Below, piece by piece: positions 1 through 64,000 of a stretch of 64,000 nt of DNA. The position numbers and the translations under genes were made by a program. The notes under the pieces are model-generated. The model saw nothing but the letters and a program-made list of their open reading frames with translations, was not told the DNA's origin and made no database searches. How positions within the stretch are numbered: the first letter of the stretch is position 1; the number at the start of each line of letters is the position of its first letter. Origin of the DNA: Eublepharis macularius (Eukaryota; Chordata; Lepidosauria; Squamata; Eublepharidae); NCBI RefSeq assembly GCF_028583425.1, contig NC_072793.1, forward strand, positions 173,639,681 to 173,703,680. Direction: 5' to 3'.

Positions 1-3
1 AAT

Positions 4-9
4 TTTATT
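4..9 (-). promoter_or_regulatory. Polyadenylation signal of gene A
   Basis: AATAAA on the minus strand about 80 nt after the gene A stop codon. The cleavage site itself would lie at or just beyond the window edge. Confidence 0.5.
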
Positions 10-89
10 CATGCGCATCTCAGTAGGCTATCTTGGGTGCATCTCTATCCACCCTGAGAGTCAAGGCAACATGGGATAAATCCAAGCTT

Positions 90-3000
90 TTAAAAGGCTT
101 TGTTAGGCTGCTCCTCCTCCAGTCTAAGCATGCCCAGAGTTTCTCTTGTGTGGATTTTCTGATGCCGAACGAGGACGGCACGGTGTGAAAAACTCTTTCC
201 ACAAGTTGTGCATTGGTGCGGCCTCTCCCCAGTGTGAACTTTCTGGTGCCTAATGAGGACAGCACGGTCACAGAAGCACTTCCCACAGGTGGCACATTTG
301 AAGGGCTTCTCTCCTGTGTGGATTCTCTGGTGCACCATTAAGATTTGCCTCTGGCTGAAGCTTTTCCCGCATTCCGAACAGGTGTATGGCCTCTCTCCCG
401 TGTGCACACGGTGGTGTTTGACCAATTGAGAGGAGGTGTTGAAAGATTTGTCACAATCTGGACATTTAAATGGCTTCTCTCCCGTGTGCGAGCCCTCATG
501 AATCATGAGGCTGGAGCTCCGGCTGAAGCTCTCCCCGCACTGTGAGCATTTGTACGGCTTCTCTCTCGTGTGTACTTTATGATGGTTGAGAAGTTGCGTT
601 TTCCGACTGAAGCTTTTGTCACACTCCGAGCAGTTAAATGGTTTCTCTCCAATATGGATCCTGTAGTGTCTAGTAAGGTCCGAACTCACCGTGAAGCTTT
701 TCCCACATTGTGAGCACGTGTAGGGTCTCTCCCCCGTGTGGGTCCTTTCGTGCGCCACCAGGGTGGATTTCAAGCTGAAGCATTTCCCACAATCCTTGCA
801 CATGAAGGGCTTCTCTCCAGTGTGGGTTCTTTGATGTGCAACAAGAACTGTGGTCCGGCTGAAACTTCTTCCACATACAGTACAGACCTTTGCCCCCCGG
901 CTTCTGCGTCTTCTCTTTACCACTCTAGTTTGGTTCAAGTCCCCGCCTTCTTCTAAGTAAGGAAAGAATACACCCACTCTTGGATCTAGGTAGTTTCCCC
1001 TTTCCCTCTGAGAGCCAGCCTGACGTGCAGAAGTTTCTCCATCCTCTTGGTGCCAGGGTTTTTTTTCCAAGGAGGTTCCATGCGTCTCCAAGGGCTCAGG
1101 ATTTCCTCGTGCAGGCGTGTCCTCTTTGTTCTCTGTCATCCACCCATCTCCTAGTGGAAGAGGTGGTGAAATTGAAATGTCATTCCCTAGAGGAAAACAA
1201 ATATCTTTCACAGACTATTTTAAACTATAGTTTTTAAATTTACAAGAAGTTTGCAAGACGTTTGGGCTGTAGAAAAGTAGTACGAAATATTTTAAAACAA
1301 TTTTTTAAAAAAATATTCAAAACAAATGCTTTAAAAAGACAAAATGAAGAGACAATTAACTTCTTGGAAACAAGAACAGCCCCCCCCCCCCCATTTAAAG
1401 GCAGATTTACTGCTTTAAGACTTCGAATGCTCCTTGCTAGGGTCTCCATAAGTCAGTCGCAACTTGACAGCACATACGTGTACAGTTAGGTGTTAAGTAA
1501 GCCAACCTGCATACTTTGTAGAAAGGCAGGATAGAAATAAAGTTTTTAAAAAACCTAAGAGAGCAATGTCAAGGATGGATATATTTATTTAGTGGCTTTG
1601 TACCCTTCCTCTCCATGAAGGTAACGGAAATCAATAAGGAGCTCTCAAGCTGCCTGGATATCTGAGGTGTTGCTTTCTAAAACCAGCAAAGATCACTGCC
1701 CTTGAAAGATTAGATAATCTGTTGGTTTTGTGTTCTGTTGTTGCCCCAGAAATAGCACCTATCCCCGGTTGAAGCTGTAGGATCATGATTACAGGGGAAA
1801 TGGCCCGTTATGTTCTTGGGATTACGCATAAGAACTTCTCCCCAAAATGGCTTTTTCGAGTCCCATATCATTTCACAGTTAGGATTTCTGGCTTGGGAAT
1901 CTTTTCCTGCTGAGAATCAAACTTTAGCATTCACATTGTCTTCGGCACCCTATTTTGAGCTGAAAAATCAACATCTCCCTCTTGGGAGCTTTATTTATAT
2001 ATTTAAAACATTTCTACAATGCCTTTCCACTCAGATTCCCCAACATCAGCCAGTTTGGTGTAATGGTTAAGAGCGCAGGACTCTAATCTGGAGAACCGGG
2101 TTTGATTCCCCACTCCTACACTTGAAGCCTGCTGGGTGACCTTGGGTCAGTCACAGCTCTCTCAAAGCTCTCTCAGCCCCACCCACCTCACAGGGTGATT
2201 ATTGTTGTGGGGATAATAATAACATACTTTGTAAACTGCTCTGAAAGGCGGTATATAAACTGAATGTTATTATTATTATCAAAACATTTCAACATATCAC
2301 CATTTAAAACATTTGAGAGATTAAAACAACATTTAAAATAAAGTATATATAAAATATGTAAACAATTCAATATAACATAAACACACACAACAACATAAGC
2401 AGGAGGCAGGGCCAATAACAGTTACTGGGGGTATGCCAAACAAAAGAAAAAAGTCTTCCCCTGCTGGTGGAAGGCACCAGTAGAGGGAAACCGAGATATC
2501 TCCCTGGGGAGGGAGTTCTAAAGTTTTGGTAGCACAACCGAGAAAGCACTTTCTTTGGTTGTCATCTGACTAGGCTCAGATGGCAGAGGAGCCTGAAGCA
2601 GGGCCTCCAAAGATGACTGGCGTGGACAGGTACATTCATAGGTTGGTTCTGAAGGTATGCTGGTGTCAAGCCATACAGAGCTTTCGAGGGCAATACCAGC
2701 ACCGTGAATGGAGGCCAGAAGCAAATTGGGCAGTCTTTCAGGCAGTCTTTAAGGGCAGCCCCATGCAGAGCCTGGAAAACGGTCCTGCGAATCTCAAGGA
2801 CACGGAGAAATAAACCCCCAAGGCAAAGATACTGAAGCCACAGGAGGCCAAAATCATATTCTTACGAAGTCCTTACCGTCTTCACGGGTCTCGCCATCAC
2901 CCCCTGTCTTAGCCTCGATGCCCAACTGCTTCTCTCCACTGGCAGGTGCAGGTTGCTCCGTGGTGGGGAAATTCACAGCCGCCTCCTGGACCGGTCCTGG

Positions 3001-5333
3001 TTCCTGAAACAGCATCAAGGATTCTGTTCAGGACTATGGGAGCTGGGAGGAAAGGATCACAGAGGCAAGAAACACAGTCTACACACTGAGCCACGAGTGC
3101 ATCAAACGGGATCCATTTTTTGCTTTTTCCTCTATCTTGTGATTTTTCCAGGTGATCCAAAAAATCCTATTTATTTCCCTCCCTGAAATACCAATTAAGG
3201 TAGAGTCTGAAGTTCAGGTGCAGCAGAAAAAGGTGGGTGGGTGGAAGAATGAACCATACCACTGCAGACTCTGCAATGAAATGGTGGTGAAACCTCTACC
3301 ACTATTCTTGTCTCTGATATATGCCAAGAACAGATGTCGGTATGCCGCCACCTGGATGAACTTCTAAATGCTGAATGGGAGCCAGGGGGCCATAGAAGAG
3401 GGTTCCTGGCTATGCAAGACATTTCAGGACATATTTCCCCAGGACCGACTCTCCTGCTCTGCTCTGCTGTGAGAAGCTTCGCTCGAGCACATTCTCTGTG
3501 GTGGCTCCCACTTTGTGAAACAGCCTGCCTGAAGAGGCCAGAAAGGCTCATACACTTCTGTCGTTCCAAAGAACGCGCAGAACAAAAAATGTCCAGGAGG
3601 GCAATTTCATAAATGGATTAGAACTTTATTATAATGGCACAGCTCAGGAGGGTGATTTCATAGAGGAACAGGAATGCAGACTATGGCATTGTTTATCATT
3701 GCCCATTCCGTGTGGACATAGGCAGATCATGAGAGGGAGGGCAGGAAGGGTTACATCTGTGCTTTGTTCTTGTGGCCCCTTCTTAAATGACCAGGGTGAT
3801 ACTGATCGCCACTTTGGGGTCAGGAAGCAATTTTTGGCTAGGCATCCTGATGGTGTTTTGCCATCTTCCGGGCATGGAGCAGGGGTCACTGGGTGTGCGG
3901 GGGGGGGGGGGGGGGAGGTAATTGTGAATTTCCTGCATTGTGCAGGGGGTGGACTAAATGACCCTAGAGGTCCCTTCCAACCCACTGATTCTATGTATCA
4001 CTTTTCCTTTACTGTACTGTCTTCTGCCTTTGTACTTCCGCTGCTTTTGTACTTCCACTTTGTCTTGCCTTAGGTAGACTGTTGTTCACACTGTTCTCTA
4101 ATTCTGTAGCCCTGTTCATTGATTGCTTTATGCTGTCTGATTGTATTGTTTATATTCTGTAATCTGCCTTGAACCTCAGTGAGAAAGGCAGGCTATAAAT
4201 AAGAGAAAGCCAGGCTATAAATAATAAATAGAGACTGATGTTGCTGCAAGGCATACAAAATGTTGCACTAAGCAAAGCCCAGTTCTGCAACCTGGAGTCA
4301 CTTCGCATAATCCGTTTCATTTTGTATTGTGCCTTTCATAATTGCTACCTCCCTGGGGCCCTTTAATGGCAGATGTCGAGGACTGCCTCTACCACTCTCC
4401 CTGCACCAAGTACAGGCTCCACCACACAGCCTCTAATAAATGCACCCAGGTCTTAAGAGATGAATCCTCACGATCAAAATGCCACCCTGAGGCAGTTTCA
4501 TGATATCAGCAACATCCTCAAAGGCCCTTCTGGATTACCCCACAGTCAATGGATCGTCTCACCTCCTGTCCCAGCTGCTCAGCCTCACGCCGCCTCAGCA
4601 GAAAATCTTCAGCCAGCGCTACCGCCTGTTCGCAAGTCTCAGGATGACCCCCTTTGACCCAGCCTTGGATCTCCAGGGGCAGGATGGCCAGGAACTGCTC
4701 CAGGATCACCAGCTCCAGGATCTGTTCTTTAGTGTGTCTCTCAGGCTTCAGCCACCGGTGGCAGAGGTACCAGAGGCGGCTGCAGACCTCGCGGGGCCCC
4801 TCGGCCTCCTGGTACCGGAACTCCCTGAAGAGTGTCCGCTGCATGTCTGATGTGAGCAAACCCTCTCGTAAGAGATCTTCCCTCACTTTCCAGTAATCCT
4901 CCGTATTTTGGGGTCCCATCTTCCTGTAGCCCCCTCGGACATCTCTGCTGAGGTCAGCCACCCCTCGGGACCGCCAATAAACATTGGCCATTCCTTCAAA
5001 GGAGGCCAGAAAAGACTTTGTATTATCCCAAGGGGCAGGTTCTGGTTGCTGTGGGTTCTTCCATCTTGTGTGAGGGAACTGAACTGGTTTGAGGAACTCA
5101 GGTGGCTCCAAAGATTTCAACTGCCTCTTACTTGGTTGGCTTGTCTCATGCTCTGGGGCCTCCTTCTTCACAAACTCCTGTTCATTCTCCACACCGAATT
5201 CAGGAGAGGCCCTTCCTGCTCCCTCAGATGCCACCCCATGTTCTAGCCCACCTTGACCTTGCTCCTGAAAGGCCTTTATCCCTTCTTGGAGCTGCAGACC
5301 AACACTTGGAGTTTTCTCCTTCTCGGCTGCCAT
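90..5333 (-). CDS. Gene A: SCAN + nine-finger C2H2 zinc-finger protein
   Basis: Three coding exons: 5333-4563 (ATG at 5333, SCAN), 3003-2877 (127 bp) and 1150-90 (fingers). Donors GAG|GTGAG and ACG|GTAAGG and acceptors TTTCAG| and CACTAG| fit phases 0, 0/1 and 1; the total of 1959 nt closes to 652 aa. The SCAN domain is near residues 160-250 ([20 protein letters not shown], then [17 protein letters not shown]). The last exon carries nine C2H2 fingers with TGEKP/TGERP linkers after a basic KRRRRSRG stretch. By family it is a nuclear sequence-specific DNA-binding regulator; SCAN mediates homo- or heterodimerisation. No canonical KRAB is seen, but the 127-bp exon may be a diverged KRAB-A. Closest relative in the window is gene B, with the same exon plan. 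Target DNA and orthologue are unknown. Confidence 0.9.
2047..2282 (+). repeat. tRNA-derived SINE, family 1 (full length)
   Basis: The tRNA-like head has an A box (GTGTAATGGTTAAGAGC) and a B box (GGTTTGATTCC). It continues through the family body (ACCTCACAGGGTGATTATTG, ACTTTGTAAACTGCTCTGA) to an (ATT)n tail. It sits in the last intron of gene A. Confidence 0.8.
2440..2815. repeat. LINE 3'-region-like interspersed repeat
   Basis: The words CTCAGATGGCAGAGGAGCCT, GGTATGCTGGTGTCAAGCCA and 'gaggccagaagcaaattggg' recur in diverged form at about 63.0-63.39 kb and partly at 26.46-26.83 kb. It resembles non-LTR retrotransposon 3' regions; family and orientation are not certain. Intronic in gene A. Confidence 0.4.
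3440..4255 (+). repeat. L2-like LINE tail interrupted by a CR1 3' end
   Basis: The left piece (about 3440-3570) has the L2-like consensus 'cccactttgtgaaacagcct'. The right piece (about 4050-4255) has the common 3' end CTGCCTTGAACCTCAGTGAG followed by 'gctataaat' repeats. Between them lies a CR1 3' end at about 3864-3998, with GTGAATTTCCTGCATTGTGC and GGTCCCTTCCAACCCACTGA, containing a poly-G run at 3900-3916. The CR1 is therefore the younger insertion. It lies in an intron of gene A. Confidence 0.6.
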
Positions 5334-5902
5334 TTTGGATCTTCCTTCAGTTTTTATCTCAGTGTTGGGGGTGCTCTCTCATTTGATAAAGCCCTCATTT
5401 ACTTCAAGATGCCCCAGAATGTCTGGAGTCTGGTTAGATATCCAGGGCCAGGCTGTCCCCACAAGATTCAAGGGGCATTTTTAGTAGCATTGTGGAGTAC
5501 CGAGGTCCCTCGATAATCAAACAGTTTCACCAATGTTGCTGGTATAAACAGTTTCTCCTGGAGAAGATACAGACATACACAGATGAAAATGTATGGACAT
5601 AACTGAAATGAAAACTCACTTCAAAACTTTCACATGAACACATGAAGCCACCTTATACTTAATTGGGCTCTTTGGTCTATCAAGTAGGATTTATTATCAT
5701 TATCGTTTTATTTTAAATCCACTTGGAGCTTTGGAAAATGTATCTTTAAAATATTTTAAATATATAATGCTGGATTGCAATTTGGTAATAGGAGACAGTG
5801 TAAGGAACAAATGTGGTCCTGTAATCAGCAACTTCAATTAAAAATCCAGATCCAAACACCACCTCAAACTTTCTTTTTCTTAAGTACAATCACAAGAACC
5901 CA

Positions 5903-5990
5903 ACACAGTGTGCAAGCTTTTGAGTTCTTCAGAACTCCGCAGCTGACCAAGAGTTCTGGAGACCTCAAAAGTTTGCACACTACATTGTAT
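5903..5990. repeat. Short fold-back (head-to-head inverted) repeat
   Basis: The left arm (about 5904-5936) contains GTGTGCAAGCTTTTGAGTTC. The right arm (about 5951-5988) contains GAGTTCTGG and CTCAAAAGTTTGCACAC, roughly its reverse complement. Same class as the elements at 11.3, 40.3 and 62.1 kb, but more decayed. Confidence 0.6.
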
Positions 5991-6499
5991 TCCTCTGGTG
6001 GGTCTTGAGGGGGGATGCTTGGCTTTTGTCCCTTGCTGGAATCTCCCAAGGACCTTGAAGCAACCTGCAAAGCTGTCCAGCCACAAAACAGTACTGGACC
6101 TCTTCAAAAGCGTAGGTAGGAATCCTCCAGCCTCACCCAACAAATGCAGGATTATTGCTTAGGAAAGGCAACTTGATCCCCGCCTATTTTGCATGGAAGG
6201 TTTACATTCAATGGTTATAATCCTCCCTGGCAATTTAACTCTGGATGGGAGACCAGCAAGGAAGCTTAGAGCCAGTTGCTTTTAAAGTTCTCTTTCACAC
6301 ACAGCTGTGCTGGTTGGCGGTCGTGAATGACGCCTTCCGGTTCAGAGATCACACTGAGTCTTCGCTTCATCTTCTGTTCAGAATCTTTGGGTTGGAAGGA
6401 ACCACACACTTGCTCTCCCGACCCATCAGATGAGAAGTACTACTGGACCTGTCTTTACTATGCCAAGAAGGGCTGGTGTAGAGATGTTTGGGGCATGAT

Positions 6500-6975
6500 C
6501 CAGCTTTATCAAACACTCTTTGTGTTCTGTGCTGTCAAGCTGCTTCTGCCTTACAGTGACTCTATGAATGAATGACCTCCAAAACATCCTATCACGGATA
6601 GCTTTGCTCAGGTCACGCAAACTGGAGGCCGTGACTTCCTTTATTGAGACAATTCATCTCATGTTGGGTCTTCCTCTTTTCCTACTGCCGTCAACATTCA
6701 CCTGCTTATAGAGACTTTCGAATGTTGCACAAATGAATGTTCTCTTAGGGCTTTTAACAGCCAGTGTTCCACAGCAGTGAGAGAATTAGACTATAATTGG
6801 GGAAACCCTGGTTCAAATCCCCGCTTTTTCATGGAAGCTTGCTGGATGAACTTGGGCCTCTTTCAGTCCAACCTACTTCACAGGGTTGTTGTGAAGATAA
6901 AAATGGAAGGGGGGCAACCAGGTTTAACACCCTGAGCTCCTTGGAGAAAGGGTGGAATAAAAATTTAATCATTCT
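6500..6975 (+). repeat. Repeat fragment followed by tRNA-derived SINE, family 2
   Basis: About 6530-6720 carries a tail-like motif (ATGAATGAATGACCTCCAAA) that looks interspersed but that I cannot classify. From about 6772 a family-2 SINE follows: B box GGTTCAAATCCC, 'catggaagcttgctggatga', TTCACAGGGTTGTTGTGAAG, then CCTTGGAGAAAGGGTGG near the 3' end. Confidence 0.55.
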
Positions 6976-7724
6976 CAAAACCTCCCTGTCTGCACAACTC
7001 TAGAAAGTGTGCAAAAAGCCTGCTGGTTTAGATTTCTTGCTGACATGCTAGTATTCCTCCTGCAGGGATTTTTTTTTTAAGTGGGGCACATTCCAATCTA
7101 TAACTAGTCCATTCCATTTGGCAATAATTTGGTCCCTGTGTCCTCCCAACCTGAATGTTCCCATGGGCTACAAGATACCAACATAGTTAAAATACATCAG
7201 GATATTAAGCATGAATTTTTTCATGCACAAATACTCCATCTTGAATCTCACCCATCCTGCTCTTGGTTACCCAAGGAAAGGAGTTACTTTTAGGCTATCC
7301 AGACCCAGACCCAGACTTGCACCAGTAAGGGTGCCACGAAAGTGAAGAGCACCTAAGGACAAGCGATCGACAACCACCGCAGGTGTATAAGAGAAGCTGT
7401 CTTCTTCCCAGTCCGGTAACTGGTACTTCTAACTCAGAACTTAAGCTAGCCAAGACCTCAGGCAATCAAACGTTTTACCAACTCAACTAAACAGTACAAC
7501 TTTTTTAAAAATCACAGTATTTTTTATCTTTACTGCCAAGATTGTTTTGTCAAAAAGGAGAGTGGTGTGGGGGAGAGCGGGGGAAATTTTAACCATTTCT
7601 TTCCCTGTCATTTTCTCACCAGAAAAAAATTGCAGATATCTATATGTACTCCAGAGCAGAACTAAAAGCTGATTGATTAATGGTTAATTAATTGCTGATC
7701 CATTAACAGTTCTGGCACCATATT

Positions 7725-7815
7725 GTCCCATCCTGTTGATCATATCGAGTTACATTGTATAATCTGCCTTGAATCACAGTTCGAAAGGTGGACTATAAAT
7801 AGCATAAATAAATGT
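7725..7815 (+). repeat. L2-like LINE 3' tail
   Basis: 'ataatctgccttgaatcaca' and GGACTATAAATAGCATAAAT form the same terminal consensus seen at 4.2, 19.7, 36.0, 58.0 and 61.4 kb. Confidence 0.6.
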
Positions 7816-8462
7816 CACCCCCAAGCTGCTTTTTACTTCTCCTGGGGAAAACATATAGGCTCCCATATTTTTACAAAGTGAAAGCAAAAAGACGTTCAGT
7901 GAGAGAACTTCTGGGGAGGAATTGGATGGCGTTTCCCCTTCTTTCCCTACCAGGCCACTCTCCTTAATAAAGCAATCCCAGCAGCATTTGTGAAAAGGAG
8001 GGGTGGCATTTAGAATGAAAGAAACCACATGACATAGTTCAGTCCAACTTTTCATCCGTGTCTCAACTCCAGAATACTCAATACCAGACCTGGCTATGGA
8101 CTGAGGGTTGCCAAACTCCAGCCAGGGCCTAGAGATCTCTCTGAATTGTAACTGGACCTGATCTGAAACCTGAGCTTGCCAGAGGAAGTGAGCCGAAGAG
8201 CAGAAGGGCAATTGGCCTTTGGTTTTCAACCTGTGGTCCTATGTAAGCCAAGCCGGAAGAATCATCATCAACCCGGGACAACCTTATAATTAATCACCTG
8301 CTTCAAGAATATACCAAGGTTATGTCTATATCTTTGTTTAAAGTGTATTGCTTTGTCTATTTTATGATATAAGCATCTTTGAGTGCCCCTTCGTGGGAAA
8401 GAAGCAGGGTGAAAGATTGAAATAAATAAATATTCAGTGCAAGGAATGAGAAACTGGTGTGA

Positions 8463-8690
8463 TACTGGTGTGCGGGGGTTGGACTAGATGACCCTAGAGA
8501 TCCCTTCCAACTCTATGATTCTATGATCTCCAGGCTACAAAGATCAGTTCCCCCTGGAGAAACAGCTCTCTTGGAGGAGAAACTCAGTGGCATTATATCT
8601 CGCTGAAGTCCCTGGCCATCCCAGTCTACCTCCCCCCAAATCTCCAGGAATTTCCCGGCCCAGAGTTGGCAACTCTAATTATGCGGTCTC
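8463..8690 (+). repeat. CR1 3' end next to an unnamed 200-230-bp repeat
   Basis: 8463-8527 ends with GGTTGGACTAGATGACCCTA and an ATTCTATGATTCTATGA tail, diagnostic of CR1. 8530-8690 matches a short repeat also at about 9.83-10.05, 15.04-15.26, 33.48-33.71 and 45.03-45.35 kb, with shared words such as CTCCAGGAATTTCCC and TTGGCAAC. Confidence 0.6.
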
Positions 8691-8849
8691 CACTCCGGCT
8701 CCCTCCAGTCAGCAACGGACAGCTGGTTTTCTCCTCTCCAGCGCATCTTTCCTCCACCACCACCACCAGTTGGGAAAAGGGGTGTGTGGCATTTCCAAAA
8801 GAAAACACGGAGCTTTGAGCATCAGGGCATGTTTGCAAAAGCAGCTGCT

Positions 8850-9660
8850 GCTCTGACAGGCAGCGGCTCTCCGAGGCTGGAGCGCTCCTTGCATACGACC
8901 AGCGAACAGGCAATGCCAGGGGCTGCTGACCCCTGGAAGCTGCCCCGGGGACCCTCGCTCTCCTGCGTCTGGGAGCGCCTCTCCAGGGTCCCAGGCGCGG
9001 AAAGGCGCTTCGCCACGGAGACTCTTGAACTGGCGGCGCGGAGACCTTCTCTACGCAGGTCCCAGCCCCCGGTTCTTTCCATCTGCCTCTGCCCCAACGG
9101 TCCCCTCGCCCACACCGTCGCCGGAGCCTCGCCCCCCGGGCCGCATGGCCGATGCGCGCCGCAATGCCCAGGCGCGCCCCGCCAGGGCCATGGCACGACT
9201 TACCCGCTTTCCCGGGCAAGCGCAGCGCGGGGAAGCGGCGAGCCCAAGGGCGGCTCTGCCTCCGCGCCCAGCCACAAAAGAAAAGGAACAGGAAAGGAGC
9301 GTCCACACTGGCGCGCACGCCTCGCTCCGGTCCGGTCTGGGAAGCCAGCCTCTGTCAGTTTAACCCTTCCAGGCCCTTCAGCCGAGCGGGGAGACGGAGG
9401 GCTCCGGCAGCTGCCGCTGTCCGTTTCGGCTGCGGAGGGCGGGCTGGCTTTGGGGGCCTGGCAGGGCGCCCGGGCTCTCGACAGCTGCCCGGCGGTCCGC
9501 AATCTGACCCGAGCAGCGGCCCAAATCCGGAGGTGCAAAGAGGCGCTTGCAATTTTCTTCCCCCTTGGGAAGGGGGGCGGGTGGCCGGTTCTGGTTGCCA
9601 GCCGCATAGCAGCAAAACGGGCACGCTCTGTGCGCATGATTCCCGACGTAAGGACGGGAG
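8850..9660 (-). promoter_or_regulatory. CpG-rich promoter and 5' UTR exon of gene A
   Basis: This stretch is strikingly GC- and CpG-rich compared with its AT-rich flanks, as expected of a CpG-island promoter. On the minus strand a non-coding exon ending at 9204 has a strong donor (CGG|GTAAGTC). The block at about 9204-9370 is clearly similar to 22814-22990, upstream of gene B, including the shared motif CTGTCAGTTTAACCCTT on the plus strand. Several open frames cross the island, but they lack coding character and I treat them as chance. The transcription start was not determined. Confidence 0.55.
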
Positions 9661-10620
9661 GGTTGCCAACTTTTTGGAAAGGCAGGGGGCTTGTGCCTCC
9701 CACAGAGGGCTAGATAAGCAGGCATTCCTCCCGTAGGTGCAAAGCACACCGGGGGATGTGTGCGTGTGCACGGGTTGGAGACATTTGAGAACCAGGATTT
9801 GGGAATGACATCCCTGAAGTAACGTAACTTTTCGAGTTGCCAACTCCAGGTTGGGAAATTCCTGGAGATTTGGGGCCTGGGGAGGTGGAGTTTGAGGGTG
9901 GGAAATACCTCAGCCAAGTATAGTGCCATAGAATCCACCTCCCAAAGCAGCCATTTCCCCCAAGGGGAATGCATCTCCGTAACTGGAAATCAGTTGAAAT
10001 GTTGGGTGGTCTCAAGGCCCCACCTGGAGGTTGGCAATCCTATGTAACAACTTATTTTTCATTAGTATCTGTTCCAAATCAAGGCTAGTAACCTGGAACT
10101 TTCAGTTCTAAAGTGCTCTTTAAACACCCTAAGGGAAAGGGCAGCAGAAAGGATTTCTTTGTGAGGAATGGCTAAAAAGTCTGGGAAATCTTTGGGGTGT
10201 GTGTGTGGAGATAATTGAGGGGGGAGAACATGACAGACTTATAAATTGGGGTGGAGAAAGTGGTCAGAGGGTTCTCTTTCTCTCTCCTGTAATACTAGGG
10301 GCTACCCTCTGAAGCTGATAGGCAAAGGGTTCCAGACTGACAAAAAGAAACACTTCTTCACTCAGCAACTAAACTGTGGAATTTAGTGCCAGTGGACATA
10401 GTGATAGCCATAAGCATGGGTGTCTTTAAGAGAGGGGTTAGACAAATTCACACAGGAGACGTCCATCAGCAGCTGTTAGCCAGGATCAAATGGAGCCTCC
10501 ATGTTCAGAAGCAGTCTACCATTGCATTCCTTTTGATAAGACGGCTACAACAAAGGAGACACGTTGGCCTCTGTGCCCCTGCACAGATGCCTTCTGAGGC
10601 ATCTGATCCAGTGCTGTAGC
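9660..10620. other. Intergenic, repeat-derived
   Basis: 9830-10045 is a copy of the 200-230-bp repeat (CTGGAGATTTGGGGCCTGGG). 10290-10610 resembles the LINE-like interspersed family also at about 20.9, 31.55, 34.3 and 55.25 kb (CCATGTTCAGAAGCAGTCTA). I see no gene. Confidence 0.45.
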
Positions 10621-10805
10621 ACAGTGGTTAAGTGGTTTGGCAATGAATCAGGACTCCACTGGTTCGAATCCCACTCCTGCCATGAGCTTAGTAGGTGGCC
10701 TTGGGTACCTCCTCAGCCCCAACTCCATTGTGGGGATAATGATCATACTAACTTGTTCACTGCTCTGGGTGGGGCACTAATCTGTCTAGAAGAGCAATAT
10801 AAAAG

Positions 10806-10871
<66 letters not shown>
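10611..10871 (+). repeat. tRNA-derived SINE with long (ATT)n tail
   Basis: The head GTAGCACAGTGGTTAAGTGG and B box GGTTCGAATCCC mark the Pol III promoter. The tail is an uninterrupted (ATT)n microsatellite at about 10808-10871, likely length-polymorphic. Confidence 0.75.
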
Positions 10872-10873
<2 letters not shown>

Positions 10874-10908
10874 GGACCATCATGGTCTGATTCAGCAGGG
10901 CTACTCTT

Positions 10909-11045
10909 ATATGCTTACAGGCGCGCACCTGTAATCCCAGTCTAAGCACGGGAGGCTGAGGCTGGCGGATCGCTTGAGCTCAGGAGTTCGGGACTGCAGT
11001 CAGCATAACATCAGAAGACGACTGTATCTGTGATATGCTTACAGG
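10909..11045 (+). repeat. 7SL-RNA-derived retroposon with target duplications
   Basis: 10922-11032 contains CCTGTAATCCCAG, GGGAGGCTGAGGCTGGCGGA and TCGCTTGAGCTCAGGAGTTC, closely matching the 5' (Alu) domain of 7SL/SRP RNA. Similarity ends after about 75 nt. It is flanked by 13-bp direct repeats ATATGCTTACAGG at 10909-10921 and 11033-11045, the signature of LINE-mediated retroposition. It is a truncated SRP RNA retrocopy or 7SL-type SINE, not a functional SRP RNA gene. Confidence 0.75.
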
Positions 11046-11082
11046 ACTCCAAATAAAAATCAGCGAGGCCTAATAGGAAGGG

Positions 11083-11190
11083 TTTGTAGCTCAGTGGAAG
11101 AGCATTTGCTTGGCATGCAAAAGCTGAACAGGAAGTCGCTGCCAGTCTGAGTAGATGATATTGACCTTGATGGACCTTGCATGGGTGCAG
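11083..11190 (+). repeat. tRNA-derived SINE, family 3 (fragment)
   Basis: GTAGCTCAGTGGAAGAGCAT is an A-box head, and TTGACCTTGATGGACC belongs to the body shared with the minus-strand copies at 36.2, 37.1 and 40.9 kb. The B box is degraded. Confidence 0.6.
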
Positions 11191-11277
11191 ATCAAGAAAT
11201 AGAAGCCATTCCTAAATTTTCAAGAACAGGAAAAAATATAAGAGAAGGCTTGATATCATCTTGAGGAATGTCAGTGA

Positions 11278-11519
11278 GGCTACAAGGTGATAGATCCAGA
11301 GAGTTAGCCGTGTTAGTCTGTAGTAGCAAAATAGTAAAGAGTCCAGTAGCACCTTTAAGACTAACCAACTTTACTGTAGCATAAGCTTTCGAGAATCACA
11401 GCTCTCTTTGTCAGATGGACATGCATCTGACAAAGAGAACTGTGGTTCTTGAAAGCTTATGCTACAATAAAGTTGGTTAAAGGTGCTACTGGACTCTTTA
11501 CTATTTGGCTACAAGGTGA
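11278..11519. mobile_element. Fold-back element with 13-bp target duplications
   Basis: The element spans 11291-11506 (216 bp) between direct repeats GGCTACAAGGTGA at 11278-11290 and 11507-11519. It is a head-to-head palindrome: the left arm ends near 11415 (AGCATAAGCTTTCGAGAATC) and the right arm starts near 11425 (GTGGTTCTTGAAAGCTTATG), joined by a short spacer (ATGGACATGCAT). The arms carry the cores of a hammerhead-like motif. It codes for nothing. Confidence 0.8.
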
Positions 11520-11689
11520 GGGAGCTTTTGTTTAGGAAAAGCACACTGGCTCCCAGCCCCGGTTTATGAGGGTTATGTGGGCATGAGTGTGGGGGGAATA
11601 AAATAGCTGAACTTCTTGCCAGACTAAGTCCGATCCCAGGGGCGGGCATCAAGCTCTGCCTTGTCTGCTCCAAGGCCTTGGCAATAGAG

Positions 11690-11965
11690 GAATAATAATA
11701 TTAGATGAATAATAATAATAAAGGAAATAATATTAACAACAACAACAGGGTCCTTACATACAGCCCTTCTGGACAGATTGGTGTCCACTCAGAGCAGTGA
11801 ACAAAGTCAGTGTTATCATTGTCCCCACAATACAGCTGGGGAGCTGGAGCTGAGAGGAGTGGCTGGCCCAAGGCCATTTGCAGAACTCATGACAGTAGTG
11901 GGAGTCGAACCAGCAGAGTGCTGATTGACAACCCAACCATTTAACCACTATGTCACAGCAGCTTA
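11690..11965 (-). repeat. tRNA-derived SINE
   Basis: Read on the minus strand: head CATAGTGGTTAAATGGTTGG, B box GGTTCGACTCCC, body through GCTGTATTGTGGGGACAATG, and an (TTG/TTA)n tail at its left end. Confidence 0.7.
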
Positions 11966-12227
11966 TGTTGATTAAACCTAATCCACATTAGCCATTTTGA
12001 GGATCCCCCACATGGAGATGGAAAAAATAGGAGAAAATATATGTAATACCAGCAACTTATACCTAAGCCTCACACAGAATACAATTGCACCAGATCTAGT
12101 AAAGAATAGGGGATAACCCAATGCTGCAGGCATGGGGAGATCACCAAGAATCCCCTGTAAGACAAGGCTAATGTAAAAAGAAATTAGAGGGATCCCACTT
12201 AGGAGAAGAGAGCAAGATCCTAGAAGG

Positions 12228-12378
12228 GTAGATTAACCACCCCACCTCACAGGGTGTTTTGTTGTGGGGATAATAATGACATATTTTGTAAACTGCTCTG
12301 AGTGAGCATTAAGTTGTCCTGGAGGGTGGCATATAAATCGAATGTTGTTGTTGTTGTTGTTGTTACTATTATTAGAAA
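12228..12378 (+). repeat. tRNA-derived SINE, family 1 (5'-truncated)
   Basis: Only the 3' half is present: CCACCTCACAGGGTG, ATTTTGTAAACTGCTCTGAG, TTAAGTTGTCCTGGAGG, ending in (TTG)n. The rest of 12378-13350 shows no recognisable gene. Confidence 0.7.
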
Positions 12379-13350
12379 GTCAAGCAGAAAGAAATTCAAG
12401 AGTTATGTTCTTAGGATTCCTAAAAGGAACTCTGTTGGATCAGAAAATTCCCTCTGCTCTATCATCCCATTTACCATCGTGGCCAACAAAGTGCTACCAG
12501 AAAGTTCAAAGAAGGGCATGAAAGCAAACGCCTCCCCACCATTTTCGTGCCCTTCCCCCAGCCTGAACATGGAGGATCCATTGAGCCACATTTACATATA
12601 ACCGTCTAGAGGTTGAGAGGCCACCAATTTATAATCAGCCACTGAGAAATCACTTCCATCTGCCATCATGCTAATTTTCTAGGCACTTCTCTCTCTTTTT
12701 AATTAGCTTTTTGAGATATACAGTATCCTAGTAATTGTATAATAATCAGAAGTCAGCAGGGCAAAGGCAGCTTCCAGAATCCAAAGCAAAGAAACAGGGG
12801 CCCTTCCCTACAAATAAAGATACCCTGACAGAATGGCGCACAAATAAAAAAATATGCACAGAAGAGTCTAATCTAATTAAGAAACCCAAATCCCGTTGCA
12901 ACCACATTGCTGCCTCCCAGCCATGACCCATGCAGAAATTAAACTGATTCCTCCACCACCACCCCGGTCCCCTCATAACTGTGTAAATGCTTTGTTCACT
13001 CGTAGTGCATAGTTTAAAGAAGCAAGCGCAGAAGGGGTTGGTTCCATTGACATTCAGTAACACAAGCTGATGATCACCAAACCAAGAGCTTCCAATCAGA
13101 GCGAGAACAGTCAACCAGTGATCCGGTGGACAGCTTACTGTCATGTGCTGGGACAGGGATGAACCAGCCCTCTGTGAAGGTCCAATCTCGTGAGCAAGTA
13201 GTAGAGTGTCATTCCCACTTGGTGGCCTATCAAGGTATATTTGAAGTTGGGTGAGGGATACAGAGAACTGTTTCCGCAAGGCAGTAGCTGTCGTGGACTA
13301 AAAGGCCATCTGTAGCTCCTCTTCTAACTCAGGCAAGTTGCGCTGAGCTC

Positions 13351-16300
13351 TTATGGGTCTTCCTTTGGCGGCGGCAGCTGCTGCTGCTGCTTCTGCTCCT
13401 CTTCCAGCCGAAGCATGTTTAGAGCTTCTCTCGCGTGGATTTTCTGATGCTTCACGAGGACAGTACGGTGAGTGAACCTTTTTTCGCAGGTCATGCACTG
13501 ATGTGGCCTCTCCCCCGTGTGGACTTTCTGGTGCCTAATGTGGACGGCGCGGTCAGAGAAGCACTTCCCGCATGTCGCACATTTGAACGGCTTCTCTCCT
13601 GTGTGTGTCCTTTGGTGCACCATCAAGATTTGCCACTGGCTGAAGCTTTTCCCACACTCGGCGCAGGTGTAGGGCCTCTCTCCCGTGTGCACACGGTGAT
13701 GCTTGACCAGCTGGGAAGAGGTGTTGAAGGATTTCTCACAGTCCGGGCATTTGAAGGGCTTCTCCCCTGTGTGGGAGCCCTCGTGTTTCTTAAGGCTGGA
13801 GCTCCGGCTGAAGCCTTCCCCGCACTGCGCACATTTGTACGGTTTCTCCCGCAGATGGACTTTTTGGTGATTCAAGAGCTGGGATTTCTGGCTGAAGGTT
13901 TTGTCACACTCTGAGCAGTGGAACAGTTCCTTTTCCACATGGACTCTGTAGTGTCTCGTGAGGACTGAACTCACGGTAAAGCTTTTCCCGCACTGGTCGC
14001 ACGTGTAAGGTCTCTCCCCCGTGTGGGTTCTTTCATGTGCCACCAGGGTAGATTTGAAACTGAAGCATTTCCCACAACTCTGGCACATGAAGGGTTTCTC
14101 TCCTGTGTGGGTCCTCTGATGCGCAGCCAGCACCGTGCTGCGACTGAAGGTTTTCCCACACACGCCGCAGGTCTTCTTCCCCCGGCTTCTTCGCCTTCTC
14201 TTGACTACCACAGGTTGGGTCTGCTCCCCATCGTCTTCTAAATATGGGAAGATTTTAACCTCTTTGGGATCCAGGCAGTTTTCCCCAGCCCTCTCAGAGC
14301 TGTCTTGATCTGCAGCCGCTTCGCTGTCCTCTTCGTGCCAGGTGGGGCTTCCCCAGGTTGCCCCGCGCAACTCCATGGGCCTCGGGTTTTCCAGCTCAGG
14401 ATTCGCCTCACTGTTCTCAATCATCCACTCATCACCTGTTGGGGGGGAGGGGGAGAAATACAGGCAATGAAAGTGCAGAGAACTCATCCAGTCCATTTTG
14501 TCACAACTACACTGGCTTCTGGAGTTAGTTCAGGGTGCGATTTCAGCCGTCAAAGCATCTGCCTCCCCATGCTTGAGGAGTTAGAGGTTCACCAACCCAC
14601 ACCTCCACCCTTTTCTTCCCTTGTGTATGGTGGGCAGGGAAAGGGGGAAGGGTGCCCCATCTGGAATGTGGATATCCATGTTTGCACTGAGATACTATTT
14701 TATTGGTTTTACCTATTGTACCTTATTTATGATTGTAACTCGTCCTGAGCCTGCTTGTGTGGAGGGTGGGCTAAAAATCCAATAAATAAATATTAAGGGA
14801 TCAGGTCCATATCATTACCTCCTCCCAGATGAATTTGGATCCTCAACACTGCCCTGGAAAATATCAGGAAGATTTTAATGGTGGCGCCTGGGAAGAACAG
14901 ACTTTGGGGAGGATGTGACGTCACTTCCAGGTGGTGCTCTAGGCAGCCTCCCCTCATCTCTATGGGGAAAGAGCATCCCTGAGCGGAGGACATATTTTCT
15001 TCCACTATCAATTTCTTAGGGTTCATTGCCTGACCCAAGCCAGTAAATGGGAGGCTTCTGGGTTGAAAATTCCTGGAGATTGGGGGGTGAAGCCTGAGGA
15101 CAGCAGGTTTTGAGGAAGGGAAGGGGTTTAGTGGGACTATTTTGCTATAGTGCCCACCCTCTGAAGCTGCCATTTCCTCAGGGGAACTGGTCTCTGAAAT
15201 CTGGGGACCAATTGAAATTATGGGGATTTCCAGGCCCTACCTGGAGGCTGGCAACCCTAGCCTAAGATGAGCTGGTGGGGGGACTTATCGGGGGGGGGGG
15301 TGTCCCCCGCTGGCTACTTCATTACACCAGAGATGCGTTGACATCACTTGTGTGCCTGAAAGTCCATAGAGTTTTGTCCATATACCAGAGTGTCCCTGGC
15401 ATCCCTCAGTGACACACTGACTTCACTTCCAGGTGCACGGGAAGTGACATCAGCACATCAGGATGCTGCTGATGCCTCCCCCACCAACCAGTTGGGTGGC
15501 GGGGCGCTTGGGGATCCCTTGCCACCAGCAAGGGAAGGGTAAGCCTGGTGCCATCTCCACATGCAATGGACAAAGCAGCAGCACAGTCCCTCGTATTGTG
15601 TCCTCTGCAATTTTAGGTTGGCCTTTTAGTAGCTTCAGAGTTGTTTCTAAACCATTGATAACATTGTGAATCATCTACAAGGGGACTGAAAGCAGTACGA
15701 AAAGCGTAAGTTAAATGCAGGAAACCCTTACCCTCTGAACCAGTTTCGTTTTCATCCTCCTGCTTGGCTTCGATGCGAAGCTGCTTCTCTTCCCTGGCAG
15801 ACGGAGGGCACTCGGCAGTGGGGAAATTCAAAGCCTTCTCTTGGATCAGCGCCGGCCCCTGAAAGACAGCAGCAAAGATCCCATTCAGGATGGCAGAACG
15901 GAGGAGGGATCGGCCAATCACACTACCTCTACTAGGAGCAGGGACCCAAACACCAGGCCCAGTGCAGCTCATGGATCAAGCTGAGGGGGGGGGAGCAGGA
16001 TCCTGTGGGAACAGCCCTTTCTGGATGCGATTCCATCTCTTCAGAGCTCAGGCCTCTGCATTCTCCTCTGGATATGGACCTGAAGCTTGTTACGGTCCCT
16101 CGCCAATGTATGGTGGCCACGGGGATGAAAGAAATTTGTGTGGTCGTGTAAACGTGAAGCCGTCTTATACCAAGCCAGCTTTCAGTTCAGGCAAAGAGCT
16201 TCCTCAGCCCCAGCTCTCATTTTAACCAGAGATGCTAAACAAGAAAGAGAACTTTCTGCATGGTTTGCATGCTGTCTCGCATTAAGCGGTAGTTTTTCCT

Positions 16301-18855
16301 GCCTAGGAACATACATTCTCATCAACTGGATTTGCAGGCGTTTCTACTTCTAATTGCGGTCTTTCATCTTTCCTACATGTAACTACACTGAATTCACAGA
16401 AGCTGTTCAACTGAAATCACCATTTGAAGAAAAAGGTGATTTTTAACAGCTGTGTGTTCCAAGCTGGGTCATCCATTCATTCCAAATGAAAACTCCCCAG
16501 AAATTGTGGCTTGAGGAACAAACGGATCACATATGCCATATATCTGCAGGAAGGGCCTCTAGCTTGGCGGTAAAGAACTTGCTTTTTGTGCAAAAGGCAC
16601 CTCCAATAAAAAATGCACCTCTGGCAATGAGCCTTGGGAAAAGACCCTTCTTGTCCAATACCAACACACACAACTCTGAGTTCACTGGAGAAGTGCATGG
16701 GAACTTCACATGTTCATGCTCAGGCAGGCTTGTAGACAGATGCTTTGCACATAATGTGGTACAAGGTTCCCATTTAAAGTGTGACCTCATATAGGCTGAG
16801 AAAGAACATTATCTGAGATGTGGGCAGAGGAAAGAATATTGGTCGAGACAAACCAATTGCCAGCAAGACTCTGATGAAGACAATTTCTCCACTCTAGTTG
16901 TGACCTGCTCTGCAGTTTTCCTTGGGCATGGAGTATGGGTCACTGAGTGTGTGGTATGGTGGGGGGAAGGAGGTGTTTGTGAATTTCCTGCATTGTGCAG
17001 GAGGTTGGACTAGATGATCGTAGAGGTCCCTTCCAACCCTAGGATTCTAGGAGTCTAAGATCTAGAAGGAAGAAGGAATGGTCCCCTTAAACTCTCCCCG
17101 AAACTTCTCAATTCCTTCTGTAACTCTTTGGGCCAAAAACACACAATGTTGGGGAATCTCTGCTTGTACCTCTAGATGTGTGATTGAACGATCAAAAGTC
17201 GCCATAAGGTACCACCTTGAGATGGGATGCAGCACTGGGGTGGGGGAATTTTTCCTTCCCCCCCAATCTGGAAGTCCCCCGCCCCTGCTTTAAGCCCCAG
17301 GAGAGGAAAAAGACAAAATACAGATAGCAGCCTTTAAAAAAAAAAACTATCTTGGTCTTAAAGTAGACTGAGGTGCCAATTTCTGATTGAAGAAATGGCG
17401 TGGCGATAGAAAAGGATTAATCTCCCCCCAGAAGCACAGCCTGAATCTTCCTGTTCTCCGCCCCCCCCCCCCCCCGGCAGATTTCTGAAACCCAGTGACA
17501 TATCTGGGGGACTTAAACATGTGCCCTAGCATCACATGTGGTGGGCATAAGAATTTTGACATTCATGCATCACAACTAAGGAGGCCAGGTTTTCAATAAA
17601 GTGGGACAGCTCGCAGCATATGCTCCCTATTTCCCACTTCTGCTCAATAGGCCGGGGTGGGGGTGGGGAATGAGGGGCTTTTCAGTGTCATGCCAATATG
17701 GGGCATCACTTCCGGCATGAAAACAGAAGTGACATCATTGAATTGGGGCAGTGCATCAGGATTCATCCAAAACTCTATGGTTTAACCAGATTTTCGGGTG
17801 AATCCTAGAGCATCACCCCAGCTTTGATTACATCATTTCCAGTTTCATGCCAGATGCAATGTCATGCACTGGCCTGGCATCAAAGATCTTATCCACACAT
17901 ACTCAAACTGCCCTGATGGGCTGCCAGCTTGGTTCACACCCTCGATCCAAGCCAGCCCACCCTTTTGAAGGAGGCAAGATGGAACAGCATGCTTCTTTCA
18001 GCAATGCCTCCAAGGGTCATGCAAATAGCCCCTCGATCGCTAGCTGCAAGGATTACCCCACAAAAACAATCTCACCTCATGCTCTGGCCGCCCAGCTTCC
18101 CGCCGTTGAGGTGGGAAATCTTCTGCCAGGGCCACCGCCTGGTCACACGTCTGGGGACAGCCTGCCTTGACCCAGCTCTGGAGTTCTGATGGCAGGATGG
18201 CCAGGAACTGTTCCAGAATCACCAGCTCCAGTATCTGCTCTTTAGTATGTCTCTCAGGCTTCAGCCACCGGTGGCAGAGGTACCAGAGGCGGCTGCAGAC
18301 CTCACGGGGCCCCTCGGCCTCCTGGTAACGGAACTCCCTGAAGAGTGTCCGTTGCACATCCATGGTGACCAAGTCTTCCCGCGAGATATCTTCCCTCGCC
18401 TTCCTATAATCTTCTGTGTTCCTGGCCCTGATTCGTCTGTAGTCCTTGAGAGTTTCTCCACCGAGATCTGCCAGCCCTCTAAACCTCTGATAGGCATCAG
18501 ATATTCCCTCCAAAGAGGGAGGGACACCCTTAGATTTATCCCACAGTTCAGATGCTTGTGGGGTTCCCCATCTAGGGTTAGGGGACTGTATGTCTTTCAG
18601 GATCTCAGGAGAATCTAGAGGTTTCAACCTCTTCACACTTGGCTCACTCTCCACCTGCTTTGGGATCTCCGCTTTGATAAAATCCTCTTCATGCCCAGAT
18701 TTCCGCTCAGGAGAGTCTCTTCCTGAATCCTTAGACATCACCATGGCTTCAAGGCCTCCTCTTCCTTCTTCCTCCAGCTGTTCTCTGGAATGTCTCCCCT
18801 GTTCTTCCAGACCCTGGAGATCAGTGTTGGATGTCTTCCCTTTCTCTGGTAACAT
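13351..18855 (-). CDS. Gene B: SCAN + nine-finger C2H2 zinc-finger protein, paralogue of gene A
   Basis: Coding exons 18855-18076 (SCAN), 15858-15732 (127 bp) and 14435-13351 (fingers); 1992 nt close to 663 aa. I start at the ATG at 18855 because MLPEKGK aligns with the gene A start MAAEKEK; an in-frame ATG at 18867 would add four residues. The SCAN core is almost identical to gene A. Donors are GAG|GTGAG and AGG|GTAAGG; acceptors are CTTTCAG| and CAACAG|. Nine fingers follow a KRRRRSRG stretch, aligned one-to-one with gene A. The C-terminal tail is longer and glutamine/proline rich. Family role is nuclear DNA-binding regulation with SCAN dimerisation, possibly with its neighbour. Recognition-helix changes relative to gene A suggest diverging DNA targets. 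Confidence 0.9.
15040..15265. repeat. Copy of the 200-230-bp repeat
   Basis: Words such as AATTCCTGGAGATTGGGG and CTGGAGGCTGGCAACCCTAG match the copies at 8.6, 9.9, 33.6 and 45.2 kb. It lies in an intron of gene B. Confidence 0.55.
16915..17060 (+). repeat. CR1 LINE 3' end
   Basis: GTGAATTTCCTGCATTGTGC, GGTTGGACTAGATGATCGTA and GGTCCCTTCCAACC are the conserved CR1 3' terminus; the 'gattctag' words are its degenerate tail. Intronic in gene B. Confidence 0.75.
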
Positions 18856-19229
18856 TTTGTGTCTCATAATGCCCCTTAATCTCAGCCTGGGGCACTCTTC
18901 TTCTGTGTAGAGATTTATACTTAAATTGGGAGTGTCGAGGTGGTAGCTATAGTGGAAATGGGTAGACTATCTACCCATACTCTCTATGGTGCTACAAGAT
19001 CCATGGGGCACAGCTGAGCAGTGGGGCTTCTAGACAAGGAACAGGCAGGAAGAAGACGACAATTTGGATACCTAAGAATATAAAAAAATAAAATAAAGTC
19101 AGCGTTCACACTGTTGTTCATGGGGGCAACTTCAGTGACAAATTCACACTCTGTCAAAGGCTTTTATTATCAGCTACAGATTTTATGCTGTTCTTATAAG
19201 CATCTATTTGATGATTATTTAACAGGGTC

Positions 19230-19750
19230 TCCTGCAGGTGCCACCCTGCACATGGGCAAAATCAACAGCTGCCCGTTCATGGGCATTCTCTGTGTTGGCC
19301 CCTACCCTGTGGAACGGCCTGCCTGAGGAGGTCAGGAGAGCCCCCATTCTCCTGGCTTTCCACAAATGATGCAAAACTGAATTATTCAAAAGGATAGAAG
19401 GGCTATATTGTAGGGAGGGGGTCTCAGATGCTTGACTAATGAGTTAGGGACCATAGACTTCACCACTATGTTGCCTTCCGTACTATCTGATGTTTTAAAT
19501 ATGTGCTCTTATGAGCTACCTGTGCTTCATGTTGTCTAATGTCAGCCCTAGAATTGCTTATGTTCTGTTTCAGCATTTCTTCAACTCTGTATTGGATTCT
19601 TACTCACGCTATGTCTTTGTAAACTTGTGTTTATTTACCCTATGGCATTGTTTATGGAAATGTCCTTGAAATTGATTGTACTAATCTCACACAGTGTAAT
19701 CCGCCTTGAGTCTCAGTGAGAAAGACGGACTATAAATAAAGTAAATAAAA
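19230..19750 (+). repeat. L2-like LINE 3' end
   Basis: TTCTCTGTGTTGGCCCCTAC and GTGGAACGGCCTGCCTGAGG recur at 35.6 and 57.6 kb. The tail TAATCCGCCTTGAGTCTCAG with ACTATAAATAAAGTAAATAA is the family terminus. Confidence 0.65.
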
Positions 19751-19756
19751 TAGATA

Positions 19757-19943
19757 GATGAGATCAGGGCTTTTTTTCTGGGAAAAGAGGTGGTGGAACT
19801 CAGTGGGTTGCCCTCGGAGAATATGGTCACATCCCCTCTGTCTGGAGATCAGGAGGCGGTGCCACCAGCCATGTGACCATTTTCAAGAGGTTCCGGAACT
19901 CCGTTCTACCGCGTTCCAGCTGAAAAAAAGCCCTGGATGAGAT
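19757..19943. mobile_element. hAT-type MITE with 8-bp target duplications
   Basis: The element is 19765-19935 (171 bp). It starts CAGGGCTTTTTTTC and ends GAAAAAAAGCCCTG, giving 14-bp perfect terminal inverted repeats that extend imperfectly inward. Flanks are the 8-bp direct repeat GATGAGAT at 19757-19764 and 19936-19943. CAGGG termini plus 8-bp duplications are characteristic of hAT. It is non-autonomous, with no ORF. The sharp duplication suggests a fairly recent insertion. Confidence 0.92.
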
Positions 19944-20034
19944 ATACCTTGGGTCTGATCCAACAGGGATGTTAAAAGATCTAGCTAATACCCTCAACTG
20001 AGCTAATACAATTTGTATTGGCAACAGGCACATC

Positions 20035-20222
20035 TGATCATTGGGCTGTGTTGTGCAGTGGTTAGAGCGTCAACTTGGGCTACAAAAACGTGGTTTCAAC
20101 TCATCCGCTGGTGGCAAAATTCACTAGGTGAGCTTGGGCCAGCGGCTCATTCTCAACCTAGCCTTCCTCACAGGGGTGCTGTGAGGATCAATGGGATATT
20201 ATCATTTTAAAAAGAAGAAACT
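20035..20222 (+). repeat. tRNA-derived SINE, family 2
   Basis: Head TTGTGCAGTGGTTAGAGCGT, degraded B box, TGAGCTTGGGCCAGCGGCTC, and CCTCACAGGGGTGCTGTGAG before an AT-rich 3' end. It lies in the 5' intron of gene B. Confidence 0.65.
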
Positions 20223-20879
20223 TTTTTTAGAAAGGATTTTGCAACCGGCCTTTCTCTTCAATATAGTTTCTCAAACGTCATTTGAAATGGGGTGTGTGTT
20301 AGAACCTTTCTCTGCCCAGCTCCTAAACTAGTTGATGCAATCAAATAAATGTTTATGGAGATCAATAATCAAATAGGAACAGCTTGTTTCTTCCCTAGGT
20401 GGAGGTTAGGATAGGATGAAAGTGGAAGAGAGAGATTCCCTGCCCTATATCAGTGGTTCTCAACCTTTCATATCTTCTATCCCACCAACTACTCTATCAA
20501 AGAACTGGGGTCCTGCTGTAGTAAAAACAAAAAGCCCACTTTTCCAAGGATGTTGATATATTTAGGTGCATTCTGTTATTATAGTTAACATTCACTGTAA
20601 GTATTAAGAATACAGATAGATTAACATGCCCAAAGAGATGGATAATCTGGGGCACGTATGGCTGGAGACCATGTGCCACATTCACGGGGGGGGGGGGGGA
20701 GATATGGATTGAAGGAGAGCAAATTTTTACTTATTGTTATGAAAACTCTGTGTCCCACCCACTTCTGCATCCCACCAGCTGAGAACCATGGCCCTATAGA
20801 CATATTCCCTTCATGGTCGATGTCGGATGGCTTTCTTCTCCCAGTTCTAGAGGAAGAAGAGAGACTGGCCAACCTGACA

Positions 20880-21990
20880 TATACACAAGAACTCCACTTG
20901 CTGGATCAGACCAATATTCCACCTAGTTCTACATTCCATCTGCCATTGGGGATGGCCAGATGTCCCCAAAGGCAATGCACGTAGGTCGAAATCTCCCCCA
21001 TCCCCCCCTAGCAACTAGCACTCAGGGGCAGATTGCGCCTGAACATGTAGGTTCCATCTAGCTGTCCTGGCCATTGATGGATCAGTTCTCCCTGAATGTG
21101 TCTAATCCTCTCTTAAAGTCATCTAAGTTAACCGCTGTCTACACCTTGTGGCAGTAAGTTCCATGGTTAGCCCAACTAGCCTGCTATGGTCTAACAGGAA
21201 AAGTCACTTAGTGTGGGAATAGTGGTGGGATGTAAATAAGGGAAACACATAAAATAAAATCTCCAAAGATGAAGGTTCAATGGATAGAGTGTTAGGATCC
21301 ACTCTGGTGTGACCCATATTCAAATTCTGGACTCAACCACAACATGCAACATCAAGTCATTCTCCTTTCTGCTTGACCTACATTACAGAGCAGTCAGCAA
21401 AGATAAAGAAGAGCTAAGACTTTATAAGCTCCCCTGAGCTCCTTCGAGAAGGGTTACGTGACCTCTGAACAAGCGGTAATAAAGGCAGTTCTTTAAGGTG
21501 CCACAAAAATTCTTCAGTTATTTTGGGAAACAAACTTGGAATTATAAGAAAGGCAGAGCACAAACGGGATTGGTAAATAGGTAAGATGGCGCTGGGTGGG
21601 ATCAAAGTACCCCCACTGGCCCCCAAATCTACTTCAGTGTTATCATTATCACTTTTTCCTGGCAATGGCACCATTTAGTATTCTAAAGACATCAGTAATG
21701 CCATTTGAAAGGGTGCATAATTGCTTCTTATCTACTCACACTAAGAATGTATTTGAATTTTTTAAAATGTAACAAGAAGTGCATCAGCAACCGAAAGCTT
21801 TTTGCAAAACAAGCAGGCGATGCATAAACAGGGAGGTGAGAGTTCGGTTTATTTATTCACTATCTTACTTGATTTATAATCTGCATTTCCTATTTTATTT
21901 ATGCTATTTATAGTCTGCCTTTCCTACTGAGACTCAAGGCAAATTACACAGTGTAAGTAGACTCAAGGCAGATAATTTTTAAAGGTAATT
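20880..21990. repeat. LINE-like interspersed repeat and a minus-strand L2-like tail
   Basis: 20885-21215 (TGCTGGATCAGACCAATATT, CTCTCTTAAAGTCATCTAAG) matches the family also at 34.3 kb. 21850-21990 is an inverted L2-like terminus (TTTATAGTCTGCCTTTCC). Between them no gene or named element is visible. A poly-G run lies just upstream at 20686-20699. Confidence 0.5.
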
Positions 21991-22129
21991 TAAAAAGTAA
22001 TACAAAAAAAATAACGCGATAAATTGCTTAAACGTGTTTTAACCAGACTCTGTCCATTAGGCAATTCTCATTTCATTGTCTCCATCCCAGTTTCCTTGCC
22101 AACCAGCAATTCACAGCCTTTAGTACCAC

Positions 22130-22582
22130 ATTTATTTATTTCATTTATACTTTGCCTTTCTTCCCAATGGGGACCAACGAGCATACTTTATTCTCCTCTT
22201 CTCCTTTTATCCTCACAACAACCCTTTGAGGTAGGTTAAGCTGAGACTGTATGACTGGCTCAAGATCAGCCAGCAAGCTTCCATGGCAGTGGAGATTCAG
22301 ATCTGGTTCTCCCAAAACCTAGTTTAGCATCATACTGGCTTTCACATGACACATTCCTTCACCTCCTTGGAACTTCTTCCAAGAAGTTCATAATAGCGTA
22401 TGGAGGATATAATCTGGATTTCCTCACCCTCTCACACCAACCTTGCAAGGCAGGTAATTATGAGAGATGAGAACAAGCCCAGGGGGTACCCCGGTGCTTT
22501 GTGGCCCAAGCTGGGATTTGAACTCAGGTCTCCCAAACCCAAGTATAACTCTCTCTCTACCAGTTACACCACACTAGAGAAA
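22130..22582 (-). repeat. Two adjacent minus-strand tRNA-derived SINEs
   Basis: About 22130-22345: CCTCACAACAACCCTTTGAG with a head degraded to the right. About 22385-22580: ACCTTGCAAGGCAGGTAATT, inverse B box GGGATTTGAACTCAGG, and 'taccagttacaccacac' as the inverse A box. Family 2-like. Confidence 0.6.
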
Positions 22583-22589
22583 AGCCAGC

Positions 22590-22990
22590 GTACAGATCTA
22601 TCGCATGAAGTATTCACCGCCCTGTCCAGCCACCTCACCTATCCAAGACTTCAGAGTCTTGGATAGCATATGCTCAGTTTCCAAGCAACGGGCCTTTTCT
22701 CCTCTCCCAAACTCTCCCAGCAACACTTGCAACACAGTGCTCTGCAGAAACCCTCGCCTGTGACTCCAGCTTGCTTGTGGCTTCCATGCAACACCACGCC
22801 AAAGTGTATTTACCCAGTCCGGACAGCAAGATCCTTGGAAGGAGCCTAGGAAACCAGGAGGCCAAACTCCCCTCTTAGCCACAAAGGAAAGGAAGAGGAA
22901 ATGACCTCCTCCATTAGCAGGCACATTCTTCTTCCAATGGCTTCTCTGGTCTGCTCTGGGAAGCTATGCTCTGTCAGTTTAACCCTTTAG
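22590..22990 (-). promoter_or_regulatory. 5' UTR exon and promoter region of gene B
   Basis: On the minus strand a block homologous to the gene A first exon starts near 22984 (shared plus-strand motif CTGTCAGTTTAACCCTT) and runs through TTTCCTTTGTGGCT to a donor at 22814 (TGG|GTAAATAC). Spacing from the shared motif to the donor is 146 nt in gene A and 156 nt here. It is far less CpG-rich than the gene A island. Confidence 0.5.
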
Positions 22991-23124
22991 AGCACCTCTC
23001 CGATACAAACAAAGTGCATTTCTTGAGGAATCCATAGCGAGCACCTGTTGGGTCCTATTTCCTGTCCTCCACATTTTCTTTTCATGGTCTTTGTGCATTT
23101 AACAGCTCCATAACAGAAGAAAGT

Positions 23125-23335
23125 TTAACAGCAAATGAGTTACGGCATCAGACTAGGATCTAGGAGACCCAGGTTCGAATTCCCACTATGCCATGGAAGC
23201 TCACTGGGTGACTTTGTGCCAGTCACATTCTCAGCCTAACCTACCTTATAGGGTTGGTGTGAGGATAAAATGGAGGGGAGGAGAATGGTATAAGCTGCTT
23301 TGCGTCCCCACTGGAGACAAACGTGGGATATATGT
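23125..23335 (+). repeat. tRNA-derived SINE, family 2 (near full length)
   Basis: CATCAGACTAGGATCTAGGA, B box GGTTCGAATTCCC, 'gccatggaagctcactgggt', CTTATAGGGTTGGTGTGAGG, and GCTGCTTTGCGTCCCCACTG near the end. Confidence 0.75.
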
Positions 23336-23624
23336 GAAGGAAGGAAGTTTTGACTGGGGCAGGCTGTATTTGTTTTCCTCTCTTCCTTAGAGGGCTGGAG
23401 TGCATGCTACTCGCAATCTTTAAAGCAACCAATGCACCAGGAAATGTACCAGGCCCGCTGTAATTCAGTAATTCTATTCACACTGGAGACTTAGCCCTTT
23501 TGAAAACAGTGTGGCTTCTTTCGGATAAACATGCATGGGGCTGCGTTGAGTGATTGCCAACTCTTTCTTTCTTTCAGAGCTCCAGTGCTTTCCCTAGCCA
23601 GAGCACTGAAGGTACGTGAAATCA

Positions 23625-24080
23625 CAGAATCAGAGTTGGAAGGGGCTAAACAGACCTTCCAGTCCAACCCCCTGCTCAATGCAGGATGAGTCTAAAGCAT
23701 CCCTGACAAATATTCATCCTGCCTCTTCTTGAAAACTGCCAGTGAAGAAGAGCTCACCACCTCCCTAGGCAGCTGATTACACCTTTGAACTACTCTGACG
23801 GTGAAAAAGTTTTTCCTAATATCCAGTCGGTACCTTTGTGCATGTAGTTTTAGCCCATTGCTTCAGGTCCTACCCTCTGCTGCCAACGGGAACAGCTCCT
23901 TGCCCTCCTCCAAATGACAGCCTTTCAAATATTTAAAGAGAGCAATCATGTCCCCCCTCAACCTCCTCTTCTCCAAACTAAACACTCCCAAGGGCCTCAG
24001 CCTTTCCTTGTAGGGCTCAGTCTCCAGACCCCTGATCATCCTCGTCACTCTCCTTGAGATGAAAGCATAGAAAATTTTGC
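23625..24080 (-). repeat. CR1 LINE 3' region
   Basis: Read on the minus strand it ends in the CR1 terminus (inverse of TCACAGAATCAGAGTTGGAA) after about 450 bp of the family body (AAATATTTAAAGAGAGCAAT, CCTCAACCTCCTCTTCTCCA on plus). Confidence 0.85.
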
Positions 24081-24683
24081 TGTTGCAGTGAGAGGAACTG
24101 GTGTACTGGACTCTTTGGTTTTTCGTCCTGTTCATTTAAGTTGCATTTTGCTTAAGGTGTTTGTTTATTGAAACTGTCATTTTGGCATTTTTGTCAGCCT
24201 CTTTAGGTCCTCCTTGGGGAAGATAGTGGGATACAAATGCAAAATAAATAAAATAATTGTTACAGTTACCTCTCCCACTCAGCAGTTTCTGAACACATGA
24301 CAAGTGTTCATGGGATTTACTTTCCTGAAGAGACTAAAGAAGCACACATTAACATGTTGAAGAAGCCATATGACTTCCAGGAGACCTCTCCTCACTACAT
24401 CACCACCAGAGCGGTCTTGAAGATAAAGAGGTGCCATCTATTGTGAGAAAGTCAGAGGGAATGCACTTTGCAGCATCTGCAACGGCCAAATGAACCCCAG
24501 AATCAGCTAAAGCCAAAATTACCGAAGTCTTGCAAAGACACGATCAGATGTTTTCTACTTAGTCCCAGGGACCTACTTTGGCCAGACCCAAAACTCAAAT
24601 AGGGGATTGTGCCCTTATTAAAATCAAGATTCAAGTCCAATAGCACCTTAAAAACCAATAAGATATAATAATCATAACATAAC

Positions 24684-25125
24684 AGCAACAACAACATTTG
24701 ATTTATATACTGCCCTTCAGGACAACTTAACACCACACTCAGAGCAGTTTACAAATGGTGTAATTATTATCCTCACAACAATCACCCTGTGAGGTGGGTG
24801 GGGCTGACAGAGCTCTGAGAGAGCTGTGACTGACCCACGGTCACCCAGCTGGCTTCAAGTGGAGAAGAGGGGAATCAAACCCTGTTCTCCAGATTAGAGT
24901 CCTGCCGCTCTTAACCACTACACCAAACTGATCCAAATATCCAGAGTATAAGCTCTTCTAGCACAGAGCAGTGTCGACCTTGGTTAGGAACTGGATGGGA
25001 GACTTCCAATGAAGACCAGGGTTGCAGATACAGGCAATAGCAAACCACCTCTGTTAGTTTCTTGCCATGGAAACCCCACCAGGGGTAGCCATAAGTCAGC
25101 TATGACTTGACAGCACTCTCTGCCA
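24684..25125. repeat. Family-1 SINE (-) next to a 5S-rRNA-derived SINE (+)
   Basis: 24684-24940 is an inverse family-1 SINE: (AAC)n, TGCCCTTCAGGACAACTTAA, GGTCACCCAGCTGGC, and an inverse head ending TTAACCACTACACCAAACTG. 24958-25125 carries the 5S-like box CTTGGTTAGGAACTGGATGG with 'gagacttccaatgaag' and the family body AATAGCAAACCACCTCTGTT, on the plus strand. Confidence 0.75.
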
Positions 25126-25129
25126 GCAC

Positions 25130-26015
25130 AGGGCGCCCTTCCCAGCCCACTTTCTCCGGCATCAGCAGATAAATGAAACTCTTCCCTCTCTAAAGATCCT
25201 TTTCCCCTTTGACTCTTTTCTCTCCGAGTTATTTTGTTTCTCTCTCCTCATGGTTCAGTTTCACCTGGTTTGAGGACCACATTAGCACCGGTAAATGTCA
25301 GGGATGCTCCCACCGCTTTCTATTCCTTTTTGCTCATTAAATACTGTTTTAAAACCGCTCTGGTGTTTAAAGCCTCAATGGGCCAGTTCAGGCGAGGTTC
25401 AGGTGGAACCTACCTCACTGGGAGGGCTTGCCCAGGCCCTAAACGGACCCCAAGGTGCAGCAGACCCAAGCCCTTCCTCTGAACACCACGGCCGCATGCT
25501 GGGAGCCCACAGCCTTGTCTGTGAACATGGCTGAAAGCAAGCCCAATGTGGAAGGCACAACTGAAAAGATATGTGCCCCAAAATAAAGGACCTCCAAATT
25601 TTGTGGGGAATTGGAAAGAAGGCTCCAAACATAGCTATGTCTACATCTGTCTACTGAAAAAATCTTACTTTTTAAACATCACCCATAACAACGTGTGTTT
25701 GTTGTGTTCTTCTGCTGTCAAAATCTCCAAAAATCACAACATTGAAAGACAGAACCTTGTCAAAGAGCTACCCACTTGGTTCTGAGATTCAGAAAAAGAA
25801 AATCTCTAAACTGAAATACAAAATGGCCTTGCAACAGTCACTATTCTTCAGGCCTGCGGTGCAAATCAAAGGATGTAAATACTTTAAATACATTATTATC
25901 AGTGTGAGGTTTTGTGTCTGACTCCGTCTCCTCCGGCAGCCATTTTGTGGTTGGCTCCTCATCTTCTGCGCACACCACACTGTCAGAATTCCAAAGTTGC
26001 CCGCAGGCCTGAAAA
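25130..26015. other. No recognised gene
   Basis: Short open frames on both strands lack family motifs and splice context. I see nothing I can name here. Confidence 0.4.
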
Positions 26016-26019
26016 GGTT

Positions 26020-26460
26020 GGGGATATCTGGGTTAGAGTGACAGACTTGAATCTGGGAGACCCAGGTTTGAATCCCTGTTCTGCCATGAAAGCTTGCTGG
26101 GTGACCTTGGGCCAAACATGCACACCCTGAGAGCCAAAGGAAACATGATGGAGAACTCATGGCTGACACAGACTCTGTGGTTGCCATTTTAAAGCATTTT
26201 TAAAATGCCATGCAGGTCTGAGCATAGAACTCTTTCCTCTCCACCCCACACCTGTTAAAATGCTGAAAAACAGCCATGGGGGAGGGGCACATACACATGC
26301 AGGGCCACAAGTTTTCCCTCACATTTAGTTTGACCCTCAGTCATACCTACATCACCGGGTTGTTATGACAACAAAATGGAGGATAGGAGAATGAAGTAAG
26401 CCGCTTTAGGTCCCCCTTGGGGAGAAAAGTGGAGTATAAATGAAGTAAACAAACACTGTG
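26020..26460 (+). repeat. tRNA-derived SINE family 2, split by about 210 bp
   Basis: The 5' half is at about 26025-26120 (B box GGTTTGAATCCC, 'aagcttgctgggtgacctt'). The 3' half resumes near 26330 (ATCACCGGGTTGTTATGACA, AAGCCGCTTTAGGTCCCCCT). The intervening sequence is not identified. Confidence 0.6.
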
Positions 26461-27947
26461 AAAGAGGCAGGGCTAAGTTTATTTATTAAAGCTGTTTTTA
26501 ACCCTGTCTTTCCATCCAAAGACAATGAAACAATGCTCATTAAAATGATGTAACACAAAATAGTACCATTATTACATTATAAAAGCAACGAAAGACACTA
26601 GAACCCATAGAGCAGAATGGAGAAGCTACAGGAGGCAGTGTGGTTGGGCAGTTGGCTCTCTCGAACGATTGAGTCTTCAGTGCTTGCTGGAAGGCAAGGA
26701 GTGATGAGACCAGGCAGGCTTCCCTTAGGAGGGCATTTCACAGATTTGAGGGGCCACAACCAGAAAGGTCCCACATCATGTGCCCACTTGCTGAGTGCCT
26801 CAGAAGGGACATTTGTAGCAGAACATTAAGGATTCACTGCCCACACACACACACGCACAAAATTGTAGGAAGAACTTCATGTTATGAAACCTCTCATAAC
26901 TAAGTTACAGAGGACAGAAGAGCTGCTGGCATACCAGTGTTCTTCCAGCATTCAGTCCTTGCTGACATCTCCAACTAGGAGGGCTAGAGGAAGAGGGACA
27001 AGCCCTGAATGTCCGATCCTCGGCTAACCAGCTTTGGATGAGAAACAAAATCTCTGGCAAGGAAACTGCTCACCAGAGGAATACGCTGGGAACCCAATCC
27101 TTGTGGGGCCCTAAGCCAGCCACATTCACCAAAACTATCAGGAAATACTCTCAGCACTCAAGAGAATATCCATTGCCACCAGCTAGTAGCATGTATGTGC
27201 AAAACAGAAATGTCCAGGAGGGCATCTATTATAAAGATAATGTGGCTGCCATTTTAATTGCCTGTGAAACTGTTAGGCAGTTTCCTTTTTTCCTCCCCTT
27301 TCATACTGCAGCCTGAATTAGATGTATTATACCGTCTTTCATTGTTCTCTTATTGTGACATCCAGTTTACTGGATAGAACAAGGTTCATATCCAATAGTA
27401 TCTAAGACCAATAAGATTTCCAGCTTTCAAGAGTCAAATGTCCCTCCATCAGATACTAGATGTATCACATTATTTTTATTTCATCATTATTTAAGAGAGT
27501 GATCCAGGCTTTGGGGGATGTTATTTAATATTTGTATTATACCGATCTTGAATTTAGTTTTTTTATAATCCTGTAAAGCAGCTTGAGTTTCGATAACAAA
27601 GGCAGATGGATAAATGAAGACAATGCATAAATAAGATAAGATTCAATGAACAACCCTTGCTGGTGGGATTTAGCCAAACCACCTTCACAACTACCGCTGG
27701 CACAAAATTTTGTCACTGTGACCGGAGATGGGGAGGAGAATTTCCTGTCTGCAGTTCCTTCCCTTTAATAATATAAATGAAGTTTTTTATTATTTAATAA
27801 TAATAGAAATAATTTCTATTATTCAGTAATAAACATTACATAATAATTATTAAATAACAATAGTAGAAATAAAATAATAATAAGTCTGTTGTAGCATACA
27901 ATACATTTTAAGACACCATCAAACAAAAACAATGCTGGACCACTCTT
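26460..27947. other. Intergenic between genes B and C
   Basis: 26460-26835 looks like a LINE 3'-region relic related to 2.45 and 63.0 kb. 27360-27450 holds a minus-strand fragment of the same class as the fold-back arms (AAGACCAATAAGATTTCC). 27780-27880 is very AT-rich and includes a minus-strand AATAAA that could serve gene C. No other gene is seen. Confidence 0.4.
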
Positions 27948-30900
27948 TCAGCAGTGGGACTGAACAGCACATAGTGCGCTTTGCCTGAAGCTGTCTACAC
28001 ATTCCAGAGACTTATGTGCATTTCCTCCTGTGTGGACTCTTTGATGCACAGTGAGATTTGTGCTTCGGTTGAAGCATTTCCCGCACTCTGAACATTTAAA
28101 CGGTTTCTCTCCAGTGTGGATTCTTTGATGGGAAGTAAGAACTGACCTGCTCCGGAAGCTCTTTCCACACTCTAAACACTTGTATGGTTTCTCCCCTGTG
28201 TGGATTCTTTGATGTGTAGTAAGTTGCTCGCTCTGACTGAAACGCTTCCCACACTCTGAGCATTTGAAAGGTCTCTCCCCTGTGTGGAGCCGCTGATGTC
28301 TGAGGAGGTTTGATGCACTGCAAAAGCTTTCTTCACATTCTGAACATTTGTAGGCCTTCTCCCCTGTGTGGATTCTCAGGTGTTTTTTAAGGCTTGATTT
28401 ATCACAAAAGCTCATGATGCAGTCTGAGCATTTAAATGGTTTCTCTCCTGTATGGATCCTTTGGTGTGAACTAAGACTTGTGCTCCGACTGAAACTAATT
28501 CCACACTCTAGGCACTTAAATGGTCTGTCTCCTGTGTGGATTCTTTGATGGCAAGCAAGTTCATCTTTCTGACTGAAACTTTTTCCACATTCTAAGCAAG
28601 TATATGGCTTCTCTCCCACATGGGTCCTTTGATGTCTAATGAGGGTGATCCTCTGACAGAAACTCTTCCCACACTCTGAGCAGGTGAACGGTTTCTCCCC
28701 TGTGTGAATTCTTTGATGGCAAATAAGGTTTGTGCTTTTAATGAAGCTTTTCCCACACTCCAGGCATTTATAAGGTTTCTCTCCTGTGTGGATTCTTTGA
28801 TGTGAAGTTAGGTGTGAACTTTGAATGAAGCTCTTTCCACACAGAGAGCATTCATACAGATTCTCTCTCGTGTGGATTTTCAAGTGAGCATTAAGACTTG
28901 ATTTCCAGCCAAAGCTTTTCCCACACAAATGGCATTTGTTCCTCTCCTTCCCTTTGACTATTTTCCCCTGGACTGGGATTTCATGGATGTCACTGTCTTG
29001 AGATGCGGAGGATTCCTTCCTTGTTTTCTGCCCTATTCCACTTTTCCATTTCTCCTCCTTTCTTTCTGTATGTCTGGAATCTTCCTGTGACAACTCATGT
29101 GTTTTTTCCTCAGATGTGCTTTTCCATATTTCATCTGCTAGAATAAAGAGAGAAAACTAGTAGGATCCTAAAAGAATAAAAGGTAAAGTGTGCCATCGCG
29201 TCAGAACTGACTTGACTCACAGCAGCCCTATGAAGTTCCACTTTGTGGGTTATTAAAGGCAAGAGAAGAGTAGGGGTGGTTTGCCATTGCATGTCTCTGC
29301 TTAGTGACCTTCGGCTCCCTGGGTGGTCTCCCATCCAAATACTAAACAGGGCCAACTCTGCTTAGCTTCTGAGACCTGATGAGATCTATCCTGGGCCAAC
29401 CATGCCAGGGTAAATTGTGAGTCATCGAGTTGCAGATGGCTTATGGTGACCCTGAGACAAAGGGGGTTTTCAAGGCAATATAAGCAGAGGTGGTTTTGCC
29501 ATTGTCTTTCTCTGCATAGCAACTCTAGACTACTAGGGCTTTTTATCTGTGAAAACAGCCTTTTAACTGCTGCTAAAAATGAAATAATAGGATAAGACTG
29601 CTAAGTGAGATTGATTTCTGCCCTGTGTTTATAAGGTATAAGCCAATGTAGTTTACTTGTAGTTACTTGGACTATAACCTAGGAGACATAGGGTTCAGTT
29701 CTATAACTCCACCATAAAGCTCACTGGAGGGAACTTAGGGCAGTGACTTTCCCTCAGCCTAACCTACCTCACAGGGTTGTTGTGAGGAGAAAATGGAGGA
29801 GATCATGTACAGTGCCTACTCTGAGCTCCTTGGAGAAAATGTAACATTTTAAAAAAAACTAATAGGTTAAAAAGGCAGGATTCTTTGAAGGGCAGTAAAG
29901 ATGTGCCTGCCATTGGAAGCTCTTTTCAGCGTGTGGGCATTTTAAAAGGTGGATTCTTAGATGTGAAGTAAAGTGTGAACTCTGAATGAAGGTCCTTCCA
30001 CAAATCGAGCATTCACAGAGATTCTCCCCTGTGCGGATTCCCCATTGAACATTAAAGCTTCAGTTTACAATGGTAGTTTTCCCCCTCACACAGCGCACTT
30101 GCGTCTTTCCTTTCCCTTGACTATTTTTACTTGGATTGGGATTTCAGGAAACTCACCACACTGAGAATCAGATTTATTCTCTCTTTCTTCTTTTATTTCA
30201 CTTTTCCATGGATACTCTTCTTCTGCACATCTTGCTTCTTCCAGCGACATCTGCCATGTTTCTCCTTCAGTTCTGCTCTCATGACCTGCTGTAATAAGAA
30301 AGAAAATTGGTTAAGATCCTAAGGCAGAAGCAGGGCCTCCTGTTAGGGAATACACACAGCTAACAGCTATTAGAATGTACAGAAATAAAAAGCTCTCCTG
30401 AAACAGAGTTCTGTCCTGGATGGGTTCTTTGATGGGCAGTAAAGTTCAGCGTGCAATAGAAACTATTTCCTCACTGTGAGCATTTAAATGGTTTATTCCA
30501 CTCAAGTGAGAATGAAAACTTAGTTTATATTCCAAACTTTTCAGTTTCACCACCCAGGGCACTTACTCTTTTCCCTTCCTGTTTCTCTTTTTTCTTGGAC
30601 TGGGACTTCCTGGAAGTTGCCATCCTGCAAAGCAGAGGATCCAGTCCCCGTTTCCTGTTTTATTTCAGATTTCCACACTGGCTCCTCTTCTGAGCATCTA
30701 GTTCCTTCCAATGACACCTCGTGTAATTCTCCCTTATTCTTGGTCTCCCAAACATCTGCTGAAATAGAGAAAGCTGGTAAGATCTTTTACCTGGGACCAA
30801 AACCATTTGTTTTGTTTTATTGACTTCATTTATACCTGTTCTTCCTTCCCAAGGAGGACCCAAAGCAGCTTGCATCATTCACATCATCTCCTTTTTTATC

Positions 30901-32610
30901 CTCACAAGAACCCTGTGAGGTAGGTTGGGCTGATAGAGAGCATGCACATGACTGGCCCAAGGTCACCCAGCAAGCTTCTATGGCAGATTAAGGATTCCAC
31001 CCTGATTCTCCTTGGTCCTAGTCCACCACTTAACCTCTGAATCAGACCAGACTAACTGCTGTTAAGAATGAATATAGGGCATTAAACGGCAATAACTTCT
31101 GCCCTATGTGGCTTCTTTTATGGGCAGTGAGGTTGTGCTTGAAATCGAGGCTCCTTTTTAACTCTTTGCATTAAAGGCTGTTTGCATTAAAGACCGATTC
31201 ACAGCTGCAGTTTTACACACACATACACGTGGCACTTACTCGTTTCTTCTCCTTCATCTGTTTTTTCCTGGATTGTAAGTGCATGGAAGCTGCTCCTCTG
31301 AGAAGCCGAGGATTCAGTCTCAGCTTCCTGCTTTATTTCAATTTTCCATGTCTGCTCTTGTCTTTCTAGGCGTCCCATACCTTCCAAGGAGACCTTGTGT
31401 GGTTCTTCCTCAGTCTTAATCTCCCATCTATCACCTTTTGGAATAAAGAGAGGAAAATGGTAAGATCTTAACTGGTAGAGTTTCCTATCTAGGAAAAAAA
31501 ACCCTGGCCGCCTGCTGTTTTATGTTCTTATGCCATAGTGAGTAAAGGAAACCTCCATATTCAGAGGCAGTCTACCTCTGAAACACAGTGCAAGAAGGCA
31601 GCAGCAGGTATGCCTCTGTGCTCTGTCGTTGGCCCTCCAGGACAACTTGCTGGCCACTGTGAGACAGGATGCTGAACTAGATGGGCTACTGGCCTGATCA
31701 GGCAGGGCTCTTCTCAGGTTATTTTGCTATTCTGAATAGAAAATTCTAGGGATTTTCTTATTGGATAACAGAGGTTGCCTCCTGAAATGAAACACATTTT
31801 TTTTAATTGTGGGAAAAACTGGAGATATGCATCTCCCTCACAAAGACTCAGCTCTTGGATTTCCTAGTATGCTCAAAGGAAAGATGCAGGCTGAAATCTT
31901 CTCCCTTAACACGTACCCAGCAAGGTAGTCTCATGGCCAGCCTCCTGCTTGATGCCTGGGAATGGTGGCCACCCTCTGGTGTCCAGTGGAGCCTTCTCTG
32001 CCACAGGAAAATTGCTGGCAACTTCTGCTAGAGGATCCTGCCCCTGAAAGAGCAACGAAGGTCTCAAATAGAAAGGGGGAATGAAAAAGGTTTTGTGATC
32101 TCTCTTCTTCAACAATGGTCAGATACATTTGGACAACTGGAACGGGTATTCGGATATTCCTCCCCGCATCAGTGACCCCTTGGATGAATCCGCTCTCACC
32201 TGCTGGTCCTGATACTTCTCCTCTGCCTGGCTCAGGAGGAAGCCTTCTGCCAGGGCCACTGCCTGGGAACTCGTCTCTGGTCCACATTCCCTGACCCAGC
32301 TCTCCATCTCCGGGGGCAGGATGGCCAGAAACTGCTCCAGGATCACCAGGTCCAGGATCTCCTCCTTGCTGTGCCTTTCTGGCTTCAGCCACTGGTGGCA
32401 AAGAACATGGAGGCAGCTGCAAGTCTCTCGGGGCCCCTCAGCTGCCTGATAGCGGAAGTGCCTGAATTGCTGGCGCTGCAAATCTGAGCTGGTGGTTTCT
32501 TCACCAAAGATCTTCTGCGCAGTTCTTTCCCCGAATTCCCCCCTGCTTCCAGCCTCAGCGGCACCAGAATCTCTTCTCACTTCAAGGCTACCTGTGCCTG
32601 CTTCTTTCAT
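27948..32610 (-). CDS. Gene C: SCAN + eleven-finger C2H2 zinc-finger protein
   Basis: Minimal model: exons 32610-32200 (ATG at 32610, SCAN), 32043-31917 (127 bp) and 29137-27948 (fingers); 1728 nt give 575 aa. The SCAN core has [17 protein letters not shown] and [20 protein letters not shown]; donor CAG|GTGAG. The SCAN-exon acceptor lies further 5' (TTTGCAG|GGATTTGG); the ATG at 32610 is the first in frame and aligns with gene D. The linker exon has acceptor CTTTCAG| and donor TGG|GTACGT. The finger exon starts with acceptor TTCTAG|, an acidic spacer, then eleven good C2H2 fingers and a degenerate twelfth. Three in-frame, symmetric relic exons lie in the intron and could be included. A possible 5' exon ends at 33995 (CTG|GTGAGTC), weakly supported. 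Confidence 0.82.
29170..29410 (-). repeat. 5S-rRNA-derived SINE
   Basis: On the minus strand AGGTCTCAGAAGCTAAGCAG and 'tggatgggagaccacc' match the 5S rRNA internal promoter region, followed by 'ggcaaaccacccctac'. 29410-29560 holds a fragment of a further repeat (TCATCGAGTTGCAGATGGCT). Confidence 0.8.
29640..29850 (+). repeat. tRNA-derived SINE, family 2
   Basis: Diverged B box (GGGTTCAGTTC), CTAACCTACCTCACAGGGTT and a terminal CTGAGCTCCTTGGAG. It lies in an intron of gene C. Confidence 0.65.
29960..30288 (-). pseudogene. Decayed finger-exon copy 3 of gene C
   Basis: Acceptor TTACAG| precedes 30288. The reading continues with the same acidic spacer as the gene C finger exon ([10 protein letters not shown], then [15 protein letters not shown]). 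The first finger breaks off after its first cysteine. Eroded finger sequence can still be followed to about 29.88 kb (inverse of GTGTGAACTCTGAATGAAGG). The position homologous to the other relic donors reads C|GCAAGTG at 30103; a GC-AG donor there would give a 186-nt exon. Confidence 0.6.
30400..30758 (-). pseudogene. Decayed finger-exon copy 2 of gene C
   Basis: Acceptor ATTTCAG| precedes 30758. The spacer reads [19 protein letters not shown] and continues in frame to REKSKC, where codons for S-K-C create a strong donor A|GTAAGTGC at 30567 (192-nt exon, phase 1 to 1). Below that, finger remnants are visible (inverse of GGGTTCTTTGATGGGCAGTA) but not open. Confidence 0.6.
30815..31060 (-). repeat. 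tRNA-derived SINE, family 2
   Basis: On plus: TTTATCCTCACAAGAACCCT, 'gcccaaggtcacccagcaag' and an inverse head near 31050. It sits between relic copies 1 and 2 of the gene C finger exon. Confidence 0.7.
31100..31434 (-). pseudogene. Decayed finger-exon copy 1 of gene C
   Basis: Acceptor CCAAAAG| precedes 31434. It encodes [19 protein letters not shown] and then an acidic spacer to EETSKC, where a donor A|GTAAGTGC falls at 31240 (195-nt exon, phase 1 to 1). Traces of one finger remain to about 31.1 kb. It directly follows the 127-bp exon in phase, so it could be spliced into the gene C message. Confidence 0.6.
31540..31725 (+). repeat. LINE-like interspersed repeat fragment
   Basis: CTCCATATTCAGAGGCAGTC and 'ggatgctgaactagatgggc' match the family at 10.5, 34.4 and 55.3 kb. 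Intronic in gene C. Confidence 0.5.
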
Positions 32611-32919
32611 CTTCCCTCCTTCTTCCAAGGCAGCATCCAAAAGAGGCAAAGGAGCCACTTCCTTCCCCCCTCGATTTTCCCCCCTAAGACAACGGCTGCC
32701 CTGCTTACTGGAGCTTCCAAATCCCTGCAAAGCCAACACAATGTTGATCAGTTTCCACTTCCAAGGCAGGAGGACATTTATAATCACAGAAAATCCTGTC
32801 TAAAATCTTATCCTGCAGAAAAGTAGATTTGCATTGGAACTGCAGGGCTCTGCCCCTAAGAACCGTGGTCCCCTTCTTCGCTCTTCCTCTCTCTCTGCCT
32901 TCCTTTACTCATTTAGGTA

Positions 32920-33710
32920 ATTACGACCCTTTTTTTCTGCCCGATGTGGACTCAAAGCGACTTCACAACATCGTTCCCTATTTTATCTTCAAAACAACAA
33001 CCCTGCGAGGCAGGATAGACTGAAAGCAACTAGCCCAAAGTCACCCAGCAAACTTCCATGGCAGATGAGGGGATTAGAATCTGGGTCTCTCAGATCCTAG
33101 TCCGACACTCTAACCACTACACACTGGCTCCCTTGAGGCCTCTCTCCCCAAAACACATCTGTTTCTCTCTGAGTTATTAAACTGGCTAATCAGTGCTTTG
33201 CGCTTTATAAAATCACAGCTTCACGTTTTCTAAAGAGATACTCATAAATGATGCCATTTAATTCATTCTTTGAAATGTTAAAGCACAGCAGAGGCGAGCA
33301 TGTTGGTTTTGGACCTGGGACACCCAGATTCAAATTCCCCCTTGCCATAAAATTCATAGAGCAACCTTTGCCGCACCTACCTTACAGGGTTGTTAGGAGG
33401 ATAAAAACGGAGGTGGAGAGAGAGAGCCATGTAGGCCACTCTGCTGTGGGGACAGCTGCTCCTAAAAAAGGAAATGATGCTCCCCCACCAAAGTTTTCAG
33501 GACTGGCAATCCCCCAGAATTACAGCTGATCTCCAGCCTACAGAGATCGATCCCCTGGAGAAAATGACTGCTTTGGAGGGTGGACTTTATGGCATTATAC
33601 CCCATAGAGCTCCCTTCCTTCCCCAAACCATGCTTTCTTCAGGTTCCACCCCCAAATCTCCAGGAATTTCCCAACTGAAGTTGGCAACCCTATTTGCAGA
33701 AGATAAAAGA
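32920..33710. repeat. Two family-2 SINEs (-, +) and a 200-230-bp repeat
   Basis: 32920-33135 is an inverse SINE (CAACAACCCTGCGAGGCAGG, inverse head TCTAACCACTACACACTGGC). 33275-33450 is a forward SINE (CAGATTCAAATTCCCC, ACCTTACAGGGTTGTTAGGA). 33480-33710 is the short repeat with CTCCAGGAATTTCCCAACTG. Confidence 0.65.
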
Positions 33711-34740
33711 AGTGAGTGAGCTAAAGTTCAAAATGGGTTAGCTGCACAGGTGCCACCTCCCCTTTCATGGCTGGGAGAGAACAGCAGAGAAGGCAGCAGC
33801 TGCCTTCTCCCACTCTCCGCTCTCCGCACTGTGGCCCAAGGGGGAGCACATTGGAGGGGAGATTCTCCCATCTTTGTTATGGTGCAGAGGTGATGCAGAG
33901 TCTGATGAGGACACAGCTGGGAGAGGGCTGTCAAGATGGGGGGGGGAGCTTCCCTCTGACCCCGCCTTGCAAGAATTCACCCAAATGGACTCACCAGATC
34001 CCTGAAGGAGCCACTGATGCTGCTGCTGGGAAAGGGGAGGGGGGTACAGTCTCTCTCTCTCACACACACACCCATGCTTCTTGCCTCTCTAGGAATTCAG
34101 ATTCTCTGATTTTAACCCTTAGCTTGTTTCTCAGTTTCAAGTAAAGATGACATCGGCTACTTTTATTCATTTGGTAATTAAAAAAAATAATAATTCCAAC
34201 CTTTCCTCTAAGGACCCCAAGGCAGCGTATAATCTTCTGCATTACGGCATGCCTTAGAACACTTTTTCTACCCTATCCAAGAACGTAAGAAGAGCCCAGC
34301 CAGATCAGACTGGTGGGCCATCTCGTCCAGCACCCCATCTCACACAGCGGCCAACCAGTTACTCCAAAGGGCCAACAGAAGGGCCTGCTCTGGAGGCCGA
34401 GGCCTTTTCCTGATGCTGCCTCCTGGCCACTGGCATTCCGAGGTTGACTGCCTCTGAACGTGGAGGTTCCCCTTTAGGCACCATGGCGAGTAGCCGCTGA
34501 TAGACCTCTCCTCCATGAATCTGTCAAGTCCCCTTTTAAAGTTGTCTATGTCTATGGCTCTTACTACATTCTCCGGCAGTGAATTCCCACTTCTGTAATC
34601 CGCATCCTACTGTGTTTTTACTAGCTGTCTTGTGCTCTCTAACTGAATCTTTTATTATTATTATTTTTTTAAAAATGTTATCCATCTGGAGTCTCCGTGA
34701 GAAAGGTGGGCCATAACAAAGTAAGAAAGGAAAGGGGAAA
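33711..34740. other. Possible gene C 5' region and LINE-like repeat
   Basis: 33760-34070 is moderately GC-rich and contains a candidate minus-strand donor at 33995 (weak). 34275-34735 is a LINE-like repeat (TCACACAGCGGCCAACCAGT) ending in an L2-like terminus near 34.7 kb. Confidence 0.35.
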
Positions 34741-35209
34741 AAAAGAGTTCAGGAGACCCTTCTCTCCTTGGGCAGGAAGCTTACTTCTCCATGGGTCTAG
34801 GTTGGTCGAATTAAGGTGCTAGAATGGGGAGAATCTCTGAATTGAAGGTGAATTGGGGGAAGTTGGTTCATGGCTCAGGTGAGGTTTCGATTGGGCCCTT
34901 ACATACATATTAACCAGGATCCCACCTCCCACCCCTCTGGAGTGAGCCCTCGGCCCTTCCCAAGTTATCTCTCTCATACATCATTTCCCTTGCCTGTCCT
35001 TCAAGGTAGCACCCTTGTTGTTCCACAACCACCCTATAAGGTAGGGCAGGGCAACAGCTCTGTGAGGCAGGCTTTTCTACTCTTCTGGCTGTGCTTTCCA
35101 AATAGACCAGGCTCAAAACAGTCAATGGGAATCAACAGGGTTATAGGAGACCCAGCATTGCTGATTGAGAAGCAAGTTAATGCAACTTCTCCCCCCGCCC
35201 CCTTACAAC

Positions 35210-36030
35210 TCAGTTTAATCCAGATGATGGCCTCCAACCTGGACATAGACAATCTGGCCACCTGGATCCATGTCACCGTAACATCAATACTGAGCTATTG
35301 TAATGCACTCTATATGGGTCTCCCCTCAAAGTCAGCTCAGAGACTCCAGTTGGTGCAGGACACCACTGCTTGGCTACTAGCAGGAGCTGGTCAGAGCATG
35401 CATACTACTGCCATTCTGTAACCACTCCGTTGGCTGCAGTTCCACGCTGAATGTAATGTACCTGCTATCACATTCAAGGACCTTCATGGACTTGGTCCCT
35501 CTTTCCGTTTGACCACCTGTCCCCCTATGCTCCGCCACAACACTTTTGCTCATCTGAGCAGGGCCTTCTGCAGATACCAATGCAAATAGGCAAAATCCAC
35601 ACACACATTCTCTGTGTTGGCCCCCACCTTGTGGAATGGCCTACCTGAAGAGGTCAAGAAAGTTCTCACTCTCCTGGCTTTCCCCAAACTATACAAAATT
35701 ATTTAGTTGGGCAGTTTTACCAAAATAATGGAATAGTTCAGAACGATACTTTGGTAAAGGGATAGGAACTGTGGCCTATACTACTGTATGCAGCCTATTG
35801 CTGTATATAGGATCCTACAATGTAATTTCTGCACTGTTTGACATGAAAATTCTTAAGCTTTGTTTCAGCTCTGTTCAGATTTCTGGTTGGTTTCAGGTTT
35901 CTGCAATCCAAATCTTATAGCATGGTTCATTGGATGTCCCATCCTGCAGACTGCATTGGCCTGCTCTCTGTAATGGACCTTGAACTTTACTGAGGAAGGC
36001 AGACTATAAATGATGTAAATACATTTTTAA
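35210..36030 (+). repeat. L2-like LINE 3' end
   Basis: A decayed reading frame includes LQLVQDTTAWLL, the C-terminal region typical of L2-like LINE ORF2. It is followed by 'cccccaccttgtggaatggc' and ends with CCTTGAACTTTACTGAGGAA and 'gactataaatgatgtaaat'. Several breaks; no coding capacity. Confidence 0.75.
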
Positions 36031-36229
36031 AAGAAACTGTCAGGGAGGGAGGGGCTTGTTTCTTTTTCCCCTGAGAGGAAAAGCAGTAGAGAGGACAAAA
36101 ATCAGGAAAACCAATTTTTTAAAAAGATCAGTGAAGAGATCAGTGAAGAGATCAATCGTCTCTTCTCAACTCTGAGGAAAATACCCACTTTTGCTTCCAG
36201 ATCCCTTTAAGGCCTGGTCCACTCAAAAC

Positions 36230-36445
36230 ACCTGCATACACATGGAGCTGCCTTCTGCTGAGTCAGGTCAAGGATTGCCTACTCTGACTGGCAGCAACTG
36301 TCTGGGATCTCAGGCAGAAATCTTTCACATCACCTATGACCTGAGAAACTTTTATCTGCAGATGCCAAGGATTGAACCTGCAACCTTCTGCACGCCAAGC
36401 AGATGCTTTACCACTGAGCCACAGTCCCTTCCCAGAGTGTGGTGG
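36230..36445 (-). repeat. tRNA-derived SINE, family 3
   Basis: On the minus strand: head GGGACTGTGGCTCAGTGGTA, 'aagcatctgcttggcgtgca', B box GGTTCAATCC, a body with AGGTGATGTGAAAGA, ending with the inverse of ATACACATGGAGCTGCCTTC. Confidence 0.85.
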
Positions 36446-37084
36446 TGAAATGGGCTGTACCACTTCTGATTTCAGGAGTGGTCAAGAGTGTCACAAGTAC
36501 AGATTCCTTGAGGTGGGAAACACCATTAGCACACCAGGGCAAATGGTTCTGGCCACAGCCTTAACATTCTGTGCTAATTGTCCACTTACAGAGAATTGCT
36601 GGCAGAAGGGAAAGTTTGAAAGAGTACACGCTCCCCTGAAGCCTGAAGTGGTACAGTCCATTCTGCCCCTGCAGCAGTCCACATCTTTCTCAAGCATGTG
36701 AGACCAGGCTTAAGAAAGACAGATCCAGTATATGCATAAATTGGGGTTAGAAAGCAGCCCTTTCTCGTGGGATCCTGCCCAGACCATCTTCACAGACCAC
36801 CACCGGACAATTTGTGGTCATGACGGTGTGGCAAAGAGGGAGCCAAGAGAAGTTCAGTGCCCATTTAAAAAAAATAATAGAACGCATCCCTTTTTGCGCT
36901 GTTGCATGTAATACTTTTATTTGAGTGAATCAGCAAACTAAATGTTTACAAAGTATGTGCAGGCTTGTAAAGAATTTTGCTGCACTCTGCCACTGTTGGA
37001 CAAATAAGGTGTGAATTGTTTTTTGGTCACAGGACTGTAGAATTCAGTGTGTTGAAACTGAAGGGCTGCGCACACGCCATGGAT
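36446..37084. other. 3' flank of gene D; polyadenylation signal
   Basis: A minus-strand AATAAA lies at 36916-36921, 278 nt beyond the present stop of gene D, and is a reasonable cleavage signal. Otherwise no gene is seen in this stretch. Confidence 0.4.
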
Positions 37085-37291
37085 CTGCATGCACACATGA
37101 AGCTGCCGCATACTTAATCAGACCATCAGCACTTCAAGGCCAGTGTTGCCAGCAGCTCTCAGGTGGAGGTCTTTCCCATCACCACCCACTTGATATTTTC
37201 AGCTGGGGATTGAACCGGAGACCTTCTGCATGCCAAGCAGATGCTCTTGCACTGAGCCACGGCCCCTCCCGGCACTGGCTGCTGCATGCAC
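37085..37291 (-). repeat. Family-3 SINE inserted in the last coding exon of gene D
   Basis: The SINE (37095-37281) is flanked by 10-bp direct repeats CTGCATGCAC at 37085-37094 and 37282-37291. On the minus strand it begins near the gene with a tRNA-like head (CCGTGGCTCAGTGCAAGAGC, B box GGTTCAATCCCC). The insertion lies just after the final histidine of the last finger, so translation reads into the SINE and stops there at 37199-37201. Confidence 0.88.
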
Positions 37292-40200
37292 TCTTTGATG
37301 TGCTGTAAGGTTTGTGCTCCTGTTGAAGCGCTTTCCACACTCGGAGCATTTAAAAGGTTTCTCCCCGGTGTGAATTCTCAGGTGATTCCTGAGACTGGAT
37401 TTATCACAGAAGCTCTTGCTGCAGCTAGAGCACTGATACGGTTTCTCCCCTGTGTGGATTCTTTGATGCGTAGTAAGGTATTCACTCCGACAGAAGCTCT
37501 TCCCACACTCCGAACATTTGTACGGTTTCTCCCCTGTGTGGGTCCTCTGATGTCTGAGGAGGTTTGATGCGCTGCAAAAGCTCTCTTCGCAATCTGAGCA
37601 TTTGTATGGTTTCTCCCCTGTGTGGATCCTCTGATGTCTGAGGAGGTTGGATGCGCTGCAAAAGCTGTCTTCGCAATCTGAGCATTTGTAGGGTTTCTCC
37701 CCCGTCTGCGTATTTTGATGTGAAATAAGTCTTGCACTGCAACTGAAACCCTTCCCATATTCTGAGCATTCAAATGCTTTCTCTCCCATATGAATTATCT
37801 CGTGGTTTCTAAGGCTTGACTGATCACAAAAGGTCACACTGCAGTTCGAGCATTTAAAGGGCTCCTCTGCTGTGTGGATTCTTTGATTGCAAGTAAGTTC
37901 CTGTCTGTGACAGAAATTCTTTCCACACTCCAAGCAAGTTTTTGGTTGCTCTCCCATGTGGGTTCTTTGGTGTCTTATTAAGGTGATCCTCTGACAGAAA
38001 CCCTTCCCACAGTCAGAGCAAGTGAACGGTTTCTCTCCGGTGTGGATTCTTTGATGACATATGAGGTTTGTACTCTTAATGAAGCTCTTTCCACACTCCA
38101 GACATTTATAAGGTTTCTCCCCTGTGTGGATTCTCCAGTGAGCATTAAGGCTTGATTTAGAACTGAAGCTTTTCCCACACAAATGACATACATTCTTTTG
38201 CTTTCTTTCATCTATTTTTTCTTGGATTGGGTTTTGGAAGTCCATTCCCAGCCAAACAAATGATTCGGTCATCAACTTTTCTTTGACTTCGGTTTTTGCC
38301 ACCTGCTCACCCTTTTTGTGGCCATCTCTTTCGAAGGACAGCTCACATTGTTCTCCCTCACTTTCCCACCAATCAGATGCTGTGGAGGGATCAAAAAAGA
38401 ACATTTTGAAGATAGTGAAGGGAGGGAAATTGAGCCTGGACTCTAACATAGATGGACATTCACTTACAGAAAGTATGACACAAAGCTCCATTCAAGCTCT
38501 GTTCAAGCAAGAGGCAGGAGGGAAGGATTCTGTCCTCTTCCTGCTCCCCTGCACTCCACTTTCCACTCCAAACCCATATGGCTATTACTCCACCGTGTTC
38601 CTGTAAGCTCAGGAATATATTTTTTTTGCAAATGGCTGCTGGAGGGGAAGGGAGAACTGGAAGACCTGCAGGCGTTGGGCATTTTCAGCTGACACATCCC
38701 GGTATGGTGGAACAGTCTGAACTTGGATTATGGAGACTCAAGATTCAGCCACCAGCTAAGCCGCAGAGCTCATTTGTTGGCCCTTCAGCCAGTTGTCCAT
38801 AAATTACAGTGAACACACGTACAATCTGTCTGGAGTATACAATGTATTATTTTTATGTGCATTCAGAAATTCCCATGTTACCTTCCATGCACGTACAGTT
38901 GAGCGTGGCACTGTAATATGCCAAATGTGGGGCTGCCTTTGAATACCGTTCAGAAACTTCAATTGGTCCCAAATGTGGGGGCCAGGCTGCTGTCCAGGGT
39001 TGGTTACAAGGATGTGCTGAAAGATCTGCACTGGTTACCCCTCCATTTAAGGGCACAATTCAAACTGCTGGTTCTAACCTTTAAGGTCCAAAACAGCTTG
39101 GGCCAGGGCACCTGAAGGGCTAGCACATCTCATACTATCCAGCCCACTAGTTCTGATGATCTGCCACTCAAGCCCTGCCGCCTGCTCTCCTTCCTTCAGA
39201 GAGCAGGCGGCAACTAGAAATAGGTCATGTCTTGTGGTGGCATCTCACCTTTGGAACACCTTCCCCCTTGAAACTCACCTGGCATCTACTTTCTTTTAGG
39301 TGCCAGGCCAAAATACATCTTTTTACCCAGGCTATTAATTAGGGGCTTTCGCTTGCCAGCTTTTTAACGGTCTTCTTCTGTTTTATGGATAGTTTTTGTG
39401 CGGCTTATTATGCCCAATGGCTTGTGTTTTAATGCTGTGGTTTTTAATTGTAAGCCAGGATTCTGAAGAGGTGGCATAGAAATATGCTAAATTAATAAAG
39501 AAATCCAGGTACTGGACCCTTGTTTCATTTTGTAGAGTGAGCACTTGCTAGCTCTTATAGATCAGTGTATGCACATACAGGCAGGATGTACGAGGGTTCA
39601 CTGTAACATGTGAGCAGGGCTTCAAGCTAACCTATCTGAAATGATTCTATTAACAATCTGTTGTGGCACAAATAAAATAAGAGTTTAGCATTTTAGTGAC
39701 TGATGAAATTTGCTCCAGCATAAGCTTTCGTGAATCAGAGATTGTTTTGTTGAATGCGCTAGACTGCTCATCCGTTAAGCAGGTATGTTTATACTTAATA
39801 CCACAACCAAGAAAGAGCATCACGAAGTTAGGCCTGTTTAAAACAAGATCCAATCCAACAAGTAAACCTGCCATAAAATCAAATCCAAAGAAGGAAAGGA
39901 CTCGGTGAAACTAAGCAGATACAATTAAATAAAATTATAAAAGAGCTAAAGGTTCTCGGAAATGGAGTTGGGTATACTGCATATACGACTTTGAGACATG
40001 CAGACATTTGCGGCAGACGATTCTGTGCTGTGTTCATATAACAGAGAACCATTATGCTGGAGTCCAGACATTTGTTCCAATCTAAGGACATGAGAGAGAT
40101 GTGTCATTTTGCTACTCATAATAGCTTGCCTTTCACAATATGACTTACAATATTCCTTTCCATGATCAGGTCTGCTCCCCTAAAAAAACTTACAATGAAA

Positions 40201-42755
40201 AGTCATCATTTTAGTCACTAGATGGTATTAATAATAATGGGTGATGGTTGTTGTGGGTTTTCCGGGCTGTATTGCCGTGGTCTTGGCATTGTAGTTCCTG
40301 ACGTTTCGCCAGCAGCTGTGGCTGGCATCTTCAGAGGTGTAGCACCAAAAGACAGAGATCTCTCAGTGTCACTCAGTGTCTCAGTGTCACTGAGAGATCT
40401 CTGTCTTTTGGTGCTACACCTCTGAAGATGCCAGCCACAGCTGCTGGCGAAACGTCAGGAACTACAATGCCAAGACCACGGCAATACAGCCCGGAAAACC
40501 CACAACAACCATCGTTCTCCGGCCGTGAAAGCCTTCGACAATACAATAATGGGTGAGGTTGAGAGAGCTCTAAGAGAGCTGTGATTGACCCAAGATCCCC
40601 CAGCTGGCTTCCAGTGGAGGAGTGGGGAATCAAACCCGATTCTCCAGATTAGAGTCCCACTGCTCTTAACCACTACACCAAACTGGCTCTCAAAGTGTCA
40701 GAGCCAAGTTCAAATCCTCACTGTGCCCTGGAAGCTCACTGGGTGGCCTTCAGCCAGTCACACCTTTGCTGCCTAACCTACCCCGCAGGGTTGTTGTGAG
40801 GATAAAATTGAAGCAAGGAGAATGATATAAGCCGCTTTGGGGTCCCTATTGGGAAAAGCTGAAGTGGAAATGAAGTAAATAATAATTACATGAGGCAGCC
40901 TTATAACGAATCAGACCCTCACCCTATCAAGGTCAGGGTTGACTCCTCTGACTGGCAGCAGCTCTGCAGAGTCTTACGGAGAGGTCCTTTCACATCACCG
41001 ACTACCCAGTCCCTTTAACTGGAGCTATGGGGAATTGAACCTCAGACCTTCTGCATACCAATTTCCCAGAGTTGAAACCCTCTCTGTAATCCTAGTCCTA
41101 CTGCATTGTTACTGGAGGTCTTGTCCCGTTTGATTGAATTGCTGTTTGTATTTTGGAATCCACCTTGAGTCTCAGCAAAAAAGGTGATTTGAAAACACGG
41201 CAGAGAAAGGGAGTTTCTAAGTCAATAAATAAGTAAATGAAGATGGGTCCTTCCTTACCCAGAGAGGCCACATTCTGGCAGTTCTCCTCCATAACTTCCC
41301 TGTACAAGGCTCTTTGGCCCAGATCCAAGAGATTCCACTCCTCCTCAGTAAAATATAGACACACCTCCTCCAACGCCACCAGACCCTGGAAGGGCAAAAA
41401 CAAAGAACACACACACACACCTTCGCCTCGAGCCCATTACAGAAGAGTCACTGAGGCCAGTTGATTGGGGGAGACTTTGGATCCTAAGGGGTGGCCATCA
41501 AAACCTTGGAAAGGAAGATTTGACGGAAGCAAAGTGAAAGAGAGGGATCCTCTCTGGTTCAGGGAGATGCCAAGTGATGATGGAATCACAACTGCTCGTC
41601 TCCCCGGCGGTCCCTTGCTTACCTGCCCCAGCTCTGTTTGATCCACCACTACCACTTCTGGTTCATCCCAAGGAAGCGATGGCACGGAATTGACTGTCGC
41701 TGTCTTCACACAGCCTGCAAGGTGACACAGAACCGGCGGGAAGATCAGTCATCCCTTCATACCCCATTTTTATATTTGGTGTGCATTTTAACACCAAATA
41801 GTGGTGCATTTGAAAAGGCATCTCTCCACTCCTGGCCACAACGCCAAAAGCCCTTTTGGACATTCTTACCGAAGGAGCTAAAAAAAGTTTTAAACAAACA
41901 AACGAGCGACTCTGAGGACAATTGTCTCCTGCATGCAGCCCCAGGTTCTGGAGCTTTACTCGGGTCCAAAGAAGTTCCATGTCTCCTTACTCCACAAGGG
42001 GCCATGCTGGTCAGGCTCCGGCACGAGCTCCACGAAGAGCAGCCCCTGTCCGACCATCTCTCCTTCTGGGGGCACAGCAGGAACGTCTATTGACAGGTTC
42101 TGTGTCTGAAACATCAATGAAGATCCCAAAGAAGGAACAGGGAAAAGGCCTGGGGGACAGAAAAGAGGAGTGGCCAAAGAAAGATTGGGGGGGGGCACAA
42201 CCCATCCACCCACAGGGGATTATTAGGATATCCTCACTCGCACTCTCAACTCCTTGGAGAAAGCCCCCTCACCTGTCCTCCTTGCTTCTTCTCCTCTGCC
42301 TGGCTCAGGAGGAAGCCTTCTGCCAGGGCCACCGCCTGGGAACTGGTCTCCGGCCCACATTCCCTGACCCAGCTCTCCATCTCCGGGGGCAGGACAGCCA
42401 GGAACTGCTCCAGGAGCACCAGGTCCAGCATCTCCCTCTTGCTGTGCCTTTCAGGCTTCAGCCACTGGAGACACAAATGGTGGAGTCGGCTGCAAACCTC
42501 TCGGGGCCCCTCGGCATCCTGGTAGCGGAAGTGCCTGAAGTGCTGGCGCTGGGCATCTGAGCCACTGGCTTTCTCTCCCAAGTTCTTCTGCCTCATTCTT
42601 TCCCAGAATTCCCCTCTGCTTCCAGCCTCACTAGTATCAGGGCCTTTTCTTGCTTCAGGGTCACCTAGAGCTTCCATCTTCTTCCTCACAGCTCTTTCCC
42701 CAAATTCTTCTCTGCGTCCAGCCACAATGGCATTTGGACCAACCAAGTTTTCCAT
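37199..42755 (-). CDS. Gene D: SCAN-KRAB C2H2 zinc-finger protein
   Basis: Five coding exons: 42755-42273 (SCAN, ATG at 42755), 42105-41991, 41714-41623, 41385-41259 (127 bp, KRAB-A) and 38379-37199 (fingers). Phases 0, 0/1, 1/0, 0/1 and 1 fit and 1998 nt give 665 aa. SCAN has [24 protein letters not shown] reads [15 protein letters not shown] then LYREVMEEN; the VMEEN form differs from the MLE-containing KRAB best known for TRIM28 binding, so TRIM28 recruitment is uncertain. There are eleven finger units: unit 4 lacks its first zinc histidine (Asn) and unit 6 has lost a cysteine (Tyr) and the last histidine (Gln). Units 7 and 8 are near-identical recent duplicates. The C-terminal tail after the last finger is SINE-encoded. 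Expected role: nuclear DNA-binding repressor-type factor. Confidence 0.88.
38880..39510 (+). repeat. L2-like LINE 3' end
   Basis: The decayed frame shows [12 protein letters not shown] and [19 protein letters not shown], typical of the C-terminal part of L2-like LINE reverse transcriptase ORFs, then an A+T-rich 3' UTR. It lies in the last intron of gene D. Confidence 0.75.
40222..40690 (-). repeat. Family-1 SINE carrying a later fold-back insertion
   Basis: The inverse SINE body resumes at about 40557 (GAGAGAGCTCTAAGAGAGCT, inverse head TTAACCACTACACCAAACTG near 40685). Its 3' (ATT)-rich tail is at about 40222-40244. The two parts are separated by the fold-back element. Confidence 0.8.
40233..40556. 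mobile_element. 300-bp fold-back element with 12-bp target duplications
   Basis: The element is 40245-40544, between direct repeats AATAATGGGTGA at 40233-40244 and 40545-40556. Arms 40245-40372 and about 40386-40515 are near-perfect reverse complements, e.g. GCATTGTAGTTCCTGACGTT against AACGTCAGGAACTACAATGC. The right arm extends about 30 nt further than the left. Each arm contains CTGAAGA, a GCCAGC/GCTGGC stem, then GAAA, a hammerhead-like core. It codes for nothing. Confidence 0.88.
40690..41240. repeat. Family-2 SINE (+), family-3 SINE (-), L2-like tail (+)
   Basis: 40690-40892: CAAGTTCAAATCCTCACTGT, CCGCAGGGTTGTTGTGAGGA. 40893-41075: inverse family 3 (TGACTGGCAGCAGCTCTGC, inverse B box GGGGAATTGAACCTCAGA). 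41085-41240: CCACCTTGAGTCTCAGCAAA. All lie in the intron between the KRAB and finger exons of gene D. Confidence 0.7.
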
Positions 42756-42839
42756 CTTCAGCTCGGGTACCAAGGCAGCCTTCAGCAGGGGCAGGTGGCC
42801 TTGCTTTGCTGTCAATGGTTCCCCCTAAGGCCTAAACTC

Positions 42840-44580
42840 CTGCAAAGTGAAAACACTGTACAGTTGGAAGAGCTGTTGAAGAAGGAATATGGGCAACCCC
42901 TATAAGGGACCATGGCATTTCCCGACAGGAACTTGGGAGACACAAAGAGACATTACAGACACTTGAGAAAATCCCACAGTTCATTTACTGATTGAATTAA
43001 AACATTTCTATGCCACCTTTCCACCCAAATCAGGCTCCCAAGGCACTGAACAACAAACATTAAAGTCTTTCAACACATTCAGCATCCTGTGATGCTGGGA
43101 GCAGTCCCTAACAACTCCACCTGCCCACAATTCTTCTTTCCCTTGACCTCCCACCCCCCAACGCAGCCTCTGCTTCACCCCTTTTCCTCTCCCACACCCC
43201 TCAATCAGACCCACTTTCTTGTCCTCTTTCTTGTCTTCCTATAAGCAAAGGAAACCATTTCAGTGATCAGCCCAGATCTCAGTGAGAGACAGGCAAGTTT
43301 CAGGGCTCAAGAAGACATGGGGAAGGGCATATGAGTTGAAAGCTATTTTTGTCTTTGGGCTGAGGGAAAGGTACATGACCAGAGTATTTCACATGTCTTG
43401 GGTGGAGGGGAGGGAAAACTGAAGTGCTTTATAAGCTACAAAAGAATCAAGGCATACACTATAATGTTCTGTGGAACTCTGAAGCTTACATCCTCCTTCC
43501 CAATTTAAACAAATTTCATTATCTCTGCACTGGGGCAGCTGGTGGAAAAGGAAGGATAATCCAAGTTCACTTTCTTTGTAAACAATACAAGGCAGGAAAG
43601 ACCCCCTTCTAGCTGCCTAATGCAACAGTGTTTCATAGTGGTTAGAGCATCACACCAGGATCTGGGACAACCAGGTTCAAATCCTCATTCTGGCATGGAA
43701 GCTTGCTGGGTGACGTTGGGGCCATTCACACAGTTTCAGCCTAGGCTTCCTCACAGGATTTTTGTGAACATAAAATGGAGAAGAATGACATCAGATGCTT
43801 TGGATCCTCCACTTGGTAGAGAGCCAGTTTGGTGTAGTGGTTAAGAGTGCAGGACTCTAATCTGGAGAACTGGGTTTGATTCCCCACTCCTCCACTTGAA
43901 GCCAGCTGGGTGACCTTGGGTCAGTCACAGCTCTCTCAAAGCTCTCTCAGCCCCACCCACCTCACAGGGTGATTGTTGTGGGGAATAATAATGACATACT
44001 TTGTAAACTGCTCTGAGTGGGTGTTAAGTTGTCTTGAAGGATGGTATATAAATCAAATGCTGTTGTTGTTGTTATAGACAGGTGTGGGTTAAATGAAGTA
44101 AATAAAATAAAACACAAACACCCTAATATACGAGACTCCATAAAAATCCATAAAGGTTCAGGGATCTCCATTCTTAATTGTGTCTGAAGAAGGGAGCGCC
44201 GACTCTCGCAAGCTTACCCTCTGAAAACGTTGGTGTCTAAGGTGCCACCGGACTCAAACCCTGCCATAAAAGCCCAGCCTGTCTCCAGCAGAGGGTCAGC
44301 AAGAGGAAGAGGCCTTCCTATCAACCCCTTTTCATCTTTTAAAATCTCTCTTCAAAGGACCAGGAAACAGGGTCCTTTATTTGGGTCTGGGGCTGGAGAT
44401 GTGCCTGCCAATAGAAGGCTCCCTTCTCAACCCTCCAAAGCCCCGCATGCTTTTTGACCTCTGGCTCTGGCAGGGGGGTTTGAGGGTGGCCTGTGGCCAT
44501 CTCCCATTGGGGGCTCGCCGCCCCCTCCTCGCTTTCCCGCACCCACCTGCAGCCTTCTCAGTACGCGAAAACTCACCAGG
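42840..44580. other. 5' intron of gene D with SINEs
   Basis: The SCAN exon acceptor (CTTTGCAG|GAGTTTAGG, minus) is at about 42840. 43620-43822 is a family-2 SINE (+) (GGTTCAAATCCTC). 43826-44080 is a full family-1 SINE (+) (GTGTAGTGGTTAAGAGTGCA, GGGTTTGATTCCCC, (TTG)n). 44170-44262 is a single fold-back-type arm (CTGAAGAAGGGAGCGCCGAC). The remainder is unassigned. Confidence 0.6.
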
Positions 44581-44700
44581 CTGGGCTGCAGATGCTGCGC
44601 GCGTGGGAAAATCGAAGCATTCTTTCTCACGGCGGAACAGGAAACGGGGCTTCCTGTTGACAGTCCTGGCTTCCTCGCCGCCTCTCTAGGAAAACAGGAC
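44577..44700 (-). promoter_or_regulatory. 5' UTR exon and promoter of gene D
   Basis: On the minus strand a CpG-containing segment with ETS-like CAGGAAG sites and CCACGCGCGCAG ends in a strong donor CCTG|GTGAGT at 44577. It lies about 1.7 kb upstream of the SCAN acceptor and fits a non-coding first exon. The transcription start is not defined. Confidence 0.5.
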
Positions 44701-44867
44701 TCGCTCCCTTTTAACTCTCAGGTTCTAGGCAAGCAACAGAAAAGGATGGGGAGTTAGAGTTGGGTTCATACAGAGTGTGTGAAAGCATAGAGGTGACAGA
44801 TGAACGATGGAACACCTGTCAAGGGAAACGGGGCTCACGTGGCATTCTTTTCCCTGACCTGCATAGC

Positions 44868-45350
44868 CCAGGCTAGCCCGATCTCCTCAGAGCTCAGAAG
44901 CTAAGCAGGGTTGGTACTTGGATGGAAGACCGCCAAGGGAGTTTGGGGCTGCCATACAGAGGCAGGCAATGGCAAACCACCTCTGCTCATCTTGTGCCAC
45001 GAAAGCCTCATAGCCCCCTGGTTTCCAGTGGAACTAGGGCTCCCAGCCTTCAGCTGGGGCCCAGGGATCTCCCAGATTTACAACTGATCTCCATTCTACT
45101 GAGATCAGTTCCCCTGGAGAAAAAGTCTGCTACGGAGGGTGGAATCTCTGGCATTACACCCTGCTCAGGTCCCTCTCCTCCCCCAATCCTGTCCTCTCTG
45201 GGCTCCACTCCCAAATCTCCAGGATTTCCCAACCCAGAGTTGGCAACATTAAATGGAACTGATTTATGTAGTCAGAAGATCACTCATAATTCTGGGAGAT
45301 CTCCTGGCCCCCACCTGGAGGTTGGCAGCTGGACTTGGGGGAGAGAGTAT
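44868..45350 (+). repeat. 5S-rRNA-derived SINE and a 200-230-bp repeat
   Basis: 44868-45020 has CAGAAGCTAAGCAGGGTTGG, TACTTGGATGGAAGACCGCC (5S internal promoter) and GGCAATGGCAAACCACCTCT. 45030-45350 is the short repeat (GGGATCTCCCAGATTTACAA, CTGGAGGTTGGCAGC). Confidence 0.8.
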
Positions 45351-47504
45351 TGAACTCCTTGCTGAATGAGAATCAAGTTTTAAACTGGCCTTTCTCTGTA
45401 GGATATCTTCTCCCCCCACTTATCTTGTCTGCAGCTTTGTCTCCATACATCTAACCACTGAACACTTCATGCAACCAAGGAAGCCACCTCTAACTCAAGA
45501 GAGGTTTTGCTGGAAGAACTTTTCCTAGTCTGTAAGCACTCCTCTTTGATTTAACCCTTTGATTGACTCTCCACAAGGAAGTGAAGCGCAGAGTCGCTTG
45601 GTCCTAGAAAAGAGAACACAATTCTCCCCTCAGATTCAGCAATCTGGACTGGACCAGCTGGGGCACCACTGTTCTTTGTACAAAGAATTATACACCCATT
45701 TCATGGGTGCCTGGACTTTGAAATGTGCCACCACACCAAGCTCTTTATGTCCAGGTGTAACCCAGAAGTGTCACTTCATGGGAATATGGGTAAAATGCTA
45801 GTGAGAGATGCAATTCAGCCTCTCGCTTCTGACCTTTTCCTTCTTCTTCAGTTCTTAGCACTACAAACTTCAGGAATTCCTGGGGGTGGTGGAGGCCTGC
45901 CTTGGAGTGTTTTGAGCAAAAAGCATGCTTTGGACTGGGCGTCAAACTCTGGCAGCTGGCACAACAGCTGGATGTATGATTCGGAAAGTCTGGGGTTTAT
46001 TTCATAGAGCAGCAAACACCAGTTCCTTATTACAGGAGAACCAGCCTGGTGGAAGGGCCAGGTTAGGACCTGGAAGACTCACATTCAAATTCCTGCTCTG
46101 CCACGGGAACTCAGTGGGTGACCCTGGACCAATTACTCGCCCAGCCTAGCCTTCCTCACAGAGTCGTTATCAGGATAAAATGGAGGATGGGAGAACAATA
46201 TAAGCTGCTCTGGGTCCTTACCGGGGGGTGGGGGGTGGGGAAATGGGTTAAAAATATCTCAATATTCTTTCATTCCTAGCAATGCAAATGTATGGGTATT
46301 CCTGGAAGACCTTGACTTTGAACCACACACTCCAAGACACTCTCTTGAATCTGGGCACTTATGAACTTGGGCGATCCAAAACTGTACTTGTCCTTGTCCT
46401 TGGGACAATCCAAGTCCCTCAAGGGCCAGGGGCGGCTGGACAGCGGGGGGGGGGGGGGACTGATGGGCCCGTGACCACTTCCTGCAAAGCCCCAGAGAGC
46501 AGCCTTCAGCCAGGATCTGCTGCTGGTGTTTGGGGCTCCATGCTGTGTGTATCACACAATGGTGTGTATTTGGGTCAATCCCGTGTACTTTTGCTTTGAG
46601 GACATTTTTGTCTGGGCAAAGGGATGAAAAATAAATGAACCACCTCTTCAGACTTCCATTTCTGTGTCAAACATCCTGCGAGGCTGACCTGGCCTGAGTT
46701 AACCAGCAGTGTCGAAGTCCCCGAGGGAAGGTCTGAGGGCAATGTTGCCAGAACAAAGTGTGTGTGTGTGGGGGGGGGGGATTCCAGGGAATTCTTCACC
46801 ATTGCCCCAAAGACTGCAGGGTACATTGCACATAGCAATTTATTTCACCAAGGAACTACAGTCACATCAATCCCAGGGGAACTTCCCCCTCAAATTCCTT
46901 GGTGTTTTTAAATGTCAGAGAGGGAGGGAAGGAGAAACCAATCAAGCCAGAATGAGGTCACACAGATGCAATTAAATTGAAATGTTTCACTACTAAAAAG
47001 CTATATAAGGACAACGTTGTGATAAAGGTATCATATCTATCCCAGAAGAACATCTTCCCCAATTCCTTATCCTAGGTGCTAAACAATATCACAGAGGGTG
47101 GGAAGGAGAAACCCACCAATGTAGAAAGGGGTCAGACAAATGCAATGAAGTTCTAGTAAGGGGTTGGGACAATCCCCTGGTTTGAATCCTTACTTTCCTT
47201 TTATCCAATGTTTTTTTTTTCTTTTAAAAAAGAGGTGCCAGAATTTGAGTTGTTTTCTCCTCTCAGCCCAAGCCCCAAATGCTCAGGAGGTGCCAGTACT
47301 GCATAAAGAGATGCTGGCACTCTGTCCTGGCACATGTCCCCTGAAAAAAAGCCTTGGTTTTATACAGTGGGGAATAGGAGTCTCTCCCCCCAAAATCTTC
47401 CTGAGCCAATCCCCAAACCAAGCTGAAGTTTTAAAACATGTATTTACTGAACAGTGTATAATCATTCTTCAATTTAAATGTTTCTGTATTAAGAAGATGC
47501 CCTA
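45350..47504. other. Intergenic; one SINE recognised
   Basis: 46020-46240 is a family-2 SINE (+) (CCTTCCTCACAGAGTCGTTA). 46441-46459 and 46742-46780 are poly-G and (TG)n/G runs. No gene was recognised. Confidence 0.4.
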
Positions 47505-47715
47505 GCCTGGATTGCCCAGGTGAGCCTGATCTTGTCAGATCTCAGAAGCTAAGCAGGGTTGGCCTTGGTTAGTAATTGGATGGGAGACCTCCGATGAAGG
47601 CCAGGGTTGCAGAGGCAGGCAATGGTAAACCACCTCTGTTAGTCCCTTGCCATGAGAACCACATCAGGGTTCGCCATAAGTCAGCTGCTATGACTTGAGG
47701 GCACTCTCCACCACC
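47505..47715 (+). repeat. 5S-rRNA-derived SINE (best copy)
   Basis: CTTGTCAGATCTCAGAAGCT, AAGCAGGGTTGGCCTTGGTT and 'aattggatgggagacctccg' track the 5S rRNA box A-IE-box C region. The family body (GGTAAACCACCTCTGTTAGT) and a short terminus follow. Confidence 0.85.
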
Positions 47716-49437
47716 ATATTAAGAAGATTTATAAGGACTAGGTTAAATAAAGCACAACCCACAACTAAGTCAACACAAAAGAGACAATTACTTTTGAGAT
47801 TCTAACTACGTGCATGTTTGATAGGTGTGCTGTGGTTAAATCATAATTCTAGAGAGATTAGAGATTGAAACAGTTTTTAAAAGAAGGAGATCAGACGCGG
47901 GTTGTATGGTCAGACTCGTGCCATTCCCGAGGTCTCTCCCTTGGAATCTGGTAACATACAACAGGTTTTGCGTCTGTTCTTGACCTTGTTCCTCTTGGCA
48001 GGAGGCAGCTGTGGGTCAGGTACCACTGAGGCCCCTTTAGCAGAAGCTGTCTTCGGACTGCGCCACTCAAAACTGGATGACTTTCCGGCCCTTCTTTCCT
48101 CTCTCAGAAATTACCCCTAGCTTAGCTCTCCTTTGAAAACTGTGAGAGCAGAGAGATGGGCGGAAAAACACATCTGAAGCTACAGACAATCCACATGGGC
48201 TAGAGTCCACAGCTGGAATCCTTCCTTGGGATTTTCATCTCCTGAGAAGCGCTTTCCTTACACCTTGGGGACACCTAGTCTTGCAACCCTTTTGAAGGTT
48301 TTTGAACTTGACTCAGGTCCAGTTGAGCATCAGCAAAAGACTTTGGGTTGGAAGTTACTTGGCCACTGGGTGGCAGTTTCAGCGTCCACGCATAGTGGCT
48401 GTATCCTAGTGGAAGGATGCCGTGGACCTCTTCCACATCCAGTGGAACTGGGAGGGGCTGAAGACCACTTCCTTCAAACGGTGATTAAAATAGGACTCCC
48501 CCCAACTCTCCCTTTCCAAGTCTGCATTAGAAACCTGGTTAAATGGCCGCAGCAGAAAAGAATCCCGCGGCATCAAGAAAACAGCCCTCAGGTAGAACGG
48601 AGAACGTGACTTCTTCCAAGAGCTGGAGGCTCTTCTGTCCTCATCCTGTTCCAGCTTCTTGCCAGCTAAACATCTTCTCCGACACAGAAGGGCCAGTGGG
48701 ACCAAAAAGCATCAAAAGAATTGCACAGCCGGAGCACACGGCAAGACTGCATGATGGGCCAGGAGACACTCTGGTCAAGGGTCACCTCGGCTGTGAACTC
48801 ACTCAGTGGCCTTAGCTACAGCCACTGTAGAAAGGTACTTACTGTACTGGATTAAGCTGTGGGGGACCTGTGGGAGACTTAGCCTTCAAGCTCACTGGGT
48901 GGTCCTGGGCCAGACGCGCTCTCACTCTCTCATCCTAATGTACCTCACAGGGTTGTGAGGATTGTCAGGAAATTCACTTTGTTGGTTTCCTGTCAAAACA
49001 ACTGGCAAAGCAGTTAATTGGGATTTGGTTTTCAATCTATCGGACTTTGGTTTGTGGCTGGCAGAGGCAGTTAAGTTGAGGGCCTTTTTCCTTGAAGGCC
49101 CTTCTCCCCACCCCCTTCCTTTTAAGATCAGGGAATGAAATTGTTCCTTGGAAGCTGACATTATTGGTGCCATAGCTCTCAGACTAAGAAGCTAGAGCTT
49201 TTCTCGGGAGGTGTCAAGATCTCACGATAAAGGCCTTGGGCTGTCCAGCTCTTCCATTCCAACTAATTAGCACAAGGCTTCTTGGAACTTGGAACTTTTT
49301 CCTCCCTCACACCTTCAAGGAACAGTAATGGCAGAACTAGTTTCATAGGCCTGTTCGGCTAACTTATGGGCACCCTGCTGGCAACATGCCCTATAAAAGA
49401 TAGCTTTTATTCCTTCTTGAGGAAGTGTGTGGATGAG
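47716..49437. other. No recognised gene; SINE piece and possible LTR-like fragment
   Basis: About 48870-48960 is a family-2 SINE fragment (CCTCACAGGGTTGTGAGGA). From 48963 a segment beginning TGTCAGGAAATTC and holding a TATA-like CTATAAAAGA near 49392 resembles an LTR, but I see no matching end or second copy, so it is only a possibility. Open frames near 47.9-48.8 kb show no family I recognise. Confidence 0.3.
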
Positions 49438-51595
49438 GGGTGTGCACCTCCTAAAAATTCCAGATTCCTACTTTGGATTTACCCGAAGCAGGAAAAAAAC
49501 CTGTTTCGGGTTTGGGTATTTAAGTCGATTCAGGATTATTAAGGAAGGTTTGGCCATTGTTTCCAATGGGAAACGCTGCTTGTGGCTATCTGAGGGCCTG
49601 GGGGGGGATTTTCTTCCGTAATAATCTCAAATTTGCAGGAGACGCTATCCCAACCCTCCTCTCACAATCACCCAAGTTTCAGCGAGATTGGACTTCGGGG
49701 GTGGGCATGTTATGGCCCACCAAAGAAGGTGCCCCCAGCCACTGCCCATCTCCATAGTTCCCTAAGGAGAAAATGTGGAGGATCATTCCTAGGTGGCTGG
49801 AGGTGGAATTTTGCAAGCAAAATGCACCAAACCTTCAGGGAACCCTTTCCCAACACTCCTCTCATGACCATCCAAGTTTCAGGGAGATTGGACATTGAGG
49901 GGCCAGGTTATGGCCCCCCAAAGTGCCCCATCTGCATTATTCCCTACTAGCAACAAAGCCTGTTGTAACAAAAGTGAAGCTTGCCCGCCACTGCTCGATC
50001 CCCTCCTCGCCCCCCAGGATCGCAGCTTGTAGGGGGGGGGCAAGGCAGGTGAGCAAGTCTTGCGTGGCTTGCCTGCGCTGAACCATGATTCTTTATGGCG
50101 AAAACTAGTGGGGCGTTCTAGGAGGCGGAGTGTGCGTGTGGCATTTTGCAAGCAAAACGCACCAATCCTGCAGGGGACCTACTCCTACCTGTCCTCTCAA
50201 GACCACCTGAGTGTCAGGAAGATTGGACTTCGAGGGGCCATGTTACGGCCCCCCCAAAGAAGGTTGACCCCAGCCACCCCACTGGTTTCTACTGCAGGAA
50301 AATCCAGACTCCCACAGTAGAAACACATGGACTGTGGAAGCAATGCACTTCCACTTACCATCCACACCCCAAACAGCCCAACAGAACCAAACCGAAGCCC
50401 ACCAAAAGCCCAACACCCCCAGAGCTGGCTGGCCAGCCACTCCCCATTGTTCTCTATGATGAGAACTTTTAAAATTTCTTTTCCCAGGGGCACTTATGCA
50501 CAGGGCCTGATGTGAAGTTATCCCTTCAATGACCAATATAGAAAGATCCCATACGAGGACAGATGCTGCCGTTGCGCCATTGGTGAAGTGGAATCACTTA
50601 TTCATATGTTCTTTCGCTGTCCTTTCCATCAAGTCTATAGGTACAAGTTTATTTCCCCACTCTTAGACCAATTGCAGAGGCAAATAAGACCTGCCTGGAG
50701 AAAATCCTAATTGATGAAAATCCAACTATCTCCAGGCAAATAGCCAAATTCTGTCTCCATTTGGTTAAATTCTATAATAAAAAGTATAGTCATACATAGT
50801 CTGTCCTGCTCTTTTTACGATTTTAACTATTTTAACATCAATGTTTTAAATATTAGAATTACTGCGGTTCCCAGAGAACTATATACATTTTAAATGCTAA
50901 ATGTATTTTTCTATGTCCTTTACATTTTTACGCAGGATTTAACTATTCTATTGATTGCTAAGGTTGTATTGCCATTGTTATGGTCTCTGACCGCAAATAA
51001 ATTCATTCATTCATTCATGCATGCATGCACAGGGCCAGGATGCCACTGCCGAGGCACGCTCCTGAATGCAAGGTCATCCCTGGGAAAGCCAAACAGAACC
51101 AAACACACAGAAACGCCCAGAGCAAGCTGCCCAGCCAGCGCCTTGTTCCCTATGAGGACCAACCTTCACATCAGAGAATCACACTAACAAAAATGCAATT
51201 TAAATAAATTTACTTTATTAGATTTACTGTAGCAGCTGCCATTAATGTTACATTAATATTACATCAGTATTAAACTATTAAAAGAGGGAACCCCCCCCCA
51301 CGTTGGCTTCAGCCTGAAACTGTGAGACACTCTTTGGGAACCCAAGGAAATCGCTATGTACAGCAGTAGCTTTCATCATCAGCCAACGTTACTCCCACCC
51401 TGAGACAGAGGAAACCAAACTGAACACTTCAGTGAGGAAAGTGTAGTAAGTAAACAACCATCATCAACAGTACACAGCATACGGTTTTAATTCCCTGTCT
51501 TCCTGCTGGTGTTCTACCTAAGTTTACTTGTAGGAAGAGCGTTATTCTGTGGATCACAGATTTGCAGAGGATGCAGGTCACAAGGAGAGCTCACC
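49438..51595 (-). mobile_element. Probable non-coding (3') end of the gene E hAT element
   Basis: The left limit resembles a hAT terminus (AGGGGTGTGCACCTCC). Three diverged subrepeats follow at about 49.59-49.76, 49.78-49.94 and 50.11-50.28 kb (shared words: CAAGTTTCAG, AGATTGGACTTCG, TTATGGCCC). Two further related segments are at about 50.36-50.46 and 51.06-51.18 kb (CCAAACAGAACCAAAC-like). A LINE fragment interrupts the block. A minus-strand AATAAA at 51214-51219 follows the gene E stop by about 380 nt. That this and the transposase form one element is inference. Confidence 0.5.
50496..51036 (+). mobile_element. LINE fragment with 12-bp target duplications
   Basis: The insert is 50508-51024, between direct repeats ATGCACAGGGCC at 50496-50507 and 51025-51036. 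The 5' part retains a decayed LINE ORF2 C-terminus with a cysteine-histidine knuckle (RCCRCAIGEVESLIHMFFRC). The 3' UTR ends in an (ATTC)n tail. It is truncated at the 5' end and broken. Confidence 0.75.
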
Positions 51596-54195
51596 TCATT
51601 CATTCTGGAAGTCCACAGCCGAGAAATCGAAGAGCCGCATGTTGACCTTCAGGAAGATCAACTGCTCAACTCTCCAGGGGAGCAGGCGAGTGCAATGCGA
51701 GCTGACCATGTCGCTTGCATAGGAAAAGACACGCTCGCTCTCCACGCTCATCGGAGGGCATGAAAGGAGACTCTGCGCCTCGAGGGAGAGGTCTGGCCAG
51801 ACCACCTCCTTCTTGGCCCAGTAGTTCAGCGGATCGGTGGTAAGCAACTCGCAGGGCTCTGCAAGGTAGTCCCTGACCACTGCCTCTGCCGTATCCTGGC
51901 TCATGCGCTTCACGTTCCCAAAGGGGCCGAGGGCACGCTGGAGCATCTCCATCTCCCTGAACATCCCAACGGTGGCTGCGGGGGGAGCCTGCTGAGAAGG
52001 GGTGGGAGGGGGACCTGCAGAGCTGGGCCAGCCCCCGGGGCCCTCTGCTCGCAGGAGGCCCCTCTTGGCCTGCCTACGCCTCACCCGCAGACAGAGGGCA
52101 TCTCTGGTGCTTGCGAGGTTCCCAGCCCGCTCAGCGAAAATGCCCTTGATGCGTGGGTCGCACATGGTCGCCAACAGGTATGGTTCCTTCTCGATGAGTG
52201 GCTGCAGATGGGATGTGATACCCTGCTGCAGCCTTGTCACGAGCGCGCACACTCCTGGAACCAGGTCTGCACGTGGTGCATCTGGGTCCACGAAGGAGGC
52301 CATGGCACTCTGGAGCGTATGTACCAGAGGAATGACCAGACCCAAGGTCATCGTGTCAGACGAGACCGCCACGGTGAAGTCCTTGAACGGCTTCAAGACC
52401 TCCACTGTCTGGGAGATGGTGAGCCAATCCTCTTGGCTGAATTCACCCACCTGCCTCCAAGTGTCGCTCTCTGAGAGCCATGCCTGGAGGGCCGCCTGCT
52501 GCTCCACCAAGCACTCAAGCATGGCACAGGTGGAGTCCCATCGAGTTGCCACATCGGTTACCAGGCGATGCTCCGGCACGCCTGTCCCAGCCTGCTTCTG
52601 GCGCAGTTCGTGAGTGGACTTCACGCTGCGTGAGAAGTGACTCGTGAGTCTCTGACATTTCTGCAGGAGATCCTGGAGCTCATGAGTTGCAGGGTCCTGG
52701 CTTTCCTGGGAGGAACCCATACCGAGCGCATCCTTCACCAGGAGGTGAACTTTGTGGGCCACACAGTAAATATGCTTGTGGCCCAGTTGCGCCACCGCTG
52801 CCTTCATGTTTGCGCCCCCATCTGTCACCATGCATCCCACGGTGATGTTGCCCTCGCCTACCCAGTCTTCTAACGCCCTCCTCAAAGTGGCTGCAATGCT
52901 CTCCGCTGTGTGCGACACATCGAGAACCTCGGCGTGGAGCAGAGCCTTGCAGTAGCCAGCCCGGCGGTCTCCCATCCATCCCTGCCTGATGCTGGGCATC
53001 CCACCCCCACCCTGAAGGTCCTCGGGTTGCCACCAGTGCGCAGTGAGTGACAGGTATGCACGTTGCGTAATAGGACAGGTCCAGATGTCGGACGTGAAGT
53101 GCACAGTTCTCCCGGCAACCTGGGACAACTGTGCCTTCACGTGGTCCCTGGCAGCCCTGTATAAAGAGGGCATCATGGTCCTGCTTAGCGTGGTGCGAGC
53201 AGGGATTGTGTACCAAGGGTAGGCATCATGAAGCAGCCCCCGGAAGCCGAAGTCGTCCACTACGGAGAACGGCTGCCCGTCGATGGCAATCATGTCCATG
53301 ATCAGCCGTGTGATGCGCCTAGTAGCCCTCTGGATCCCCTCTCTGGGCACACTAGTGCCCTGCATATCAAGCATCTCCATCAGAGAGGCTTGCTGTCCCT
53401 GCCCTACAGGAAATTGTGGAGGGAGAGCACCAGAGAAGCCTGCCTCCTGCTGGTAAGTTGGCAGCTGTGTGGTCCCACCTGAACTCTCCCCCCGAAGAAG
53501 CACCACCTGGTGTTGCCGCTTCACGTGATTCCTCATGCCAGACGTGGAGAGATGATTCACGTCCCTCCCTCGACTGATCTGTGCCCTACAGTGCTTGCAC
53601 TGAGCAAACCGGCGGTCCTCCAACCTCTGGAAATGTTCCCAGACGTCGGAGGAAATGGGGGCACCACGCCGTGCAGAAGCTGCGTGTTTGGGCTCCCCAG
53701 GAGATGCCTCTGCTGAGGTGCTCACGGAGGGCTCACCATGCCCTGGCTTAGCAGTCAAAGATGGCTGAAGCTGAAGGGGAAGAGATGTAGCCTCCACACT
53801 CTCTTCCTCTGGCATCCTCTTCTCCTGCATAGCCGTGAGAGGCCTGCTGCTGGCCTCAGAGAACGCTGGGGAAGTCCCACCGATGGCGGGCCTCTCCAAC
53901 ATCCTCCGAGTCCCCAGGGTGAGCGTGAGGGACGGAAAACTCATGTTCCCCGCATCTACCTCAAGGGACTCCTCATGCTTCCCCTCCTCCCACTGCTGCG
54001 TCTCAACAGCTGGAGGAAGGGGAGCCTCAGCAGCAGGCCCCTGCCCAGGGCCAGCTTCTGCTTCAAGCACCTGGGTTGGGGGTGACTCTCCAGCGCCTGC
54101 ATCAGCAAAGAGGGCCTTGCCAACCCTCTTGCTGTCACCCGAAGCCAGGCTGGTGAACGGCAGCGGCGCTGGGGAGGTCCTCCTCCTCCACTTAG
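51596..54195 (-). mobile_element. hAT-superfamily transposase coding segment within gene E
   Basis: The hAT-derived part of the last exon is distinctly GC-rich compared with the AT-rich fingers beside it. The boundary is sharp near 54190-54200, where the seventh finger stops after its two cysteines. The BED finger, the DDE candidates, the CxxH and RW motifs and the SERVFS/LKVN dimerisation block are all present. No terminal inverted repeat or 8-bp target duplication is visible at the right boundary, so it does not look like a simple intact insertion. Confidence 0.85.
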
Positions 54196-55079
54196 GTGCA
54201 AAGTTCTTTCCACATTCTAAGCATTTATATGGTTTCTCCCCTGGGTGGATACATTGATGAATGATTAGGTTGGCACTGTAACCAAAACTCTTTCCACACA
54301 CTGGGCATTTATATGGTTTCTCCCCAATGTGGATTTGTTGATGGGAAGTAAGCTGGGTACTCTGAGCAAATCTCTTTCCACACTCCAAACATTTATATGG
54401 GTTCTCCTCAGTGTGTGTACGTTGATTGGTAGTAACATCTTTACTCCAAGCAAAGCTCTTTCCACACCCCAAGCATTTATATGGTTTTTCCCCTGTATGG
54501 ATTTGTTGATGGGAAGTAAGGGTGCCACACTGATCAAAGCTTTTTTCACAGTCTAAGCATTTATATGGTTCCTCTCCTGTGTGGATTCGTTGATGGGCAG
54601 TGAGCTGTGTACGTTGAGCAAAGCTCTTTCCACACTCCAGGCATGTATATGGTTTCTCCCCAGTGTACGTACATTGATGGGTAGTTACATCTATACTCTC
54701 AGCAAAGCTCTTTCCACACTGTAAGCACTCCTTGTTCTGGGGACAATCAGGTTCTGGAATAAAGAGAAAAGACTGGTAAGATCTTGAAAGCAGAAGCAGA
54801 ATCAAGGAAAGAAGGCCATTAATGAGCCTCCTTGCTGGTCTCCTACCTGGGTGGGGGAGCTATATAACCATCCACCCTCCCCCCACGCATGAGCAGTCAT
54901 AAGATATTGATCCAGTCCTCCACCCTTTTTATATATGGTGAGCAGGTGGACTTCTTGAGATGTTTGTGTTTGGGACCTATGATTTTACTGTATTTCTCTA
55001 TTTTTACTCCTTATTGTAACACATTCTGAGCTCGCTCGGGGAGAGCGGGCTATAAATCAAATAATACTAAGACTAAGAT

Positions 55080-55138
<59 letters not shown>

Positions 55139-58100
55139 ATAATAATAAATTACGCTTGACAATGACTGAACATAAATATCTTGATGGAGAGACAAGTTAT
55201 GCCACATATAAATCAGCTTTTATTCTTCCTTGGAGTTTTGTTCCATCACAGACAGGGCAGGTGACTCTCTGGAACCTCCATGTTTAGAAGCAGTTGCCTT
55301 CTGAAGGCTGGTTGCCAGCAGGGCAATCCCAGGGGGCGGCTTTGGTTCCTTTCCTCTCCTCATGAACCTTCCAGGAACTCTAGTTGGCCACCGTGGGAAG
55401 CAGGAGGCTGGATGAGAAGGGACTCTAGCCCATCTATTTCTATAGTCGAACACAGAGCACAATGGCTTTCACTCGACAGCCAGTAGGACCCAAATTTAGA
55501 CCCAAATTACGGGCACCTAAGCAGAGCTCCCAATTTATAAAGCTCACTGGGTTGGTCATCAGCCAATCACTCTTTCACAGTGATTTTTGTCTCACAGGGT
55601 CATTGGGCAGGTAACTGGAATGACCTCGCAAATGCTGCTTGTACTAACAACAACAACAACAACATTCAATTTATATACCACCCTTCGGGACAACTTAACG
55701 CCCACTCAGAGCGGTTTACAAAGTATGTTATGATTATCCCCACAACAAACATCCTGTGAGGTGGATGGGGCTGAGAGAGCTTCTAGAAGCTGTGACTGAC
55801 CCAAGGTCACCCAGGTGGCTTCGACCTCCCTTTCACATCTGAAAAACCTTTCCTAGGTGTTCTCAGTAGTTTCCTCTTGAGAAATCTCTCCGTTCTCCAG
55901 CAGTTGAAGGTTTGCCAAAGAGGTCCTATCCAGATACATGAGAAAAAGATCGGCAACGCAGAAACAGATACATACCTGCTGATCTCTCTCTTTCATCTAG
56001 GTCCTGGAAAAATAGGTTGCTGTTTCCTTGCAGCTTGGAAGTAGAATCAGGTTTGGCAACCAGAAGTGCTTCTTCTGGGGAAAGAAACGGACCAGTTAGT
56101 TCATAGGAGGGGAGTGGGGGCTATTGCTTGGATAAAGAAGCATCTCTCTTCTGATGGTGGCCCGGAGTGGAGAAGAAAGGAGCAAGGAACTTCAGCCCTA
56201 GCCCTGACAGAGCCACCAGAATGGAGTGCCTCGGCCTCCTCCAAAGGCAAGTAGGAACCACCCGCCCAGTCTGACACCATCTAAAGCGGCTCTGATCACA
56301 GGTGATCAGGTGGTGATGGATCCTGAAGACCAGGAACTCCTCCTAACAATCGGAAAATTCGTTGAACACACATAAATATGATTTTACTGATTAGAACAGT
56401 TTTTTCCCCCACTCCTCCTGGAGGGGGCTCAAAACAGCATTTTCCTCCAGCCCAGCACCCTTCTGGCAAGACCTGCTCCTTTGATTTTCCTATAAGTGAG
56501 ACACGTAGGAATTTAGAAGGTGAAGCTCTTTGTGACATAGACCAAAATTTCAACTACTAAAACCCTGATTGTCTTGGTTCGTTCTGATGCGTTGGAGCAC
56601 TGCCACCTTGCTTTCCCACACGTGTGGGCCAAGCCTAAGCCTACACCGGTGTAAAGAGAATGAACACAGCAGATTTAACCAAATCCTTCCCTTTGCCCCC
56701 CTCCCCTCCTCACGTCCCATGACATTTCCTTGCCTCAGAGCAAGGAAGTGTCATCTTGTACTTTGTAAATGCACATCGAGGGCCCTGTGTAAACACCAAT
56801 ATTCTTATTATTTCAAATGCTAGTTTCCTCGACTTCTCCGAAAGGCCCCTGGGGAAGCCAAGTTGACCTCCTGGAGGCCAATCCTCTCTCCTCCCTGTTT
56901 TCAATGGACTTCTACCTGCACTCAGGATTTTGTGACTCTGAAGAACAATGAGATGTTTGTTTCATTCAAAGCCCTTCATCGCCTAGATTCTTTTGGACAC
57001 GGCCTTCTGCAGATATCACCCTGCAGCTGGGCTAAATCAATACCTGCTCCTACATGAGCAATGTCATGTCTGTGTACAGCCATGTCATGATTGTTTCGTT
57101 GTTATGTCACTGATGCCACAGTATATTGAATGTTTGATGCTAACTGAATGTATTCTCTCCTTAGCCACGTTCTTTCCCATATTATAACTGTTATTTCTCC
57201 AGGCCTTCTAACTAGAGGGGGCCTCTCAAGTTATCTCACAGAACTATGCATCTCAAAGCCAGAGACAACGTTGGAGATTCCAGACGCCTGCTACATTGCT
57301 CAGATGCTGGGAACCTGTTATTGTGTACTCATTGTTTAACCATAACTAAAAAGAGTTTTTTCTCACAGAACTCGAGTGGAGTTGCGCGCCCAAAATCCTG
57401 ACAGTTATTTGGGAGCGGGAAAATCAAGTATAACAGTGCTTATCTGCTTTGCCTTGTCACTTCTACCAAGCTCCGTGATGAAGTTCAGACCTGAACTGTA
57501 AAGATCCTAATAAAGCCTTTCTACTGGAACCAATGTGTGTTCACTGGAGAGGGGCTGAGGGGTCTACCTGCCAGGAACTGACAAGCTTTCTCTGTGGCAG
57601 CCCCCACCTTGTGGAATGGCCTGCTTGAGGTCGAGAAAGCTCCCACACGCCTGGCCTTCTGCAAACTATGCAAGGCTGAAGTACTCAGGAGGGCTTTCTA
57701 CTCAGATTATAAGGCAATGGCATAAGAAATAGCTCAAAGAGATAGCATGGAAACGGACAGGCACTATAGACTAGACTATTGGGTACTGTCTGCTGATGTA
57801 GATGCGCTCCCACTGGGCGATTCAACGTTGCTAAAGAGGTCATGTTAATTACTTACACTTCAATTCAGAAAAGTTTCATCTTTGTATACAGCTTTATGCT
57901 TGTTTTCAAATTTGCTGCTGCCGTATCCTATTGTATCTGTTTTTCATTGACTGTCCTAACTGTTGGTCATACCGTACTTTGCTCAGTGAATGTCCTAGCT
58001 GTTGATTATATTCCACCTTGGATCTTAGTAAGAAAGGCAGACTATAAATAGCAACAACAATAACAACAATAATAATTCAGCACCTGTCACTCAAGGGAAA

Positions 58101-58542
58101 GGAGAGCCTTACCCAGAGAGGCCACATTCTGACGGTTTTCCTCCATGACCTCCTTGTGAAGGCGTCTTTGGTCCGGATCCAGCAGGGCCCACTCCTCCTC
58201 CGTGAAGTATACAGACACCTCCTCCAAGGTCACCAGGCCCTGAAAGGAGAAAGAGGAAACCCCCTCTCCTTACAGATAATGTAACAATCCTTCCCCTTCT
58301 AAGCAGACTCCAAATGGACTACAACTAGATGTTCGCTTTCAGAATTCAGATCCTCATCAGACGATTTCATTTTCTGTCTAGTGATTATCACAGATAGCAG
58401 CCAAGGGAAAGAGAGAGAGAGATACTCTCCAGCTTGGGGGGGGGGCAGGCCCCCGGAACATGATCCGCAGCCCCAGACTCACCCCTTCTGGCTGCATGGA
58501 AGCTTCTTTCTCGTTGCCACAAAGAGATGGCAAAGAATACAT
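51596..58542 (-). CDS. Gene E: KRAB-C2H2-BED-hAT transposase fusion protein
   Basis: Exons: 58562-58483 (translated from ATG 58542), 58239-58113 (KRAB-A, 127 bp), 56074-55976 (KRAB-B, 99 bp) and 54753-51596 (fingers plus transposase). Phases fit; 3444 nt give 1147 aa. KRAB-A near residues 21-62 has [13 protein letters not shown] and EVMEEN. Six finger units follow (units 1 and 4 each lack a zinc histidine), then half of a seventh ([10 protein letters not shown]). At about residue 283 the frame passes directly into hAT sequence: a Pro/Glu-rich segment, BED finger near 465-510 (CKHC, H-x4-H), candidate catalytic residues Asp651 (TSDIWTC), Asp740 (VTDGGANM) and Glu1102 (SVESERVFS), CVAH near 759-762, Trp834 (TRWDS) and a C-terminal hAT dimerisation region. 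The transposase part has no stop over about 865 codons. Known parallels: ZNF862, ZBED9. Likely a nuclear DNA-binding host-transposase fusion; activity unknown. Confidence 0.85.
55076..55150. repeat. (TAC)n/(AAT)n microsatellite
   Basis: About twenty consecutive TAC units followed by AAT units, in the intron of gene E between the KRAB-B and finger exons, at the end of an L2-like tail (CTATAAATCAAATAATACTA). Confidence 0.85.
55245..55830 (-). repeat. LINE-like fragment and family-1 SINE
   Basis: 55248-55440 matches the 10.5/31.6-kb interspersed family (GGAACCTCCATGTTTAGAAG). 55645-55825 is an inverse, head-truncated family-1 SINE ((AAC)n, CCCTTCGGGACAACTTAACG, CCAAGGTCACCCAGGTGGCT). Confidence 0.65.
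56380..56940. other. Intronic, nothing recognised
   Basis: Between the KRAB-B exon and the LINE/LTR block of gene E I see no exon-like signal and no element I can name. Confidence 0.35.
56945..58085 (+). repeat. L2-like LINE 3' end split by an LTR
   Basis: The left part (about 56945-57061) has GGCCTTCTGCAGATATCACC. The right part (about 57589-58085) has CCCCCACCTTGTGGAATGGC and ends 'tgttgattatattccacctt', GCAGACTATAAATAGCAACA. The same consensus runs uninterrupted at 35.5 and 19.3 kb, so the LTR arrived later. Confidence 0.65.
57062..57588 (+). mobile_element. Probable solo LTR (fossil), about 527 bp
   Basis: It starts TGTCATGTC and ends GGAACTGACA (TG...CA), with an AATAAA signal near 57510. 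It interrupts an L2-like LINE. Short flanking similarity (AGC) hints at a small target duplication. No internal coding region accompanies it. It is an LTR-retroelement relic of undetermined family. Confidence 0.5.
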
Positions 58543-59233
58543 CACTGGTTTCAAGGCACCACCTGGAAGGATAAAAGATCATTGGAAAGCATTCAGTACT
58601 TTCTAAGTAGTTAGCATTTCAGTTCCTAGGGTGGGGGGAAAAAAGGATTTTCCCTCTCTTGGCTTCTAATCACAAGTACCCTTGTATCCTAATTCTTTTG
58701 CTTCTATGGTTAAGATCTCCACAATCCCGGCATAATATCTCCTCAATGCTTATAATTTTGTGCCTCTTTGTCAGCCCGATGGACTCTTCTCATTTTTTGA
58801 CATTGTCATTATTTGACTTTGGAGGCAGCTTTGTCTTCAGCTCCCTTACTGTTCACCACAGAGGTGAGGTGGACAGGAAATGTTTATGGTGTATTTTCTC
58901 CAATATGTTTAGTAGCTTCCTGCTTACAATGTTATCCTGGGTAAACGATATAAATTCCTCTCAGTTTTCTTCACTCACCACCACAAACCTACTCGCATTT
59001 TTACAAAGGCAGGCCTCAAAGTTACCTGACTGGTTAACCAAGTTATCCTGGCAGGCATACAATATAATCGGAGATGGAGTATGCCTAAACCACTATTCTT
59101 CTGGTTACCTTGCACTGATTTAAAACTGCGTCTAGGTTTTTGTTTTTAAAATGGAAAGTTGGACTGGGAGGGGGGTCATAAAAGCAGTCCACAGAAGTAC
59201 GCTTAGTGGGAATGATACCCCTTTTGATCTTAC

Positions 59234-59282
59234 CCGGCAAAACTGCTCTGTGGTGATGCTCCTGTACAATGTTCTCCTGCAC
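59234..59282 (-). other. Spliceable 49-bp linker exon upstream of gene E
   Basis: On the minus strand, acceptor TTTTTCAG|, then GTG CAG GAG AAC in phase 0, and donor CCGG|GTAAGA. It joins in phase (0 to 1) to the exon at 58562-58483. It occupies the position of the 115-bp exon of gene D. It would be coding only if the broken SCAN exon or another upstream ATG were used; otherwise it is 5' UTR. Confidence 0.5.
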
Positions 59283-59414
59283 CTGAAAAAGAAGAGGGGA
59301 ACCGAGAAAAGGGAGACGAATAAGGAAAGGAATAGACTAGGCTGAGTTCTAAAGAAGGTAGCACAATATATGAGGATTCTGAGGGACTCCTGGGTCATAT
59401 TCTGGGACCCACAC

Positions 59415-59850
59415 ACTACCTAGATGAAACCCTCTCGCCTGCTGCTCCTGACTCTCGCCCTCTGCCTGGCTCAGGAGGAAGCCTTCTGCCAGGACCACTG
59501 CTTGGGAATTGCTTTCCAGCCGGCGTTCCCTGACCCAGCTCTCCATCTACGGGGGCAGGATGGCCAGGAACTGCTCCAGGAGCACCAGGTCCAGCATCTC
59601 CTTCTTGCTGCACCTTTCCAGCTTCAGCCACTGGTAGCATAAATGGTAGAGCTGGCTGCAAACCTCTAGGGCCCTCAGCCTCCTGGTAGCAGAGCTGCCT
59701 GAAGCACTGGCACTGCATATCCAAAGGGAGGATGTTGTCTCCCAGGCTGTTCTGCCTGGTTCCCTCCCACAGTTCCCTTCTGCTCCCAGTTTCAGTGGCA
59801 TCAGGATCTTTTCTTGCTTCCGGACCAGCTGGGTCTGGCTCTTCCCTCAT
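59415..59850 (-). pseudogene. Broken SCAN exon of gene E
   Basis: Clearly homologous to the gene D SCAN exon ([43 protein letters not shown]). A two-base loss within the GPREV coding stretch shifts the frame. A G-to-T change turns the Glu codon after LAILPP into TAG. The donor is CAG|GCGAGA instead of GTGAGx. Gene E has therefore lost SCAN. Translation most likely starts at the ATG at 58542, just upstream of KRAB. Confidence 0.85.
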
Positions 59851-59989
59851 CCTCCTCTCCTATCCAGACAGCCTCCACCAGTGGATCACCTTCCTTCTCT
59901 GCCAGATTTTCTCTAAAGGCAACCGCCAGATCTATCACCTGCCGCAAAGCCAACACTGACTTTCTGGACTGATATAGACGACATCTGCA

Positions 59990-60700
59990 GCTGAAGAGGG
60001 GAGTTCTGACTTCAGAAAGATCATGCTGGAATCAAGTAAATAAGAAGTTGAACAGAGCAAGTGAAGAGGAGCTTCAACAAAGCAAGCAAAAAGGCTCTAT
60101 TCTGCTTAATAAAAGTACAGCTAAACTACAGACAAAACCAACCAGAGAACATTGCCTGGGACCAGGAGGGGCTGCCAATTTACAAAGCCATATTGAATCT
60201 TTGGGGTTTGTCACAAGTTGCCTAAGGCAGATTCCATGGAGAGACAGAAAAAACATTCTGTAAGTAAATAAATAAATAACTTTGTCATACAAGGAAGTAA
60301 AGCCAGGCAGAGATCTTGCAGTTTTGTGGCGGATTTGAGAAACTCAAGTCTGAGCTTGCCAACCTCCTTAAGAAAGGATCAAAAGAGGAGATTCTACAAA
60401 CCGAAGATCTTACATTACTGGAAACAACTGAAGTGTGCCAAGCTACAGAAGTAATGCAAAAGAGAGCTGATTTGTTGGCAGGACAGTTATGCTGGGTCTG
60501 AAGACAAAATGTGTCCTCGGTAAGTCATAGCAGAATGAAATGGGGAACCCTCCAAAAATCCAACCTTCCTCTTTCAGAATGGCAAAAACAGCCCGAGGCC
60601 CTGTGGGCGCACACCTGCACCACATTTGGTTAAGCGTTTGCAGACAGCAGCAAAATGCAAAGAAAAACATTTTAGGAAGTGTTTTTAACTTTTAAGCAAA
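59990..60700. other. Unrecognised stretch with a short coding-like segment
   Basis: At 60316-60500 (+) a 61-residue frame with coiled-coil-like composition (EKLKSELANLLKKGSKEEIL) looks more coding-like than its surroundings. I recognise neither the family nor splice signals. It could be a retrocopy fragment. Low confidence. Confidence 0.2.
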
Positions 60701-60999
60701 CCAGAAAGATGCCTCTTGTCAGTATTAGCTTCCTCCCCACTCTAAACTTGGGTAACTCTCGAGAATTGCTTTTTCTGATACCTTTAATGCAGAGCAGGAT
60801 GTAGCAGGTGCTTACCACAGGCCTATCACCCTCCCAGAGACAGCCATCTGCCCCTCCTGGCCTTCTGTTTACTTATCATGGCCCCATCTTATGACCAGCA
60901 CATTCCAGATTGTGAACATCTAATGCCCCCGTGTGGCACAGGTTCCTTGGAGACTTGAGCTGGTCCCTGTCTCTACACCCCTCTTTATGCATTTTAAAA

Positions 61000-61440
61000 T
61001 TTACTGTATAATAATAATATTTTATTTATGTTATTATTACCGCCCTTCAGGACAACTTAATGCCCACTCAGAGCGGTTTACAAAGTGTGTTATTATTATC
61101 ATCCCCACAACAACCCCTGTGAGGTGGGTGGGGCTGAGAGAGCCCTGAGAGAGCTGTGACTGACCCAAGGTCACCCAGCTGGCTACAAGCGGAGGAGTCG
61201 GGATTCAGGAATCAAACCCAGTTCTCCAGATTAGAGTCCCGCTGCTCAGTCTTAACCACTACAACAAACCGGCTCTCCCTCTCATATCTGTTTCTCATTG
61301 ACTGTCCAAACTGTTGCTCGTACTGTACTTTGCTCAGTGAATGTCCTAGCTATTGGTTATATTATATTGACTTGCAGTGTGTACTCCATCTTGGAGATGG
61401 AGAAAGGCGGACGAACAACAACAACAATAACAACACGACA
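61000..61440. repeat. Family-1 SINE (-) and L2-like tail (+)
   Basis: 61005-61280: inverse family-1 SINE with CCCTTCAGGACAACTTAATG, GGTCACCCAGCTGGC and inverse head TCTTAACCACTACAACAAAC. 61285-61440: L2-like terminus (GTGAATGTCCTAGCTATTGG, (AAC)n). Confidence 0.7.
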
Positions 61441-61799
61441 ACAACCTGACTCTGGGTCTGTGCTTAAGACCACCCTTTCCACTGTCCCTCTCCCCCACCT
61501 TTCCTTTACTTCCTCCCCCTCCTCACTTTGATCTCCCCCCTTTCTTCCCCCATCAGCCTCCAACCCCTCTACAAACATCTGTATTTCCAAAGCAGACACC
61601 TGACGACCCGTCCGAATGCAAACGATCCCCAGGCTAAAGGCCCAGCCTTGAACCCTGCTGCCCTCGGGAACAGGGGCCAGCAGGCACCCACATGTTTTTG
61701 CAGGGGGGGAACGCAAGACGGTCTCCGATGGCTGGATCATGGGGAGGGGGGAGGCGACACGGACGGGGGCTCTTTTCCCCAGCCCTTTGTCTGAATAGC

Positions 61800-61995
61800 A
61801 GGAAGGGGCTTTAGGTTGCCCCCCACCCGCTTCTCCTCCCCAGCGCCCCCCTCCCCAAACACTCTCTGATCTCAGCTTCATTGAAACGATCTTGGCACTC
61901 ACCGGACTCCAAAACTCCAGGCGCGGTTTTTTTCGCAATGGAAAGGGGGCGTGGTAGGAACTGCCCATTGCCCATCCCCTTTTTTTCCTTTCCTA
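61800..61995 (-). promoter_or_regulatory. 5' UTR exon and promoter of gene E
   Basis: On the minus strand: CCACGCCCCC (KLF/SP-type site), CCATTGC, GC-rich sequence, then a donor GTCCG|GTGAGTGCC at 61903. It lies about 2 kb upstream of the SCAN relic and parallels the gene D first exon arrangement. The transcription start is not determined. Confidence 0.5.
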
Positions 61996-62117
61996 GGGGA
62001 GGGATTTCCTGGTGACTTTTGATGCCATTTTTGGCTTTCTCGCTAGAGGAAGGGGGAGAAGAAACGGTTCGCAGCCGAGTGGGCCCAAAAACAAAACTCA
62101 GACCCCGAACCACGCAG

Positions 62118-62640
62118 TCCGGCTTTATCTAGGACCAGCCAAAATGACGCAAAACAGGGTGCAAGCTTTCGAGCTCATCAGAACTCTTCATCAGGTTGGA
62201 TGTTACAAAAATAATTTTTAAAAAACAGGACACTGGCACGAACAAGTCTTAAGAGCCTAGTTTAGGTGGGTAGCTGTGTTGGTCTGCAGTACAGCAGCAG
62301 GATTTGACTCCAGTGGCACTTTGGAGACCAACAAGATTTTCAGAGTGTAAGCTTTTGGGAGTCAGCGCTCTTCTTCAGACACAGGTAGGAATCGTAAGAA
62401 GGGGAGCTCTGACTCTCGAAAGCTTACACTCTGAAAATCTTGTTGGTCTCTAAAGTGCTGCAGGACACAAATCGTGGAGGTCTTAAAAGCTCAGGCTGAA
62501 ACATTTGCTTCCCCGTTTCATTTTTTAAGCATCCGGCCTGATGAAGAATTCTGGCGAACCAGGAAGCTTGCGTGGTGTTTTGTGTCATTTATGGTTGGGC
62601 CAAATAAAAAGCATCACACTGATTGTGTTCTTGTGTCTGC
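62118..62640. mobile_element. Nested fold-back elements
   Basis: Outer inverted arms lie at about 62118-62215 (GGTGCAAGCTTTCGAGCTCA) and about 62520-62640 (inverse relation, CTGATGAAGAATTCTGG). Inside is a second palindrome, 62257-62479, flanked by near-identical direct repeats GTCTTAAGAGC (62246-62256) and GTCTTAAAAGC (62480-62490). Its inner arms share GTAAGCTTTTGGGAG against CTCGAAAGCTTAC. Both belong to the class with hammerhead-like cores. Confidence 0.75.
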
Positions 62641-62879
62641 CTAGTGTGACCCCCTACCTGCATGTGATGGTCTATCCTCCCCCAAAACATATGCTAGAAT
62701 AAAAACTGGTTATTTTATTTGACACTGATTTAATTTAATACCGATATTCCACCTTTCTCATGTTACTTTTTAAAATGCCATAAGACTCTGGTTATTGTTA
62801 TTTAAAACTATTGTGTTACAAGTACAAATTCCACAGCTGTCATCCCCAACTGAGGTGGGGAGAACTTCCAACAACCCTG

Positions 62880-63395
62880 CATGGGATTTATTTATTTTAT
62901 TTTTAACCTGCCCTCCCCACAAGCGGCTCAGGACAAAGTACAACATTGATTAAAATCAATTTAAAAACAGATAAAATTCTGTGCCCCTTTTGGGGCAACC
63001 AGCGGGAGTGGACTCTCGTATATCCCTTGTAGAGGGAGACCAGTGGAAGAAGGCTCAGCAATGATGGGCTAAAATTAGCCTCCACCATATGCCTGGCAGA
63101 ACTTCTCTGTCTTACAGGCCCACCTAAATGATACAAGATTCTGGTGGGCTTGAGTGTTCTCAGACAGAGAGTTCCACCAGGTTGGGGCCAGCCAAGCCTC
63201 TCTAGGGCCAGGGACCACCAGTAGATGTTTTCTGGTTGAACGAAGTGCTCTCTGGGGCACATACAGGGAGAGACGGTCCCTTAGGTATGCTGGTCCCAGT
63301 CCGTTTAGGGCTTTATACAGTAGGTCAAAACCTACACCTTGACCCGGATCCGGAATTCTACTGGGAGCCAGTGAAGCTGCTGCAAGATAGGTGTA
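62880..63395. repeat. LINE 3'-region-like repeat
   Basis: Words such as TTAGGTATGCTGGTCCCAGT, 'gtttagggctttatacagta' and GGAGCCAGTGAAGCTGCTGC belong to the same family as 2.45-2.81 kb. Not coding. Confidence 0.45.
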
Positions 63396-64000
63396 TATCA
63401 TTGTGGTTACGCAAAGAAATATCTACGAGCCAGTCTGGTGCAGTGCAGAGCTTCTCAAAATTTGGAAGAAGCTCCCACTTCTGGACTTCGCAAAACCCAC
63501 TTGCCAAATAAGTCCATGCCACCTTAATAACAACCAGGGGAGTAGAAAAATGGCTGTTCCCGTAACGAACCAGTGGAGAAACAAAGGAGGGGAAAACCCC
63601 ACGGGAAACTGAAAAGACTCACAGTCCACCACATTATTTTATATAACAAAGTGAAAATTTTTAAAGTGCAAGTGCTACTGTAACCATTCAATATTTATAC
63701 AAAAACATTGTACAACTTCATAAATTATGGAGAATCCAGCATAATAAACTCTACAAGTATAATTGATGCAACGTTTAGAATGACTGCCGCGAGAGAGAGA
63801 ATGCACCGCCGCCTTAGTCCGGGATGACTGTTATGTAATAAGCATGTGCACCTATACCTCTGATGGGATGTAAAGCACGCTCCTGAAGAAGTGGGCACGA
63901 AATCTGATGTTCGTAGCCGGCCCCAGATTGAGCGTGATGGAGGGCTTTTTTAAGCTGCCTGCACATCTCTATCCACCTCGTCGGAGGAATTTAATATATT
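63396..64000. other. Window edge; SINE head and a single hammerhead-like arm
   Basis: 63424-63450 looks like a truncated SINE head (GAGCCAGTCTGGTGCAGTG). About 63870-63900 has CTGAAGAAGTGGGCACGAAA, similar in layout to the fold-back cores. No gene is visible. Confidence 0.3.

Follow-up and report, generated by a model that had tools for sequence, protein, structure and literature searches.

A predicted KRAB-C2H2-BED-hAT fusion gene, probably retained, in a zinc-finger gene cluster of Eublepharis macularius

Analysis of a window of 64,000 nucleotides (the whole stretch of DNA considered here) revealed a minus-strand gene in which a KRAB box, a short array of C2H2 zinc fingers, a BED finger and a near-complete hAT transposase are joined by predicted splicing into a single reading frame, and the best reading of this arrangement, which we consider probable, is that the encoded KRAB-C2H2-BED-hAT protein has been retained by its host. 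Comparisons with related copies of the same genome favour retention over a fresh accident, because the transposase part of the window copy carries no lesion where each of the 29 other old copies read is broken, and because its dN/dS lies below that of these dead copies. The architecture, the phases and the open junction proposed for this locus in an earlier note, made from the letters alone, were found to stand, and the decay of the host gene, with a dead SCAN exon and two of six fingers lacking a zinc ligand, counts against retention.

Coordinates of the features are collected in Table 1. The minus-strand frame at 54859-51596 runs over 1087 codons from stop to stop, in agreement with the earlier claim of a frame open across the finger/transposase junction, and predicted splicing of three 5' exons to the last one gives a single frame of 1132 aa from MQPEG; the 1147 aa previously announced are reached from an in-frame ATG at 58542, 15 codons upstream. 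In this gene model the splice signals and phases that had been proposed were recovered, with GTGAGT, GTAAGG and GTATGT donors, three CAG acceptors and compatible phases. Besides KRAB, Pfam identified C2H2 fingers, zf-BED (E=1.3e-12) and Dimer_Tnp_hAT (E=5.9e-13) in the long frame, the latter two above the Pfam cut-off, so that the BED finger said to be intact is found again, together with the dimerisation region of hAT transposases. Of the two KRAB exons formerly named, KRAB-A is recognised, whereas the other gave no match in Pfam and its designation as KRAB-B rests on position and resemblance. The C2H2 array contains six complete fingers, four of them canonical by pattern; a zinc ligand is missing in the two others (last His replaced by Tyr in finger 1, first His by Asn in finger 4) and a seventh finger is cut by the junction. 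A KRAB box with a C2H2 array in a later exon is the layout of KRAB zinc-finger genes, and host domains sharing a continuous reading frame with a transposase, here through predicted splicing, that of host-transposase fusions. Comparison of KRAB-A with that of the neighbouring gene gave a dN of 0.146 and a dS of 0.731, and ungapped comparison of the fingers with ten paralogous stretches gave ratios of 0.37-0.54, which are not independent, three loci having provided an identical stretch; neither KRAB-A nor the fingers appears neutral, on values that include the paralogues' own branches. Two signals, ATTAAA (51491, minus) and AATAAA (51219, minus), lie about 100 and 380 bases beyond the stop and might terminate the transcript within the element.

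Table 1. Features of the fusion gene, of the hAT element and of the surrounding cluster (positions in the window)
Feature	Position	Strand	Basis or remark
First coding exon (MQPEG)	58483..58497	-	Donor GTGAGT; predicted from sequence only
KRAB-A exon	58113..58239	-	Pfam KRAB E=3e-20 (within 58242-58087); splice sites
Exon in KRAB-B position	55976..56074	-	Splice sites; no Pfam match
Last coding exon, opening part: six complete C2H2 fingers (four canonical) and truncated seventh	54199..54753	-	
Last coding exon, fingers into hAT transposase without stop	54753-51596	-	
Finger/transposon DNA junction	54198..54199	-	Starts of matches to genomic copies; probe search
hAT transposase frame including stop: BED, core, dimerisation region	51596..54198	-	Pfam; alignment to copies
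Remaining hAT element, 5' end lost	49435..54198	-	3' terminal repeat at 49435-49446
LINE 3' end nested in hAT element	50508..51024	+	12-bp duplications 50496-50507 and 51025-51036
Decayed SCAN exon of fusion gene	59415..59760	-	2-base deletion, TAG stop, donor GT to GC
Four other SCAN exons in window	4524-5378, 18046-18966, 32194-32526, 42312-42611	-	Good Pfam SCAN matches
Four further long frames, 9-11 C2H2 motifs each	93-1214, 13354-14529, 27951-29156, 37202-38491	-	

The four further multi-finger frames place the window in a cluster of zinc-finger genes. The gene at about 42.6-37.2 kb displays SCAN, KRAB and fingers in this order, and other finger arrays of the window are likewise preceded by SCAN exons. 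The fusion gene shares with these SCAN-KRAB-C2H2 genes a SCAN exon upstream of its fingers, but its own is dead, its finger array is shorter and a transposase has been added. The lesions of this exon are defined relative to the four other SCAN exons; Pfam recovers only two fragments of it (7.9e-14 and 0.0038), the other four scoring 1.5e-37 to 1.2e-40, and its private changes at codon positions 1, 2 and 3 number 9, 9 and 2, respectively. The dead state of this exon makes clear that coding sequence out of use does not stay intact at the fusion locus, and that the host gene had either changed role or was dying.

The fingers and the transposase are joined as contiguous DNA within a finger and inside one exon, with no splice in between, since the window element matches a complete relative only from position 3682 of the latter, the part 5' of it being missing. 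This relative (L043) is an element of 5.9 kb with short terminal repeats and a flanking 8-bp duplication (TGTCTGAA), which are marks of the hAT superfamily; the window copy keeps the 3' repeat alone, about 1.39 kb having gone, 5' repeat included. Matches begin at 54198 when the genomic copy belongs to the nearest subfamily and 10-13 bases further on in the others, and a 36-base probe spanning the join was found at one place genome-wide with up to three mismatches allowed. The locus is therefore single-copy, and loss of the 5' end leaves an element unable to move as a unit. The element extends beyond the coordinates of the earlier note, which stop at 51596, as far as 49435, and a LINE is nested in it. 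The transposase, described in that note as complete, is nearly so: compared with an open young copy, whose frame has 918 codons, it begins at residue 40, about 33 residues beyond the first Met, and thus lacks about 33 residues at its N-terminus. The motif SVESERVFS and a 14-residue segment are the same as in the open young copies save for one residue, and we take these segments to hold the putative acidic catalytic residues of the hAT transposase. A stretch of 62 residues in the C-terminal region matches the Hermes transposase (four chains, E=8.1e-7 to 2.3e-6). As for an insertion of the hAT element into the finger exon itself, it is without support: comparison of the sequence downstream of the element (45000-49434) with 11 paralogue loci and with the first 44 kb of the window revealed no zinc-finger sequence and dispersed repeats only.

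A DNA search for copies of the window type, in which the best 40 of 4803 candidates were scored, provided 29 other copies that were cut out and read. Lesions were counted as in-frame stops and frame changes lasting at least 30 bases, a threshold that guards against alignment slips occurring in pairs, which otherwise gave counts of 15 and 14 for two open young copies. All 29 copies are broken by a stop or a frame change (28 of them by a frame change), with means of 4.2 frame changes and 3.7 stops per copy, and the window copy has none in 2598 bases; an open frame is thus unusual for an old copy. Many near-identical copies elsewhere, which according to the earlier note would have spoken against its interpretation, were not found: among the 39 other places scored (best 40 of 1948 candidates), the closest shares 87% identity with the window copy over 601 bases, and these places give no sign of a recent burst of the window lineage.

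The LINE nested in the element offers a minimum age. Its 3' end (517 bases; zf-RVT E=3.7e-4, under the Pfam cut-off) has a short ATTC-type tail and is flanked by perfect 12-bp duplications, the whole occupying 50496-51036. Fifteen of the 29 other hAT copies align across its site with a gap of at most 7 bases (in the other 14 the alignment stops short of it), and this empty site implies that the LINE is younger than the hAT insertion, except if it had entered before the last jump. The own branch of this LINE among 12 other LINE copies is 0.028 substitutions/site long (the best 40 of 655 candidates were scored and 12 of the 39 other full places used for dating), which suggests an insertion age of at least 0.028 substitutions/site. 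With 219 lesions for 2.479 substitutions per site, dead copies accumulate 88 lesions per unit; about 2.5 are expected at 0.028, and the probability of having none by chance is then about 0.09, falling to 0.012 at 0.05, 0.005 at 0.06 and 0.0004 at 0.09; dead tips are 0.05-0.17 long.

Selection on the transposase was evaluated with trees and codon fits including 28 of the 29 dead copies read (L030, with a coverage of 0.85, was omitted); a second fit omits L047, which is the window itself, and L048, located at the same place as L022. In the maximum-likelihood tree the window copy forms a separate branch, and its ratio of third- to first-and-second-position branch length, 1.91, is the highest of the 29 tips, as compared to 0.67-1.61 for the 28 dead ones and 1.59 for the internal branches summed. 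The codon model comprised the window, the 28 dead copies and two young ones, with one omega per branch class and relative lengths fixed for all branches except that of the window. It gave a dN/dS of 0.458 for the window branch (95% about 0.35-0.61, an interval that covers the active-lineage value), 0.81 for dead tips, 0.57 for the active lineage and 0.62 for internal branches, and each of the 28 dead tips taken singly lies above the window (0.60-1.15). Fixing the window dN/dS costs 28.5 in 2dlnL at a value of 1 and 15.5 at the dead-copy value, the latter cost being 11.6 after masking gap-prone codons, 12.1 after masking CpG-prone ones and 8.8 after masking both. By region, dN/dS is 0.15 in the BED finger (based on 48 codons), 0.37 and 0.44 in the core, 0.30 in the dimer region, and 0.74 and 1.01 in the linkers. 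The window branch spans mobile-element time as well as time after insertion: with a pre-insertion dN/dS of 0.57, a neutral tail is disfavoured (2dlnL of 2.4 without such a tail, 5.8 with 0.05 and 10.1 with 0.09), whereas with 0.4, 0.3 or 0.2, neutral tails of about 0.02-0.09 fit equally well or slightly better than a uniform branch. As this branch also covers the period when the element was mobile and under selection as a transposase, purifying selection acting since the fusion, which we infer, is favoured and not proven, and if the insertion is young, pre-insertion selection could explain the dN/dS signal.

The following origin could account for these observations. A SCAN-KRAB-C2H2 gene of the cluster would have been joined, in the DNA itself, to a hAT transposon situated downstream of it and oriented alike, most simply, we infer, by a deletion. 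This deletion would have taken out the last part of the finger array together with 1.4 kb at the start of the element, the frame being kept by chance. Transcription would then presumably depend on the host promoter, which would drive a protein composed of KRAB, four canonical fingers, the BED finger, and the hAT core and dimerisation region, most likely kept as a DNA-bound repressor. Its BED and hAT parts may direct the protein, assembled into dimers or into larger complexes, to hAT ends or remnants, where KRAB, which acts through TRIM28, would recruit silencing. This putative mechanism of transposon-end targeting and KRAB silencing, and with it any action of the protein on a hAT family, is assembled from known parts. 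A further reading, which we regard as unlikely, is a domain replacement in which the SCAN oligomerisation domain and part of the finger array were lost and the DNA-binding and multimerising parts of the hAT transposase adopted, yielding a KRAB-armed transposase copy that acts on the ends of its relatives; if true, these relatives, among them the young hAT family with many open copies in this genome, would be silenced, their transposase assemblies perhaps poisoned, by a protein born from an in-exon DNA join and not from splicing.

A recent accident could also have led to this locus, a hAT lineage without other close copies having inserted late and been deleted into a decaying zinc-finger gene, too young to be broken. 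The dead SCAN exon and the two defective fingers would be expected from it, the low dN/dS may predate the insertion and, at the minimum age given by the LINE, openness by chance keeps a probability of about 0.09; however, none of the 39 scored copies exceeds 87% identity, the dN/dS of the window is lower than that of the active lineage, and chance openness becomes improbable at the ages of dead copies, which makes such an accident somewhat unlikely in our opinion. We find it quite improbable that the host keeps the transposase part but expresses it separately from KRAB and the fingers, whether from an internal start or from a different promoter: although the constrained regions are the structured hAT ones and part of the finger array is defective, one uninterrupted frame, kept in phase, leads from KRAB across the junction, KRAB-A is intact and the element has lost its own 5' end. 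An assembly artefact at the junction is hardly credible, nothing having been found in its favour, while each side continues as expected, with fingers resembling those of the same cluster and an element running to its 3' repeat, and the 36-base junction occurs once.

Fusion of a host regulator with a transposase is a known route to new transcription factors, and ZBED9 represents a parallel host-transposase fusion. A review reports 106 host-transposase fusion genes from 94 events in tetrapods, with hAT among the commonest sources and capture of the transposase via alternative splicing (PMC8616336). KRABINER, from vesper bats, is described in the same review as a KRAB fused to a full-length mariner transposase that represses at cognate sites (PMC8616336). 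The retained protein proposed here likewise combines a host KRAB gene with a whole transposase in one frame, but its transposase is of hAT instead of mariner type, it arose from a DNA join inside the finger exon instead of splicing, and it is a prediction from sequence. Splicing capture is a usual route and not a requirement for such genes, and the in-exon join of the finger array to the transposase, as contiguous DNA, differs from the splicing route reported in this review. ZNF862 is described as containing KRAB, TTF-type zinc fingers and the hAT C-terminal dimerisation region (PMC8856651); judging by this published description, it is similar to the present fusion in associating KRAB with that region, and differs from it by its fingers, which are here of C2H2 and BED types, and by the near-complete hAT part found here. 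In the Hermes octamer, the left end of the transposon is bound by BED domains (PMC10368747); unlike the fusion, Hermes is an active transposase without host domains. No description of a C2H2 array joined to a hAT transposase inside one exon was found in the literature searched, to which the main survey of fusions does not belong, and absence from print is accordingly not claimed.

Dead copies of the donor family and a sister family with many open copies are present in the same genome, so that one can directly compare how a transposase was captured, how its relatives decayed and how live ones might be controlled. In a protein search, for which the best 52 of 12536 candidates were scored (51 of them other places), 49 of the 51 other places display a stop-free frame of 918-921 codons, at 68-69% protein identity. 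Two open young copies that were compared are 98.7% identical, and a recent movement of this sister family is suggested. Its homology continues beyond the 9-kb stretches examined, within which its terminal repeats were not reached. Examples of the sister family in the genome (G000) are C9:59693829-59696462 and C9:93617019-93619652 (L049-L052); two of its copies taken with wide flanks share more than 8 kb of homology, and long tandem repeats occur in the non-coding part.
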